64,000 bases of DNA from Callaeas wilsoni (Eukaryota > Chordata > Aves > Passeriformes > Callaeidae): NCBI GenBank assembly GCA_013398955.1, contig VWPU01000904.1:36801-100800 (forward strand), in the 5' to 3' direction. This document shows, in pieces, positions 1 to 64,000 of the stretch. Position 1 is the stretch's first letter; each line of letters begins with the position of its first letter. The notes under the pieces are model-generated. The model was given only the letters and a program-made list of their open reading frames with translations, was not told where the DNA came from and made no database searches. The translations under genes were made by a program, and so were the position numbers.

Positions 1-2077
1 TGTGATCATGCAACAACTCTGTGGCAACAAAAGAAATTCCCAACATGGAAAAGCAATATTAAGAAAACAGTGTATTTTTAGCTCATCTTGTTTCCAGCTG
101 CTAAATCACATTAAAAGACAGCTAATGCCACGTGATCAGCCTCCTCTCCGCAGACCATTCCGAGAATGACTACATTAGAAACGTCGGATGTGCTGAATTC
201 TACCACTGGACAACTGTGCTGGAACGAGACGTGTGTGAAGAATGTGTTGCAAAAGCTTTTGGCTCCTCCCTAGAGCTGTTCTTAAATTAGCTCTACCCAA
301 ATTAAAGCCTGTCTTTTCGTTTACTGAGCGCTGCCAGTTTTTTGCTACACATACTGGGCCTGGTAACTTTAGGAGAGTTTAATTTTTATTTCCTTTAAGA
401 AGAGACACCCACAAGCCTCACAACAGTTGAGAAAAAGTTGACCAATTGCAGAGTGACTGCATTTCAAAACAAGCTCTTCTGTTACGTGATACAGTCTCTA
501 GGACCTTTGAAAAGAGGCTGAAAGTCTCAACAACATCTCAGAGCCCCAAGTTCCACAACCCGTAAGGCATTTGTCCCAAAAAACTTTGACCCTCAGATGA
601 GCTTAGCCACAGCCCTTTGAACTGACAACACTTGGGGCAGAGCAGCAGCTCTGCTGGTGTGAATGACACGTTGTGCTGGTGCCTAAAGCAGAACTGGCTG
701 GGAAGAAAAGTGTTAATAAATAAGGACATGACCCCGAGGCCACTGAGGGAATACAGCCCCCCCTTGACCAGCTAAATGCAAGCCCCTTGCATCTGTTTAG
801 CCAGGAACAAAGAGCAGAATCTCAAATCCTTCCCCAGGTCCTGCCAATAACAGCTCAGTGATACTGGAGGCTTGGGATGTCACACTGGATTCAGGAATTC
901 CTGTGAAGGAATATTTCTGCTCCCGCCTCCTCATGCTTCCCCTTTCCTCTCAGTACTGCTGCCATGAGCTTTCGTGGGGCTGAGCTCCAGCTGGTCACGG
1001 GGCTGACCTGAGTTATAAATTACCATTTGTGCAGGAGGACAGGGACAGGAAGAAGCAGGTAGGTGGGGGATGCTCTGTAAGAGCTGAGGCCCTGCTCCCA
1101 CTGAACGATGGCCTGGGCAGGCAGGCAGCTGTGATCTGACCCCAGCTGGCTCCCAACACAAATTCTCCCCAGCTTGAAGCACAAGCTGCCAGGCATGCCA
1201 GCTGCCCAGAGCACTCCCACTTCATGTCATGAAAGAACCAGGGCGGGATCAGCCAAGGCATGAGGAGGCAATTCTCCCCGGTGAGAGGCACTGCACTGGC
1301 TCTCCCAGGCTATGCTGGCTCTGCCGTGCTCCCTAGTGGTCATCACAGCCCAAAATTGGACTGGGAAAGGCTCTGAACTGTAAAAACTTACACACAGCTG
1401 CGTACAAAAGAGCAGCACAGTTTTAAAAAGCAGGGTGGTAGAAAGGGGTCGAGGGATGATCTGAAAGCTCCTTCACTTCTGCCTTCACCAAGGGATGCAG
1501 ACAAAGCTGGCCAAGCTCTCTCACCCGTGTTTTTAGTGTCAGCTGCTGCGAGGTGACAGCACGTGGGGCTCTTCTGCCCACACAAGAGAGCAGGAGCCTG
1601 CCCTGGGCAGGCAGAACAGGCAGCAAGCAAGGGCAGTTATGGCAAAGAACGTGAAACATTAAAAGCCTGCATCATTTCTCTCCCTGTAACTCACTCGTGT
1701 ATCCACGCACTTGGAGCAAAGTCTAGTAGATTAAGACTTTCATAAGCAAAACCAAACCAAGCCAGTGCACATCAGTGTTCACAGGACATTCCCCATCTAA
1801 TCCTTCTCAGCAGTGATTCCAGCCAGAGAGCTGGAGCCCCACACAAGCTGCAAGGACCCGGGAGAATTTACCCACTACGATTCTGAAGTCTTTTAGACTG
1901 GAGTGCTAAGCAGCATCTCTTTAGAGATCATTACTGAGCAAGTACTTGCTCTCAGATATCAATTTCAAAATAGCTATTACTACCACGTTGCTGGAATACA
2001 GAATGAGAAGCTCGGTCAAAGCAGCCGCCTGCAGCTTGGATTGCACGTGGACAACAAAACACGGAGCCGTGACCTAC
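1..2077 (-). other. TOM1L2 intron 12, partial (left edge)
   Basis: Continuation of the minus-strand gene past exon 12. I looked on the minus strand for the next family block (the conserved myosin VI-binding region) and did not see it. The region holds no recognisable exon, repeat or RNA gene. Its many short open frames are not conserved. Confidence 0.6.
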
Positions 2078-2153
2078 CCCTCCCGTGTTCTGTTTCCGAA
2101 CATCCAGGGCAGATGCCAGTCCTTTGACAGCCTGTGGATCCTCGTACGTCACG
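2078..2153 (-). CDS. TOM1L2: TOM1L2 coding exon 12 (last one in the window)
   Basis: 76 nt, reading [20 protein letters not shown], then QNTGG, ending at residue 426 in phase 0. The acceptor is gctttcag. The donor is taken at GGAGGG followed by gtaggt. The human protein continues with a conserved acidic C-terminal region that I do not see in positions 1-2077. Confidence 0.9.
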
Positions 2154-5100
2154 CTGAAAGAAAGGAACAAACCACAGAACTAGAAGGAAGTCCAGCAGTC
2201 ACCCATGAGCAATCATGGAATCGTAGGAAGGCCTGGGTTCAAAGGGAAGTTAAAAGATCATCTCCTTCCACTCCCTGCCATGGGCAGGGACATCTCCCAC
2301 TATCCCAGGTTGCTCCAACCTCTGTCCAGTCTGGCCTCGGACACTTCTAAAGATGGGGCAGCCACAGCTTCTCCGGGCAGCCTGTATCCGGGCTTCACCA
2401 TCCTCACAAAGAAGAATTTCTTCTCAATATTCAATCTAAACCTACTCTGTCTCAGTTTGAAGCCATTCCTCTTTTTCCTGTCACTTCAGACCCTTGCAAA
2501 TAGTCTCTTCTCATCTTTCTCGTAGGCCCCCTTCAGGTAATGGAATTAGGTCACCCCAAGGCCTTCTCTTTTCCAGGCTGAACAATCCCAGTTGTCCCAG
2601 CCTTTCCTCATAGGAGAGCAATACTCTGGATACCCTGATTTACTCCCCTGGGAACCAGAAAGCACATTCTTAACAAGACTTGGAGGGTACCGTGTGTACC
2701 CCAAGAAGAGGAGCGTGCTCTGTACAAAGGCCACCCATCAGATTTGGAAAGCACCTTGAAGCAAAGAGAGTAAGATCAGCATTATGAAAGGCAGGCAAAC
2801 AAGTCATGAGGCACCCTAAGAATGTCCAAGTGCTAGTGGGGGACTGTGAAAAGAGGCCTGATTGCAGATTATGTTTAACAAAGATCTGGAGATGACATCT
2901 GGAAGCCTGACCTTGATGTGTGCATGGGGGGGAGGCAGAGCGAGACTCGAAGAGAGATGAAATTATACAACTGCAGTGAAGCAGACAAAGAAATGCACAA
3001 TTTACAGAGCTGTTAAAAGCTTCTTAAATTGCAATGCTAAAGGGACATGCAGCAGTCAGGTGGCAGAGGCAGCAGCAGCATCTCGCAGAGCACAGTGGTG
3101 AACCATGAGCTGCAGCAGACGCAAACACGTGCCCATAAATCAGCTCCTGGGAGGGGCTGCCTGAGCAGGGGGAGCCCTCTCTCCCCCTCGTGCTGGCTTC
3201 TCCCAGGCTGTGAGCAAAGCACCCAGAGCTCTCACACCCAGAGCTGTCACCTACACAGCACAGCAAGTCACACTCATGCCTCTCCTCCGCCCTGCTGCTC
3301 CGTTTACACAGTGCACAATCCAAGGAAGACAGAGCAATCCTCCCTTGTGAAATCACGGATGAGCCGTGCTCCTTGTTCCATTAGGTACAGTGTGGGAAGA
3401 GTAGTTTTGTGCTTCATTTAGCACAAGAGACAGAGGGACCTCGATTAGATCTCTCCTGCAATGCATCTCCTTTCTAACTGTACATTAAGGCTCCCAGCCC
3501 AAAATCTCCAGTGGTGGCATATCCCTCTACATTAGAGCATTTCTTCTCAGCACTGATACCACAGCTGAGGCAGTACCAAAAGCTATGTTGATAACTGCAA
3601 ATAAAAGAGCCCAATAAATTTGTAGGCTCAAGCTTTTAAAATTTTTGATAAACTATTTGACAGCATTTCTTAGCTTGAGAGAAGATATTGATGATGTTCT
3701 AACTGCTGGTAGCCACTACTTCCTCTAAAATCTGAAGCCGGGGGCAAGATATAATATATGAAAGAAAAATACCTGAGTGTGTCTTTATTGAATATCACTT
3801 GACAGGGATCAAAGGATTTCTTAATAAGTGCATAGATTTATTTCACATTAAAATAATTTGACCTGTTAAATGCCCTTGAAAGTGCCAGATTTGCAGCTCT
3901 AGAGATGCAAGCCCCATGCATATAAACAAATTAGGGGTAGCATGGAGCCAGGCAAGCGACACTGCCTTGACAGCCTGTGAGAGTCTGACTGGGGCCAAAA
4001 GGAGAGTTAACTGCATGGTAATTCTGTTTCCAAGCCTTTGATGACAGTAATTCAGTCACCAAAGTACATCCATGACCTTCAGGTGAAGGACCCTTCTGTT
4101 CCTGTATCTCAAACATGGGTGGATGGGATGACAAGCCTTTAGGAGAAGGCAGAAGTACAGGCAAGCACACTTCCAAGTTTCCAGTGAGCTCATTAACTAA
4201 GACAGTCAGTACCCAGCCAGTCTGCTCTGTCCAGCAGCAGGAACTTCTCCACTTGTTCATATTAATAACAACCAAAAGGACAGGGATTGGATTAAAAGCA
4301 CAAAAACAGCCACCAAAACTACTTTTTCAGTCTGAAGTCAAGAAGTTTCAGATTTATTCCCTCAGAAAACAGCAATGCCATGATTCAGTGCTAAAGACAA
4401 ACTCCAACTTACTTCTTTCGCTGCTCAGCCAAGGAGCTGCCTCTTGTCTGTGCAAACATGTCAAAGTCATCACGAGGATTACTGTGCTGGAGGGAGCTGA
4501 GTGTGCCACTGACACTGTTTGTGCCCAAGTCTGCAACCAGAGGAGGGAAAAAAGGGAACCAGTGAAATAACAAACCATATGCAAACATAGTCATCAGCAC
4601 TGAGGGCAGTTTTGTTCAGAAAAGACTGGAGGATGCTAAGTCATGTGTTCTTAAAAGAAAAATGTAGAGGTTGTCTAATTCATCCTGGAAGCACCACTCC
4701 AGAATTGGTCCTCACTAAAAAGCCAGCATTTGGGAATTGGTGTGAACCTGCTGCCAATATCCTGAGATATTTACTGGTCACTAACAGTCCGAAATTTTGG
4801 GCATGGACCCTTCTCCACAATGTTTTCTCTCAGTTACTGACCGTGAAACCAACACTTTCAAACCAAGGCACATGGTACTGGTGCAGTGCTGAAAGAGGTG
4901 GAGAACCTTCAGTCAAACCCAATGATCCAATCACGCCATCTTTAGTTTGTTTTAATGTAAACCACCTAAGAGTTCCATAAAACCTTTCACCCAAAGGTCT
5001 CACATGTTATTGGTAGAAGGGGAATCAAGAACATTCACCAGGCTGATTTCACAGAGAACTATAACTGAGCAGAAATAAAAGCAGTAGTACAAGTTCTGCC

Positions 5101-8100
5101 ATGAACAACAACCTGCACCCCTTCCATCAGTCTTCCCTCTGATTAAAAAATCCCTCCCTTTGTGCCAGGCTGGTTCTCAGCTGCAGATTGCCACAGTGCA
5201 GGAGAGTGTGAATGCCTTCTAATCCTCCTGTAAGCCACACACCCAAACCTTTTGGAGGCCACATGGCAACATTAACAGGTAGTGGAGAGCACGATCTAGA
5301 TCAGGCACTCACCAAGCCCTGCAAGCTGTGAAGAAAGTGAAGATGGAGGTGCTGAGTTTCCAACCATGGGGCTCACTACAGCTGGAGAGCCAGGACCCAA
5401 ATCTATTAAATTATCTTCTGTCACCTCATTCAGTACCTGTCAGGACACAAGAAACACAGAAGTTACACATGCCAGAAATTTCTTATCGCAGTACAACACT
5501 CAACATCACAAAATAATGGGTGCTTCCTATGAAGTTCTCTCTTGCACGCTGCTAAGTGGACCAGTTTCTTGGATACTACAGTAATGAGTGCAGAATAAAA
5601 AGGGTCAGCCAGGAATAAACCCTCAGTTTGACTGCTCAGCACAGCAGGAAGCTCTCCTGGAGGTCATCTACATCTCTTCAGATTCAACCAATGTGTTTAA
5701 CACCAGACCAGCATCAGAGCTAAGTCAAACTGACTTTGCTACTAATTTTCCACATTAGGTATAAAACATTTTCAGAAAAGAAACTTCTTTTTTGTGACTA
5801 AATTATCAGTGCAGTCTTTGCTGAAGTTTGCATCACACTGCAGAAGTGGCAAAGCAAAGCAAACAGAGGAAATGGTTATGAATGCAGAATAGAAAATTTA
5901 ATAGAAGTACAGATTCATCATGAACTCAAGACCTTGAACACTATAAAACAACTACAAAAGAGTTTTCACTCAAAGAGTAATTAGAACTCTTCAGCTTGGA
6001 AAGGGGATGCTTAAATAGGAGATGCAAGTGGTTCCTAAAATTATGAATGGCATGAAGAAAATTAACGTGAACAGTGGTATTGTAAGACACAGTGAAGAAA
6101 AATTAGGTGAAGCAAACAAAAATCATTAAGTGACTTGATCAAATGTAAACAAAATATTTGTTATATATAAATGCAAAATAAATATGTAGAAATGTATAGT
6201 GAAACTGTGGAACTTAATGCTTAAGGACATTGTGAACTCCTAAAGTCCACACGGACTCAAAAGCAATCAAAAAAGTTAATAGAGGAATGAAAATCCATCA
6301 AGGATTGTAAACACAGAGATGTTTTAGTGTGAAGTGACTTCCTGAGCTAAAAGTTGTCCCTTGGGGTTTGCCACTTTCTTACTTTTCCTGGCATCCACCA
6401 TTAGCCACTACAGGCAGGACACGGGGCTGGACAGGTAAAAGGTGTGATACTACTGACAGAACTACAGCTGGCAGGGTGCAGCTGCTGAGAGAATAAGTGG
6501 AGTGAGGTACTTACTCCATTGCTGGCGTTCTGTGTTGAGCGTCCCGACCTGTATCGTTCAAATCTGTTTAGAGAAAAAAAAATACCAAACCAAAAACCAA
6601 CATGGATTATCAAAGCCACCAATAGACAATAAAACACATGAGTTTATAAACAAGCCATGACATGCTTGCCACTGAACTTAGTTTTCTCTGGCTCAAAAGG
6701 GAAGCCTGAAAGCTTTAACTCCAAGCCAGGACAAAGGGAGGATTGCTGAGAAGTTGCACTCTTGGCAAAGGTGGATTTTAAGTTGACTAATCTGATCTTG
6801 CAGCACAAGCATGCCTGAAAACCACTGTAGGATTTGTCTTTTGGTTCAGGGGGTTTTTTAATCATTAAGTGCTTTGTGACAGACTGTTGTGTGAGCCAAG
6901 GGACAGGAGGAACTGCAGAAAGATTGATGCTCACAGCTCAACAAGCCAAGCACTGCAGCTCCTCTCACTCCCACTTACCAGCTCCCTTTTGCTGCAATAA
7001 TGTAAATGAGGAGCTATATGTGTGTGGCACAGCCCAACCCAGGCACACCTGGCACGAGGGACAATGAGCAGCAATTCACTGTTTAAAACATCCTGAGTCG
7101 ACTCAAAGATGGTCAGAGCCTATGTTCAAATAGGTTGGTAATTTCCAACAAGGAAAAGTAATGATGTTGGATAAAACCTTCATATTTTTAAGGGGAAGAA
7201 GTCTGGTTAGTCAAGCTCTGGTCTCTTCTCTATTCGGTGCATCCAGGGCCACAAACCTAAACCCAGCTTTCATGAAAGTCTTCAAGGCCAGGCTGGATGG
7301 AGCTTTGAGCAACCTGGTCTGGTGGAAGGTGTCCCCACCCGTGGCAGGGAGGTGGGATTAGATGAGTTTTGAGGCCCTTTCCAACCCAAACCATTCTGTA
7401 ATTCTAAGAACTCAGAACAGCAAGGGAACTACCTGCTCCCATGGCCTGTCTGAGGCTGGTCTGATCTCCTTCCTTACCAGAAAAAGCACCATGAGGTGCT
7501 TTCTTGGTAAGGTTCGAAACCTTTCTTGGAGGTTCGAAATTTTCAAAGTAGTTTCAGAAGCAGTCTCTCTTTCCAGCAAAAAGCCCATAATATTCATATA
7601 ATCCTCCGGGTTTTCTCCCAGATGGACAAAATACAACAGGGAACGTCAAGCAAACTAAAATGTTTTCTTAATGTAACAGAGGAAAACGCAGACTTAAAAG
7701 GCAGCAAAACCAAATTCAGGCCCAAATTTCAATTTTAGGAAACTGTGGGTGTTTGCTATTACTGGAAATCCAACTCCCTTTGCTGGAAACCTAAGACACC
7801 TCCCACCTCATTTCTCACCAAAAGGCTTCTGTTCATTTACATCCCAAGGCTTCACAGCGAAGGCCAGAGCTCCTGCTTGAGTCACTGACAGAGCTTGGTC
7901 CCTGTGCTAGAAATCAGCATGATGGATGTGGCGCTTTTGGAATAGCAGAGGAGGAACTGGAATCTGTTGAACTCTCAGACCAGTGCAGCTATTCCACCAC
8001 AAACGGCTTGCTAACATCACTCAGCTCCCCTTTCACGAATAATAACTACAGACACATCAGCCACAGTCAGCAAAATCGCAGATGGGGGAAAATAGAAAAA

Positions 8101-11100
8101 TATTAAGAGTGACCAGACGAAACCTTAGTAATAGTTACACTCTGCCACTTGTAGAATCTTGCTTGTGCATGAAACACACACCATTTCACACAAAAAGCCA
8201 GCGTTTGTTTCAAAGTTTGCCCCATCTCCTCTGAACAACGAAATCAAAGGCAAAATCGAGGGCACTGAGTCGTCTTTGCAGCCTTTGCCGTGACAGCACA
8301 AATTCACAGATCTAGAGTCTAATTTATTTTTAAAGGCTTGAGAAACAAAGCCCTGTGCTAAGAGCAAGGAACAAAGGGTACTCTTTAGTGCCTCGCTCCC
8401 CAGGCCTGTCATTAAGGGGAAGATTAAACTTTCCCAAGACTGCGGCATCACGTGTCACCTCCTGCAGCAGATGTGCCTGACAGCGCCTTTGTCTGACATG
8501 TCCAAAGTCCTGTGCCCCAAGTCCTGTCCCTGGGGATGATTCCCGCAGACCAGCTCTTCGAAACATTAGCTCTGCACAAGACAGGGGGTTTTTTTCCCCA
8601 AAGGTTTTAAGTGTTACTTAAAAACAAACCCTTTGCGTGCATGATGCTCCGCCCACCTCATGCAGTTCCCCTTGCACCAGCACTGGGACTGGAAAGCTCG
8701 GGGATCAGAGGGCAGAGAGAGCTCACAGGAGCCTCCCTAAGCCAGGAAACAGCACAGAGATTGTGCAGAGCCCAGGCTAGCAGGGGAACTAGTGACTGGC
8801 TGGGCTGCTTTTGGTCCCAAGTCCCTACACCTGTACAGCCCTGCACAACATGGACTTGCAGACTCAAGTCTCTGCGTTCAGGGCGTTTGCACAAGGTTGC
8901 CTAGCATTTTAGGGATATGCCCCATAAAAATTCAATGCATAGTACAAAAAAAAATAATCATAGCATTAAAAGAATCAACTGAAACAGGAATGTTACCATG
9001 AAAGGCCATAAAAACACTGTGTAAATGGTTCCTGTGGTTTGGTTCTCTGCACTATGTTGGACCCTTGGCCCAGATGGCCCAATTTCACCAACTGCCCTAT
9101 TTTATTCTTCAGTGAAAACCCTGAATGAATGTAAATGGCTGCTGGGAGAGGTGCCTCACCTTTCATATCGGAGGAAGACGTTATTTAAATCATCATTCAC
9201 GTGCAGCAGCTCCTCTGTGACTTCTTCATTGGACACTCGTGAGATAAGCTCCACAATTCTCTGCTGCATGGCTCTGCAGGTTCGGTTCAGTTCCTAGGAG
9301 GAATGCATTGTGCACACACAGTCTGATAAGCAACAAGCAATAAGTAGATTTAGTTGAGCTCTGTTCACAGCCAAACATATCCCCCAGCTGAGAAACACTA
9401 AGACAAGTTTATCTTTGCGTGATTAAATGTCATCCAAAAGCACATCTAATCAAATGCCCTTCAAGAGATGATGGCATAAAACCTTGAGAGCCTATTCACA
9501 ATTCAACTTCCTGATTCTTCTTTAACTCTGAGCACTTCAGAAAATAAATATCTGTATTTCAGTCATCTGTTTTAAGAATAAAACATGTTAATACAACAGC
9601 TTCCCAAAAGAGAGCTTTCAAGGAAAATTCAATCTGCTCTTTTTGGCAATATCATCCTTAAAAACTAAATGATGTGGATGGTGGAACATGTGGGGGGAAA
9701 AAAGGTTCATCAGGGCTACCACAGGTACTGAGTGTGTGCTGGGATGAGAAGTGTTGGGGACACAGAACTTACCAATTACAGAGAACATGAGGGTAAAGGC
9801 AAACCGAGGAGCAGGAGCATGAAAAGGTGAATGTTCCACACACCCTCCAGTACTGAGAGACACAGAAATGTTCCCTTCCACTGAGCAAGTGCACAGACAA
9901 GAGACTGCACAAAGGCAATGGGGAGTTTCAGAAGAACATTTTAAGGAATGTAGAGTGAGGGCATCTGTTTTAGAAGTCTCTCATCAAGAAATCTAGATTT
10001 CAGTTTGCCTAGACCAGAAGATCTCATGCTTCCAGGACATCTCTTCCATCACCAATTACTTAGCAGAATTCTGTAGTCCTGAAAGGCCTCAAGACCAAAG
10101 GTCAAACTTGTCTGCTGAGGAGAACTGCAAGAAGAAATGTGACGTATGGCAGGGCACCTCTGATCAGGCCCACGGTTTTACTTCAATAAGCACTGACATT
10201 CCAGCTAAAGCATGTCCCTCTGTCATCTTCTACTCCTCCCAGCTCCACTTCACAGCAAAAATTCAGCACTAAACAAGGATGACTTGTTGGTACACAACCT
10301 TCAGGATGAAAGCAAAAATGTGTTTGTTTTCCTTGCATGGACTGACATCCTAAGCTCTGGATAAATTTCACCTAGTGCAATCCAGCTGCCTTAACAGCTT
10401 GAGGAATGTGTTCTCCAATGTCAGTTTTGATCCCATCACTTTCGAAGCAGATTGTGACATTTCAGAGGTTTGTTTGCTGCCTTTCCGAGAGGGCTGACAG
10501 TACCTATCTATTCTGCTCAGAGCTGGCTCTCTAGCAGGCTGTTTACATTTGATTGTTGGAGAAAATGTCAGGAATTATTTAAGGAGGAGGGCTATATAAA
10601 CCTCAAAGCAAGGAGTCCTTGCATGCAGCACCCAGCTCACAGCTCTCAAAAGACTAACCATCCTTTGTGATCAAAAACGGGTTCTCCCCAGCTCTGTGAT
10701 TCAGATTTAGGCTGCATCAGTCACAGAAGAGAACCAGCTGGAATAAAGAATCGTTGCTGTCACTCCATTTTATGATCAAGCTCTTTCACCTTAAAGCTGT
10801 GCTCTAAGGTTACGCTGTCAAGATGCTGGTGGTTGTTTCTCAGTGTAAGCAAACTGTTCGATTTCGGCCTGTCATGGATTCCTGGAAGCTGCTTTTGTTT
10901 TGAGCAGTTCGACCCAAATGGGCAGTGACTGAAAGGCTCTTTATTGCAAAGCCTCTCATCAGCTGCCATGATGGCTCTGAGACAAACACACAATGCCACT
11001 GCATGGGAGAGACCAGTTTTTGGATGGATTTCAAACTCTGATGTATCACAGAGAGCAATTCCCTGCCTTCCTCCGAAGGGATTGCTGTGGGAGCCCATCC

Positions 11101-14100
11101 TCCCCGCTGGAGGAACAAAACAGAAGGCTATTTCTGAAGCCATGGAAAGGCAAATACCACGTTAAGGGCAGCAGCTGGAATGTCAGATCGCAATGCTCCT
11201 CATCTGTGGGACCGTGAGACTTCCCTCAGCCAAAAGGCCACCCCACAACCACTGGCCTTGGGACACAGGTGTGAAGCCTAAGACACCAGCTCGATTTATA
11301 CTGTTTTCCCTCTTGAGATGCACGGTGCTGCACTGGATTGAGATTTTCCAGCAAAGAAATCTCTCCTGATTACCCAGTCTAGCCCTCTGGACATCATGAA
11401 ACTTCACCTGAGCACCTGCCTTAAGACACTACACCTTGAGGAGAACACATATTCTGGAAAGAGAGTTCATAGATAAGATTTCAAGTAGCAGAGAATCCAC
11501 AGACCCCTAGCATTATTTAGTCCAGATGGAAATATGGAGTGTTTTTTCCTGCACGGTGACTGGGAATGTTTTGACACTGTACAAGTGGTGAGGGGAGTGT
11601 AAAAGAAGCAGAAATGCTCAGGGCTTACAGAACCTGTGGCAATGCTAAGCTGCTTAGTGGTAAAGGAGACCTGATATTCAACACTGGGAAAAATTTCTAG
11701 CTACACACAAAGAGGAAAGCACTGGAACAAGTTCCAAGGGAAGTCAGGAAATCCTGGTCACTGGAAGCTTTAACAAATGAAGAAAATCAAGTGATGGCAC
11801 TCGCCAGGGTCAAGCACAGCCCACATCCCTATTGAATCCAAGCATGGGCTGTGAAGTGAGCTACGACCAAACCCACCCCCCAGAGAAACACAAGCACAGA
11901 AAGGATCAGAATCATATTTTCTAGGAAACTTACCTGGAGTAACTCAAGGTCTGAGGAATCCTCTTGTCCAGGTACCATTTCTGTCAGCATTTCAGACATC
12001 ACTTTTGTATTCCCACGAACAATATCCAACTCGCTGCGCAGCCGGGCAATCTAAATTGGGGTAACAAGACAGCAAAACACTGCATAATCTTTTGGTTTAA
12101 GCAGTTCATTTTCAAGAACTGACTTTGAGATATCTCTGGTTCTGTCTGACTTGATATCTCAGGCTCCAGACATTCTAGCAGGAAAAAACCAAAAAAGATA
12201 AAAAAGTTTACCCAGGAGAAAAGGAGCAGAAAAAGACAAGAATTTATCATCACAAACCCAGATGTGCTGTGCCTACATGGAGGAGAAGCAATTGCAAACA
12301 GCACCTAAAGCCAGACCTTGGCTGTGGTGCCTCACTCCAGTGTGGGGAAAGATGTACATATTTGAAGTAGAATCTTTGGCTCTGAACTCATCATTTTTGC
12401 AGGGAGAGAAGAAAATCCTGTATTAGGGCATTTGCAAGGGCTTGACTTCCTGCATCTGCGAGACATTCTGTGCCTTGAAAGAAGGGGGGCTAATGGGAAT
12501 AACTGCTAAAATATTGCTGAGTGGGCTGCTCCAGCAAATTGTGCTGCCATTACCAGGCCACAGAGGCACATCCGAAGCCCAGATTTTACAGTACAACAGC
12601 AAGAAAGATTACTAAGTAGAGCCAGACCTAGGAGACAAAGTTCAAAGAGTTAAAATGAAAGTTCCTCTGCAAATTAACTTCTAATTTGATTTGCTGAAAG
12701 ACTCTTACTCGAAAGAATCAACATGCCAATACCTGCTCAGAATTTGCAGTGATGGGACCAGTCACATTCAAGGCTGGGGCCTGAGGAGCAGAATACGCCG
12801 TTGGAGAAGACGAAGAATAAGAACTGCTGCTCATCCTTTGCTGAGACTGGGAATTGTGCATATTTGCTGCAGGATCAACTTCAGGAACACTCTGCCACAT
12901 CAGAAAGACAGGAGTTCAAAAGCTGAGTTGGGACAGCACTTGCTTTGTCAGCAACCTCAGGCCAAACAGGCTCAAATATAGAACATAATTGCACCTTGTG
13001 GGAAAGGTCAGTGCAGCTGCTAGAACAGACTGGCAGCTCCGAAAATCTTCCCTGCCCATATCTTTTGACCCAACCCACAAGCATTTAAGTCCATTTACTT
13101 TTACAAGGAAAGTGAGAAGCAAAATAAAAACAAGAGCCAAAGAGAAATAATTATAAATGATTTTAAACTAGGAATTAAGTTGCAGGCTTACCAAAAAATT
13201 ATGTGATACATAGATACTGAATTTAATTAACCTTGACACAAGAATTGTAATCTCTCAGTCCTTGATCACTTGCATTTGCCGCTTCAAAGATTCATTAACT
13301 TCAGTTTTTCAGAATGAATAATCAGAACACCTGTGATCATTAAGTTACTTCCAAGCAGCAGTTCTGTCAACTTTCCAGACCTAACTTCCCAGAGGTGTAA
13401 AGTCCTCACATTACTGTGGGATCAGAGCGAGATTCAGACTCTGTACACCTCTAACAGACAGGCAGACCTTGGCTCAGGGTTATCACCAACAGAAACAACC
13501 ACACTTTTGAGTAAAAGTAGTAAATCTCAATCATAAATCCTGCTGGGCTCCCTTTGAACAAATTAGTTGCATTTGTTTGGTGGTTTTGTGGTACAAGATT
13601 AAATGTTACAAACTCTTTTCTCAGATTGATGATTGACTCAGGGGAGGAGATAGCTTATCAGTCTGCATTATGCCTCTCTTACATGCCCTTTCATTATTAA
13701 AATGTCCTTCCATGAGTGAGAAAATGAGCCAAATTCAGAGAAGGAGGACGGGAAAAATGAGTAGTTATCCAACTATTTCAACTATTTAGGCAGCCTGGGA
13801 AAACACCCTCAGAACTGCAATGCTGCAGCTTACCCTCTGTGGTGTGTGTATTGGAGACAGAGCATCCAGATCTGCCATGGGGAACTCGATGCCTTTCCTC
13901 TTGAGTTCTTCATAAATGTGCACTACTCCAGTTAAATCGGGGCTACTTCGGAAGGCGTCAGCCCAAGCCTGGAAAACACGAGGGATTATCCATAAATCTT
14001 CCAAATGAAGCTGCAGCCCCACCCTGACCTCAGATACTGACTGTAAAAGCTTTCATGGATTCCAGTTTCAAAGGAAAGCTGGAATCATCAGACCTGGTCT

Positions 14101-17100
14101 AAAAGGTTCTGCAAATATTAAGACAGTCACCTATACATTTTATTCAGATATAAAAAAGACAGGAACCCAGTGCAGAGTAGTTGTGAGTAGCCCCTGACAT
14201 CATCAAAATCTGTGAACATACATGAAAGTCTCTTCCCATCTCCTCACCTCAGCAGTGATTGATGCTGATCTTTTCTGGCATGTTGTACAGCAAACGACCC
14301 ACCAGAAAAGGTCTGTGTGAAAGATTCAACAGATCTAACCAAAATTCACAAAGCTCCACAATCACCTTCAGTAATCTCCATTCGCTTTGTGAAACATCCT
14401 CATTTGTTGCCAAAGGAAAAAAGCAGCCGTCAAGTTGTCTTCAGTGTTTTATTTGGACCAAACTTAAACTTAAAAAAAGGTCCTTTCTGAGGTTCTTGTC
14501 TTGTGAAAGAGACAGTCCCCTGAGCAGCAGAACTAAGGACACCTGGGTTCTGACAGAGCATATCCAACACTCAGACACCCCAGTGTGGCACAAAGGACGA
14601 GTTTAAAAGAGAGAAATTCCCACAGCCAGAACATTCATAATATCTCTCCTGCATGAATTCTCTGGTGTCTAAAAAGACTTCAATTCACATTTGAGCTTCT
14701 CCTTCAGTGGGAGTACTAAGTGCTTCTCTTGGCTAGCCAGCCTCCTGCACTCACGAAGCTGCTGGGAGCACAGTACGCTGAAAGCCTCAACCCCTTTCAC
14801 TTGTGCTGGAAATTAGCCAAATATTAAAAATTTAGAGGAAGGAAAAACTGAAATATTATGACTCAATTAAAAAATGAAGCATTCCACAAACCCCCACATG
14901 TGTGGAGCAGAGTATCAGTGTGCTGGATCCAGAACTACTGCGAGACGCCTGTGTGGGCTCTGAACTTAATTCATTTAGTCATCACTTTTACACCAGCTCT
15001 TTGACTATTTTTACTTTAAAAGCTCTTTGAACCATTTTTTATATTTGAGAGGACGAAATCAAAGATAGCAAAGTAAGATGAGGAATAATATTAATTTTTA
15101 ACTTGCATTCCTATTCTGTTCAATTCTAAGAAAGAGCATTTCCTACCACCCATGCCCAGGAGACAATCCATTATCAGGTGCAAGCAGACAATCCTGGGTT
15201 TGCTTCTCAGCTTTGTTAAGAGTAAATTAACTGCATCAACTGTTCTGAGGCAGTGCAAGTCCAAACAGCCCTGCTCAAGCCAAAGAAAACAGCTCTGACA
15301 GCACACAGCCATTGTTTCCTTGGAACTGACCTTCCAAAACATCCCCAATTCTGATGGAGATTTTGACTGCACAAGTAACTCCACCTTTGCCATTTCACTG
15401 CCTTTTCAATTTACATCAGAAGCCACTGGAATGATGCTTCTACATAATGGCTTCAACTCTATTTGCAAGCAAAAGTGAAAAGTGTTAGGCAAGGGATGTT
15501 CTATTTAATAATCATCACTCAAAAGAAACGTAGAGGCAAAAATATGCTGCATTGCTGCTCCCAGTTTTCAATGAGGCTTGTTTGTCCAGGAGGATGTGCT
15601 AATGCATCCCCTCTTTCATTGGCTTCCTGTGGATTTTGCAAAATTATCTCATTTCATCTGCACTCCACCTTTTTAAAATATTCTCTCTTCTGCAACTCTT
15701 TTCCCTGGAGAAAGGAGACACTTCCATTTGTATTCTTCTTCACCTGAGCTAGGAGCATTATGTACATTAGTGAGTCTCAGAGGTCACAAGCAGGACAGGC
15801 ACTATTGTCCCAAGTGCTGTCTACACACATTGTAAGACAATCCCTGTCCTAGACAGCTTACAATCCAACCAGGCAGCTGCAGTATTAGCTCTGCTTTATG
15901 GATAAGGAGCTACACTAGAGCTCAGGAGACCTGCCCATTGTCCAAACACGCGTAGGACAGAGGGGGGATTGAATTCAGAGCTTCTAAGACTTTGGGCCAG
16001 ACTACCAAATGTAGATGCTTCAGGATAAATCCCACTTGGATCCTCAGTGTGCCCAAACAGGTCACTTAAATACCATTGTAAATCCAGCCCCTAAATCAGG
16101 GACCATCCCAGTGTTTGGATGCTGGGTGATAGGTGAGCTCTTATCAGGGGCACAGCGACAAGGAACATTTCCAAGGCCTCCTAGCAAGGTGAAGAAGGAA
16201 GGATAAGCACTGTGTAACACATGCTAATTCATGTACACTGGGAAATAGGTTGAGAAAGTGAGACTCAAGATGCTCAACATCTCAAAACAAGTCAAGTCTC
16301 TAGATAAGAAATTGGATGGCAGCTTTATCTACCCTTGTTATGGAAAGGCCCATGAATACCACAGCTGTGTGGCTGAAGACATATGCTGTTTGCACAGTTC
16401 TCTTCCATGCTTCCAAGTCTGGGCTATTAATCCTCTCATTTCCGTTCTTACTCATTCCCCGATATCCAATTGGATATAGAAAGGGATAAATACAATGTTG
16501 GTGGGGCAGAGCTGAGATCAGCCCTCTGGGACAGGGTTAACTCCAAGCCCAGGGAGCTCTACAGAGCACAGCCAAGCTGAGAGAAGCTGTCACCACGTGC
16601 AGGGTATTCTGGGGGTGTGTGTCCATAGGGCACCTGGGATGAGTGACTGCAATCGCTCTTCCAAACTTGTCAGGCAAGCTGGAAAACAAAGTCCCCTACC
16701 ACCTCCAGCTAAAGAGACACTAACAGAACCCACCCACAGGCAACCTTCATAATTTTCAGGCTTTTTATATCAAAAGGCATTTAGTACCCAGAGTGAGGCT
16801 TTTAGCTCTACTGCACTAAGTCTCCGCAGATAAAGCTGTTTAATACACTGAGGTAATGACTGTGGCTTTCTGATTATGTTACAAACACTTCCATCTTAGC
16901 TGCACTCACGACTGGGAATCCATTTAAACCCAGGGCCCAGCAAAACCAACATTCTCTAAAACAACACGGAAACACACCCAGTTTCTCTTTATGGGACAGT
17001 ATTTAACCTCATCTCCTGGTCACTGCATGCATCTGCTCTCCCACCAAAGATGCAGAAACCTGAGGGCTCAGTCAGATTCACAAGAATTGCTTTTAATACT

Positions 17101-20100
17101 TCCGTTAATTTTGTGCTATTGTTTTAAAAAGCCATAAAATCAGATACCAGAAATAAAGGGACCCTACAGACCCCGACACAATACCCACTAATTCCACCAC
17201 CCTACCTATTTCCTGTTCGAAAATCACTTATTTACATTGTCATGCTCTGAGAATGCCCCATCCCTGCATCCAAATAACAAATAAAGCAGCAGAAATCCAA
17301 GTGCATGCTTTGCCATAAAAATCAGAAGTATAGCTGGCAAACGATGCTGCGCATTTGTAAATACCTCCCCACAAGGAACGCTGCAGCAGGTTTATATCAT
17401 TTTAAATACGCAGTGTCTTTTAGTCTCTGGTGTACGCAGTAGCCTGTGGAAGCTTAGTGATAAAGCTTCCTATAATTGTCAGATTTCCTCCAGGCAGGCA
17501 CCAGTGTTTCCTCATGTGTGGCTAATGGTTTGTGGAATTAACACGGCTGTTTATTGTTGTGCTGCACAGAAGGAAAAGTGGCAGACAGGCCCATGTCTGA
17601 ACTTCCCACTGCAGGCAAGGATCTGACAGCGCGCTTTTACTGCACAATAACCAAAGAAAAGACACCAAACCCATTTTAATTCCTATATGGTCATTTACTT
17701 TTCTATAACCATCTTTGAAAGGAATGCAGAATGCTTTCTAATGGAGGGAAACAGCTCCATTTTCCGCTCAGGGAAACAGACACAGAAAGGCAAGTGTTCT
17801 GCAGCTGACACCAAAAGCACAATCCTCTGAAATCTCCTGGCCTCAGATGACAAGCCCATCACTGAGGCAAGTCTCCAGCTTCTAGATATGACCATTAAAT
17901 TGCAAAAGTATCAATTTACCTTTTACTAAATCCTCCTGGTTCAGAGTAGAGTGGTACCTCTCTAACTGGAATCCAGACAGTTCTCCCTGGATAAAATGTG
18001 TGTGCATGCCTGCTTTTTCTCACCAATCTGGATATATTGTTTGAGTTTATATATAAAAAACTTGCCACGTTTTTAACGATGACAGCGTGTTTAGTGATGC
18101 GTAGCATCGAAGCAGACAGCCCTTATTTCAGGCAGCAACATATGGAAGCAGAGACAAGCTGTGTACCTGAATCAGTGCTAGGACTTTATCCTGTACAATA
18201 GTGGGGGGGTTGTTCTTGGGTGAGATGATTTTCACCAGAACGCCATCGATGAAGTCACGGTTCGCCACCAAGACATGAAAGCGATGGCCACAGTTCTTCA
18301 CGCAGGTCTCCAACACCTACACACACAAAAAAACCCGACATTCATTGTTGGAGCAAAGCTTGATCACACGCACAGCATCTGATTTTTTAATCTACTTTAA
18401 AGCTTTTGATGGGAGGGTGAGAAGATAGAGGGAAAATGACACTTTTCCTTCTTCTCTTCTTCCCCAATTTTGCCAAAAAACTTCTCTACACACACATTCA
18501 GCTGTACCTCACCCACTGTTAACATATTGGGCATTTTTGTGATCCGCCTTTCCCGTTTTCAAGGTAAAGAAATAGAAAGTTTCTTCATCTTCAAAGTAGA
18601 ACTTTCCAGCCTGTGCAGCCGAACAGCCAAGCACACAGCAGCACATCAGGAGCAGGTAAGACAGAGGACATCCTGTCACAGTGAGATATTATCGTGCTGT
18701 GCCACTCCACCATTTTCTATGTGCCTGGAACACAGCTGGACCCAGTTGCTCCGAGCTATAAGCCATGTTTTAGAGTTGGGAATTCAGGTGAATGATCTTC
18801 ACTCATTCAAAACACTCCCCTGTGAATGCTCTGACAGGTTATACTTTGACACATTCTCCCCCTGCAACCTAGCTGGAGGCACCTTCCACTTGCCATTCAA
18901 CTGCCATGGAAGAACAGCTGTTGATTTCTCTCTGAAGAACATGATTAGCATGGAGATAAATCCAACGCGTCACTTCTCCTTACAGCCATGCCTAATAACC
19001 ACTGCGACTCCGTACCGAGGAGTCTGTAATTACTCTCCTCCTTCAGCTACTTTCATCAGCCATGATGACACGGGCTCATTCCTGATGGATTTCACTCCTT
19101 CCTGCACAATGGATAATCTCATGGTTCGGACTTTGGTAATCTGTCAAAATGACAATCCAGGATAGGAAATGGCAAGAAGACAGAAAGTACGGTTACGCCT
19201 CGTCAGGGAGACGCAACAAGAGCTCTGTGAAAGAATCATACAGATCACCTCCCCACAGCAGGACAACTCGATCTAGTTACTGCTAGAGCCAGCTCAGCAC
19301 CCCACTCAGGAGTGCTGCACTACCCAGGAAACCTCCAGCTAAAGCCAGCAGCACGAAAGGTCACTGCTAAATTATCCCACACCTTAGCAGTGCTGCCTAA
19401 ATGCACAGAATATAATTTACACTTTATTGAGTGAAATTAGATCAGCATAAATTAATGCGTTGTCTCCTACAGAGATTCATTCACAAGGGAAATTGTGCAT
19501 CAGCTACTTATGAAGCTGAAAATATGGCAAGTTCATCATCCTCACTTGCAGATATGCCCACAGCTGTTGCCTTGGAGTGGAGGAATGGTTGGACACAGGG
19601 AAATGAGAGTAGAAAGGAAAACCTCAAAGAGTAACAGACCCATTTGAGCTACTTTAACTTTCCTCAGTCAGTACTTGGGATGAATAAGAGCCATGAAAAA
19701 AAGCAGAAATCAATTGAGTCAGAAAACCGCTATGCAAAGCTTCCAGCAGCTCTCCCCAAGGAAGTGAGGAGGCAATTGGAGAGAAGAAAAGGCCAGAGAA
19801 GTGGCTGTTACAGGAAATAGTGTGTACATTCAAGAGAGTGCCAGGAAGAGGAAAATGACAAAAGGGTTCTGCCCTTCGAGGCATTCCAGCCTGCCCCCAC
19901 TCACCGTCAGCGCCAGCATGACCTCTCTGTAATTTTTGTTTCCATTCAGCCTCTTCTTCAGCGCTCGAATGGCATCCTTGGGCCTGAAGGAGAAACACAC
20001 CATTTTAACAGACAGCTCAGACAGGCTTTTCACATCCCATAAACTGTGGGAAAATGAATCCTTTGCCATTTCCAGCTGGACATAGGCATGTGGGTTAACT

Positions 20101-23100
20101 TCAGATCATCTGACTACAACCAAACCAGAGCCATGGAGAATTATGTGAGGAGACAAGGTATCACAGAAGTCAAGACTGGAGGAATGCCTCAAGTCTCCAA
20201 AAATCCAGGCTGTTGATTAGGCAGGGAAGACTGACAGCAACTCTGAAAAGCCCAAAGAATAAGAGCAGTGATCAGTTCTCCTGCAGACTGCAAGCAGCAA
20301 AGCTTTCTGGTGCTGAAGGAAGTGTGTCAGAAAAGCTGTCTATACAAATAGCTGAAATTAAAGGCATTGCAAAGAGATACACCTGCTGAAGAACAAAGGT
20401 GGTACCCTCTCCGAGAAGTTTTTCATGCCAGCCCTCCCAAGCAGAGACTGACCACAGAAAAGGCTGGAAAGGCTCTCTTAGATCATTGAGTCCAACCATT
20501 AACTCAGCACCAAGCCCACCGCTATACTACATCCCAAAATGCCACATCCATGTGGTTTTTTAATGCTTCCAAGGATGGTGGTTCCGCCACTTCCCTGGGC
20601 AGCCTGACCCAGTGCCTGACCACCCTTTCAGTGAAGAATTATCTCCTAATATGTCATCTAAATAAGTTGCTCTCCTGGCATAACTTGAGGCCATTTCCTC
20701 TTGTCCTGAATCCTACAGGTACTGCATCATACAGTATTTTCTGAGAGCAGGAGAGGTCTAAGGAGCAGGAAAACCACGCAACTGATCTGCAAACTGCATT
20801 CAAACCATGAACATCTGCCCCCAGCCTCACTGCACCTCCTCACATGCTGAGCACAACTGGAGGAAGATTGTGTTCAGGGACCTTTCCAAGTCTGCTGAAA
20901 TAGCACATACCCTTCTTCTGTCTCGTTGATAATGTCACAGATCTCCATGTTAAGTGTCCAGTCTTCACTCTGCAAAGAGCCATCTGTGGCCTTTTCTGTA
21001 AAGTAAAGAAAAATAAATCTTTTCACATCTTCCTGATTAGGTCTATACCTCAATCCATCTTTAGTTACTCCGAGCTGAAACTACCCAGTAAAAGACAGAA
21101 AAAAACCAAGTCCCTGCTGACAATAAACAATGTCAATCCTTCCATCCCGGTTTTAGGGATCAGCATAGAGGTTTCCAGACAGAATCAATTATCCCTCCAG
21201 CCCACATAGATGGGCTGTTCTTCAAAGACTCCTGAATTCCTGGGAGAGTAGGAAAATGTCAGCTAATTCCAATTTAAACTCTTCAGATGCTGCATTGCTG
21301 GCAAGTTATGAGCTAGGAAAATATCCCCCCAAACCAACATGACCTCCTCCCTGTTTCAGCAGATAATACCTCCATATGAATTGAGGGAGGAAAAATAGCA
21401 ACCTGGAGACAGAATTCAAGGAATTTCAGCATGAAAAGACCCACCAGCACGTGAAAACACTTAGCACATAACAGTTCAGGTCATGATATCATGACATTTG
21501 TCCCATGCTATGTCCCTCTCCACACTGGAGCTCCGTACAAACCTCCCAAGCTCTGCCTTCCTCCCAGCTCCTGAATCCTTCCTCACTATTTGTGTGGCAG
21601 GTTAAGCCACTCTGGCATCACTCAATTCCCAGGGAAAGATGACCTATAGCACCGTGACAGCGGCAGATGCCAACTGTTGGCAGTTTAATTTATAGACGTC
21701 TGCAAGAGTAGCATAACCATAACTTGTAGTAATCAGTTGACAAGAACTATTTCCTCCTTGGGATTTCCTCCTAAATCAATATAGTTCTGTCTAGCGGTGC
21801 CTGGAACATCCCTGCAAATTTTCACACTCCTCATTCGCGGCATTCAAATCCTATCTGCTACCCACAGTCAGGAACGATGTCAAGTTGAATGTAAAGCCTG
21901 TTACTAGAAAGACCTAAAAAAGAGACCTTCGAGCCAAGCGTGACCTTCTCGAAATTATTCTGGGTTTTCCTACAGATCCCTGATATCCAGTGCTGGAAGG
22001 CAAAGAGAGTAAGCAAATCCACTTTTAAACATTTCAAAGCCGAAACAAAACCACAGGTACCATCTTCTCTAACTATCCTTCTGTCTTTATATCTGACCCC
22101 AGTCTGTCCCCTAGAACAAGGCAGATTTTGTTTGGGAAGACCAAGCTCCAAGGACTTCTCACATCTCTTTTTGTTTACCAACACTGTTTTTTTCCTATTA
22201 AGATTTCCATCACTGTGAATGAGGATACAGATGCCCACAGGCCATAATTACGGGACATTATTTGGAGAAAGACCGTGCCTGGATAATTCAAGTTTCAGTG
22301 ACTTTTCTACACCAAAATCTTGCTTAAAGCAGGTCGACCAAAGACAGCAATTAGCGAAGTTTGAGACAAACCAGACAGCGATGCAAAACCCAGAAGAGAG
22401 AGCTGAACAGAAGGGAGAGGACACCATGGAAAAGGAGATTATGGAAGAGGAAAACATTTGTTACAGACCTCGCTTCCCATTCCAAGAAGCAGCACTGCAA
22501 GGCACCCATTGGGGAGGGAATGGAGGCTGAAAATCTCCCAGCTGGATGTTTTTCAGCCATCACCACCTCATGGTAAAGTTCACTTTGGTTGCTGAAAATT
22601 CCTTCTGTTGGAGAGATGCACAGCTTCCATAACGGCCAATAAATACTGGACAGGTTACTGAGTATTTTTAATTTACTGCTTTTACAGTGTAGACAGAGCT
22701 GTTTAATGTTTTCTAGGATACAGGAATTTATCTTTGAGCAAAGCTACTTGTAAGAATCCCTTTTATTAGTTGCTTTTTGTTCTTACACTGTACATAAGAT
22801 TTTACTGCTATAGAATGTGATCTGCCTTCACCTTCATATAGTCCTTATTGCTTAGGAAAACATTTTATTCAACATTAGAAAAAAACCCCTAACATTCAGA
22901 GATATTAAAAAAACATGACTACATCTGATCTGCTAGGGAAGGTGATCCCCAGAGCTGCAAAGGATTTACAAGCCAAATGCTGCAAAATAAGAGATTATGC
23001 CTTAAATAGAGAGTATTCCTGAAGCTGGGCACATGATTTTTTTCCTTAATCTTAAACTATATTAATGAGTTTGTGTGTTCTTGACAGGATTTGGCATCAG

Positions 23101-26100
23101 GCAGCAACTGAGCAACGTTCAGACTCTCTGGTCTGCTATAATTATTTTTTATATACGATTTTGGAAAATGATGATCCTGCACAAAGTTGTGCTAGCAGCC
23201 AATTCACTCACTGGTCTTGTAAAACCCACAGAGTTAAGGTTTATTTTGACAAAATGTGGATATGGCAGCACTCCACAGGTAAAAACTGTGATATTTTGGA
23301 GGTGGCAGAGTGAAGAGATGCTGCTGCAGCACTTTACAGAGGTTAGCACTGGAATGCTCATCTGTGGTCCCCAATAACCTTGGTCGTATTCCCTTTCTGA
23401 GATACTCTAGGGAAAACAAAATCCTCTTTCTCCCAAAAAACTTGGTTACTACCTTTTTATTTTTGCATTTCTGCATACACAGCTGAGACTGTGTGGGTTT
23501 AAGACATAACAGTTGCCTTCTTGAGAATTAGTTCTTTTCCCCTTGGGTAATTTTTAATTCGAGTAAGAGTCAGAAGCTAATTTTAGTCTCTTCTTCAGCA
23601 ACAGAGAGCACACGAGCACTTGTCATCGGGAGTTGCGTGTCCTTTGTAGGGTGTGTGACCCAGATTTGCTGCTGCAGTGCTCTCTCAGCTGTACAAAGGA
23701 GTTCACTGGCTGCAGAGAAGGTTTGGGTGGGATTTGCCTGAAGAGCAGTATTGCGCTGCGACGAATTGAAAGCCTGCAGAGCTCTTCTAGAACCGAAACA
23801 CAGCAGGTTGTAGTTCTGGATTTCTAGTGAAACAGCTCTGCTGGCACTCAGCTGTAAGAGAATCCCTACCCAACATAGCCAAAATGCAGTAAATTAAAAA
23901 TATTCAATAACCTGTCCAGTATTTCAGGGACATTTTGGAAGGCTCCTCCTCAAACAGCACCCAGATACAACTGACAAGATTAAACAGATTTTGGAAACTA
24001 TCACAGCACAGCAAAGAAATGGCATGCAAATCATGCAAATCCCCTTTGAAAGAGTAATCAGTTCCTCGACCTCTTTCATGCCCATTAAAAGGCATTGAAA
24101 TGGCACCAGTTCATTCACACAAGGACTCTGGAATGTGACCAAAGGAGTGAGTCCAGGGTGCAGTAAGAAAGGTTAAGGAGGAAGGTGATGAGGAGGAGTT
24201 TCCCCTGACCTGAAGAGTTTATGGTCTAGTTTAACTGCATCACTGCCAGAAGGGCTGGCAGCTCCCAGCCTGCTGCCAAGGGCTCCTTGCACAGCTCCTG
24301 ACTCGGGAGCAGCTCCGAGCGCTGGGATAATGCCGGGTTTGTGTCTCACACAGAGACACGATACCACCAGCGAGATTATCAGAAAGTCTCTCTCTGAAAC
24401 AAGATGCTATCAGTTCCCACCACGTGTCCCAAATTAAAGCATAAATGTTCTGGTGGGAAGAAAGACAATCTGGCTCTCCATGCCTGACACGCAGCAGACC
24501 TCGGGCACTGCATATGCACACACAGCATCAGCTTATCTGTAGTCTGTGAGGAAAAGGAGAAAAAATTGTGCTATTTTTTTCATTCACACCTTCCCTCTGA
24601 GATCCAGCTCTCGTGGCCGCATTTCCACGCTCTGCCAAATGGCAATATCAGTATTTCCCCGCTCACACTGAAATCCTGTATAATTTACAGCACTCAGAGG
24701 GTTCAGCAGTGTAAAGTTCCCAGTATAAACAGTCTCAGTGCACACACCCCCAGCCAAGCCTCTGCACAAGCAACCTGCTCCGACTCCAGACGTCACCACA
24801 AGGAAATCAGGCCAGAAATTCCCATACAATCACCATGTGACAAACAGGCTGTGCAGGGCAGGGCAGGAATTACCTTCTAAATGCAGGAAGAAAACAGAAG
24901 AACTTTTACCACCCATCCTGAAACCAGGTCAAAAGTGACCTTACAAAGAAACATCACCACTGATTGTCCTCAAGAAGCTCCTCTCTGCCCTGTTCAATCC
25001 ATACTGCTGCTCCATGTGCATGTTTGTACAGCTCAGACTGGAATTCTGACTGCTGGAACCACTGAGAGCAGCTATTCCAGCTGAATGATGACAGAACCAG
25101 GATGAAAATCTCTCCAAAAGTCCATCTGTAAGTACCAATAAGTCTTTATGGTGCTGCTTTATGGTCTTGGGAAAAAAGGCAAAAGTGAAAGTTAAATGTG
25201 GCACTTGCTAGAAATAACCTTAAATGGAAACAGCGCAACTGCTGTTTTCTGTTTGAATATCAGAATCTCATGAATGAACAGATCTTTGTGTTCAGAGAGC
25301 TCACAGTTTTCTCTCTTGGGTCTTCTCCAGATGTTGCTTCAGAGACTCTCAATTCATACATTTGGGACGAATTACTAACACAAAATCACCTTCTATTTAT
25401 GCCAGAAACATGCACGCCAGTGCATCATGTTAGAGAGATCCAAAACCAAGAAAGTTCCAAGTCCAAACTTCTCCCCTTCCCTCCAACAGTGTTTGGTGTT
25501 CAAACAGCATAAAACATCTTGGCGTTTGTGGTTGTTTTTCTTTTTCCTTTTTTGCTTGGAAGTTCAGAAGATTGCAGATCTTAGATCTTTGTCTTGTCTC
25601 TTAACAGTCCACCTGCCTACCAGCTGTGCTCCACCACTGAAATTAGGGAATCAAACAGTCAGATATGTTATATTTCACTCTGCATAACAGGGATCAGAAG
25701 AAGGCACAGCATCAGCAGGTTTTTGCCTCCATCCTGCTGGTCCCGCTCCCTTCGGTGCAGCGTTGCTCTCTCAGAAGCGAGGGCATCAGCTGAGGGCAAA
25801 AGCTAAATGCTTTTATAGACTGGGCTTTCAGGAAAAAAGCAGGGGTTTGCAAGGCAATGCAAACCAGACAAGATTGCTCAAATGAACAAGATGATGACAT
25901 CTCGGAGCTGTAGCCTGTAGAACTGTTTTACACTTCAAAGCATCATTACATTTTGTGACTGCAGCTGTCTCTCTTGGATTCAATAACTCGTCAATGATGC
26001 GCACAGCACCATCAATAAGATCTGGGGAAAGACCTTACAGAGGCCACGGAAACATATTTCATCTGTCCAAGCAAAATGAAGATAAGACCAAAGACCCTCA

Positions 26101-29100
26101 GCACTCACAAAGCTGCTGAGCTCAAGGCATCTCACTTGGGAGACAGAGACACACTCAAATAACACACTTGGATACTCCTGGACCCAACGTCTATTCTTGT
26201 TTCTCTATATTTGCTTTTAGAAAGACAGTCACGGCCACTTAGACATTATGGTAACCAACAGGAGGATTGTTCCTTTTTATCAAAACGCTCCTATTAAAAT
26301 ATAAATGTGACTCATTCAAAATTCAAGATCAAAACTCAACTCTGGAGTGACTTACTCATAAAACCCTGCCAGCTTCTTTGTTAGAGCGCGCAGCTCCAAG
26401 AGCATTTTTCAATTAGCCACCTCACTGCTCCAAGTCCTTTTTCTACATTCCTTATTTCACACTGCTCTGAAAATGCTGAGCTTCACACTTCCAAGGAAAA
26501 AGCCAGTCAGCTAGAACAAACGGGCTCAATCTGAACGGCAAAGCACTACAGAAAACGTGATTTGGGTTGGACTGCTGCAGCACCGGCCGTCCACTTGTCA
26601 TGACCAGTGTGATTTTTCACTTGGTTTTTAGCTATGCTCACACTGAAACTCTTTGGGATCAAGTCATTTATCCTCCATTCATTGTTTTGCCAAAGTTTCC
26701 AGTGCTGAATAAATGAATAGCTGGTAATGGCTGCAGAGTCTATGCTGAAATAAAATAACGAGACACTGTGGACATGCACACATGGCAAACCTAATGAGTA
26801 TTTAGCTCAAGTGCTGTTGGAAGGCACAGCAGTAAACTGGGAACTGTCATTTTCCCCAATTAACTTTCGGGTTTTCTTCTTTTTGACGGCGCTACCCAAA
26901 TGCCAAACTTTCTCCAACCTGCTTTCCAGATCACACGTACCTGCAATCCTGAATATATAGTACGTGATTGCTGTGCCTTTTTAAGGACCTCATGGTAGTC
27001 ACAGTCATGCTACAACATTCTCGTGATTTAGATATGCTGCAGAACAAACATCACCCACCATCTCCCACAAATTCAGTCTCTCAGGAGCAGGAAACTCCAG
27101 GTGATTAACTCAGAGTAGCCGCACTGCAGTTTCAGAAGCAGAGCAAGGTGAACGGATTAATATATATTAAACAAATATTAACTGCTGTACAACAAAGAAG
27201 ACTTTTCTTTCATACTCAGATCAGAGCTTCACCTGAACAAAAAGAAAACCAAAACAGAAAGCCTTACAATAATATCAGAGCAGGCAAGAGAGCATATCAG
27301 CATGGCTCACTTAGTTTATCACATCTCAAAGGTCTTGATACATTTGCAGGGTGTAAAACCAGCCGGACTTTCCTGCCTGCTATTGTATTGCACAAAAAAG
27401 GCCTGGCAGGAGAACCTGGTCCAGGCAGCTTCTGTACTCAGATGTCTTTCATCTCAGGCATAAATGGTGGTTTAGTCACAGTCCTTAAAAGTGTTTGGAA
27501 GCTGGATCCCAAGCAGAACGGTGTGTTTCTATACAATAAAGACTTTTGTTATGAATCTTCTCCCTGAAGTTCCCCCATCAGCAGAAATTGTTGCTGCTGA
27601 CAGCAAACTCCACTGAATGACATGTGTATGTAAGTTGCTCTCTTCCAAAACAGATGGCAGAGAGACACTACTGCTTCTTTAAAACACAGTGAAATCCATC
27701 TGACTTCTCCATTCTACACGGCTTTAGAAACAAAGCACAGAAAAACACCTTCCTCCCATGCCCTGACACTCATTAGAGCTCACATGTTGACCCATGTACT
27801 GTAAATAGCCGTCCTTCAGAGCGAGGTCATACACGAACAGCTCCCAGCTCATCAAGCCATTTGCATGATTCAGAGGCACTTTTCCCCAAAATTCAGCCTT
27901 CACTGCACGTTTCCTCATCTCTTTTAGCAGTGACCTTGGCTAGATTCCCATCTCGCTGCCAACCCACGATTTTCAGATGATGGTGCTACTTTACGATTGA
28001 CAAACAGGGACCTGCTCACGTCAGGAATCGATACGCCAAAGCCTTCCATCAGAAATGTCACAGCAGTTTTAAAATCTACACCCTGTATTAATGGATTTTA
28101 ATGGATTTGAATGGAGATGTTTGATTTACAGTAGGGGAGCAAAAAATCAATGATCCTTTATGACATGTCACATCTCGTGACAGTGTCCCCTCGTCCCGCT
28201 GTGGCGGGGGGATGATGACTTGCCACTTCACAGACATCTGTGATCTATTAGGCAACACTTCCAGTAGTTTAATATCACCCCACTCTGAGTGTCCATCTTT
28301 CTTCTCTGGATGAGAGGCATGAAAGCATAAATTAAAACCTCCTGGGTGATGAAACGGTCTCCTTCAGATTTGCCTTTTCTAAATTTAACTGCGACTGCTG
28401 CGACGTGCCCGTATGATTCCGTGTGGGAGAACTTATCAGCACGGTGTTGTTTAAACAGGTCAGTGCGCCAGGATGGGCACCCAAATCCCCTCCTCTTTTG
28501 AACACTGTCCAGCAGCCAGTGTTTTATAACAAAATACATCAACATTTAGCCATTTCCATAGCCAGAACTTAGATTGTAGCCCACCACTCGCCAAAGAGTT
28601 TTCATCCTGTTTTAGTTTCTCCACGGAATTGGGATGATTGGAGGGGCTACCTTACTCCTTAACTTGGGCTACCAGTTCCTTAACTGAGAATCTCAGGTAT
28701 TAAAGCATCGACATACTGGATGAGTAATATCTGTTGATTAACACTAGAAATACCAAATTTCTTAACAGCTGAGTCTTTGGCTCTCTGCCACCAAAAAAAA
28801 AGCGCCCCAAAAACACCAGAAAAGAAGCTGAAAAAAATATAATTTTCCAAACACCCATTAGTAGCTGAGAGCTACTCATACAGACAACCCCAATCATCCA
28901 AAACCAACGACTGCGTTAATTTTTCCTAATGCCAAAGAAACAAACTGCTAAAAAAAGAGCAGACTCCATTAATTTTATCAGCCTTAACTTATGAATCTGA
29001 GAGAAAGGGGCAGCTGAAAGTAGGCAAAGCAGGCAGAGAGGTATCACAATTCCACATCCCAGCAGCACAACATGTAATCACCATCAAGAGCAAGGAGGTG

Positions 29101-32100
29101 TCCTGATCTGTGACTATCTGCCCCATTCAGGACTTCAACAGCATCCAGTAATTACAGGTGAACGAAAAAAATGACTTTATGAAAAGTTACGGATGATCAG
29201 TGTCAGTGAGCTATATTTGAAATCTATCAGCTCTTGATGGCCAATTTTGTACTACATGAGTAAAGCAAGTTCTAATAACTCACTTGGGACTTCACTCCAG
29301 TACTTACAAGCTACGTGCTTTTCATATTCATAAAACAAAACTAATTGCCTTTCATGGATGAAATGTTCTAAGAATTTTTAATCCACGTCAGCTGCAAACT
29401 CTAAAAATCCATCCCCATATATTTCAAACTCCCCCTCCCACCTGCTCACTTGTAACATGTTTGCTGCAAACAAACTATGAGGCAGAGAGAATCATCACGC
29501 TCCTACATTAGTATTATTTGTATTATTTTTTACAGGTTATTCCTAAAATCAGTTACCCACATTTTCATATGCTCAAAATAAACTGAAAATACTATTTAGT
29601 GAGGGGAAAAAATAGGCAAAATCTCCCATTCCTACCAGGAAGCAATTACAAGAACAAGTTTACTCCTTTGCTGCAGCGTGCTACACAAAATTTTTAAGCA
29701 AGTGTCCATACGTGATAATTAAAATGTGTTATGAATGAAATGCAACAACTCTTGCAGTAACTACTCCACGTGCATGTTCCCACCCCCAGCTCTCCTACAA
29801 CTATGAAGGTGAGAGCTGCTTCCTCTGGAAAACCACAATTTTCCCACATGTAGAGTGAACTAGACAGAGGAGTCTGCAGCCTTTGAGGGTTGATGGGTCG
29901 TGTTTTCTAGTGGGAAAACTTCCGTTTGTGTTTCAATTGTTCAGCCTTCCCTTGCACTGCTCTGCAGGACAACACCAGCCCTGTGCAAGAGGCAGCAAGC
30001 CAGCCCCATCCCAGTTCTCCAGTACCTCCACGGCTTGAGGATCAGCGTCTGGAATACACTAAGTGTTTTCCCCATGGGAGGAGGGGAGAGCTGGCTCCTC
30101 TTCCACCAGGTGACAGGAATGACTTTTGCCAATGCTGTGGTCACTGAAGGGCTCCACTGCCAGCTGCCCATTCCAAGAAGCCAGGCTTACTATGGCTGCA
30201 GAAGCTTAGGAGATAAACACTTCCAAACAATCTCCTCAGGAAACCCGAGTGCAAATCAGGCAACAGCAATAACAAGATACATGTGTGCAATCCCATCCTG
30301 GGGGCTGAGAAATGTGGATTTCTTGGTCTCTAATAACCCTACTAAAAATTCTGTTCCATTTTTACAGCCCTGTTTCTCACGTGCCACTGCTGTAGATAAG
30401 CCTGAAAAAGACTGATAAATAGAAAATGTAAATACCAGAAGTTTAGGTCAAGTATGCAAATGCCTATTTCTGAGACTGTCATTTTAATTTTCCCTTAAGT
30501 CCCCATTCACCAACTTGTGTTATCTAGGCACACGACTTTGTAAATTCTTCAGGTCAGGAGCTGTCCCAATCCATTTCACGTTCCGCTGCAATTGCCTGTA
30601 TTACATCACACCATTAGTGTGGCAAAATTAATAAAAATGTAAATGTATCAGGGGACCGCAGCGTAATTTTGGAAAATAACTCTACTGGTTTAACTGTCTT
30701 GGACAGTTAAAATTCTAACAAGAACACAGATTTTGAACAAGACTTACAGTTTGGCTTATTTAACACGTGCAGCAGGGAAGCAAACCCCAGCAATGAAATA
30801 GGCTGATCTGGTGCAGTGTATGAATGGGAGGGTAACTTTCTCAGTGTGAACAGACAGAGTCTTCTGGAATCTGCAGAGAACCAGCTCCTGCTTGGGAAAG
30901 CCATGAGGAACAGCAGCCTGCCCTGTGACCAGCCCAACGACGGAGCTTCACCAGCTCCGGAGCTTCACCAGCTCCGGCCGAGGCCAGCCTCTCCTGGGCA
31001 TTCCCTCCTCTTTCTTGGTGAATCACAACTTTCTCCACTTCCTTTGGGTTTAATGTTCATGTACACCGTGCACGTCCTTCCTCTGAGCCCAGCAGCGGCT
31101 CCCTAAGCAACCAACGACTGCGTAATGCTGCCTTTAATGAAAGGGAGCCTTCAGAGGTGCAAAGGCCGAGCGAGGCTGCGCCGCTGCAGCTCCCTCCCGG
31201 TGATCACCGACAGCCAGGAGATGATTCTGCATCCAAACGGAGCTTTGCTTTAAGGAATGCTACACGTGGAATACCTCATTACCCACAGCAAGACTCCAGG
31301 CCAATACCCATTAAGGAACCTGGTAGGAAAAGGGGTTTTTCTACTCACTGGTTGTGCCAAGTCGTTGGCATGGATGGGGATTTAAAAGGCAGTTTTAATT
31401 ATAGTAGGTAAAACCCACAGATGATCAAGCTGCAGTGTCAGAAAACCATCAGAACTGAACACTGACCCATTTGGGTTGTTTGCTGAACTTTAATCACTTT
31501 CCAAGTCTGACAGCTGCTCAAACTTAATTGCTCATTACACTTGTAAATAAAAACTGATCTCACTCTCTGATTAGCCAACCATCTTATAGTTGCCATAACA
31601 ACGTCTTGTCTAATAAGTGATTTCAGATTTACCATTATTTGTACTAGCAGAAAATTTCACAAAGGTCTGAGTTCGCTCTTTTCAGCAAAATACCCTTCTA
31701 ATTAAAACCACCGAAAATCAGTAGAGAAAGGGCAGCTCAAAGATAATGAAAAAAACAAGCTATTTACTACAACAGCTTAAATGTGAGCTCAGGGTAACAC
31801 AAACCCAAATACATGCTGCATCCAGCCCAACCTCTACATCCCACTATCAATCATCTTATTATCGTGCCTATATCCCATAACAACTGCTCAGGAAAATATC
31901 AGGCAGAATTCAGGAAATAACTCGGGTCACAGTGTGGAGACGGATTTCAAGACTCAGCCCAGATGAAATATTCCAATAAAATTTGCATATTTTCTCTCCT
32001 AATCCTTAAATTAGGAACCAATTAACTGGTGAAATTCCTTAACACTCTTGTTAACTGATCAGAGAGCTTTCTGGAGAAAACTGAGGAGTTAAGATCCTCA

Positions 32101-35100
32101 ACAACTTATATAAAAGAAGGAAAAGTGTTGAGCCCAACAGATGTCCATTGCTTCAACTGCAATCAAGGAGGTTTTGAAGGAAAAGCTACAACACAGTGTC
32201 TCATCTCTGGGTCAATTCGGTCAAAACCTTACTTAAGCAGGACTTTTTGGACAAAACTACCAAATAAAGACTTGCAGATGTCTAAAAAAAAATCTGAATT
32301 TCAGTAAATATTTAGTCACCAAAGTTTAAGTAAAATGCTATTAAATATACAGATGTATTTATTAGTCTCAGAAGACAAAGCTATGAAATACCTCTCACGT
32401 GTAGGCCCAGAATATAATAAAAACTTTTCAAAATTTGCTGGCAAAGCTGCTGAAGCTTGAAATTTATTTAATATTCTCAAGGTAGCTTTTTGTGTTTACA
32501 GGCAAGGAAAGACACCCCCTTCCTTCCAAAAGGAAAATAAAGGCAGAAAGCTATAACTGAGACAAAATAAAAGTTAAAAAAGTCATTAAATACCAAATTT
32601 TTAAAAGGGATTTTCTGCATTTACTAAGGTAGGCAAAAAAACCAGGATTTTTTTGTTATTTGGATCAAATAGGAAACCAGTCATATTTCTTGGAGTAAAT
32701 ATATCCCACGAAAATAAAGAGGATGCAACACGTTCAAGTTAACATCTTCAACATTCCTGACCACATTTGGGATGCGACAAAGTCCTTCCTGCCTTAAGAA
32801 CAAGAAACCAGTGCTTGAAAAATTCTTGGGATTCCTATACAGTTTAGAACACAAATCTGTGCCTTCACTTTGTGTACGTTTCCTTTGATCTGAATTTGAA
32901 CAAAGAATTTCTTCCCAAGCTAATTTAACCCAGAAGGTTTCCGCGGTCCACCTGGGGAACAGGCTGCCTTACTCTCAAGGAACAAGCAGGCTACAAGGTA
33001 ACCAACTTATTCAACAGGTTTCTTCTGAGTATCTCCTAATTTTTGAGTTTCCTGATGCTCTCTCAGACTACACTGAGCTGCCAAATGCTGTGAACCAAGA
33101 GATATAGGAGCGTGGGTAAATACTCCATACACAGCCATGCCAGGAATTGCTCAAACACAGACAGGGCATGGATTTTTTTTCGTCCTTAATCTTTGATTTT
33201 GAAATGAGTTACTGCATTGTGGAGCCCACCTTATAATTCTGACAGGTAGAGAACAATCATGGAGTGTATATTTAAATTTAAAGACAGTGCTGCCAATAAT
33301 AGACTGGCTGGATTTATTTGCATCTCCCCTTCTTGAGCAATGGGAGATGTTACCCAGAGATGGAAGATCTGACTCCCTGGGCTGTATAAAAACATGTTCA
33401 CCTGGAGGAAAGGAGATGCTCCTAAGGGAAGAGAGACCCAGCTCCAGCAAATCTTTTAGACCAGTATCTTCTGTGCTGAAGAATCATCAATTTTAAAAGA
33501 GCTTTTTGCCACTGACAGTAACTGAAATGATTGGGCAGAACCATCAGCAGAATAACTACACAAATACAGAAGATAAGGCTTATCTATCCTTGGTAGGATT
33601 TTTATGCTCAGCAACAAGTTTCTTTTACATAGAAAACCAGGAATTCCCCAGGCAGATGCAAATGAGAAAGAGGAAAACTAGTTCTGGATGATCTGTGCAG
33701 ACTCATCGCTGTGTTCCACAGGCTGGGCTTTCGGGTCGCTTCCTCGCTTCTGAGAGCTCCCAAAACGTCCTTTCTCCCTGTGTTCTCCAAACATTTACGC
33801 TCTATCCATCGTACAGATGTTAAACCCAAACACAAAGGATGAAACTGCTTTTAGGCAAGTAGGAAACACCAGATGAGGAAGGAGGTTGCCAGGCCAGCCT
33901 CGAAGAGCCCCAGCCCTGCAGGTACCAGGCAGCACCTTCCCAGGGAAGGACCATCTCACCAAAACGCCTGCAAGAGCTGTTGCTGTCCCTCCACTTCACT
34001 GTCACTGAGAATACCACAAACGCCCTCATCACCTTCAAAAACTGTTAATTGAAAACTCAACACAGTTTATGAAATCATAGGAAAGTCTGCCTGCCTTAAA
34101 ACTGTTCCTCACTAAGGAAAACACACAGTACTTTTTTGGGGGGAAAATCGTTTTGAATGAAATATTAAATCAGTTGGAAGGGTTTGTGGGGATTTTCTGT
34201 GGTTTTCAGGCAAGCGTATCTTAAATGTGCAGTTTAAAAAATCTGCTGAGTTCATGAACAGAGCAGTAACAAACTGGGAACAAGCTGTCCTCACTCTCAC
34301 ATATAGATGGCTATTAGAAGCATATGGAATATACATTTAAGCATACCATGCTGAAAGAGATAAAACAGCATTACCCAGAAATACACGTTATAATACCTTC
34401 ATGAACTACAATCTGCTTTTGTGCCTATAAAATAAATCCAGTCTTAGTAACCCAGTATTAAATGGTATTATACTAATTACCCAGCTTCACACGTGTACGT
34501 AGTTTCTCCAAGTTGCCAGATTCATGACTCAGTATTTATTTGCTCCTTTAAAAGCAAAGATATCCATTTTCATATTTCATGGAGATTTTCCTTACAACAT
34601 AATCCATTGTCATGAAGTGAAAGCAGATCCAAATAATCTTATAAAACTAAAAGCACTTTATCAGGCTCTTTTTGCATGACAAGCACAATTCCGAACGAGC
34701 AGTGGGGGGTGGGTTTCTAACAACTGACCAGCTACACGAGTACCTAGAAAAGTACTTCAGCTCTGAGGAGAGAACTTCTTGTGCCCTTTTCACTGCAGGC
34801 AAAGGCAAAATTCATCTTTTTCATACAGCAAGAAAAGCTACTGCCACCTTGTACTGAGAAAAGCTTCCCATAGAACAGGGCACAATGCTTCCATGGCTGT
34901 GGGTAAATGCAAAGGAGTTTTTATTTTATTATAAGGCAACGAATGAAGACAGAGAGAATTCAGAGCTCAACAGCACACTGCAAAAATGGTATTTTATGGG
35001 GACTGCATCCTAAGATTACGGTGTGCACTTTAAACACTGATTCCCAGCATTGGGGAAAGGCTTGTTTAAAAAAAAAAAATGTTTCATTTACAGCACAGCA

Positions 35101-38100
35101 AAGTAGTAAGTTTACTCTGAAGGGAACTTAGGGAAATTGTGGACAAGAAAGCCTGGATTAATGCCTCCCGCAGGACCACCACGGGCTGCTGGCTCTAATG
35201 CATTTCTCTGTTCCTGCGTGTAGCCATCAACTCATTTATTTAGGAACTGTTTTTATTCTAAGAATCGTAAAAATCTTAGAGATATAAGAAACCTGAAGAA
35301 AGGACTCAAGTGCTTCTTATAGAAGGGAAAATAAAAAGGTGTTTTAAACCCCCTTAGCTGAAGCATTTTCCCATTAAAAAAAAAAAAAAAAGGGAGAGAA
35401 CAAAACAGCAGCTCTGAAAACAGACTGTATCCACCATATATATTATCAATTTAACAGCCTTGAATGGAAACTGCAAGTGCTTTGATAAAAATCAATTGAA
35501 AAGCTGTCTGCCTCACTGTTGCTTCAATAAAGTGCCTCTGTATCTTTTGCTGAAACCTTGTTTTTGTAGCCTCCTTAAACAATACTCTGTATTAAATCAC
35601 CACACTGTTCCTTCTCCAAAAACAGACTCCAAGGCAAGTGCCCAGAGCAGCACCATGCATTGAAACTTCCCTTCAGCAACAGGGACCAGGGGTGTAAAGC
35701 AGCAGCACCTGACCCCCACTCCCAGCCACACAGGACAACCTCATTTCTACTGGACTGTTAAAAATTAACTTTCAAGTCTCGCTGCACTTAATTCAGGTGC
35801 TGAACTTCTCTCCCCGAGGACTTTGGCTCTGGGTCAGGCAGATTTGGGGCTGCAGTGAGAAGAGCTGAGCTCAGCAGCGCACACAGCCCTGACCAGAGCC
35901 TGACCAAAAGTGACCTTGATGCCCCTGTCCACCACCTCGTGATGAGCCCATTTCACACCTCACTGCCCCAGGTCAGCCCTCTGCACCTGTGTGAGGAGGG
36001 CAGCAGCAAGGCTTGGTTTGGATTCAAACAAATAAGCACTTTCCTGAAGCCTTTGCAAAGTCTCCAGAGTAAAACAAAAAAAATACTAAACCAGGTTTTC
36101 CTGTGTCCTCACGTGTGTAAGCCATACGGCCACTATCAAATAAGCAGAATGGCCAAAAAAGAGTCACCAGCACTCCACATTCTTGCAATTCAATCAGCTT
36201 TAATCATCGAAGAAGTTTTCACTAACCTGCAGCAAGGGTATTTGCTCTAATAACCTTGAATAGAGTGGTGACATTTTAAAGATGGCTCCATTGAACAAAG
36301 AAAGATAAAAACGCAATTTATGGCAGGATGGTGAATCTCAAGGCAAATTCCCACTACTGTAAATTGCAGCTTTTTCTCCAGGCCGATCCCTCTCCACACA
36401 GCAAGCACTCTGTCAGCACTGCTTTACCACACATCTTCCTGCTCTTCTGCTCCTCACTGGTCGGGATATTCCTCAAGATCGTATTTACAGTAGTGATTGG
36501 AAAAAATACAACAGTTCAGTCAAACGAACTGGGCCAGCACCCAATGCCACAAAGGATCTTGTCATCCTCGATGTACTTGGCAGCCTACAAAGCCCATGGC
36601 ACCCAATTGCACCCTCTAGACTCTCACAAAGCCTTCACAAAGACCTTCTGAAAAACACCTCACAAAACCTTTGGGAAGTACTGGATTCTGCTACAAAGTC
36701 CTGGGTGAGATTTTTGGTTTATATGTAAAATGATGCTATAAGCTCCCTTCACAGCAACCTAGGGGTAAAAAGCAATACTGAATGCAAATGGTTTTTTTGG
36801 AGTTCAGGAATCTCTCAGGTACAGCTGCCTGCCTTCCACACAACAGCCCCACCAAAAAAACATCCCCTCTGCTCAGGAGAGAACCTTGCTGTACACACAA
36901 GGACAGCTGAGTGTCCACAGGTCAGTCAAAGTATTACAGCAAAATTAGGTGAGGTTTGTAATTAGCAGCCATGGCGATGGCTTATATTGTTTCTGCTATG
37001 TCACCACTGGGAATTAAATAGAGGGTACCATATAAACCAGTCCAAAAATCAGATAGGTTTTAGCCATGAGGAACCTGGCTGCCATTTCAACTGGCACTTT
37101 ACATGCAGGAGACTCTATCCATCTCCATTACAAATCCTCTGAGCTCATCCTAGCATTACTTTCCCACATTAAGCAAAAGAGTTAACATAAAAAGCCTGCC
37201 TAGCTTCAGACATTATCCAGATAAAGAAGAGAAAAGAGAAAATCCCCCGTATTACCTCCCTCAGCTCTCCCCAAACCTTCTCTGACATCTTTGTTCTTTC
37301 AGACCTGGCATTTATCTGCAGATATTGTAGAGCCCTAATTAAATCTTCTCGTGAACCTCTGCTACTTCCTGGCAGAGAACACACATTCTTGGTGTGCTGA
37401 TGGACCTACAGGATTTTCTGCACTTCTCCCTTATGGTGAGTGTTAGGCCTTGCTTGAAAACATCACAACTGTGTACAACACAATATGTTTAAACAGAAAT
37501 ACAAAATTATTCCATTTCTTTCAAAGAATGAAGAGAAACATAAGTGAAAATTATATTCCACAAGCTCATTGGAAAACAAACTGTGGAAGCACTGGGCAAA
37601 TAGCAGTGTCTGAGAACAAGGCATGCTTTTGTTTTACTGCTGTCTCAGAAAGGGATAACTGGCAGCGATAGGAGAAGCAGAAAAATTTGTCTTCCAAAAT
37701 AAAATCTGCAGTTATCTCTTCCCCCTGGGAGTAAAAAAAACCACCATTCTGAAAGTGCAGCTGAATTTTGCATTAAGGGAAGCTGCACACCTAACCTTAT
37801 CTGATGGAAGCAGCTCAGTGTTCAAAGCCTCAAAGTTGGCAGCGACCGCTCGTTCGGCGAGCGAAGGGATGTGAGAGCTGTGAAAACCTTTGCACTCTGG
37901 AGTTAAAGACGCACAAGGCTAAAAAAGCAGATTTTACTGCTCCTCCTCGCTGCCCCCCAACAATTCTTCAGCTCCTTCAAACCACTGACTGATGCTAAAA
38001 GAAGCTGGAAATAAAGAGAGAACTTGCTGCCTTCCCTTCCCAGGCTGACGGCAGAGGCCTGGCCCAGCAGCAGCTGTCCTGGCAGGGGTGCTCTGATGGC

Positions 38101-40010
38101 TGAACACAACAAAGCCAATTCTGTCCAAAATCACCTTTCACTTGAGCTGTTCTCGTTATTCTCCTCCAATTCTCGGCACTTCTCTCCTTCAGCAGCAGAA
38201 ATAAACACCCCAGATGGCTGAGGATAAACAGCAAGTTATACATATGCTCCATATAGCCTGACAAAGAGAGTCCAGCCATGCTCAACACACAGCGTGAGAC
38301 TCACCCATGCAAGGGCCTTTTACCTCGACCAGGGGGTGTCCCTGCACATGGGGATGAGGAAAGAACTATAAAAGAGGTTTGAGGCCATGAGCTGACACTC
38401 TACTAAATTTTCTCCACTATAATTTTCAAAGACTTCCATCATTCCGTGAATCGACGTAGAATAGCTATAGGCTAGACTATGCATAGCTGGATGCTATACA
38501 ATCACAGAGCAGTTTGGGTTGGAAGGGTCATTAAAGATCATCTCACTCCACCCCTGCCATGGACAGGGACACCTTCCACTATCCCAGGTTACTTCAAGCC
38601 TCATCCAACCTGGCCTGGAACACTTTCAGGGATGGGGCAGCCACAGCTTCTCTGGGCAGCCCGTGCCGGGGCCTCACCACCCTCACAGGGAAGAATTTCT
38701 TCCCAATATTCCATCTACCCCTACTCTCTTGTCAGTTTGAAGCCATTCTCCCTTGTCCCGTCACTCCAGACGCTCGTAAATAGTCTCTCATCATCTTTCC
38801 TGTAGGTTCCCTTCAGGTATTGGAAGGCCACCATTAGGACGCCCCAAGGCCTTCTCTTGTCCAGGCTGAACAATCCCAACTCTCCCAGGCTTCCCTCGCA
38901 GGAGACATGCTCGACTGAGCATCACCTTGGCTTTGGGACTGGCCGCCCTCCTGCACTGCAGGAACCTGAGCCAGCCTGTTCCTTCGCACCGCAATGTCAG
39001 AGATCTTAAATTTCTTCAGGGCACAAGAGAGAAAAGCAGGAGGCACTGAGAGCTCACCCAGCTGAGGTGAAAACTCCAAGTTACCAAACTCTGCACAAGT
39101 GATGCCCAAGCTTTCTCCTTTCTCTTCTTTGCCCCAGCCATGGCAACCAAAACATGAGCAGCCATGAAAAAACATGTCTGTGGGAGGCAGGGAGAAGCCA
39201 CAGCAGCCCAGGGAGGCCTTGACTGGCCAGGGAGTGAAAGCTCACTCAGAATAACCTGCTAATGGCACCAAAGCATTACCAAAACCACAATTCAGGCTCC
39301 AGGCTGAAAACCGAGTGCATACTTGTGTACAGGGACGTTTCAGTATTTTGGGAAAAAGTGGATCAATGACAGGGTGGTCTGGAAGAAGGCACTCAACTTC
39401 AGGAAAAGGAGTTGGGGGATGCAACAACTTTCCTGCATCCATCTCGACGTGGAGTCACTCTCTTCTCATGGACAACAGCCTGCCCAAGGCCGCCCCTGCT
39501 CCCAGATCTCGCCGGCCCACTGAGCCCTCCACGACCCCCACTAACCCCAGAGTCCCTCACTGAGGCCTCCAGCACCTCCCAAACCCTAAAGCCTTCCAGT
39601 ACCTCCGAGCCCCCATCACCCCCTGAATCCCTGCTCCTCAGAGACCCTCCCACACCTCAGAGGCCCCCGACAGCCCCCAAAGCTGCCTCATCACCTCCGG
39701 ATCCCTCACCAACCCTCCCTGATCCCCACAACCCCCAAACACCTCCACTAAGCCCCAGAGCCCCTAACCGAGCGCAAATTTCCCCCATGGGCTCTCACAG
39801 ACTCTCCACCCACCGCTCCCACAGCTCCTCACAGACCCCCCAGAGCCCCTCACCGACCCCTAGAACCCCCCGCTGCCTCCAGCCCCACCCGCTAGCCGAA
39901 GCCCCCGCTGTCTCCCCGGTCTCCCCCGGGCCCCTCCGCGCTCCCCAGGCCGCCGTACCGAGACTCTGCCCCACCGGGGTGCTGAACGGGTTCCCCAGCA
40001 GAAACTCCAT
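2078..40010 (-). CDS. TOM1L2: TOM1L2, target of myb1-like 2 membrane trafficking protein (3' end missing)
   Basis: Adaptor of the TOM1 family. These proteins bind ubiquitinated cargo, Tollip and clathrin on endosomes, and the family C-terminus binds myosin VI. Twelve coding exons join in phase to 1278 nt (426 codons) starting [18 protein letters not shown]. Seen in the translation: a VHS domain around residues 20-152 (exons 2-5), a serine/proline-rich linker (exon 6), a GAT three-helix region around 215-305 (exons 7-9), and a clathrin-box-like LIDLG near residues 330-334 (exon 10). The human protein is about 507 residues, so about 80 residues, including the myosin VI-binding stretch, should lie beyond the left edge; I did not find them in positions 1-2077. 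Coding exons: 39959-40010, 20911-20995, 19905-19983, 18167-18316, 13834-13968, 12733-12891, 11934-12050, 9160-9293, 6515-6563, 5313-5436, 4413-4530, 2078-2153. TOM1 and TOM1L1 are paralogues; sequence and the DRC3-ATPAF2-GID4 neighbours point to TOM1L2. Confidence 0.95.
2209..2640 (-). repeat. CR1 LINE, truncated, antisense to window
   Basis: Starts with the reverse complement of the CR1 3' end (ATCATGGAATCGTAG), followed by GATCATCTCCTTCCACTCC and blocks such as CAGCCACAGCTTCTC and AAGCCATTCCTC. Only the 3' part of the element is present, which is usual for avian CR1. It lies in a TOM1L2 intron next to exon 12. Confidence 0.9.
4413..4530 (-). CDS. TOM1L2: TOM1L2 coding exon 11
   Basis: 118 nt, reading [20 protein letters not shown], then [20 protein letters not shown]. 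The acceptor is tggttgcag and the donor gtaagt. It ends in phase 2. Confidence 0.95.
5313..5436 (-). CDS. TOM1L2: TOM1L2 coding exon 10
   Basis: 124 nt (from residue 321): [20 protein letters not shown], then [20 protein letters not shown]. The LIDLG fits a clathrin-box-type motif (inference from family). The acceptor is cctgacag and the donor gtgagt. Confidence 0.95.
6515..6563 (-). CDS. TOM1L2: TOM1L2 coding exon 9
   Basis: 49 nt, a short exon encoding [16 protein letters not shown] (residues ~305-320), just after the GAT domain. The acceptor is tctaaacag and the donor gtaagt. It restores phase 0. Confidence 0.95.
7262..7407 (+). repeat. CR1 LINE 3' fragment
   Basis: Contains AAGGCCAGGCTGGATGGAGC, GTGGAAGGTGTCCCCACCC and TTTCCAACCCAAACCATTC, then an AATTCTAA end. 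Short and diverged; the left boundary is approximate. Confidence 0.85.
9160..9293 (-). CDS. TOM1L2: TOM1L2 coding exon 8
   Basis: 134 nt, GAT domain helices 2-3, reading [20 protein letters not shown], then [20 protein letters not shown], then LRYER. The acceptor is ctcctag and the donor gtgagg. It ends in phase 2. Confidence 0.97.
11934..12050 (-). CDS. TOM1L2: TOM1L2 coding exon 7
   Basis: 117 nt, 39 codons (residues 221-259), GAT domain helix 1: [20 protein letters not shown], then [19 protein letters not shown]. The acceptor is ccaatttag and the donor gtaagt. Confidence 0.97.
12733..12891 (-). CDS. TOM1L2: TOM1L2 coding exon 6
   Basis: 159 nt, 53 codons (residues 168-220). This is the VHS-GAT linker, starting [20 protein letters not shown], followed by a serine-rich run ([10 protein letters not shown]) and ending in [14 protein letters not shown], the start of the GAT region. 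The donor gtattggc departs from consensus after position 3. Confidence 0.95.
13834..13968 (-). CDS. TOM1L2: TOM1L2 coding exon 5
   Basis: 135 nt, 45 codons (residues 123-167), completing the VHS domain: [20 protein letters not shown], then [20 protein letters not shown], then HTPQR. The acceptor is ttttccag and the donor gtaagc. Confidence 0.97.
15770..16010. repeat. Possible ancient amniote interspersed repeat
   Basis: The blocks CAATCCCTGTCCTAGACAGC, TTACAATCCAACCAGGCAGC and CTTTATGGATAAGGAGCTAC have the flavour of old amniote repeats that share 'gagcttacaatc...' and 'ggataaggaaactgaggca' phrases. I cannot name the family, and there are no target duplications. Confidence 0.35.
18167..18316 (-). 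CDS. TOM1L2: TOM1L2 coding exon 4
   Basis: 150 nt, exactly 50 codons (residues 73-122), the conserved VHS core: [20 protein letters not shown], then [20 protein letters not shown], then [10 protein letters not shown]. The acceptor is gtgtgtag. The donor gtacacag is weaker than consensus. Confidence 0.97.
19905..19983 (-). CDS. TOM1L2: TOM1L2 coding exon 3
   Basis: 79 nt, VHS domain, reading [20 protein letters not shown] then EVMLALT. The acceptor is ctccttcag and the donor gtgagt. It ends in phase 0 at residue 72. Confidence 0.96.
20450..20725 (-). repeat. CR1 LINE 3' fragment, diverged subfamily
   Basis: Contains TTAGATCATTGAGTCCAACC near its start and GGCAGCCTGACCCAGTGCCT and TTGAGGCCATTTCCTCTTGT inside, all reverse-complement CR1 blocks. 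It lies in TOM1L2 intron 2, less than 200 bp from exon 2. Confidence 0.85.
20911..20995 (-). CDS. TOM1L2: TOM1L2 coding exon 2
   Basis: 85 nt, entering VHS helix 1 ([20 protein letters not shown], then IINETEE). The acceptor is ttactttacag and the donor gtatgtgc. It follows the ~19 kb intron 1. Confidence 0.95.
30943..30976 (+). repeat. 17-bp tandem duplication containing a palindrome
   Basis: Two perfect adjoining copies of GAGCTTCACCAGCTCCG. With the flanking bases, each copy reads CGGAGCT-TCACC-AGCTCCG, a 7-bp inverted repeat with a 5-base loop. It lies in TOM1L2 intron 1. Confidence 0.9.
35374..35391 (+). repeat. Poly(A) run
   Basis: About 17 consecutive A residues in TOM1L2 intron 1. 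No LINE or SINE body is recognisable upstream, so it is more likely a simple repeat than a retroposon tail. Confidence 0.8.
38497..38900 (-). repeat. CR1 LINE, truncated, antisense to window
   Basis: Begins AATCACAGAGCAGTTTGGGT, then TTGGAAGGGTCATTAAAGAT, and runs through GGATGGGGCAGCCACAGC and CAGGCTGAACAATCCCAAC. It is similar in extent to the copy at 2209-2640. Located in TOM1L2 intron 1. Confidence 0.92.
39480..39900. repeat. C-rich asymmetric low-complexity tract
   Basis: About 420 bp of the plus strand is dominated by C runs of three to six broken by short AG/TC words, so the TOM1L2 transcript is G-rich here, directly downstream of its first donor. It explains a stop-free 202-codon plus-strand frame (39412-40020), which is not a gene. 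Confidence 0.75.
39959..40010 (-). CDS. TOM1L2: TOM1L2 coding exon 1 (start codon)
   Basis: Encodes residues 1-17 plus one base, [17 protein letters not shown]. The ATG at 40010-40008 matches the conserved vertebrate start. The donor is CTCG followed by gtacgg. The single leftover G joins AA of exon 2 to make Glu18. The exon lies in a CpG island. Confidence 0.93.
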
Positions 40011-40450
40011 CTTGGGATGACAACAAACAGCGGCCCAGCGCCCACCCCGCCCGCACCGCGCCCTGAGCGACAGCCGCGCGCACCAATCACAGCGCGGTCT
40101 GGCAGGCGTGTCCCGCCTCCCTACGCTCGATTGGACAGCGGCTGGACGCGCCGCAGAACCATTGGTTAAAGACCGTGTCCATCACTGTCAAGAGAGGGGC
40201 CCGCCCTCGCGGTAGTCCCGCCCTCTCTCCGCCCTCCCTTTGATGGACAGCGGGGACATGGACCCTGCCATTCTCTATTGGGCAAAGGCCGAAACTGTCT
40301 GTAATATAATTAGGCAAGAGGAACGTCAATCACCCGAGCCCTCTCCGCCCCGAGGGCACGGTCCCGGCGCTGACTGGCTGACACGGATTTCTCGCGCTCT
40401 GATTGGTAGCTGGGCTTCCCACCCACTCCCCGCCCATTGGCGGCTGAGCC

Positions 40451-40462
40451 GGTCACGTGACC
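40451..40462. promoter_or_regulatory. CACGTG palindrome matching the CLEAR/E-box consensus
   Basis: GGTCACGTGACC is a perfect 12-bp palindrome. Its core GTCACGTGAC is the CLEAR element bound by TFEB/TFE3 at lysosomal and endosomal genes; USF also binds CACGTG. TOM1L2 works in endosomal sorting, so a CLEAR role is reasonable but is inference. Confidence 0.5.
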
Positions 40463-40468
40463 GCCCAT

Positions 40469-40474
40469 AGCAAC
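40469..40474 (+). promoter_or_regulatory. RFX (X-box) half-site
   Basis: AGCAAC fits the RGYAAC half of the X-box bound by RFX factors at ciliary genes. GTGACC, fitting the other half (GTNRCC), sits at 40457-40462, but the 6-base spacer is longer than the usual 0-3, so a full X-box is not supported. DRC3 is a motile-cilium gene, which is why the half-site is recorded. Confidence 0.35.
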
Positions 40475-40499
40475 GCACCCGTGCTTCCTTAGCGACGGG

Positions 40500-40583
40500 C
40501 GCTGAGGCGCGGGTGGGAACCGGGAATCGGGAACCGGGAACCGGGCACCGGCAACCGGGAACCGGCAACCGGGGGAGCTGCGG
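40500..40583 (+). other. DRC3: Possible DRC3 non-coding exon 1
   Basis: A splice donor of good quality (GCGG followed by gtgaga) at 40584 lies downstream of the promoter boxes. It could join the acceptor at 41446-41447, which opens the exon with the DRC3 start codon. The exon start is not visible and the boundaries are inferred. Confidence 0.4.
40515..40570 (+). repeat. Eight-unit 7-bp tandem repeat (GGGAACC)
   Basis: Eight adjoining 7-base units: GGGAACC four times, GGCAACC twice, and GGGAATC and GGGCACC once each. The array has no indels and sits in the DRC3 promoter or 5' leader. The GGCAAC units also fit the RFX half-site RGYAAC. Confidence 0.9.
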
Positions 40584-40682
40584 GTGAGAGGCTTGATGGG
40601 CCAGGATCTGTGCCTCGGTGGGTCCTGGGAGCGGGGGGCAGCGGCACCTTCCCACCCACCGGGCAGGGGTGGTTAGAACCGG

Positions 40683-40852
40683 CATTGACTAAAGACACTC
40701 TGGACAATGGCGCATCCCTGGGAGTGTTCAGGGCCGGGCTGGACGGGGCTCGGAGCAACCTGGGATAGTGGAAGGTGTCCCTGCACATGGCAGGGGTGGA
40801 ACAAGATGAGCTTTAAGGTCCCTCCCCACCCAAACCATCCTGGGATTGTACA
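40683..40852 (+). repeat. CR1 LINE 3' fragment near the DRC3 promoter
   Basis: Contains GGGCCGGGCTGGACGGGGCT, GGATAGTGGAAGGTGTCCCT and CACCCAAACCATCCTGGGAT. It lies just downstream of the CpG island, probably in DRC3 intron 1. Confidence 0.9.
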
Positions 40853-41193
40853 AGGAAGAGGGAGAGGACAGTCAAGGATGGATAAAACAGAACCTGCTGC
40901 TCCTCGGTCCGTACTGCACACAGCCACAGAGAGGCTTGGTTTGTTAATGAAATGCCATGATAAGAGCAGAACTCTCTAAACTCTGACAATTATCATTGCT
41001 GTCCCATGCAAGAATAAATCAGAACTTACTCTGTAATTATAAACATCTTATGCAAGCAAAAGTTTGACAATTCAAGTCCTTCACACTGATATCATTAACT
41101 CCGCACAGTTCGAGAAAGACAAATAGTTTCATTGCCTCCGGGGTAACATTAGGGATATTCAAATGTTCATGAATAATTTCTTCACTGAAAAGG

Positions 41194-41391
41194 ATTGTCA
41201 AGCATTGGAACAGGCTGAAAAGAGAAGTTGTGGATTCCCTATCCCTGGAAGTGTCCAAGGCCAGGCTGGATGGGGCTTGGAGCAACCTGGGATCGTGGAA
41301 GGTGTCCCTGCCATGGCAGGGGGTTGGAATGAGCTGATCTTTAAGGTTCCTTCCAACCCAAACCATTCCGGGATTCTGGGATTCTATGACT
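41194..41391 (+). repeat. CR1 LINE 3' fragment upstream of DRC3 coding exon 1
   Basis: Contains AAGGCCAGGCTGGATGGGGC and GGAAGGTGTCCCTGCCATGG and ends GGGATTCTGGGATTCTATGA, a typical CR1 end. It stops 56 bp before the exon carrying the DRC3 start codon. Confidence 0.93.
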
Positions 41392-41464
41392 GCTGGAAAG
41401 AGTAGCCAGGCAGTGATTTAATTTATTTTTCTTTTCTGTCCTTTAAGGGTGATTCCATCTCACA

Positions 41465-41621
41465 ATGAGTCAATTTTTCAATAATGTCGAGCCAAACATT
41501 ATTGATGATGAAATGGTTCAGAAAGCCATTGAAGAGAAGTGTCCAGAGGACCTTGGAGATCTTGCCAGAGGGGAAAATATTAACTTTAAGGCTGTGGCAG
41601 AGCTACAGCTTAGTTTTAAAA
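41465..41621 (+). CDS. DRC3: DRC3 coding exon 1 (start codon)
   Basis: The exon begins at 41448 after acceptor ctttaag; ATG is at 41465. Encodes MSQFFNNVEPNIIDDEMVQK through ELQLSFK plus one base. The donor is gtgagt. This N-terminus is the conserved start of the family. Confidence 0.95.
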
Positions 41622-44600
41622 GTGAGTATCAGAATATATACATATTTTCCCTCTTCTTTTGCTAGAAGGTGATAGAATAAAGCATGAAGTGGGTAACTGG
41701 CAATTAAGCAATCATTATTAGCTTGGATTTGCTATGTTAAAATTAACGTCTGGACTTAGACATTTGCTCATACCTGTACAAAGGAGCTTCACCAGAGGGA
41801 ATCTGGTGCTTTTGCTGACGAGTGACTTCAAAGCTTCTTCATTTCCCACTCTTACTGTCACTGCTGTTCTCATTTAACATTTATATTGTGGTGACACCTA
41901 CAGGCCACAGGCCTGTTGGGCCCCTCGGTACGTGGCCAAATCCAGCCCTGGGCAGGCTCTGCTGTGGCTGGTGATTATGTGAGAGCTGTTTGGGAGATTA
42001 TGGTGATTACAGTCCAATCTGATGGCATTCTCTGGTCACCCATAGCATTACTATAGCTCGCCTCTTACTGTCAAACCTGTCGTAAATTTGCGCTCAAAGA
42101 ATGAAAAGGAAGAACGTTCAGCTCGATATTTGTGTATCTGGGGGAGGAAGGTAATAGCCAAAATCTACTGTTGATTATTCTTTGTGTGCTCCAGTAAAAT
42201 AACGTATGTATGAGTTGATTTTCTTAGAAAGGACTCCCTTGACTTGATCCTGCATAGATTGGTTTGCAAATGCAAAATACAGAACTGTGTGAACATTTTG
42301 TGCATGCAGTTCCTTGGTTTATTGTGCCCTCACTAAATAAGGATAGCAGGACCACAGATGAAATCTTCTGGGAAGCCATTGCAGGAGAAAGAGAAATGGG
42401 AGTGAGAATGTTCTGTATTTCCTGTCACCTTGGTGCTGATGCTTTGCCGTGGTGACTAACGGCCTGCCCTTGTGATTCTGTTTCTGGAGGAAACTAAATG
42501 CAGGGATATTGATTAGTTCTAAACTGCAGCCTTCACAGAAAGAGTAGACTCCAACTTCCTCTCCTGTGATGAGAATCCCGGGAGCGGGAGAGTCATTTAC
42601 AAAAGCAGGAGCTGGGCGCCGCTAGACTGCAAATGCAGAGAAAAGCAGAGTCTCATCCCAAACCTCCTGCGTGGAGCTGGAGAGGAAAATGAAGGTCAAG
42701 GCCTCCTAGGAGTGGATTCATAAAGCCACTGGAGTGCGGGGCCGTAGTCAGCATCCCCTGCCCGCCTCGTTGGCCTCGCTGATGAGCAGCGTGCACTGGT
42801 GCAGGGCACTGAGGTGAGGTGGGCTGTTTCACTGAAATCTCCTCCAGTGCACCTCTGAGCTCTCCAGGGCACTCATCACATGCTGAAAATCCTTTTGGAG
42901 GCAAGGCTGGACGTGTTTTCCTTGTGCAAGGCAGCGTGTCTGCTAAAACGAAGCTGTCTCACATGAAAAGCAATTTTCTTTTCTTTTTGTTTTGTTTTCC
43001 CTGTGGCTTTAGGTATCCTGCAGATTGATAATCTGTGGCCATTAGAGAATCTGACTAAACTGCAGCTGGACAACAACGTCATCGAGAAGATAGAAGGCTT
43101 GGAGAGTCTGGTTCACCTTGTATGGCTTGGTGAGATACAGGCATAGGAGGTTGGGTGCCTTCACAGGTGCAAAGCAATCTGTGATAAACCAGGATGTCAC
43201 CTTCCTTCTCAAACACGACTGATAGGAGCTTACCCTGGGAAGGCTGTCAGCTGTCTCTGTGTTTCCTTATTTGACTGTCAAATGTCAAAATGCCTGAGTA
43301 TCAGAGCTGCAAAACAATCCTTCAAATGTTTAAAAACTGGGTTTAATGCATTCGGTGTGGCAGGAACAGGAAGCTGAGATTTCAAGGTTGTTTCCAAGGT
43401 TTGTATTGTGTTTAGGGTGACTTTCAGGAATATTTATGGAGATTTAGAAGCCTGCATTTTGTTTTCAAATCTGCTGCAGGCATTCCAGAGCCTACAACCC
43501 GCCATCTTTACCCCTTTATCCTTAAGGGCTTGGTGTCATTGTGGTACCACAGAGTGCCCATCCTTGTAGCCTCATGTGACTGCTTGCAGCTACGCAGATG
43601 CACAGCTTAGAGCATTCCCTGGAACTGCAGCCACGTTGCTGGCTGGAATTCTAAATATATCCTCAGCATGCAGGGCTTCAGCTCGTAAGCACGTTGTGAA
43701 ATGTCTAACGGGCTCTTCCGCCCAGTTGTCTGCACTGCTCTGCTCCACAGATGCCTGATGCACTGGTGAATCACCAACTGATCACCACAGTGTGAGCAGA
43801 GTGGTTGGAAGCACACTCACATGTTTCGTTTGCTCAAAGGCTGCAGTGGTTCAGCTGCTGCTAGACGAGTGTCTCAGCCACCCAAGAGACCTCATAAACT
43901 GTTTTCAGACTCTTGGCTCGCTCAGTACTAGCCCAAGGGCAAATCCTGCCCTTAGTCATGGTGAGTGTAGGTGGTAGGAGAGATGTTCTGGCAGGAGAAG
44001 AGGACATTTCAATAAGTGAAACAGCCGAAGTGAGCCTTTGCATGACTCCACCGACGTGGAACTGCCATATCTCGGTCCTATAGGAATGGCCACAAGTGTC
44101 GCAGTGGCGTGGCAGGCCAGAGTCTGCAAGAAACAAGACAGTGTCAGATTTATCACAGAAATTCCCCTCTAAGGGCATTTCCCCACCTCTTGTTTTGTGT
44201 TTCCCCATAAAGTCCCTTCCAGGCTATGTATGTGGACTCTGCATGAATTAACTTCAGCTTTTCCTCTCATTTAAAAGTTGCATGGACAATTGCAAGGAGG
44301 AGATGGGGATCAAGGATGATTTAATATCAAGCCTTTCCTGTGGGACAGTGACCACCCCTGAGAAAAATCTGTACATAAACTCCTACATCCAGAACTAAAG
44401 GGTGGAATCAGGGTGTTCTGCCAGAAATAATTTAATGTTTGATTTCTAAATTCTTCCCCAGACCTGTCCTTCAACAATATTGAAGTAATTGAGGGCCTGG
44501 ATACTCTTGTCAAACTGCAGGACCTCAGCCTCTACAATAACAGAATATCTAAAATTGAGCACATGGACACATTGCAAGAGCTGCAGATTTTCTCTATAGG

Positions 44601-47600
44601 GAAGAATAACCTGACCATTCTGGAAGATGTGAGTGTTCCCTGGCTTTGCAAATATTCCCTGTTGAAGGATCAGATACTCTAAAACTGGCATTTGCCAATG
44701 TGTCCAAGCCCCTCCTTAGGTGATAAAACTCTCCCTAGGATTTCTAAGTATTTCTGAGCTATGGTTTTGATCCTCTGTCCTGGTGTTAAGTGCTTACTGC
44801 AGCCATTTTTCTTTTCAATTATTTACTCATGGGGGCCCAGTTCTGTGACTGCTCTCAGCCATGGCAAAATTCCTATTGGCTCCCATGAAAGCTAGGAAAG
44901 GAATAAGTGGCTACATATGAGAAAAGAGGGGAGACTAGGATTTATTTGGAGTTCTTTTGAGGGCATCTTACCAATTTAAGACCTGTGATTTGTGCACCCC
45001 ATCTGCCTTCTCTCTCCACCCATTGTCTAGACATTCCCAATGTGAATTTAAGTATTTCCTTTCCCCAAACCATTAGAAACTCATAATTGAACGTCGTGTG
45101 AATTTGGCAGCGGAGCAGAATACGTATTGCAGCTTAACTGTAATAAAAGCAATAAATTCCAAGGCTGTGTTTCCCCAGCGCTGGGAAATACAGAGCTCTT
45201 TCCCTTTGGCACAGGTTGTCTATCTCAGGAGGTTAAAAGCCTTACGGACGCTGAACCTCAGTGGGAACCCTTTCTGCACCAAAGAGCACTACAAGCTGTT
45301 TGTTGTTGCTCATCTTCCAAGCCTGGTGTACTTGGACTTCAAGCTCGTGAGAGACTCCACGGTGAGATTTCTGCATTCCCTGATTGGGAAATCAGGCAGC
45401 AGCATCTTACAGATCCTTTGCTTTGTTGGTGTGCCAGCAATATTCCAGCACTGGGGGCAGGTTCCCTGCAGAAATCAGGCTCACAGAAACACGCAGTGTT
45501 TATTCTGCTTCCACATAACAGCTGCGAACCTGTAGGCCAAATTCTGTCAAATCTGACAGAGAGGTAGAGGTGTCAGAAGCATGATGTCTTCACAGATTTT
45601 GTGAAAATCAGCAGCTGTGTGTGGGAGAGGGGCCTGGTTCATGTTGCCACAGAGAGGCTGCAGTGTGAGTGCAAGTCTTCTTAGAGAATCTCAAAGGAAA
45701 TCAGTCTTGAGACATGGATCCGGGGGGAAGGAGCCTTGGTGGTCCTGCTGCTCACAGAGTGATTTGTTTCAGTAGCAGACTGACAATCCAGGCAAGCGGG
45801 TGCCTGGATGCACTTCCCACTCTTGATTTCCGAGAACAAGACAGTTCATCCTCACCGGTAACCTGTGGAACTGCTTTATCATCCCAGGGCTCAAAGGAAC
45901 AAAGACGGGGTTCTTTGTTCAGGGTTGTGGGGTTTTTTTAGTGACCAAAGAACATGATTAATTGTAAATTTGCTTGGCACAGAGCAGGAGCTGTACTTGG
46001 AATGTACATTGCTCTTATCATAGGACTGGAAGGGCTTTCCAGGTCATGGAATGCAGTCCCTGCTCATCAGGGACATCAGAGAATTGCATACTTAAATTTG
46101 TCAAGCTTCAGTTTCAAGCTAATGAGGTTCTTGCCCCTGGTACTACCTTGCCATTCACTCCTCCAAAGAGCCTTCTCCTCCCTAGAAAATGTATTAACCT
46201 TGCTGACTGATCAAATTGGAGCTCAAATTCTAGAAGTCAAAATAGAACTTCCTGCTAAAAGAGGAGAAAAAATCAACTCTAAAGATGAGAAAATGGAGAG
46301 GGAAGAGCTTCCTGGGACCGAATTATCTCAGATGCATTGATTGCAGAAACAGAGTAGTATGCAGCAAAAAATGGGATGAGGATTAGATTAGAAACTTCAT
46401 AAGTAGTTTAATAAAAAGCCCGTGAGGAAATGGAGATGCAGATGCCACTCTGGTGCATGTTCTAGAAAGATCAGTTGCTTACACCCAGACTTGTTGAGCA
46501 ATATTTGATAATCTAATACAAATATTTTATTTATACTCAGAGAGAAGCTGCAGCTTTAAAATATCAAGATCTTACTAAGCCATTGGAACAAGAGGAGGCT
46601 CAGGCCCTTGCTCTGCAGGAGATAAAACAGGCAAAGCAGAAGGAGCTGGAGTACCACCAGGTGAGTGTTCTTTGGCTGGTTGTGTATTGTCTCAGGAGAA
46701 AGAAGCACAACACATATTGACTTGTCTTTTCCCTGCTCGAAGATTTAATGAGAGGTTAACATCGACTCTGCTAAAACTAAGGCTCTGCTTAATCTCTGTG
46801 ATCTCTGAATCTTATCTTTTGGATGAAAACAGGAACTGCTGTGGAATACACATGACATGGGGGACTATAATTCTTTGGACTGAACAATGAAATTACAGAT
46901 AGAGACCCTGCGAAGCTAAATAGTAAATCATACCCAGGGAGCTTATCAGCCTGACGTAAGATTAAGAAAATTACAGGTCTGAGGGAAATGTTAACATTTG
47001 CATGGTGAAGTGACTTTTTTTCCTCCTTCACACCAAGTTAAGCTTTTCATTGGTTTTATGGTTAAATTCTCTGGGACTTTCAGAGATCACTGTAGTCCTG
47101 TGACCAGACTGAAAGCAAGATCAGGTGGAATAGTGCTTTCATTTGTGGTCTGTCTCTGTATTCCAGACCTCTAGAAGATCAGAGTGGCTTAAGTTTAGTG
47201 TTTAGTGCCAGGGAGGATGCCTGCAACTCTTCCCTTTGTCCCTCCCCAAAGTTCACCAGCTCCTTATCTGAAAGGCTTAATAGCCTTGCAATAAGTGTTT
47301 GTATGTGGTAATGTCTTACATTGGCAACTGGCACAGGTTGCCCAGAGCAGCTGTGGCTGCCCCATCCCTGAAGTGTTCCAGGCCAGGTTGGACGGGGCTT
47401 GGGGCAGCCTGGGATAGTGGAAGGTGTCCAGGCCCATGGCAGGGGGGTGGAGTGAGATGATCTTTAATGTCCCTTCCAACCCAAGCCATGTATGATTCCG
47501 TGATCTGATACGAGATTAAAGAGTGTTTTCTATCCTTAGGCTACAGAGTTGTAGCAGCAAAGCCCCTGGGACGGGTTTCACTCCATTGCAAGGTGCTTTC

Positions 47601-50024
47601 ATGGCTTGGTTGGTGTTTCTGCTGTGTTCATGTAACTGTCTGCACCAAGGTTCTGCTGCTGCTGAGCTGCTTATAGGAGAGACACATCCTGAGGACTGGC
47701 AGCAGGCTGGCATCTTTGTTTTACTTATTTTGCTCTGTTTCTATTCAAAGACAGCCTTTGTTGAGTACCTGAATGGATCACTCCTGTTTGACAGTCTGTA
47801 TGCAGAGGATACAGAAGCTGCCAAACTGGCTTCCCTCCCTGGAGTGGGGGACCTGCTGCAGGCATATCCTTCCTGGGTTTGGAATACCTACAGCTAAAAG
47901 GTAATGCCTTGAGTTAAGAAGGAAGTGCATCCACAGGGACTCTTCATCTGTTGCTTTTGTCCAGAGCTGAAAGCTACACTGGTCTAAGATCTGAGACAGT
48001 CTGTGTTCAATTTTGGAATGGTACCAAAAATTACGCTGCAAGGCTGTGAGACCACTGACAGCTTTAAGGCTTGATATCTTGTGAAATATGAGGGCTCCAA
48101 ACAAATGGTTTGTATTACTGGCAAGCTGGCCAGCCCAGCTTGAAACATCTCATTTGTAAAACCACTCGTTTCTATCCCCAACAGGTCATGAGATCCCAGC
48201 CTTTTAAATTCTCACCGTTGTAATTACCATATTCCTTTTCCTTCCCTTGAATCAAACACGATTTCGGTAGCCTCCTTTTCTGACCCTTCAAGAATCAAGA
48301 CTTTGTACTTTCTTTAAGTCTGGAATCCACTTAAAGTTTAAAATGAGCTGGAAGATAAATCTCTGTCGGTTAGATTGTAAGAGCACAGTCGCTGAAATCA
48401 TGTTGAAATTGAAGTGGTAGGAGATAGGAACAGACTAATCAGAACGGTACAAGTCACATATCTCACAACCTGCCAGAACTGGCAACGTGAAGTTTCCAGG
48501 CCAGCACATTTTTCTGATCATTGCTCCTACACGGGGGAGCAGAAAGCAGACACTTTTTTTTCTTTTTTCTTTTCTCATTCAGATTAATAGAGTATTGTCA
48601 AGGCCGGTAACTTGACCTTCCTTAAAATTGCATTACACTGTTGGGGAAAAATGCATCACAGCTTAACTACAATAGACTCCAGAAACAATTCCATTGCCAA
48701 GATAATAGCAGAAGAAAAATTGACGTTATTTTTGTGATGCTACAAAGTCAGTAGTTTATTCTTTGCTCTGGCTGTGGGCTCCAGAACTGTATTTATTAAC
48801 TACACAGGCACTGTATTCACACTTGTGAAGACAGATAGGGTTGTAGGCTTCGTTCTGCTGCTATTTCAGAAGAGTCAGACGAGTGAATGTATTTTCTTCT
48901 CTTCCTCAAGGCCTTTTTCCCCCCTCAAGTTGCCACAGTTTTCCCCATATCCTTAAGGCAGCAAAATCCCATGCATAAAACCCATGAGTGGGTGACCCAG
49001 TCCTGCCCCAGACAGAATATTTGGCAGCTCCCAGCAAGAACCACAGAGTTTACATAAAAGTAGCTTGTAGCTCTTGTTGCTCAGATTTGCAGAGGTAGGA
49101 GGAATATAATGTGTTGCTCCACTGAACAAGCAAAAAACCTTGACTCTGCTGTCACATACAAGAAGGAGTTTGTCTCAGTTTCTGGGAACCTGTATAACTA
49201 TGGACTGGAAGAGTACGAAAAACGAGAAGCTGAAGTCGCTAAATTCTGCAAAAGACTCCATGAAATTCTGACAGTCAACCAGCAAGAAAGCAAGAGAATA
49301 ATCTCAGAGTTTGAAAATAGGAACCAAAGGGTAATGTTATACTTTTGTTTGTTTGATACATGATTTCTCTCCATCATATACTAGCTTTGAATTGCACTGA
49401 AAATGGGGGTAACTCCATGACAATTAGGAAAATTATTCTGGATTGGCAATGCTGTGATGGTAATCAATACTTGATCCCTAATGGCAGAATCAGAGAGTGG
49501 TTGAGGGTGGAAGGGATCTCTGGAAGTCATCTGGTCCTGGTCAAGGAGGACTACCCACAGCAGGCTGCCCAGGAATGTGAATATCTCCAAGGATGGAGAC
49601 TCCACAGCCTCTCTGGGAAACCTCTTCCAGTGCTCAATCACTGACATTTCCTTATGTGTTTCTTACAACATAAATTTATATGTGAAAAATTGTTTTGTTA
49701 GCTAATATCATGTCACTGACATAATGTGAAAAGTTTTTTAATATTTTACATAGGGAAAAAGGTTGGGGTTTGAAATTTCTACCCTTTGGGCAAGCTACAA
49801 CCAGCTAACACAGCCTTTATCTATACTGGAAATTCAGTGTAGAACAAAATATGTCATAATGTTATCATCTATAAAGGTAAAGATGATTTTTACAGAAGAA
49901 TGTGGCTAAACAGGGTGGGGTTTTTTACTTCCCATCCAGAAAAGTTGCCAATATTTAAGAAAATGGAAATCTCAACCTTTCTTTTAGTGTAAATATTTTT
50001 TATAAAGTTGATTTATAAGAGATG

Positions 50025-50064
<40 letters not shown>

Positions 50065-53000
50065 TTTACTGCTACTCCCCTTCTTTTTGAAGCCTCCAAT
50101 AGCTCTTCCTTCATTGAAAAATTGGGAAGAAAAGGAAGGAAATTGCAGGGTATTCAGTTTATTTTCAAGTAATTTTCTGCTTCAGTTCATTTTCTCAACA
50201 ACAGCTCAAAGAACTATAACCAAAAAAATTAGATAAAGTTATTTTAATGTATTTCTACTCTTTTAAAGCAGAAACTCTCCCTTTTCATTCTGCTCAACTA
50301 CAGCCACCCATTGTGGCTGCTCAGGGCGTAGCTTCTAGCTGGATCCCTTTCTAACCGTGTATAATAGTTGGATCATGATTTTGTTTCCACAGAAAAAAAT
50401 AAGGGAGGGCTAAAGCCTGGTCACACTGTCAGCTGAGAGAGCAAGTCTCTGACAGCTGACACCAGCAGAGTCACGAGTGCTGGCTCTCGCTGGAAACCAG
50501 GTCACTTTTATTTCTGTGCCTGTCCCAGGCTGATGGCTGCTGAGTCACTGTGCTCCCGGGGCCTTCGACCTTGCTGACTCACGCTGGAAATCTGCATCCA
50601 GCAGCTCTAGCTGGGACACGAGCTGGCAGCACTACCAGAGTCACGGAATTCCAGAATGGTTTGGGTTGGAAGGGACCTTAAAGATCATCTCGTTCCAACC
50701 AAAAGCTTGACATGAATATTCAGGTAGCTTGGACTCGAATTCTCACTGCATCTTCCACAAAAAAACCCCCTAAACCAGCAAAACAAACCCTGCAAAACCT
50801 ACAAAAACAAAGAAATAACAACAAAACCCAAAGAAACATGGCTGAGGCCAGATTTTACCCCTTCACCTCTGATCATCAGGCTCAGCTATGGATTGGGCTG
50901 CCAGAGCATGGAGTGACAAGGGGGAATGGCCTTAAGCTGAAAGAGGGGAGGATTAGATGGGACATTAGGAAGAACTTAGATGAAATATTAGGAAGAACTT
51001 AGATGAAATATTAGGAAGAAATCCTTCCCTGTGAGGGTAGGAAGGCCCTGGCACAGGTTGCCCAGAGAAGCTGTGTCTGCCCTACCCCTGGAAGTGCCTA
51101 AGGCCAGGCTGGACAGGGCTTGGAGCAACCTGGGATAGTGGAAGGTGTCCCTGCCCATGGCAGGAGGTGTGACTGGATGATCTTTAAGGTCTTTCTCAAC
51201 CCCAACCATTCTAGGATTCTGTGATTCTCTAAACAGGACGCAAGGGTCAGCGTGCCAGTTTTCATATAAATATTAGAGGAGTTGGTATCAAGACTGAACA
51301 CAGTGTTTGAACAGCATTTCCTCATCATTTAAAATTGCTGGAGGAGTTCAAAAGGCACAAAGGCCCCAGCAGACTGCAGTCTGTGAGCTGTTCTTAGGGC
51401 TGTTTGTCTGGCTGTAATCCTTTCATGTAAACTTGGGTAACCTGTAAAATCACTGCGCCCTCTGAAGTTGGTTACAGAGGATTAAAGGCCTTGAACTTTG
51501 AAGTTCTTGCTCCCAGAGGTGCAGCTTGAGTGGCTCTGCAGCCTTTTGAGCCTCCTAACTTGTTTACATTAGCGAAGAAGACACCTTGCTCTCCCCTTCC
51601 CCCTTTTAACACTGCAAAGTTTGGGTAATCCACCCCATTTCCAGACACAAGCCTTGGCAAGGGTTTTTAACAGAATTCTTTACTTCACCCCGTTCCATTC
51701 CCTCTCAGGAGACGTGGATTAGACATAATAAAACATATCTATTTTTCCTCCTATTTTAAACAATTGATTGTTAACTGATTTTAAAGAGACTTGAAAATAA
51801 TGCATTCAGCAAAAGAGGATTTTTTTTTTTTGATCCAAGGAAACATAAATCTTGTCTGATACAAAAGTGACGTCAATACATAATTCTGAAGGGCAATAAA
51901 TCCTTGCTGTAAGAGGAAGGCAGGCAATGATAGGTATTCCATATTCAGAATACTAAATCCTGACCCTACTGGAAGTCAGTCAAGATTCTCCTTGGCAGGA
52001 AGTGATCAGGATTTAGGCCTGTGTTTCTTTCTCTGAAGCAATCGTTAATTTCTTCTTCACAGCCAGCAATGACTAGAATTAAATATTGTTCTTTTTTTGC
52101 TTGAAATGAAGGGGAACTAAAGCTGGAATCACAGAAGGAGCAAAGTCTTCTGCTGAGTGGAGGATGAGGAAGAGTTTTCCCAATCCCGCTGCAGTAGCAA
52201 ACCTCAGCACTGTTGACTACCCAGTATGTAAATGCGGAGACTTCCCTGAATCATCACATTTCATTTCAGCTAATCAGCAGCAGGAACTTTCCTCACACAT
52301 GTAACAAGTTAATTAAATTGCGATGGAGTGCTGAACACAAACTATAAGTAATTCATGTGTCTCTGCGTTTAGAGGCTGGATGAGATTTATCACGCCAGGA
52401 GTGGCGATATTGCTGAGTCTAAACGAGCCCAGGGCAAGGAGGACATCCTTCAGCTCTGGGATGCTCTCATGACCTTGGAAGCGCTGGTGTCCAACGACCT
52501 GGAGGTGAGAGCCAAGCACACACCTGTGAGACCTCACGGCCAGAACGTGGGGGGGTCACTTTTCTGTCACTGCAGCCCTGTGTAGCAGCTTACTCACAAA
52601 GAGGGGGGCTCGGGACTTCCACTCAGGAAAATGTTCTGTCCCTGTCTTATTCTTTCTCTGCTCAAAGTTGGCGAGGGTGAGATCAGGCCTGGACATGGAT
52701 ACCTTACAACAGATTTCTGTTTCTCAGAGCAGAACACAGTATGTCCTTCACATTTATCCAAGCTGATTTCCCACACTTTAGAGAAAGGGAGGTCGTGCAA
52801 TCATTTTATAGCTCTGCACAAGCCGCTGCATAGCATGGGGCATGCATTTGGGATTCTAGAGGTGTCATTCTTTGAAGCTGATCTTTGCTATAAGATTACA
52901 CACATTCCTTCTTGGCTTGCTGCGTTTGCTTGCATAATAGCTGCCTTTTCCTCCCCAGACTTTTCCTCAAAAACTAGGGCAGGGCTGCTGATGTGCATCT

Positions 53001-56000
53001 TCATTGAAGGAAAAAACCCAAAGTAATCTGTTTAAAAATGAGCAGGCAGGAGCTGTGGCCTGTGTGCAGCAGTTTACTTTTGTGAGCGTGGATGGCAGAA
53101 AGAAGCAGCTCAAAATGGATCCTCACTGCATCAGGATTGTGCCTTTTTAGTGTTTTCTGAGTTGGCCCTCACGTATCTGCAATCACTGATGGGATGAGCA
53201 GAAACATTTCTCCCTGTGTGCCCTGCTGGATTTGCAGGATTCGGATACCAAGACACATTTTAAGTGCAACACTTCACAGATTCTCCATCAGCCATTTCTT
53301 AGAGGGGGAATAGGCAGCAGCAATTTTAATTTCTGAGGACTAAACCAAGAGCTGCAGTAAAGCCCAGGCAGGGGTTGTGCTTCTGACAAGAGGCTCTTCA
53401 TACAGACAAGGAGGCTGCAGCATGGCAGGGTGTGGGAATCAGCCCTCTCCAGGCATTGCTTAGGTGAGGGGAACAAAGGATCCCCTGGCTTACTCCAGAC
53501 ACTGGGTAAAGGTAGTATTCAGTCAACTTCCCTCTAATAAACTGATTCTGATCTTCTGTCCCTGAAGAAGGGAAGAAAATCTTGCAGCACTTTGAAAACA
53601 CTTTAAATGCTCGAGGCAGTTCAGTTTCTGACTGTGCTAATAACAGCAGTGAGTCCAAATTACAATAAATTGTAGATTCTTCCTAGACTCCCTGACTCCC
53701 TGTTATGTTTATGCAAGTTTTCATTGTGATATTTCCTCTTTTTCTCCTCTGTTAAGGAACTGTTACAGGATTTTAAAAGAAGCATTGATGTCATAGCATC
53801 AACATTCATTGAAAACATTCAAGGGATATATCCTTTTCACAGTATGTTGGCCTGGACCTCCCAGTCATGTACCTACACCTCACCTCTAAATCCAAAAAAT
53901 GAGCCACTAGTATAAAAACTTTTTTTTTTTAATTTTAATCAACAGAAAATAATCTTTTCCCAGCTTTGAGGAATGGTCGTTTAAGGTGCCCAGCTTCTTC
54001 ATGTGGAGACTGGAGAGCATAGAAAAACCTCAATTCTACTGTGCTGAAAGTCTGTAGGATTTGGGCAGCTTTTGCCCTTCTGGGAATCTTCCTTTCTTCT
54101 CCATGCAGAGAAGGCAAAACCCAGGGAGGATCTGGTTAGACCAATTTCTAGGTACATTCCTGTCATAGCAGTCAATGAAATATCTACAATTCGTGTTGAA
54201 ATGTCTTTAAATGGTGTTCATTTTTGTGTTGTTTGTGTCTTCTGAAAAAAAGTTATGTGAGAATACTGACGTGCTTCAGTGTCAGATCACACTGCTTTAA
54301 ATCTAGAAATCTGATGGCCTGGTGCAAATAATTGCAGTGCATTCAGAGCTTAGCTTTTAACTAAGGAGACCTCTTCCAATTTCCCTGGCAATCCTAGGTC
54401 CTCTCTCAGTCCTCTGTCATATTTGGCACTAAGGATGAGACTCAGTGTGTGATTGAGAACTGAAAGTGTATATCCTGATATCCTGACACCACAGCAACTT
54501 CTGGGAGCAGCCAGGCTCATTCCTGCAGAATCCCCCTGTGCAGACACTCAGTCCCAGTTACAGGAGGTCATTTAATCTCCACAGATGAGTGGTGTGGTCA
54601 GCTTTTTCCTTAACCACGTTCTGTACGTTGAGCCAGTGCCGGGACCTGGAGAACCAACACCATGAAAAGCTGATGGAGATGGCCATCGCCATCCTGGAGA
54701 AACTGGACAAGGATGAGCTTCAAGAGGATTTGCCAGATGATGTTCGAAGGGTGAGGGCACCACAACAATTCATCTCTGTGAGGTTGAAAGGAAACAAGAA
54801 AACAAGGCCAGAGCCTTTTCTCTGAAGGGACAGGATTTGCAGGAGGCTCAGTGCTGCCAGAGCCATACCTGAACCACAGCATAACCCCCTTCCTAGAGGG
54901 TCCAGCCACTTGGCTGAACTGTGGTGCCTCCGGACATCTCCACTGCCTAGGACCGGGGATAACTGCACTGCAGGTTTCCCTGGGCACTGCCAGAGCTGGT
55001 GGCAGCAGCCCAGGAGAGGTGCTGAGGAAATCTCTCTCCTGCCTCCAGCACAACTCACTGCTCTGGCTGATTTCCAGGCACTCAGGCAGCATCTTTGCTG
55101 CACTCCCTCACAGCTGGTTTTGTTCAGACTCTCCCTGCTCCCTCAGCAGAATCCCAGCACTGCTCTGAATTTCTTGCACCGGGGCTCTGTTTGCCTCAGT
55201 GATTTCAAAATCCCTTCCTGGAGCTCCCAAGCCTTTGAGCTGATCTGGAGGCAGGACGTGACACTTTAAATGGAGCCTTCCACCAAGCCCTCAGTCTTGC
55301 TGTGCTAACAAAGATCCCAGGAGCCTTTCCAAAAGCACCGACATCGTTGCAGCGCTCCACTCAGCAACGCTGCTACCCTTTTTGCCTCCATTATTCCTTC
55401 ACTTAGTGGCTAAATTACTTGAATTTGCATTAGCTGTGGCTTTGCTCTGTCCAGATTATCCCAGCCCCCTGTCACTCCAGGTAATCAAGAGCTGACAGAC
55501 ACAAACCAGACCCCCGAGCCCCCGGGGGAGCTCCTGCTTTATGGCCTGTGCAGATGGTGGCGGTTCCGCACCGCTGCCACGCGCCCATTTTGCTTCCCTG
55601 TCATCCATTCCCATGGAGAAGGGAATTCATTCGCCCAACAGCTGCACTTGGCTGCAGGAGGAGAGTCATTACGGGTTAGCGAAGCCACCCTCTATTTAGA
55701 GCCACGAGGGAAGTCACCGCTTCCATTAGAAGCTGGGACTCTCCAAAAATGAAGATTTACAGCCAGCGCCAGCAGCGCAGGAATCCCTTCCAAGTGTGAT
55801 TTTCCATTTCCAGGCGTGCTGGAGCATATACAGCCTTGCTTCAACACCAGCTGCACGGCAGCCCTGCCTGCACAGAACTCCCCATTCCAGCATGCGGGGC
55901 CAAGGGTGCTGCCTCAGTTTCCCCACCTGTACTAAGGATAACACCCCGTTACGCTGTAGCGAGGCCAAGGGTAAAGCCCTGGATTCCTTCCAATGAGCAG

Positions 56001-56516
56001 GGATTTGCCAGGTTGAGACAGAGGGCTGGTTTCTCTCCCTGAGCGCTGTTGTGCTGCTCGTTCATTGTGTGCTCACCCTCTCCTCTCATCCGGTCACGTT
56101 ACCTCCCAGCTCCTCGTGGACAAAAACACCATTGTCAACGTCATCAACATGTCCCACAGCATCCGCCTGCGGAAGATTGATAAGCGAGGGAGCGACATGC
56201 TCTGCAACACTTACCAGTGGCAGACCTCAGTGATAGAGAAGGTAAGAGACCCTCACACTCAGGGGGATGGAGCACAGATAGGTCTGGCCCAAGGGGCAGG
56301 GACACTTTGAGGAGAGACACTCCTGGACCTTTGCTGGAGCCCTCTGTGCTCCAGGGACCTTGACACGCCTGCAGATTGACTGCTTGGTTTCAATCTGTCC
56401 AGGCTTTCCAAACCGAGAGCGACAGAAACCGCGCCTGTATTGAAAAGATAATTTGTTTCATCAAGACTCTGCAGAAGGAGCTGGATAACACAGCGATCCT
56501 GGAGCCTATGGAATAG
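41465..56516 (+). CDS. DRC3: DRC3, dynein regulatory complex subunit 3 (LRRC48), complete
   Basis: Subunit of the nexin-dynein regulatory complex, which links outer doublets and controls dynein in motile cilia and sperm flagella. Twelve coding exons join in phase to 1569 nt (522 codons plus stop); the human protein is about 523 residues. Seen in the translation: N-terminus MSQFFNNVEPNIIDDEMVQK; leucine-rich repeats of the SDS22-like kind from about residue 50 to 190 (for example LTKLQLDNNVIEKIEGLESL and LVKLQDLSLYNNRISKIEHM); then a long charged, largely helical coiled-coil region to the C-terminus, with the conserved blocks AFVEYLNGSLLFDSLYAED and SQCRDLENQHHEKLMEMAI. Coding exons: 41465-41621, 43013-43129, 44462-44628, 45215-45361, 46541-46660, 47751-47863, 49156-49330, 52373-52504, 53757-53827, 54627-54750, 56110-56241, 56403-56516. 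The introns after coding exons 6 and 9 are AT-AC introns; reading only GT-AG introns would break the frame there. It shares a promoter region with TOM1L2. Confidence 0.95.
43013..43129 (+). CDS. DRC3: DRC3 coding exon 2
   Basis: 117 nt, first leucine-rich repeats: SILQIDNLWPLENLTKLQLD, then NNVIEKIEGLESLVHLVWL. The acceptor is gtggctttag and the donor gtgaga. Confidence 0.96.
44462..44628 (+). CDS. DRC3: DRC3 coding exon 3
   Basis: 167 nt, leucine-rich repeats: DLSFNNIEVIEGLDTLVKLQ, then DLSLYNNRISKIEHMDTLQE, then LQIFSIGKNNLTILED. The acceptor is ttcttccccag and the donor gtgagt. Confidence 0.96.
45215..45361 (+). CDS. DRC3: DRC3 coding exon 4
   Basis: 147 nt, 49 codons, the last repeat and its C-cap: VVYLRRLKALRTLNLSGNPF, then CTKEHYKLFVVAHLPSLVYL, then DFKLVRDST. 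The acceptor is ttggcacag and the donor gtgaga. Confidence 0.96.
46018..46200 (-). repeat. Possible old CR1 fragment
   Basis: ATAGGACTGGAAGGGCTTTC and CAGGTCATGGAATGCAGTCC resemble the reverse complement of an older CR1 3' end. The rest is too diverged to be sure. It lies in the DRC3 intron before coding exon 5. Confidence 0.5.
46541..46660 (+). CDS. DRC3: DRC3 coding exon 5
   Basis: 120 nt, 40 codons, start of the coiled-coil part: REAAALKYQDLTKPLEQEEA, then QALALQEIKQAKQKELEYHQ. The acceptor is ttatactcag and the donor gtgagt. It is less conserved with human than its neighbours. Confidence 0.92.
47328..47507 (+). repeat. CR1 LINE 3' fragment
   Basis: Contains TGGCACAGGTTGCCCAGAGC, CAGGCCAGGTTGGACGGGGC and CCCTTCCAACCCAAGCCATG, then GATTCCGTGAT. 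It lies about 240 bp before DRC3 coding exon 6. Confidence 0.92.
47751..47863 (+). CDS. DRC3: DRC3 coding exon 6 (ends at a U12-type donor)
   Basis: 113 nt, reading TAFVEYLNGSLLFDSLYAED, then TEAAKLASLPGVGDLLQ plus GC. The acceptor is ctattcaaag. There is no usable GT donor; the exon ends before ATATCCTT, and the split codon is completed as GCA (Ala274) by exon 7, matching the family's LL-x-x-Y-K pattern. Confidence 0.93.
47864..49155 (+). other. DRC3: U12-type AT-AC intron (DRC3 intron after coding exon 6)
   Basis: Donor ATATCCTT at 47864-47871 equals the minor-spliceosome 5' consensus. The acceptor dinucleotide is AC at 49154-49155. A branch-point match, CCTTGACT at 49138-49145, puts the branch adenosine (49143) 12 nt from the acceptor, within the narrow range known for U12 introns, and no polypyrimidine tract is needed. 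Only this pair joins LLQ-A-Y-KKEFV in frame. Length 1292 nt, phase 2. Confidence 0.93.
49156..49330 (+). CDS. DRC3: DRC3 coding exon 7
   Basis: 175 nt, entered through an AC acceptor: YKKEFVSVSGNLYNYGLEEY, then EKREAEVAKFCKRLHEILTV, then NQQESKRIISEFENRNQR. Donor gtaatg. The exon is predicted to be coiled coil from its heptad-like spacing and charge. Confidence 0.93.
49485..49645 (-). repeat. CR1 LINE 3' fragment, antisense
   Basis: AATCAGAGAGTGGTTGAGGG, TGGAAGGGATCTCTGGAAGT, CAGGCTGCCCAGGAATGTG and GGATGGAGACTCCACAGCCT are reverse-complement CR1 blocks of a subfamily different from the GATCATC type. The end lies ~150 bp after DRC3 coding exon 7. Confidence 0.85.
50025..50064 (+). repeat. 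(GATA)10 microsatellite
   Basis: Ten uninterrupted GATA units in the DRC3 intron after coding exon 7. The length suggests it is polymorphic. Confidence 0.97.
50638..50700 (-). repeat. Very short CR1 3' end fragment, antisense
   Basis: About 60 bp, TCACGGAATTCCAGAATGGT then TTGGGTTGGAAGGGACCTTA then AAGATCATC. It is followed by an A/C-rich low-complexity stretch (about 50755-50840). Confidence 0.85.
50875..51228 (+). repeat. CR1 LINE 3' fragment with a 23-bp internal duplication
   Basis: Contains ATTAGGAAGAA, CCTGGCACAGGTTGCCCAGA and GGAAGGTGTCCCTGCCCATG and ends CTAGGATTCTGTGATTCT. A perfect 23-bp direct duplication (50965-50987 and 50988-51010) interrupts the standard element. Confidence 0.92.
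52373..52504 (+). CDS. DRC3: DRC3 coding exon 8
   Basis: 132 nt, 44 codons: RLDEIYHARSGDIAESKRAQ, then GKEDILQLWDALMTLEALVS, then NDLE. The DALMTLE block is conserved in the family. The acceptor is gcgtttag and the donor gtgaga. Confidence 0.94.
53757..53827 (+). CDS. DRC3: DRC3 coding exon 9 (ends at a U12-type donor)
   Basis: 71 nt, reading ELLQDFKRSIDVIASTFIEN, then IQG plus AT. The acceptor is tctgttaag. It ends before ATATCCTT; the split codon becomes ATG (Met400) on joining exon 10. Confidence 0.92.
53828..54626 (+). other. DRC3: U12-type AT-AC intron (DRC3 intron after coding exon 9)
   Basis: Donor ATATCCTT at 53828-53835, identical to that of the other AT-AC intron. The branch-point region TTCCTTAAC at 54606-54614 equals the U12 branch consensus, with the branch adenosine at 54613, 13 nt from the terminal AC at 54625-54626. 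Joining gives IENIQG-M-LSQCRDLEN, aligned with the human family member. Length 799 nt, phase 2. Confidence 0.95.
54627..54750 (+). CDS. DRC3: DRC3 coding exon 10
   Basis: 124 nt, entered through an AC acceptor (ttctgtac): LSQCRDLENQHHEKLMEMAI, then AILEKLDKDELQEDLPDDVR, then R. The donor is gtgagg. Confidence 0.95.
56110..56241 (+). CDS. DRC3: DRC3 coding exon 11
   Basis: 132 nt, 44 codons: LLVDKNTIVNVINMSHSIRL, then RKIDKRGSDMLCNTYQWQTS, then VIEK. The acceptor is acctcccag and the donor gtaaga. Confidence 0.95.
56403..56516 (+). CDS. DRC3: DRC3 coding exon 12 (stop codon)
   Basis: 114 nt including TAG at 56514-56516: AFQTESDRNRACIEKIICFI, then KTLQKELDNTAILEPME. The acceptor is aatctgtccag. 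The 3' UTR is short, with AATAAA about 130 nt after the stop. Confidence 0.94.
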   Translation, partial: AFQTESDRNRACIEKIICFIKTLQKELDNTAILEPME

Positions 56517-56644
56517 GGCTGGGCAGCTGCCTCAGCTGGGGCACACAGGACAGGCCCCAGCAGGAACAGCTGCCTCTTTGTGCCCAGGCTGGCTGGGGTA
56601 TTTCAGACCAAATGCATATTTCTTCTATCCCACCATAAACTGCA

Positions 56645-56650
56645 AATAAA
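56645..56650 (+). terminator. DRC3: DRC3 poly(A) signal
   Basis: AATAAA, in the context GCAAATAAAAGC, 129 nt after the DRC3 stop codon. A T/G-containing stretch follows. No other AATAAA occurs between the stop and this point. Confidence 0.8.
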
Positions 56651-57568
56651 AGCTACTTCTTGACTCTGGAAAAGCATCTGAAGCCCTGTCTCTTCCATCA
56701 TGTTGGCACAAAGCCCATGCAGACAACTCAGACCTGGTCACAAGGGGTTATGGATCAGCTGTGAGCTGATTGAACCAAATCATCGTAGCATATCATGCCT
56801 GAAAGCTTTGGTACCTGCGAGCACAGTGGCAGGAACCTGTGAGCCGCTGGCACGAGGCAGCAGCTCAGGAGAGGAGCGCTCTCCATCAAACCACCCCCGA
56901 GATAACAGCAGGTTTCCAGCTCAGCAAGCACAAGGCTGGCGGGGGCTCCGTATGCCTGGGAGCCTCATCTTCTCACCCCTTCTCGCAAGCGGCTTTCTGC
57001 AGCGTGAGCAGAGCAGCCCCCAGCCAGCAGGAAGGGAAATCAATGGTTCCACAGGAGCTCACGCGCCGCCGCTCGCGACAGCCAAGCGAGGAGTCATTAA
57101 TTCCCCTCCTTGCTCGGTGACAGCCGCTGCCACGCTCGCTTGTGGGCAGCTTCTGAGGAACGGTGCTGGCCGGGGCGGTGCTGCTCCAGGCAGGCAGCAA
57201 GGAGAAGGTGGGAAGGTTAAACGAGAGGGTGGCTGTGTGTGCACACCAGGGACAAAGCAGGTCTCAGAAAACCCTGTGGCTGGTGGTGCCTGTCAAACAC
57301 AGATTCAGCTCATCATGCTCTGTGCTTCTGAAGATGGCTGGAGCCCAGGTTTTACCCCTCTTGCTCCATGACTACACATTTGTCTCCTTGCTCCCTCCTC
57401 AGCTGCATGGAGTGGTTCACATAGTAGTTAGTGTCAGCTCTGGTCTGCGATTTTTAATGCCTGGAGCCATCCCAGCACCTGCCCACAACCTGGCAGCTCA
57501 GGACCCACCCCACAGTTTGGTGACTAAAACAAAGACACGCAGCTTTTGGTACCTCGCAGGGGCAAGTC
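56651..57568. other. Intergenic space between convergent DRC3 and ATPAF2 3' ends
   Basis: About 0.9 kb between the two predicted poly(A) signals. A plus-strand open frame of 223 codons (56700-57371) crosses it, but it shows no domain, no family resemblance and no promoter, and the stretch is GC-rich, where chance open frames are long. No repeat is recognised. Confidence 0.6.
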
Positions 57569-57574
57569 TTTAAT
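57569..57574 (-). terminator. ATPAF2: ATPAF2 poly(A) signal (ATTAAA variant)
   Basis: On the minus strand this reads ATTAAA, the commonest variant of AATAAA, 436 nt past the ATPAF2 stop codon. It is the first plausible signal found downstream of the gene; use is inferred. Confidence 0.5.
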
Positions 57575-58010
57575 GGAACACAGAGACCCTGGTGTTACAG
57601 ACAGGCACGCCGAGGGATGAACAACAGATGCAGTGGAGTCTGTTTTCAGATTTCCATAACAAGTGTGTGTCAGGAGCTGGCAGCTATGAAGACATGTGGC
57701 ATATGCTGGGTATGTCTGTGCCGTGCCCTGCCCAGGAAGCTGTTTCTTCCATGGGAGCTCCTCTGATGAGTTACAGACACTAGGAAAGGACGGAGCTGCT
57801 GGCTTGAGGATTCGGAAGAAGCTCACCTTGACCTTTCCTCCTTGTGTGCTGCACTGCAGCAGGCAATCCAAGTGAAGAGCTGCCCACAAAACCACAGCAC
57901 ATGAAGCTGATCCCAGGAAAAACTGAATGGCAGGAGGGTGGCTACCATCCACCGGGTCAGGCCAGCAATTCCCAGCTGGACATTTTCTTTCTGTGCCCTG
58001 CCCAGCTGCC

Positions 58011-58148
58011 TCAGTCCTGCAACAGCTTGTGTTTTACAGTCGAGCTCTCTGAGCAGAGGTGAACAAAGAGAGTCCCAGCTGCCGTGCGAGCACGCAGCTC
58101 ACACAGGTCGTAGTCGTGGGCCCACTCCACGTTGCCCCAGCGCCGAAT
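58011..58148 (-). CDS. ATPAF2: ATPAF2 coding exon 8 (stop codon)
   Basis: 138 nt including TGA at 58013-58011: IRRWGNVEWAHDYDLCELRA, then RTAAGTLFVHLCSESSTVKH, then KLLQD. The acceptor is tctccttcag. The C-terminus is conserved to within a few residues of the human end. Confidence 0.95.
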   Translation of the reverse strand: MRRWGNVEWAHDYDLCELRARTAAGTLFVHLCSESSTVKHKLLQD

Positions 58149-61100
58149 CTGAAGGAGAGGAGGAACATGGATTATACTCAAAGCACCTCAGCAACTCTCA
58201 GCCTCCCTTCTCATGTTTGTGAAGCACAGGTAACCCTGCCCCAGGAATTGAGCTGATCCTTGGCTGCTGAGGCAGGATATCTCCAGATGAGGATGTGTTT
58301 CATCTGTACTGGGGTCTGAGGCAAAGCCTCTTAACGGGAGGATGAAAAGATTGCCAACTTCAGCCACTTTTGGGACACGGAGAGCTTCACACCAGGCTAA
58401 TTTCCAGCAAGCTTGGTATCTTGGTGTCTACCAAAGCCTCCAGGCTGGATAACCCTCAGCAGGAGAAGCCAGCCACAACTTTGCACTTCAGATTAGAGAG
58501 GGAGGAAAGCAGCCATCTGGGCTCTGCGAAAAGAAACTGGCAGCCCAGGGAGCACTCTGGGCTGTTGTGCCCGTGGTGTTGCTCTGCAGCAGCACGCTCC
58601 AAACGCTCTCAGACAGGGAGACTGGTGGAGTGGAACGTCTCCTGCTATAGCAGGCACTTCCCTTGCCAGTTATTTGTGGTGGGGGATGCATTTGTCATGC
58701 TGAGATTATTGCTATTTGAATTATAGGGCTGTTTTGTAACATAATTTACCTGGTATTCTTCCTCCAGGCGAGACAGAAGCACGGCTTTCTCTACTGTAAT
58801 GTGCCTGTCAATCAGGCTCATGGACAGAATCAGCGATTTCAGCTGGGTGATTACAAATTCTATACCTGGAAGGAAATAACCCAAACCAAACAAGATTCAT
58901 GGCTGTTTTCTGCAGCATTACAGCAGCATCCTCACATGCTCTGAAGAGACAGGCAGGCTGTGGTACCCCCTCAGGGAGGGCCAGTGATCCTCTCACTTGC
59001 ACCTGGGCACTCAGATCTGTGGTTAACAGCAGGCACAGAGCATTGTGCTGGCCCTGCCACCGCAGTGACAAAGGCCATGGCCTGGACACCACCTCCTTTT
59101 ATTCTGCCACAACCCTTCCCTGTGCAAAGGGAAGAGATACCCATCCAGGCTCGAGCATTCTGTGTCTTTTGTGGCTTTCACTGCCTGCTGCTCCTTCAGG
59201 TCTGGAGCAAAGCAAACCTCCCTTCATTTCCTTCTCTCTCGGTGTCATTCAGATGATTCAGGCAAGATTAAGTGGGATAGAAGGATGAAAAAGTGAGGAC
59301 AGTGCACAGTGTGGGCACTTTGGAGTACTAAGCCTGATTTCTTTTCCTGGTAACAACAAAGCTAGGGATTAAATCATTAGAAGGTTTGGCATTAAAGAAG
59401 TTATTTGTGCTAAGGTAGAGCAAACAGCTCATGGGACAGCAGGGTCAGATCCTGAACACAAGTGGCACTGAAGAGAATCCCTGCCTGTGAAAAAAGCAGG
59501 TCAGGGCCTGGCCTGCAGACTTAAAACATAAACCTCCACACTCGGAGCAGGAGAAGAGAAACATTACAGTCACTCTCCTGCCCCTTGGAGAGGATCCACC
59601 TCCTCACTGGCCCAGCCTGAGCAGAGAGCTCCTGGCCCAGCCCTGCTCACCTTGCAGGGCCCACATGTTGTAGGATGCCAGATGGCTGACGAAGGTGTCC
59701 TTGGTGCTGGCTGGAATGTTTGGCCCCAGGATGCTGGTCGAGGAGCCAATTGTCACGTTGTACCTGGAATGATCACCCAAACCCTTAGCAAAGCCCAGGG
59801 AAAAGGCCCAGGGCTCACAAAGCTTGTGGCTCTGACAGTCACAGGCACCAGAGCTCCTGGTGGGCCTTATGCAGCCAGGAACCCTTTGAGCTCTCACCTT
59901 TTCTCAGCCCAGGCGACCACGGGATCCCACTCGTTCTTCTGTAGTTCTGCCAAGGCTGGAGGCTCCTCCACACGATAGCTGGGACATCACGGAACAAAGC
60001 CACACTGGATGGTCACTCCCAGGCTGGGACACACCTCTGGGAAGGACACTGACCCCACCAGACCCACAGCAAGTGGAACAGGGACCTGCTGTACGCTCAG
60101 ACAGCAGTGACATGGAACCATCCCCCAGCTCTTCCCCAAATTCAGAGCTTTTTGGTTATTCTGGGAAGGACAATTCTAATTTACTACAAAACAGAGCAGT
60201 GAACCAGCCAACTGAAAACTGCAGGTAGCCCCAAGCCACAGGCTGAAGCGAATTGTAGCAGTTAGGGGAGGGTACAATTCCCACTGCAACTCTCTGTGGG
60301 GCCACTCCTGCTTCTCTCTGCCCAGTGGCTCAGCTTAGCATTCCCTACCCCGCCAGTCTGACCAAAACCACGAGGGCAGCTGGGGGAAGCCTGTTCCTCT
60401 CTCTCCACAGGAACTGTGCAGCTGCCAGTGGAGGCTGGACAGGAGCCTGGGCATGAACAGGCTTGATCCTACAGCCCATGGGGACTTTAAGGAATGAAGG
60501 GCATTTTGGGACTGGTACAAGCAGTCTGAGCTGCCTGTACTGGCACAGGAATACAGGGACTGGCTGACAGATCCCCACAGGCCTTTCAAAGACGTTTTCT
60601 TTTCTCCAAGATCTTCCCTTCCCGCTGCTCCCACCCTTGCCCAGCATGGAGGTGTCCAAAACAGAGTTTGACAGAGGACCAGATCCCATTCTCCCTCTTT
60701 GGGTGCGCAGACTCCAACCAGGTTTTGCACACGCAGGACTGATCTAAACTAATTCAAACCCTTGGGCAAAAACCAGCACAGATCAGAGCCGTGCCGTGAC
60801 TGGATGAGAGCTGATGTTTTCCCTCACCTTCCCCAACCCTCTTTCCAAAATCCAGCTGGGCCCCCATCTCGTACCAGACTGTGTCTGTCTCCAGGAACTT
60901 CACAGCCGCTCGGATCAGCTGCGTTTTGTTTCGCTGCGTGGGATTGTCCAGCGCCGTGTTGCACAGAGTGGTCTGGGAATAAAGGCAGTTGAAACTGCTG
61001 TTACTCCAGGCCTGGAGGAGCAGCAGCTTCCATGGTACAACGCCAAGAAGAAGCAGAGGGATTGGTGGCAGGTGAAAAACTGGGGGGTGGAGGGCCACAA

Positions 61101-63376
61101 AATGGCTCATGTAATAGGAAACTCCTCAAAACTTTCAGAATTCCTGGAAGCAGCCTATTAAGCAGCAGGGAAGAAGTGCCATGGACTGGTCCAAAGCTCA
61201 TCATTTCCTCCTGCCCCTCGCTATTCCCAATGACACTGTCCAGCCCCTTCTCAAGTTCTCCCAGTGACACAGATTCCCTCTGGACAGGCACCCAGCCAGC
61301 CCAGAGAAAGTCCTGACTTTCTGCTCATTAGGAGCAGGACAACATGCTGCCTCCACATTCTGCATTTGGAGGTCTCAGCATCCCACCGTGCCATGCTCAC
61401 CAGGTGCATTGTGTAGAACTTGATGGTGTCTTTCTGGGAATCCCATTCTGTTGCCACTGCAATGGCCAAGGCCTCGCTGGGGACAGTGAAGAGCTTGGCC
61501 TGGGGCGTTTTCAGCTTTCGGTGGTCCAGGTTTATTTCAAAGCCTCCTGGGGAATCAGAGTAGAAATCCTGGGGAATCAAAGAGGAGCAGGCACTAAGGA
61601 ACAACAGACAACCCCACAGCGGGAGCAGATTCAGAGCTGCAGCTGACAGGAGCAAGGGACCAGGAATACTCAGGTTTCCCACCATCACTTGGATACACCT
61701 GGTCTTGGAAGCTGCTTCCCACCATGCAGCTTTGCTGTGGATGAGGAGGGGGCACAGCAGCTGGTGACAAACACGCCACTGACACAGCCTGGGCTGCGGG
61801 TGCCACACTGACGAGGCGTGGGGTGATGACACCTCTCCCAGGGATCAGCCCCTCTGTCCCATCCTGGCAGCCGTGCTCACCTTCCCCTTGCGAGATGCTC
61901 ACGTTCTGGTAGAACCTCTTCCTCTCTGGGGACAGAAACAGAGGGCAAAGAGAATGTTCAGAGGGCAAACAGAGAATGTTCAGCCTCTTCCCCAGCTCCC
62001 CATCACAGCTCAGAACAGACAGAGCTTTGGTCAAGGTGGCCTGGCCACAAAAATCCAGCCCTTCATCCACAGTTTCCAAGCCGTGAGCTCCAGTGAGCTC
62101 CACTCAGCAGTGAAGTGCCAGGAAACTGGTGGCAACCACAATGTTGCTGTGCACAGCCAGGGAGCAAACAGAACCAGCCACTCTCCTGCCAGGCTGGGGG
62201 CTCAGCTGCCTCAGAGTGTGGAGGGCTCGTTTCCCAAGCAGACCTGTCCCACTGCTCCTCGGGAGTTTCGCTTCAGGGTCAACCTCTCCAGATTCTACGA
62301 CTACAGTCACAAATTAATCCCTGAAGGACACTCCTCCCTCCAGCCCGAACATCCCAGTCCAGCTCAGGAACATATCTGGCCCACCTACAAGGTGAGCCTG
62401 AGGAAACTTCAGGTCTTGTTTCAGGAGCAGCCTCCTTTGCTACCAGCCCTCCTACACGCACTCCCAACACCTGAGAGGAGGATTACACACATTCCAAAGG
62501 CTCGCATCCCTCCCACAAGGCAGGAAAAATCCATAAGCCACTCCCTTGACAACACCAACCAGGTTGTAAATCCCAAACCCATAAGTCTGCCTCGTGAAGG
62601 GCACAGCAAGCAGGTCAGGCTGCAGGTCTGCTATTCCAGGCTAAAAAAAGCGCATTCCCGCTGGGGAAATGGAAGGATTTGCTCAGGCTCGGCGACCTGC
62701 GAGCTTCGGGGCCTCAGAAAGCGCCTCAGGCATAGTTCTAAAAACAGATTAAAGTGTGTGTACCCCAGAGGAGCCTCGAGGCTCATAGTGGCTCCCGGAA
62801 CCTTGCCATGAGTCACCGCGAATCTGCAGCCTCGCCTCCGACAAAATGAGATTAATTTTACTGTTCTCAAACCCACACGATTCCAGCAAAGTCTGTGGAT
62901 GAGATACGTGGTCCAGAACATACCTGAACCCCCCCGTCTTAGTCCCATTCCCTCAGAATCCCTAAAACCCAACAAAACACGAAAACGAGTGAAACAAACT
63001 GGTTCAGTGAGCAGCTCGACTGTGCTACCAATGAACTCTGCCTGCTTCAATCACTCATTAACGCCAGGAAAAGGGCACGTGGGGGAGCCCCAGCACCGGG
63101 GCCGCTCACCGGCCGTGGGGAGCGCGGTCCCTGCGAGGCCGTGCCCATCCCAACCTTGCTCTGGGTGACCCGGGGATGAGGGTCCCCAGGGAAGGACACC
63201 CCCCCCCTTCCCAAACGGGGCTGGAGCCGCCCCGGTGCTCCCTCACCTGCCGGCGGGGCATAGGCCCGGCGCCCGCATAGCCCCACCGGGCCACTCCCGG
63301 CAGCTGCAGGAGGCGGTCGAGGGAGCGGCGTGGGCAGGGAGTGGGCCCCCCACAGCCGGCGACAGCCGCGCCACAT
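58011..63376 (-). CDS. ATPAF2: ATPAF2, ATP synthase mitochondrial F1 complex assembly factor 2, complete
   Basis: Mitochondrial matrix chaperone of the ATP12 family, which binds the F1 alpha subunit before assembly of the F1 sector of ATP synthase. Eight coding exons join in phase to 867 nt (288 codons plus stop); the human protein is 289 residues. The N-terminal ~40 residues (MWRGCRRLWGAHSLPTPLPR onward) are arginine-rich without acidic residues, as expected of a mitochondrial presequence. The ATP12 domain follows, with conserved blocks KRFYQNVSISQGEGGFEINL, DNPTQRNKTQLIRAAVKFLE, NEWDPVVAWAEKRY, SHLASYNMWALQGIEF and WGNVEWAHDYDLCELRARTA. Coding exons: 63247-63376, 61881-61925, 61401-61546, 60875-60972, 59898-59978, 59651-59763, 58750-58865, 58011-58148. 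An in-frame ATG lies five codons upstream (63391); I chose 63376 because family members start MWR. It is head-to-head with GID4 and convergent with DRC3. Confidence 0.95.
58750..58865 (-). CDS. ATPAF2: ATPAF2 coding exon 7
   Basis: 116 nt: GIEFVITQLKSLILSMSLID, then RHITVEKAVLLSRLEEEYQ. The acceptor is ccttccag and the donor gtaaat. Confidence 0.96.
59651..59763 (-). CDS. ATPAF2: ATPAF2 coding exon 6
   Basis: 113 nt: YNVTIGSSTSILGPNIPAST, then KDTFVSHLASYNMWALQ plus one base. The acceptor is attccag and the donor gtgagc. Confidence 0.96.
59898..59978 (-). CDS. ATPAF2: ATPAF2 coding exon 5
   Basis: 81 nt: YRVEEPPALAELQKNEWDPV, then VAWAEK plus AG. The acceptor is atgtcccag and the donor gtgaga. 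Confidence 0.95.
60875..60972 (-). CDS. ATPAF2: ATPAF2 coding exon 4
   Basis: 98 nt: TTLCNTALDNPTQRNKTQLI, then RAAVKFLETDTV plus TG. The acceptor is tattcccag; the donor gtacga is weak. The split codon becomes TGC (Cys). Confidence 0.96.
61401..61546 (-). CDS. ATPAF2: ATPAF2 coding exon 3
   Basis: 146 nt: GGFEINLDHRKLKTPQAKLF, then TVPSEALAIAVATEWDSQKD, then TIKFYTMHL. The acceptor is attccccag and the donor gtgagc. Confidence 0.97.
61881..61925 (-). CDS. ATPAF2: ATPAF2 coding exon 2
   Basis: 45 nt only, encoding ERKRFYQNVSISQGE with split codons at both ends. The acceptor is ctgtccccag and the donor gtgagc. It is recognised by the conserved family block. Confidence 0.94.
63247..63376 (-). 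CDS. ATPAF2: ATPAF2 coding exon 1 (presequence)
   Basis: 130 nt, MWRGCRRLWGAHSLPTPLPR, then PPPAAAGSGPVGLCGRRAYA, then PPA plus one base. The donor is gtgagg. The frame is also open upstream, with an ATG at 63391 (MSSVA before MWRG), so a slightly longer product is possible. Confidence 0.9.
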
Positions 63377-63432
63377 CGCGACAGACGACATAGCAACCTC
63401 GTCCCGGCAGCGCTCAGCACCGCTCGCTGGGC

Positions 63433-63444
63433 GCCGCCATCTTG
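63433..63444 (-). promoter_or_regulatory. YY1 site in the ATPAF2 5' leader
   Basis: On the minus strand this reads CAAGATGGCGGC, the YY1 consensus, about 60 nt upstream of the ATPAF2 ATG. YY1 sites typically lie just after the start site of nuclear genes for mitochondrial proteins. The ATG inside it would begin a short upstream frame if transcribed. Confidence 0.6.
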
Positions 63445-63483
63445 CCGACGGCCGCAGCCAATCCGTGCCGCCCGGACAAAAAA

Positions 63484-63502
63484 ACTCCATTTCCCAGCAG
63501 CG
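63484..63502 (+). promoter_or_regulatory. ZNF143/THAP11-type site
   Basis: ACTCCATTTCCCAGCAGC resembles the 18-bp ZNF143 consensus (ACTACAATTCCCAGCATGC-like), with the TTCCCAGCA core intact. Such sites are common in bidirectional CpG-island promoters. Function is inferred. Confidence 0.5.
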
Positions 63503-63729
63503 GCAGGCGGCAGCACAGCCAATCAACGCCCGGCGCTGCGGCAGCAGCCAATCAGGGGCAGGGAACGCCCCGCAGGCACGCGCGCGAGGGCCAATGGGAG
63601 CGCGCGGAGGCGCTGCCGGGAGGCCCCGACCCAGCGGCGGCCTCGGCGTGAGGGAGTGGAGCGGAGCGGGCGGCGTCCCCCGGCCGCGCCCCGGCCCCGG
63701 CCACGCTGGCGCCCGGGGACCCCCCCGAG

Positions 63730-63942
63730 ATGCCGGTTCGGAGCGAGAGGCGCCGCGCTGGAGGGGCGGGGAGCTCGGCCTCCTCCCCTGCCACCGGAGC
63801 GGCCGCCAGCAGCCTGGTGCCGCCGCCCCCCATCAACACGGCGCAGCCCGGAGTGGCCACTTCGCTGCTCTACAGCGGGGCCAAGTTCCGCGGGCAGCAG
63901 CGCAGCAAAGGCAACGCCTACGAGGTGGAGGTCGTCATGCAG
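63730..63942 (+). CDS. GID4: GID4, CTLH E3 ligase substrate receptor, first coding exon (partial gene)
   Basis: GID4 (C17orf39) is the subunit of the CTLH/GID ubiquitin ligase that recognises N-terminal proline degrons. The exon gives 71 codons: [20 protein letters not shown] onward, then a low-complexity Ala/Ser stretch, then the conserved [20 protein letters not shown] and [20 protein letters not shown], ending in VVMQ before donor gtgagg. An in-frame TGA at 63649-63651 and no ATG between it and 63730 support this start, which also matches the internal MPVRTE start known in mammals. The beta-barrel domain is only begun here; the rest is beyond the right edge. Confidence 0.93.
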
Positions 63943-64000
63943 GTGAGGGGAGCGGCGGGGCGAGCCGGGCCCTGGCGGGGCGGGAACGGCCACCGCGGCC

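Follow-up and report, generated by a model that had tools for sequence, protein, structure and literature searches.

The question raised by the DRC3 (LRRC48) locus of Callaeas wilsoni is whether one gene of motile cilia contains two genuine U12-type introns with AT-AC termini, and, if so, how old these introns are. The DNA analyzed is a single stretch of 64 kb (the window), and all positions given below refer to it. The coding gene was modelled on the + strand at 41465-56516, with 12 coding exons, 1569 nt including the stop codon, and a product of 522 residues. Nine of its introns are of the GT-AG type, and introns 6 and 9 are AT-AC introns, each in phase 2. The product aligns with the DRC3 chain 9fqr_Qv in the PDB over residues 7-514 (E 5.2e-153), where the joints formed by removal of introns 6 and 9 (joints 1 and 2, respectively) are both ungapped. 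The assignment to DRC3 is based on full-length homology with vertebrate DRC3 and on the LRR families found in P0001, a protein 97% identical to that of the window. The relevant features are as follows.

41465..41621, + strand: coding exon 1 with the start codon; an upstream 5' UTR exon is outside the model, and the alignment with PDB DRC3 8j07_3 runs from residue 1 onward.
47751..47863, + strand: exon 6, ending in phase 2 with ...CAGGC.
47864..49155, + strand: intron 6, 1292 nt, U12-type AT-AC; donor ATATCCTTC, branch site AACCTTGAC with its A 12 nt before the intron end, and acceptor CAC.
49156..49330, + strand: exon 7, 175 nt.
52373..52504, + strand: exon 8, 132 nt, with a GT donor.
53757..53827, + strand: exon 9, 71 nt, with an AG acceptor on the upstream side and a U12-type donor on the downstream side.
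53828..54626, + strand: intron 9, 799 nt, U12-type AT-AC; donor ATATCCTTT, branch site TTCCTTAAC with its A 13 nt before the intron end, and acceptor TAC.
54627..54750, + strand: exon 10, containing an internal AG (ending at 54636) used by models that skip exon 9.
56403..56516, + strand: exon 12, the last coding exon, with the stop codon.

Introns 6 and 9 both begin with ATATCCTT and terminate in AC, with borders of GGC/ATATCCTTCC...AACCTTGACTCTGCTGTCAC/ATAC and GGGAT/ATATCCTTTT...TTCCTTAACCACGTTCTGTAC/GTTG, respectively (slashes mark the splice sites). The coordinates, donors, acceptors, phase 2, and branch distances of 12 and 13 nt given in the original prediction were all recovered when the sites were read again. 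The branch adenosine of a U12-type intron lies approximately 10-16 nt from the acceptor, and both introns fall within this range. Sites were scored against general consensus sequences for the U12 donor, the U12 branch site, and the U1 donor. Against the U12 consensus, the donors of introns 6 and 9 match at 8/9 and 9/9 positions, and those of the remaining nine introns score 2 to 5. The branch site of intron 9 matches TTCCTTRAC at 9/9 positions and that of intron 6 at 7/9 with the core CCTTGAC intact, while the other introns score 4 to 6.

The bare frequency of the donor motif is no evidence for this class, because the count is at chance level. RTATCCTT is found three times on both strands of the 64-kb window, compared with 2.71 expected from shuffles, and ATATCCTT alone three times, compared with 1.40 in shuffles. 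The count was therefore dropped as a proof. What goes beyond chance is position, since both conserved exon ends lacking GT carry an exact copy, each accompanied by a U12-like branch site and by AC at the proper distance. DRC3 contains all three RTATCCTT copies, every one on the + strand, and the third, at 48947, is located within intron 6. Recursive splicing at this third ATATCCTT was ruled out, since the preceding dinucleotide is CC, not AC. A possible hidden U12-flanked exon of 308 nt is also seen in intron 6 (48639-48946), and its inclusion would break the frame; the element has a frequency of 3/3000 shuffles under thresholds chosen after it had been seen.

AT-AC termini by themselves do not define the spliceosome. 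AT-AC introns spliced by the major spliceosome do exist, according to PMC2831892, and the DRC3 introns might be processed in the same manner as SCN4A intron 21. However, the sodium channel gene examples in that paper have G at position +5, whereas the DRC3 introns have C at +5 with ATATCCTT intact, and introns 6 and 9 carry U12-like branch sites 12-13 nt before their ends. Splicing of these two introns by the major spliceosome is accordingly considered very improbable.

The claim that only the AT-AC boundaries keep the protein in frame does not hold as worded. Two GT-AG pairs near the AT-AC sites are also in frame, though they alter conserved residues.

47877..49168, + strand: surrogate intron of the GT-AG type (GTTTGG...GGAG), found in wrong models and changing AYKKEF to AYPSWF.
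53846..54632, + strand: surrogate intron of the GT-AG type (GTTGGC...TGAG), found in wrong models and changing GMLSQC to GIYPFHSIQC.

If these pairs were the true introns, the AT-AC reading would be coincidental. Both pairs are present in the window with the frame kept, and both are used in P0017, a partial DRC3 protein of Callaeas wilsoni, which is elsewhere identical to the window's protein except for other residues in the exon 5 region and an absent C-terminal end. YPSW is also found at joint 1 in 54 of the 120 bird entries among the matches listed. However, the surrogates swap the conserved YKKEF for YPSWF and insert residues at GMLSQC, their donors (GTTTGG and GTTGGC) match only 3/6 bases of the U1 consensus GTRAGT, and the first surrogate acceptor is purine-rich. 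The AT-AC joints, on the other hand, are used in spliced-length contigs of relatives and also in NCBI-named entries such as the Corvus entry P0002. On the grounds of residue conservation and the spliced-length contigs, the surrogates were discarded, and there is very little chance that they are the true introns. Another surrogate, located within exon 9 (EN/CRDLE), is observed in four mammal entries (P0181, P0202, P0211, and P0213).

The spliced-length contigs should be described here. P0001 (source code lgn) is encoded by a contig of 1778 nt and has 522 residues with 15 differences from the window's protein. P0015, also of 522 residues, is 83% identical and is encoded by a contig of 1744 nt. 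These contigs are too short to contain the introns and therefore derive from spliced RNA, or from a copy of one. Both proteins read LL(Q/L)AYKKEF and NIQGM(L/F)(S/N)QCR, which are the exact AT-AC joints. Among the entries with the lgn code only in two amniote lists (contigs of 1744-2046 nt), all nine are exact at both joints. The code lgn is taken to mean assembled public reads, and the spliced contigs belong to relatives, none to this bird. These nine contigs thus indicate, indirectly, that the AT-AC termini are used in RNA.

Wrong gene models provide a second line of evidence, because a model that misses an AT donor reads into the intron and translates its first bases. We compared 120 bird entries among the matches listed (of 1130) and a second set of 120 listed entries (of 1283 matches), 104 of them new and all amniotes where named, for which the chimpanzee entry P0121 served as the gap reference. 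At joint 1, a YP read-through into intron 6 is found in 57/120 of the listed bird entries, mostly as AYPSW, which corresponds to GC/A TAT CCT TCC TGG at the start of the intron. At joint 2, a YPF read-through into intron 9 is found in 54/120, mostly as IYPF; IYPFHS corresponds to AT/A TAT CCT TTT CAC, and all 54 entries are among the 57 with the joint 1 scar. In 53 of these 54 listed bird entries, YPF is preceded by I. Since ATG would give M, the first base of intron 9 is not G, indicating the AT subtype. Because the reading from residue to codon is ambiguous at third positions, the scars establish TAY CCN and not each base.

The same scars are observed outside birds. Joint 1 read-through occurs in 8 of the 104 other amniote entries listed, seven from mammals (Callithrix jacchus, Orycteropus afer, Bos mutus, Ctenodactylus gundi, two muntjacs, and Sciurus carolinensis) and one from the gecko Euleptes europaea. 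YPF read-through at joint 2 also occurs in 8/104, all from mammals (Cavia porcellus, Dama dama, Capra hircus, Marmota monax, Molossus nigricans, two muntjacs, and Sciurus carolinensis). Among the matches listed, joint 1 is ungapped and exact by a loose pattern in 55/120 birds and 84/104 others.

As a control, we counted, for each joint in the 120 listed bird entries, the gaps falling between residues -4 and +5. Intron 9 gives 59 and intron 6 only 4, the latter count being low because the intron 6 surrogate preserves length. The counts for introns 1, 2, and 3 are 1/119, 0, and 5, those for introns 7, 8, and 10 are 0, 6, and 0, and that for intron 11 is 0/70. The control is not clean, as the GT-AG introns 4 and 5 also have high counts, 53 and 45 of the 120 listed bird models, respectively; the models inspected skip or substitute exon 4 or 5. 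In the 104 other listed entries, introns 6 and 9 give 14 each, intron 4 gives 10, intron 5 gives 4, and the rest give 0-3. Models therefore fail beyond the AT-AC joints as well, and the argument stands on the letters YP and YPF, not on failure itself.

Reading back from the acceptors gives information on the branch sites. At joint 1, LDS(A/G)VTY (CTT GAC) is found in three listed birds, hoatzin, Chlamydotis, and Lonchura, and SLTASFTY, compatible with TCC TTG ACN, in both muntjacs. At joint 2, FSLT is compatible with TTT TCC TTA ACC, the sequence of the window, and is found in 7 of the 11 bird entries with a listed read-back (Oreocharis, Climacteris, Sitta, Ptilonorhynchus, Burhinus, Pycnonotus, and Cercotrichas). 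The remaining four, including Menura, differ or end early and show no FSLT. LNSGC, compatible with CTT AAC, is found in five ruminant entries and LTHGC in Marmota. Even without genome sequence, wrong models can thus serve to document the donors and branch sites of minor introns. They also mean that many public bird models of DRC3 and some of mammals are wrong at these joints, which would mislead variant calling and protein alignments.

The U12-type AT-AC identity of both introns, as originally predicted, is supported by the sequence, by the spliced-length contigs of relatives, and by the conservation of donors and branch sites; from this identity we infer their dependence on U12. At the protein level, the read-through peptides place orthologous introns of the same class at the same positions in birds and mammals, and at joint 1 also in the gecko. 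Taken alone, the window would be compatible with two AT-AC introns newly made in birds only. However, identical residues are scarred in ruminants, rodents, marmoset, aardvark, a bat, and, at joint 1, a gecko, so that a bird-only origin is exceedingly improbable. The scars common to birds and several placental orders suggest that both introns were AT-AC in the shared ancestor, and that introns 6 and 9 are real U12-type AT-AC introns already in place in the bird-mammal common ancestor is nearly certain. This ancestor is more than 300 million years old. The comparison thus provides evidence for a structural gene of motile cilia with two conserved AT-AC minor introns. Whether mammals share the introns had been left as a question; the gene-model scars answer it positively for several placental orders. 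As for age beyond amniotes, a query with the Chlamydomonas protein gave no usable scar in 120 listed entries (by name algae, other protists, and fungi), and YP matches in two of them, P0284 and P0338, were put aside as unrelated sequence. A search for orthologous DNA gave genome contigs with no relative and viral contigs with no pattern match.

The rarity of such introns was overstated in the original prediction. According to PMC7367187, AT-AC introns account for 18% of U12 introns in chicken and 26% in human. Too much weight was also placed on the identical donors, since ATATCCTTT is a usual AT-AC donor, as in SMYD2. Genes with more than one minor intron are likewise known: passages of PMC6717393 give 50 genes with two and 3 with three in mouse and human each, and those of PMC3584512 give approximately 50 human genes with two. 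Clustering of minor introns within genes is also known, and a legend in the CENATAC paper (PMC8280824) allows for more than one intron of a given type per gene. Given this clustering and the ~50 known two-intron genes, DRC3 fits a known pattern. If the types were independent, an AT-AC share of 22-26% would, by our own arithmetic, make both introns AT-AC in roughly 2 to 3 of 50 two-intron genes.

The DRC3 introns agree with other U12-type AT-AC (A-type) introns in the donor ATATCCTT(T), the TTCCTTRAC-like branch site, the short distance from branch to acceptor, the AC end, the non-0 phase, and the deep conservation. Nothing structural is different, though the branch site of intron 6 is weaker (7/9). 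As in the voltage-gated sodium and calcium channel alpha subunit genes with two minor introns (PMC3584512, PMC2831892, and PMC6717393), more than one minor intron is found among many major ones. In contrast to these channel genes, both minor introns of DRC3 are AT-AC, both are in phase 2, and the gene is an axoneme gene. Both introns are old and real, and they are ordinary in kind. The open-access literature searched yielded no paper on DRC3 with U12 or minor introns or splicing, though the U12DB, IAOD, and MIDB tables may well list DRC3; for LRRC48 with U12 or minor splicing it yielded only an off-topic hydrocephalus paper (PMC9979489). Broader searches gave neither gene name among the matches listed.

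The machinery expected to excise introns 6 and 9 consists of U11/U12, U4atac/U6atac, and U5. In the proposed mechanism, U11/U12 would pair with ATATCCTT and with the CCTTGAC or TTCCTTAAC branch site, U6atac would then take over the donor, and the minor spliceosome would join AT to AC, with the other nine coding introns going to the major spliceosome. Judging from their class, both introns would also depend on the AT-AC factor CENATAC, the depletion of which reportedly affected 92% of A-type introns versus 24% of G-type introns (PMC8280824). The likeness to the CENATAC-dependent introns lies in the shared minor AT-AC class. DRC3 may act as a ciliary read-out for defects in CENATAC and U4atac/U6atac, loss of the minor spliceosome being already tied to cilia. 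The phenotype of a mouse with an Lrrc48 missense mutation includes hydrocephalus and laterality defects, and the males are infertile (PMC4978901). Loss of ZCRB1, a protein of the minor spliceosome, is linked to cilia in passages of PMC13216214 that mention no DRC gene. These two observations make a link between DRC3 and minor splicing worth a test. The new testable points would be the double CENATAC dependence and an in-frame skip of exon 9 by the major spliceosome.

When the minor spliceosome is blocked, the major one skips exons beside minor introns, and aberrant isoforms with premature stops arise, as reported in PMC8034651. Slow minor splicing of DRC3 may similarly lead the major machinery to skip exon 9 in frame, or lead to a retained intron with an early stop. 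Joining the exon 8 donor at 52504 to the AG at 54636 removes 81 nt, or 27 residues, with the frame kept. We also considered whether DRC3 might allow multiciliated cells and sperm cells to sense, intrinsically, how well AT-AC introns are spliced. Double CENATAC dependence, together with the in-frame loss of 27 residues (exon 9 and the beginning of exon 10) in place of nonsense RNA alone, would then tune assembly of the nexin-dynein regulatory complex; this idea is tentative and rather unlikely to hold. Among the 224 listed amniote entries, 5 are annotated with the exon 9 skip, all of them from birds (zebra finch isoform X2 in two entries, Ammospiza in two, and Lonchura in one), and these annotated forms may be artefacts of gene models. 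Read-through into introns 6 and 9 meets a stop after approximately 10 and 28 codons, respectively, and a direct splice from the AT donor of intron 6 to the AC acceptor of intron 9 would lose exons 7-9 (378 nt) in frame.

Bird models of DRC3 are frequently disturbed at exons 4 and 5. Among the 120 bird DRC3 models in the matches listed, disturbance is found around intron 4 in 53 and around intron 5 in 45. Exon 5 is replaced by other residues in the public Callaeas model, and exon 4 is missing from the Corvus isoforms of 473 residues. The positions of these exons and of the other features are as follows.

40469, RFX-like half site AGCAAC, divergent promoter
40550 and 40564, RFX-like half sites GGCAAC, divergent promoter
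45215-46660, DRC3 exons 4-5
ending at 48638, U12-like 3' site TTCCTTAAAATTGCATTACAC, DRC3 intron 6
48947, third ATATCCTT, DRC3 intron 6, after the U12-like 3' site

Intron 6, itself of the U12 type, contains at 48618-48954 a U12-like 3' site followed downstream by a third copy of the donor sequence of introns 6 and 9. The two sites would bound a putative exon of 308 nt, whose inclusion would shift the frame and add stops. A pair of this kind appeared in 3 of 3000 shuffles, under thresholds fixed post hoc, once the pair was already known.

At 39960-40600, a divergent promoter separates DRC3 from a minus-strand gene, presumably TOM1L2, whose first exon peptide was read by eye. The half sites there are RFX-like; no complete X-box was found in the window. 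Minus-strand exons at 58090-59985, which we take to be ATPAF2, lie tail to tail with DRC3, and their Pfam ATP12 match (E 0.0061, 17.1 bits) is under the cut-off of 27. A GATA microsatellite occupies 50025-50064 within intron 7, and CR1-like repeat stretches were seen by eye in other parts of DRC3.
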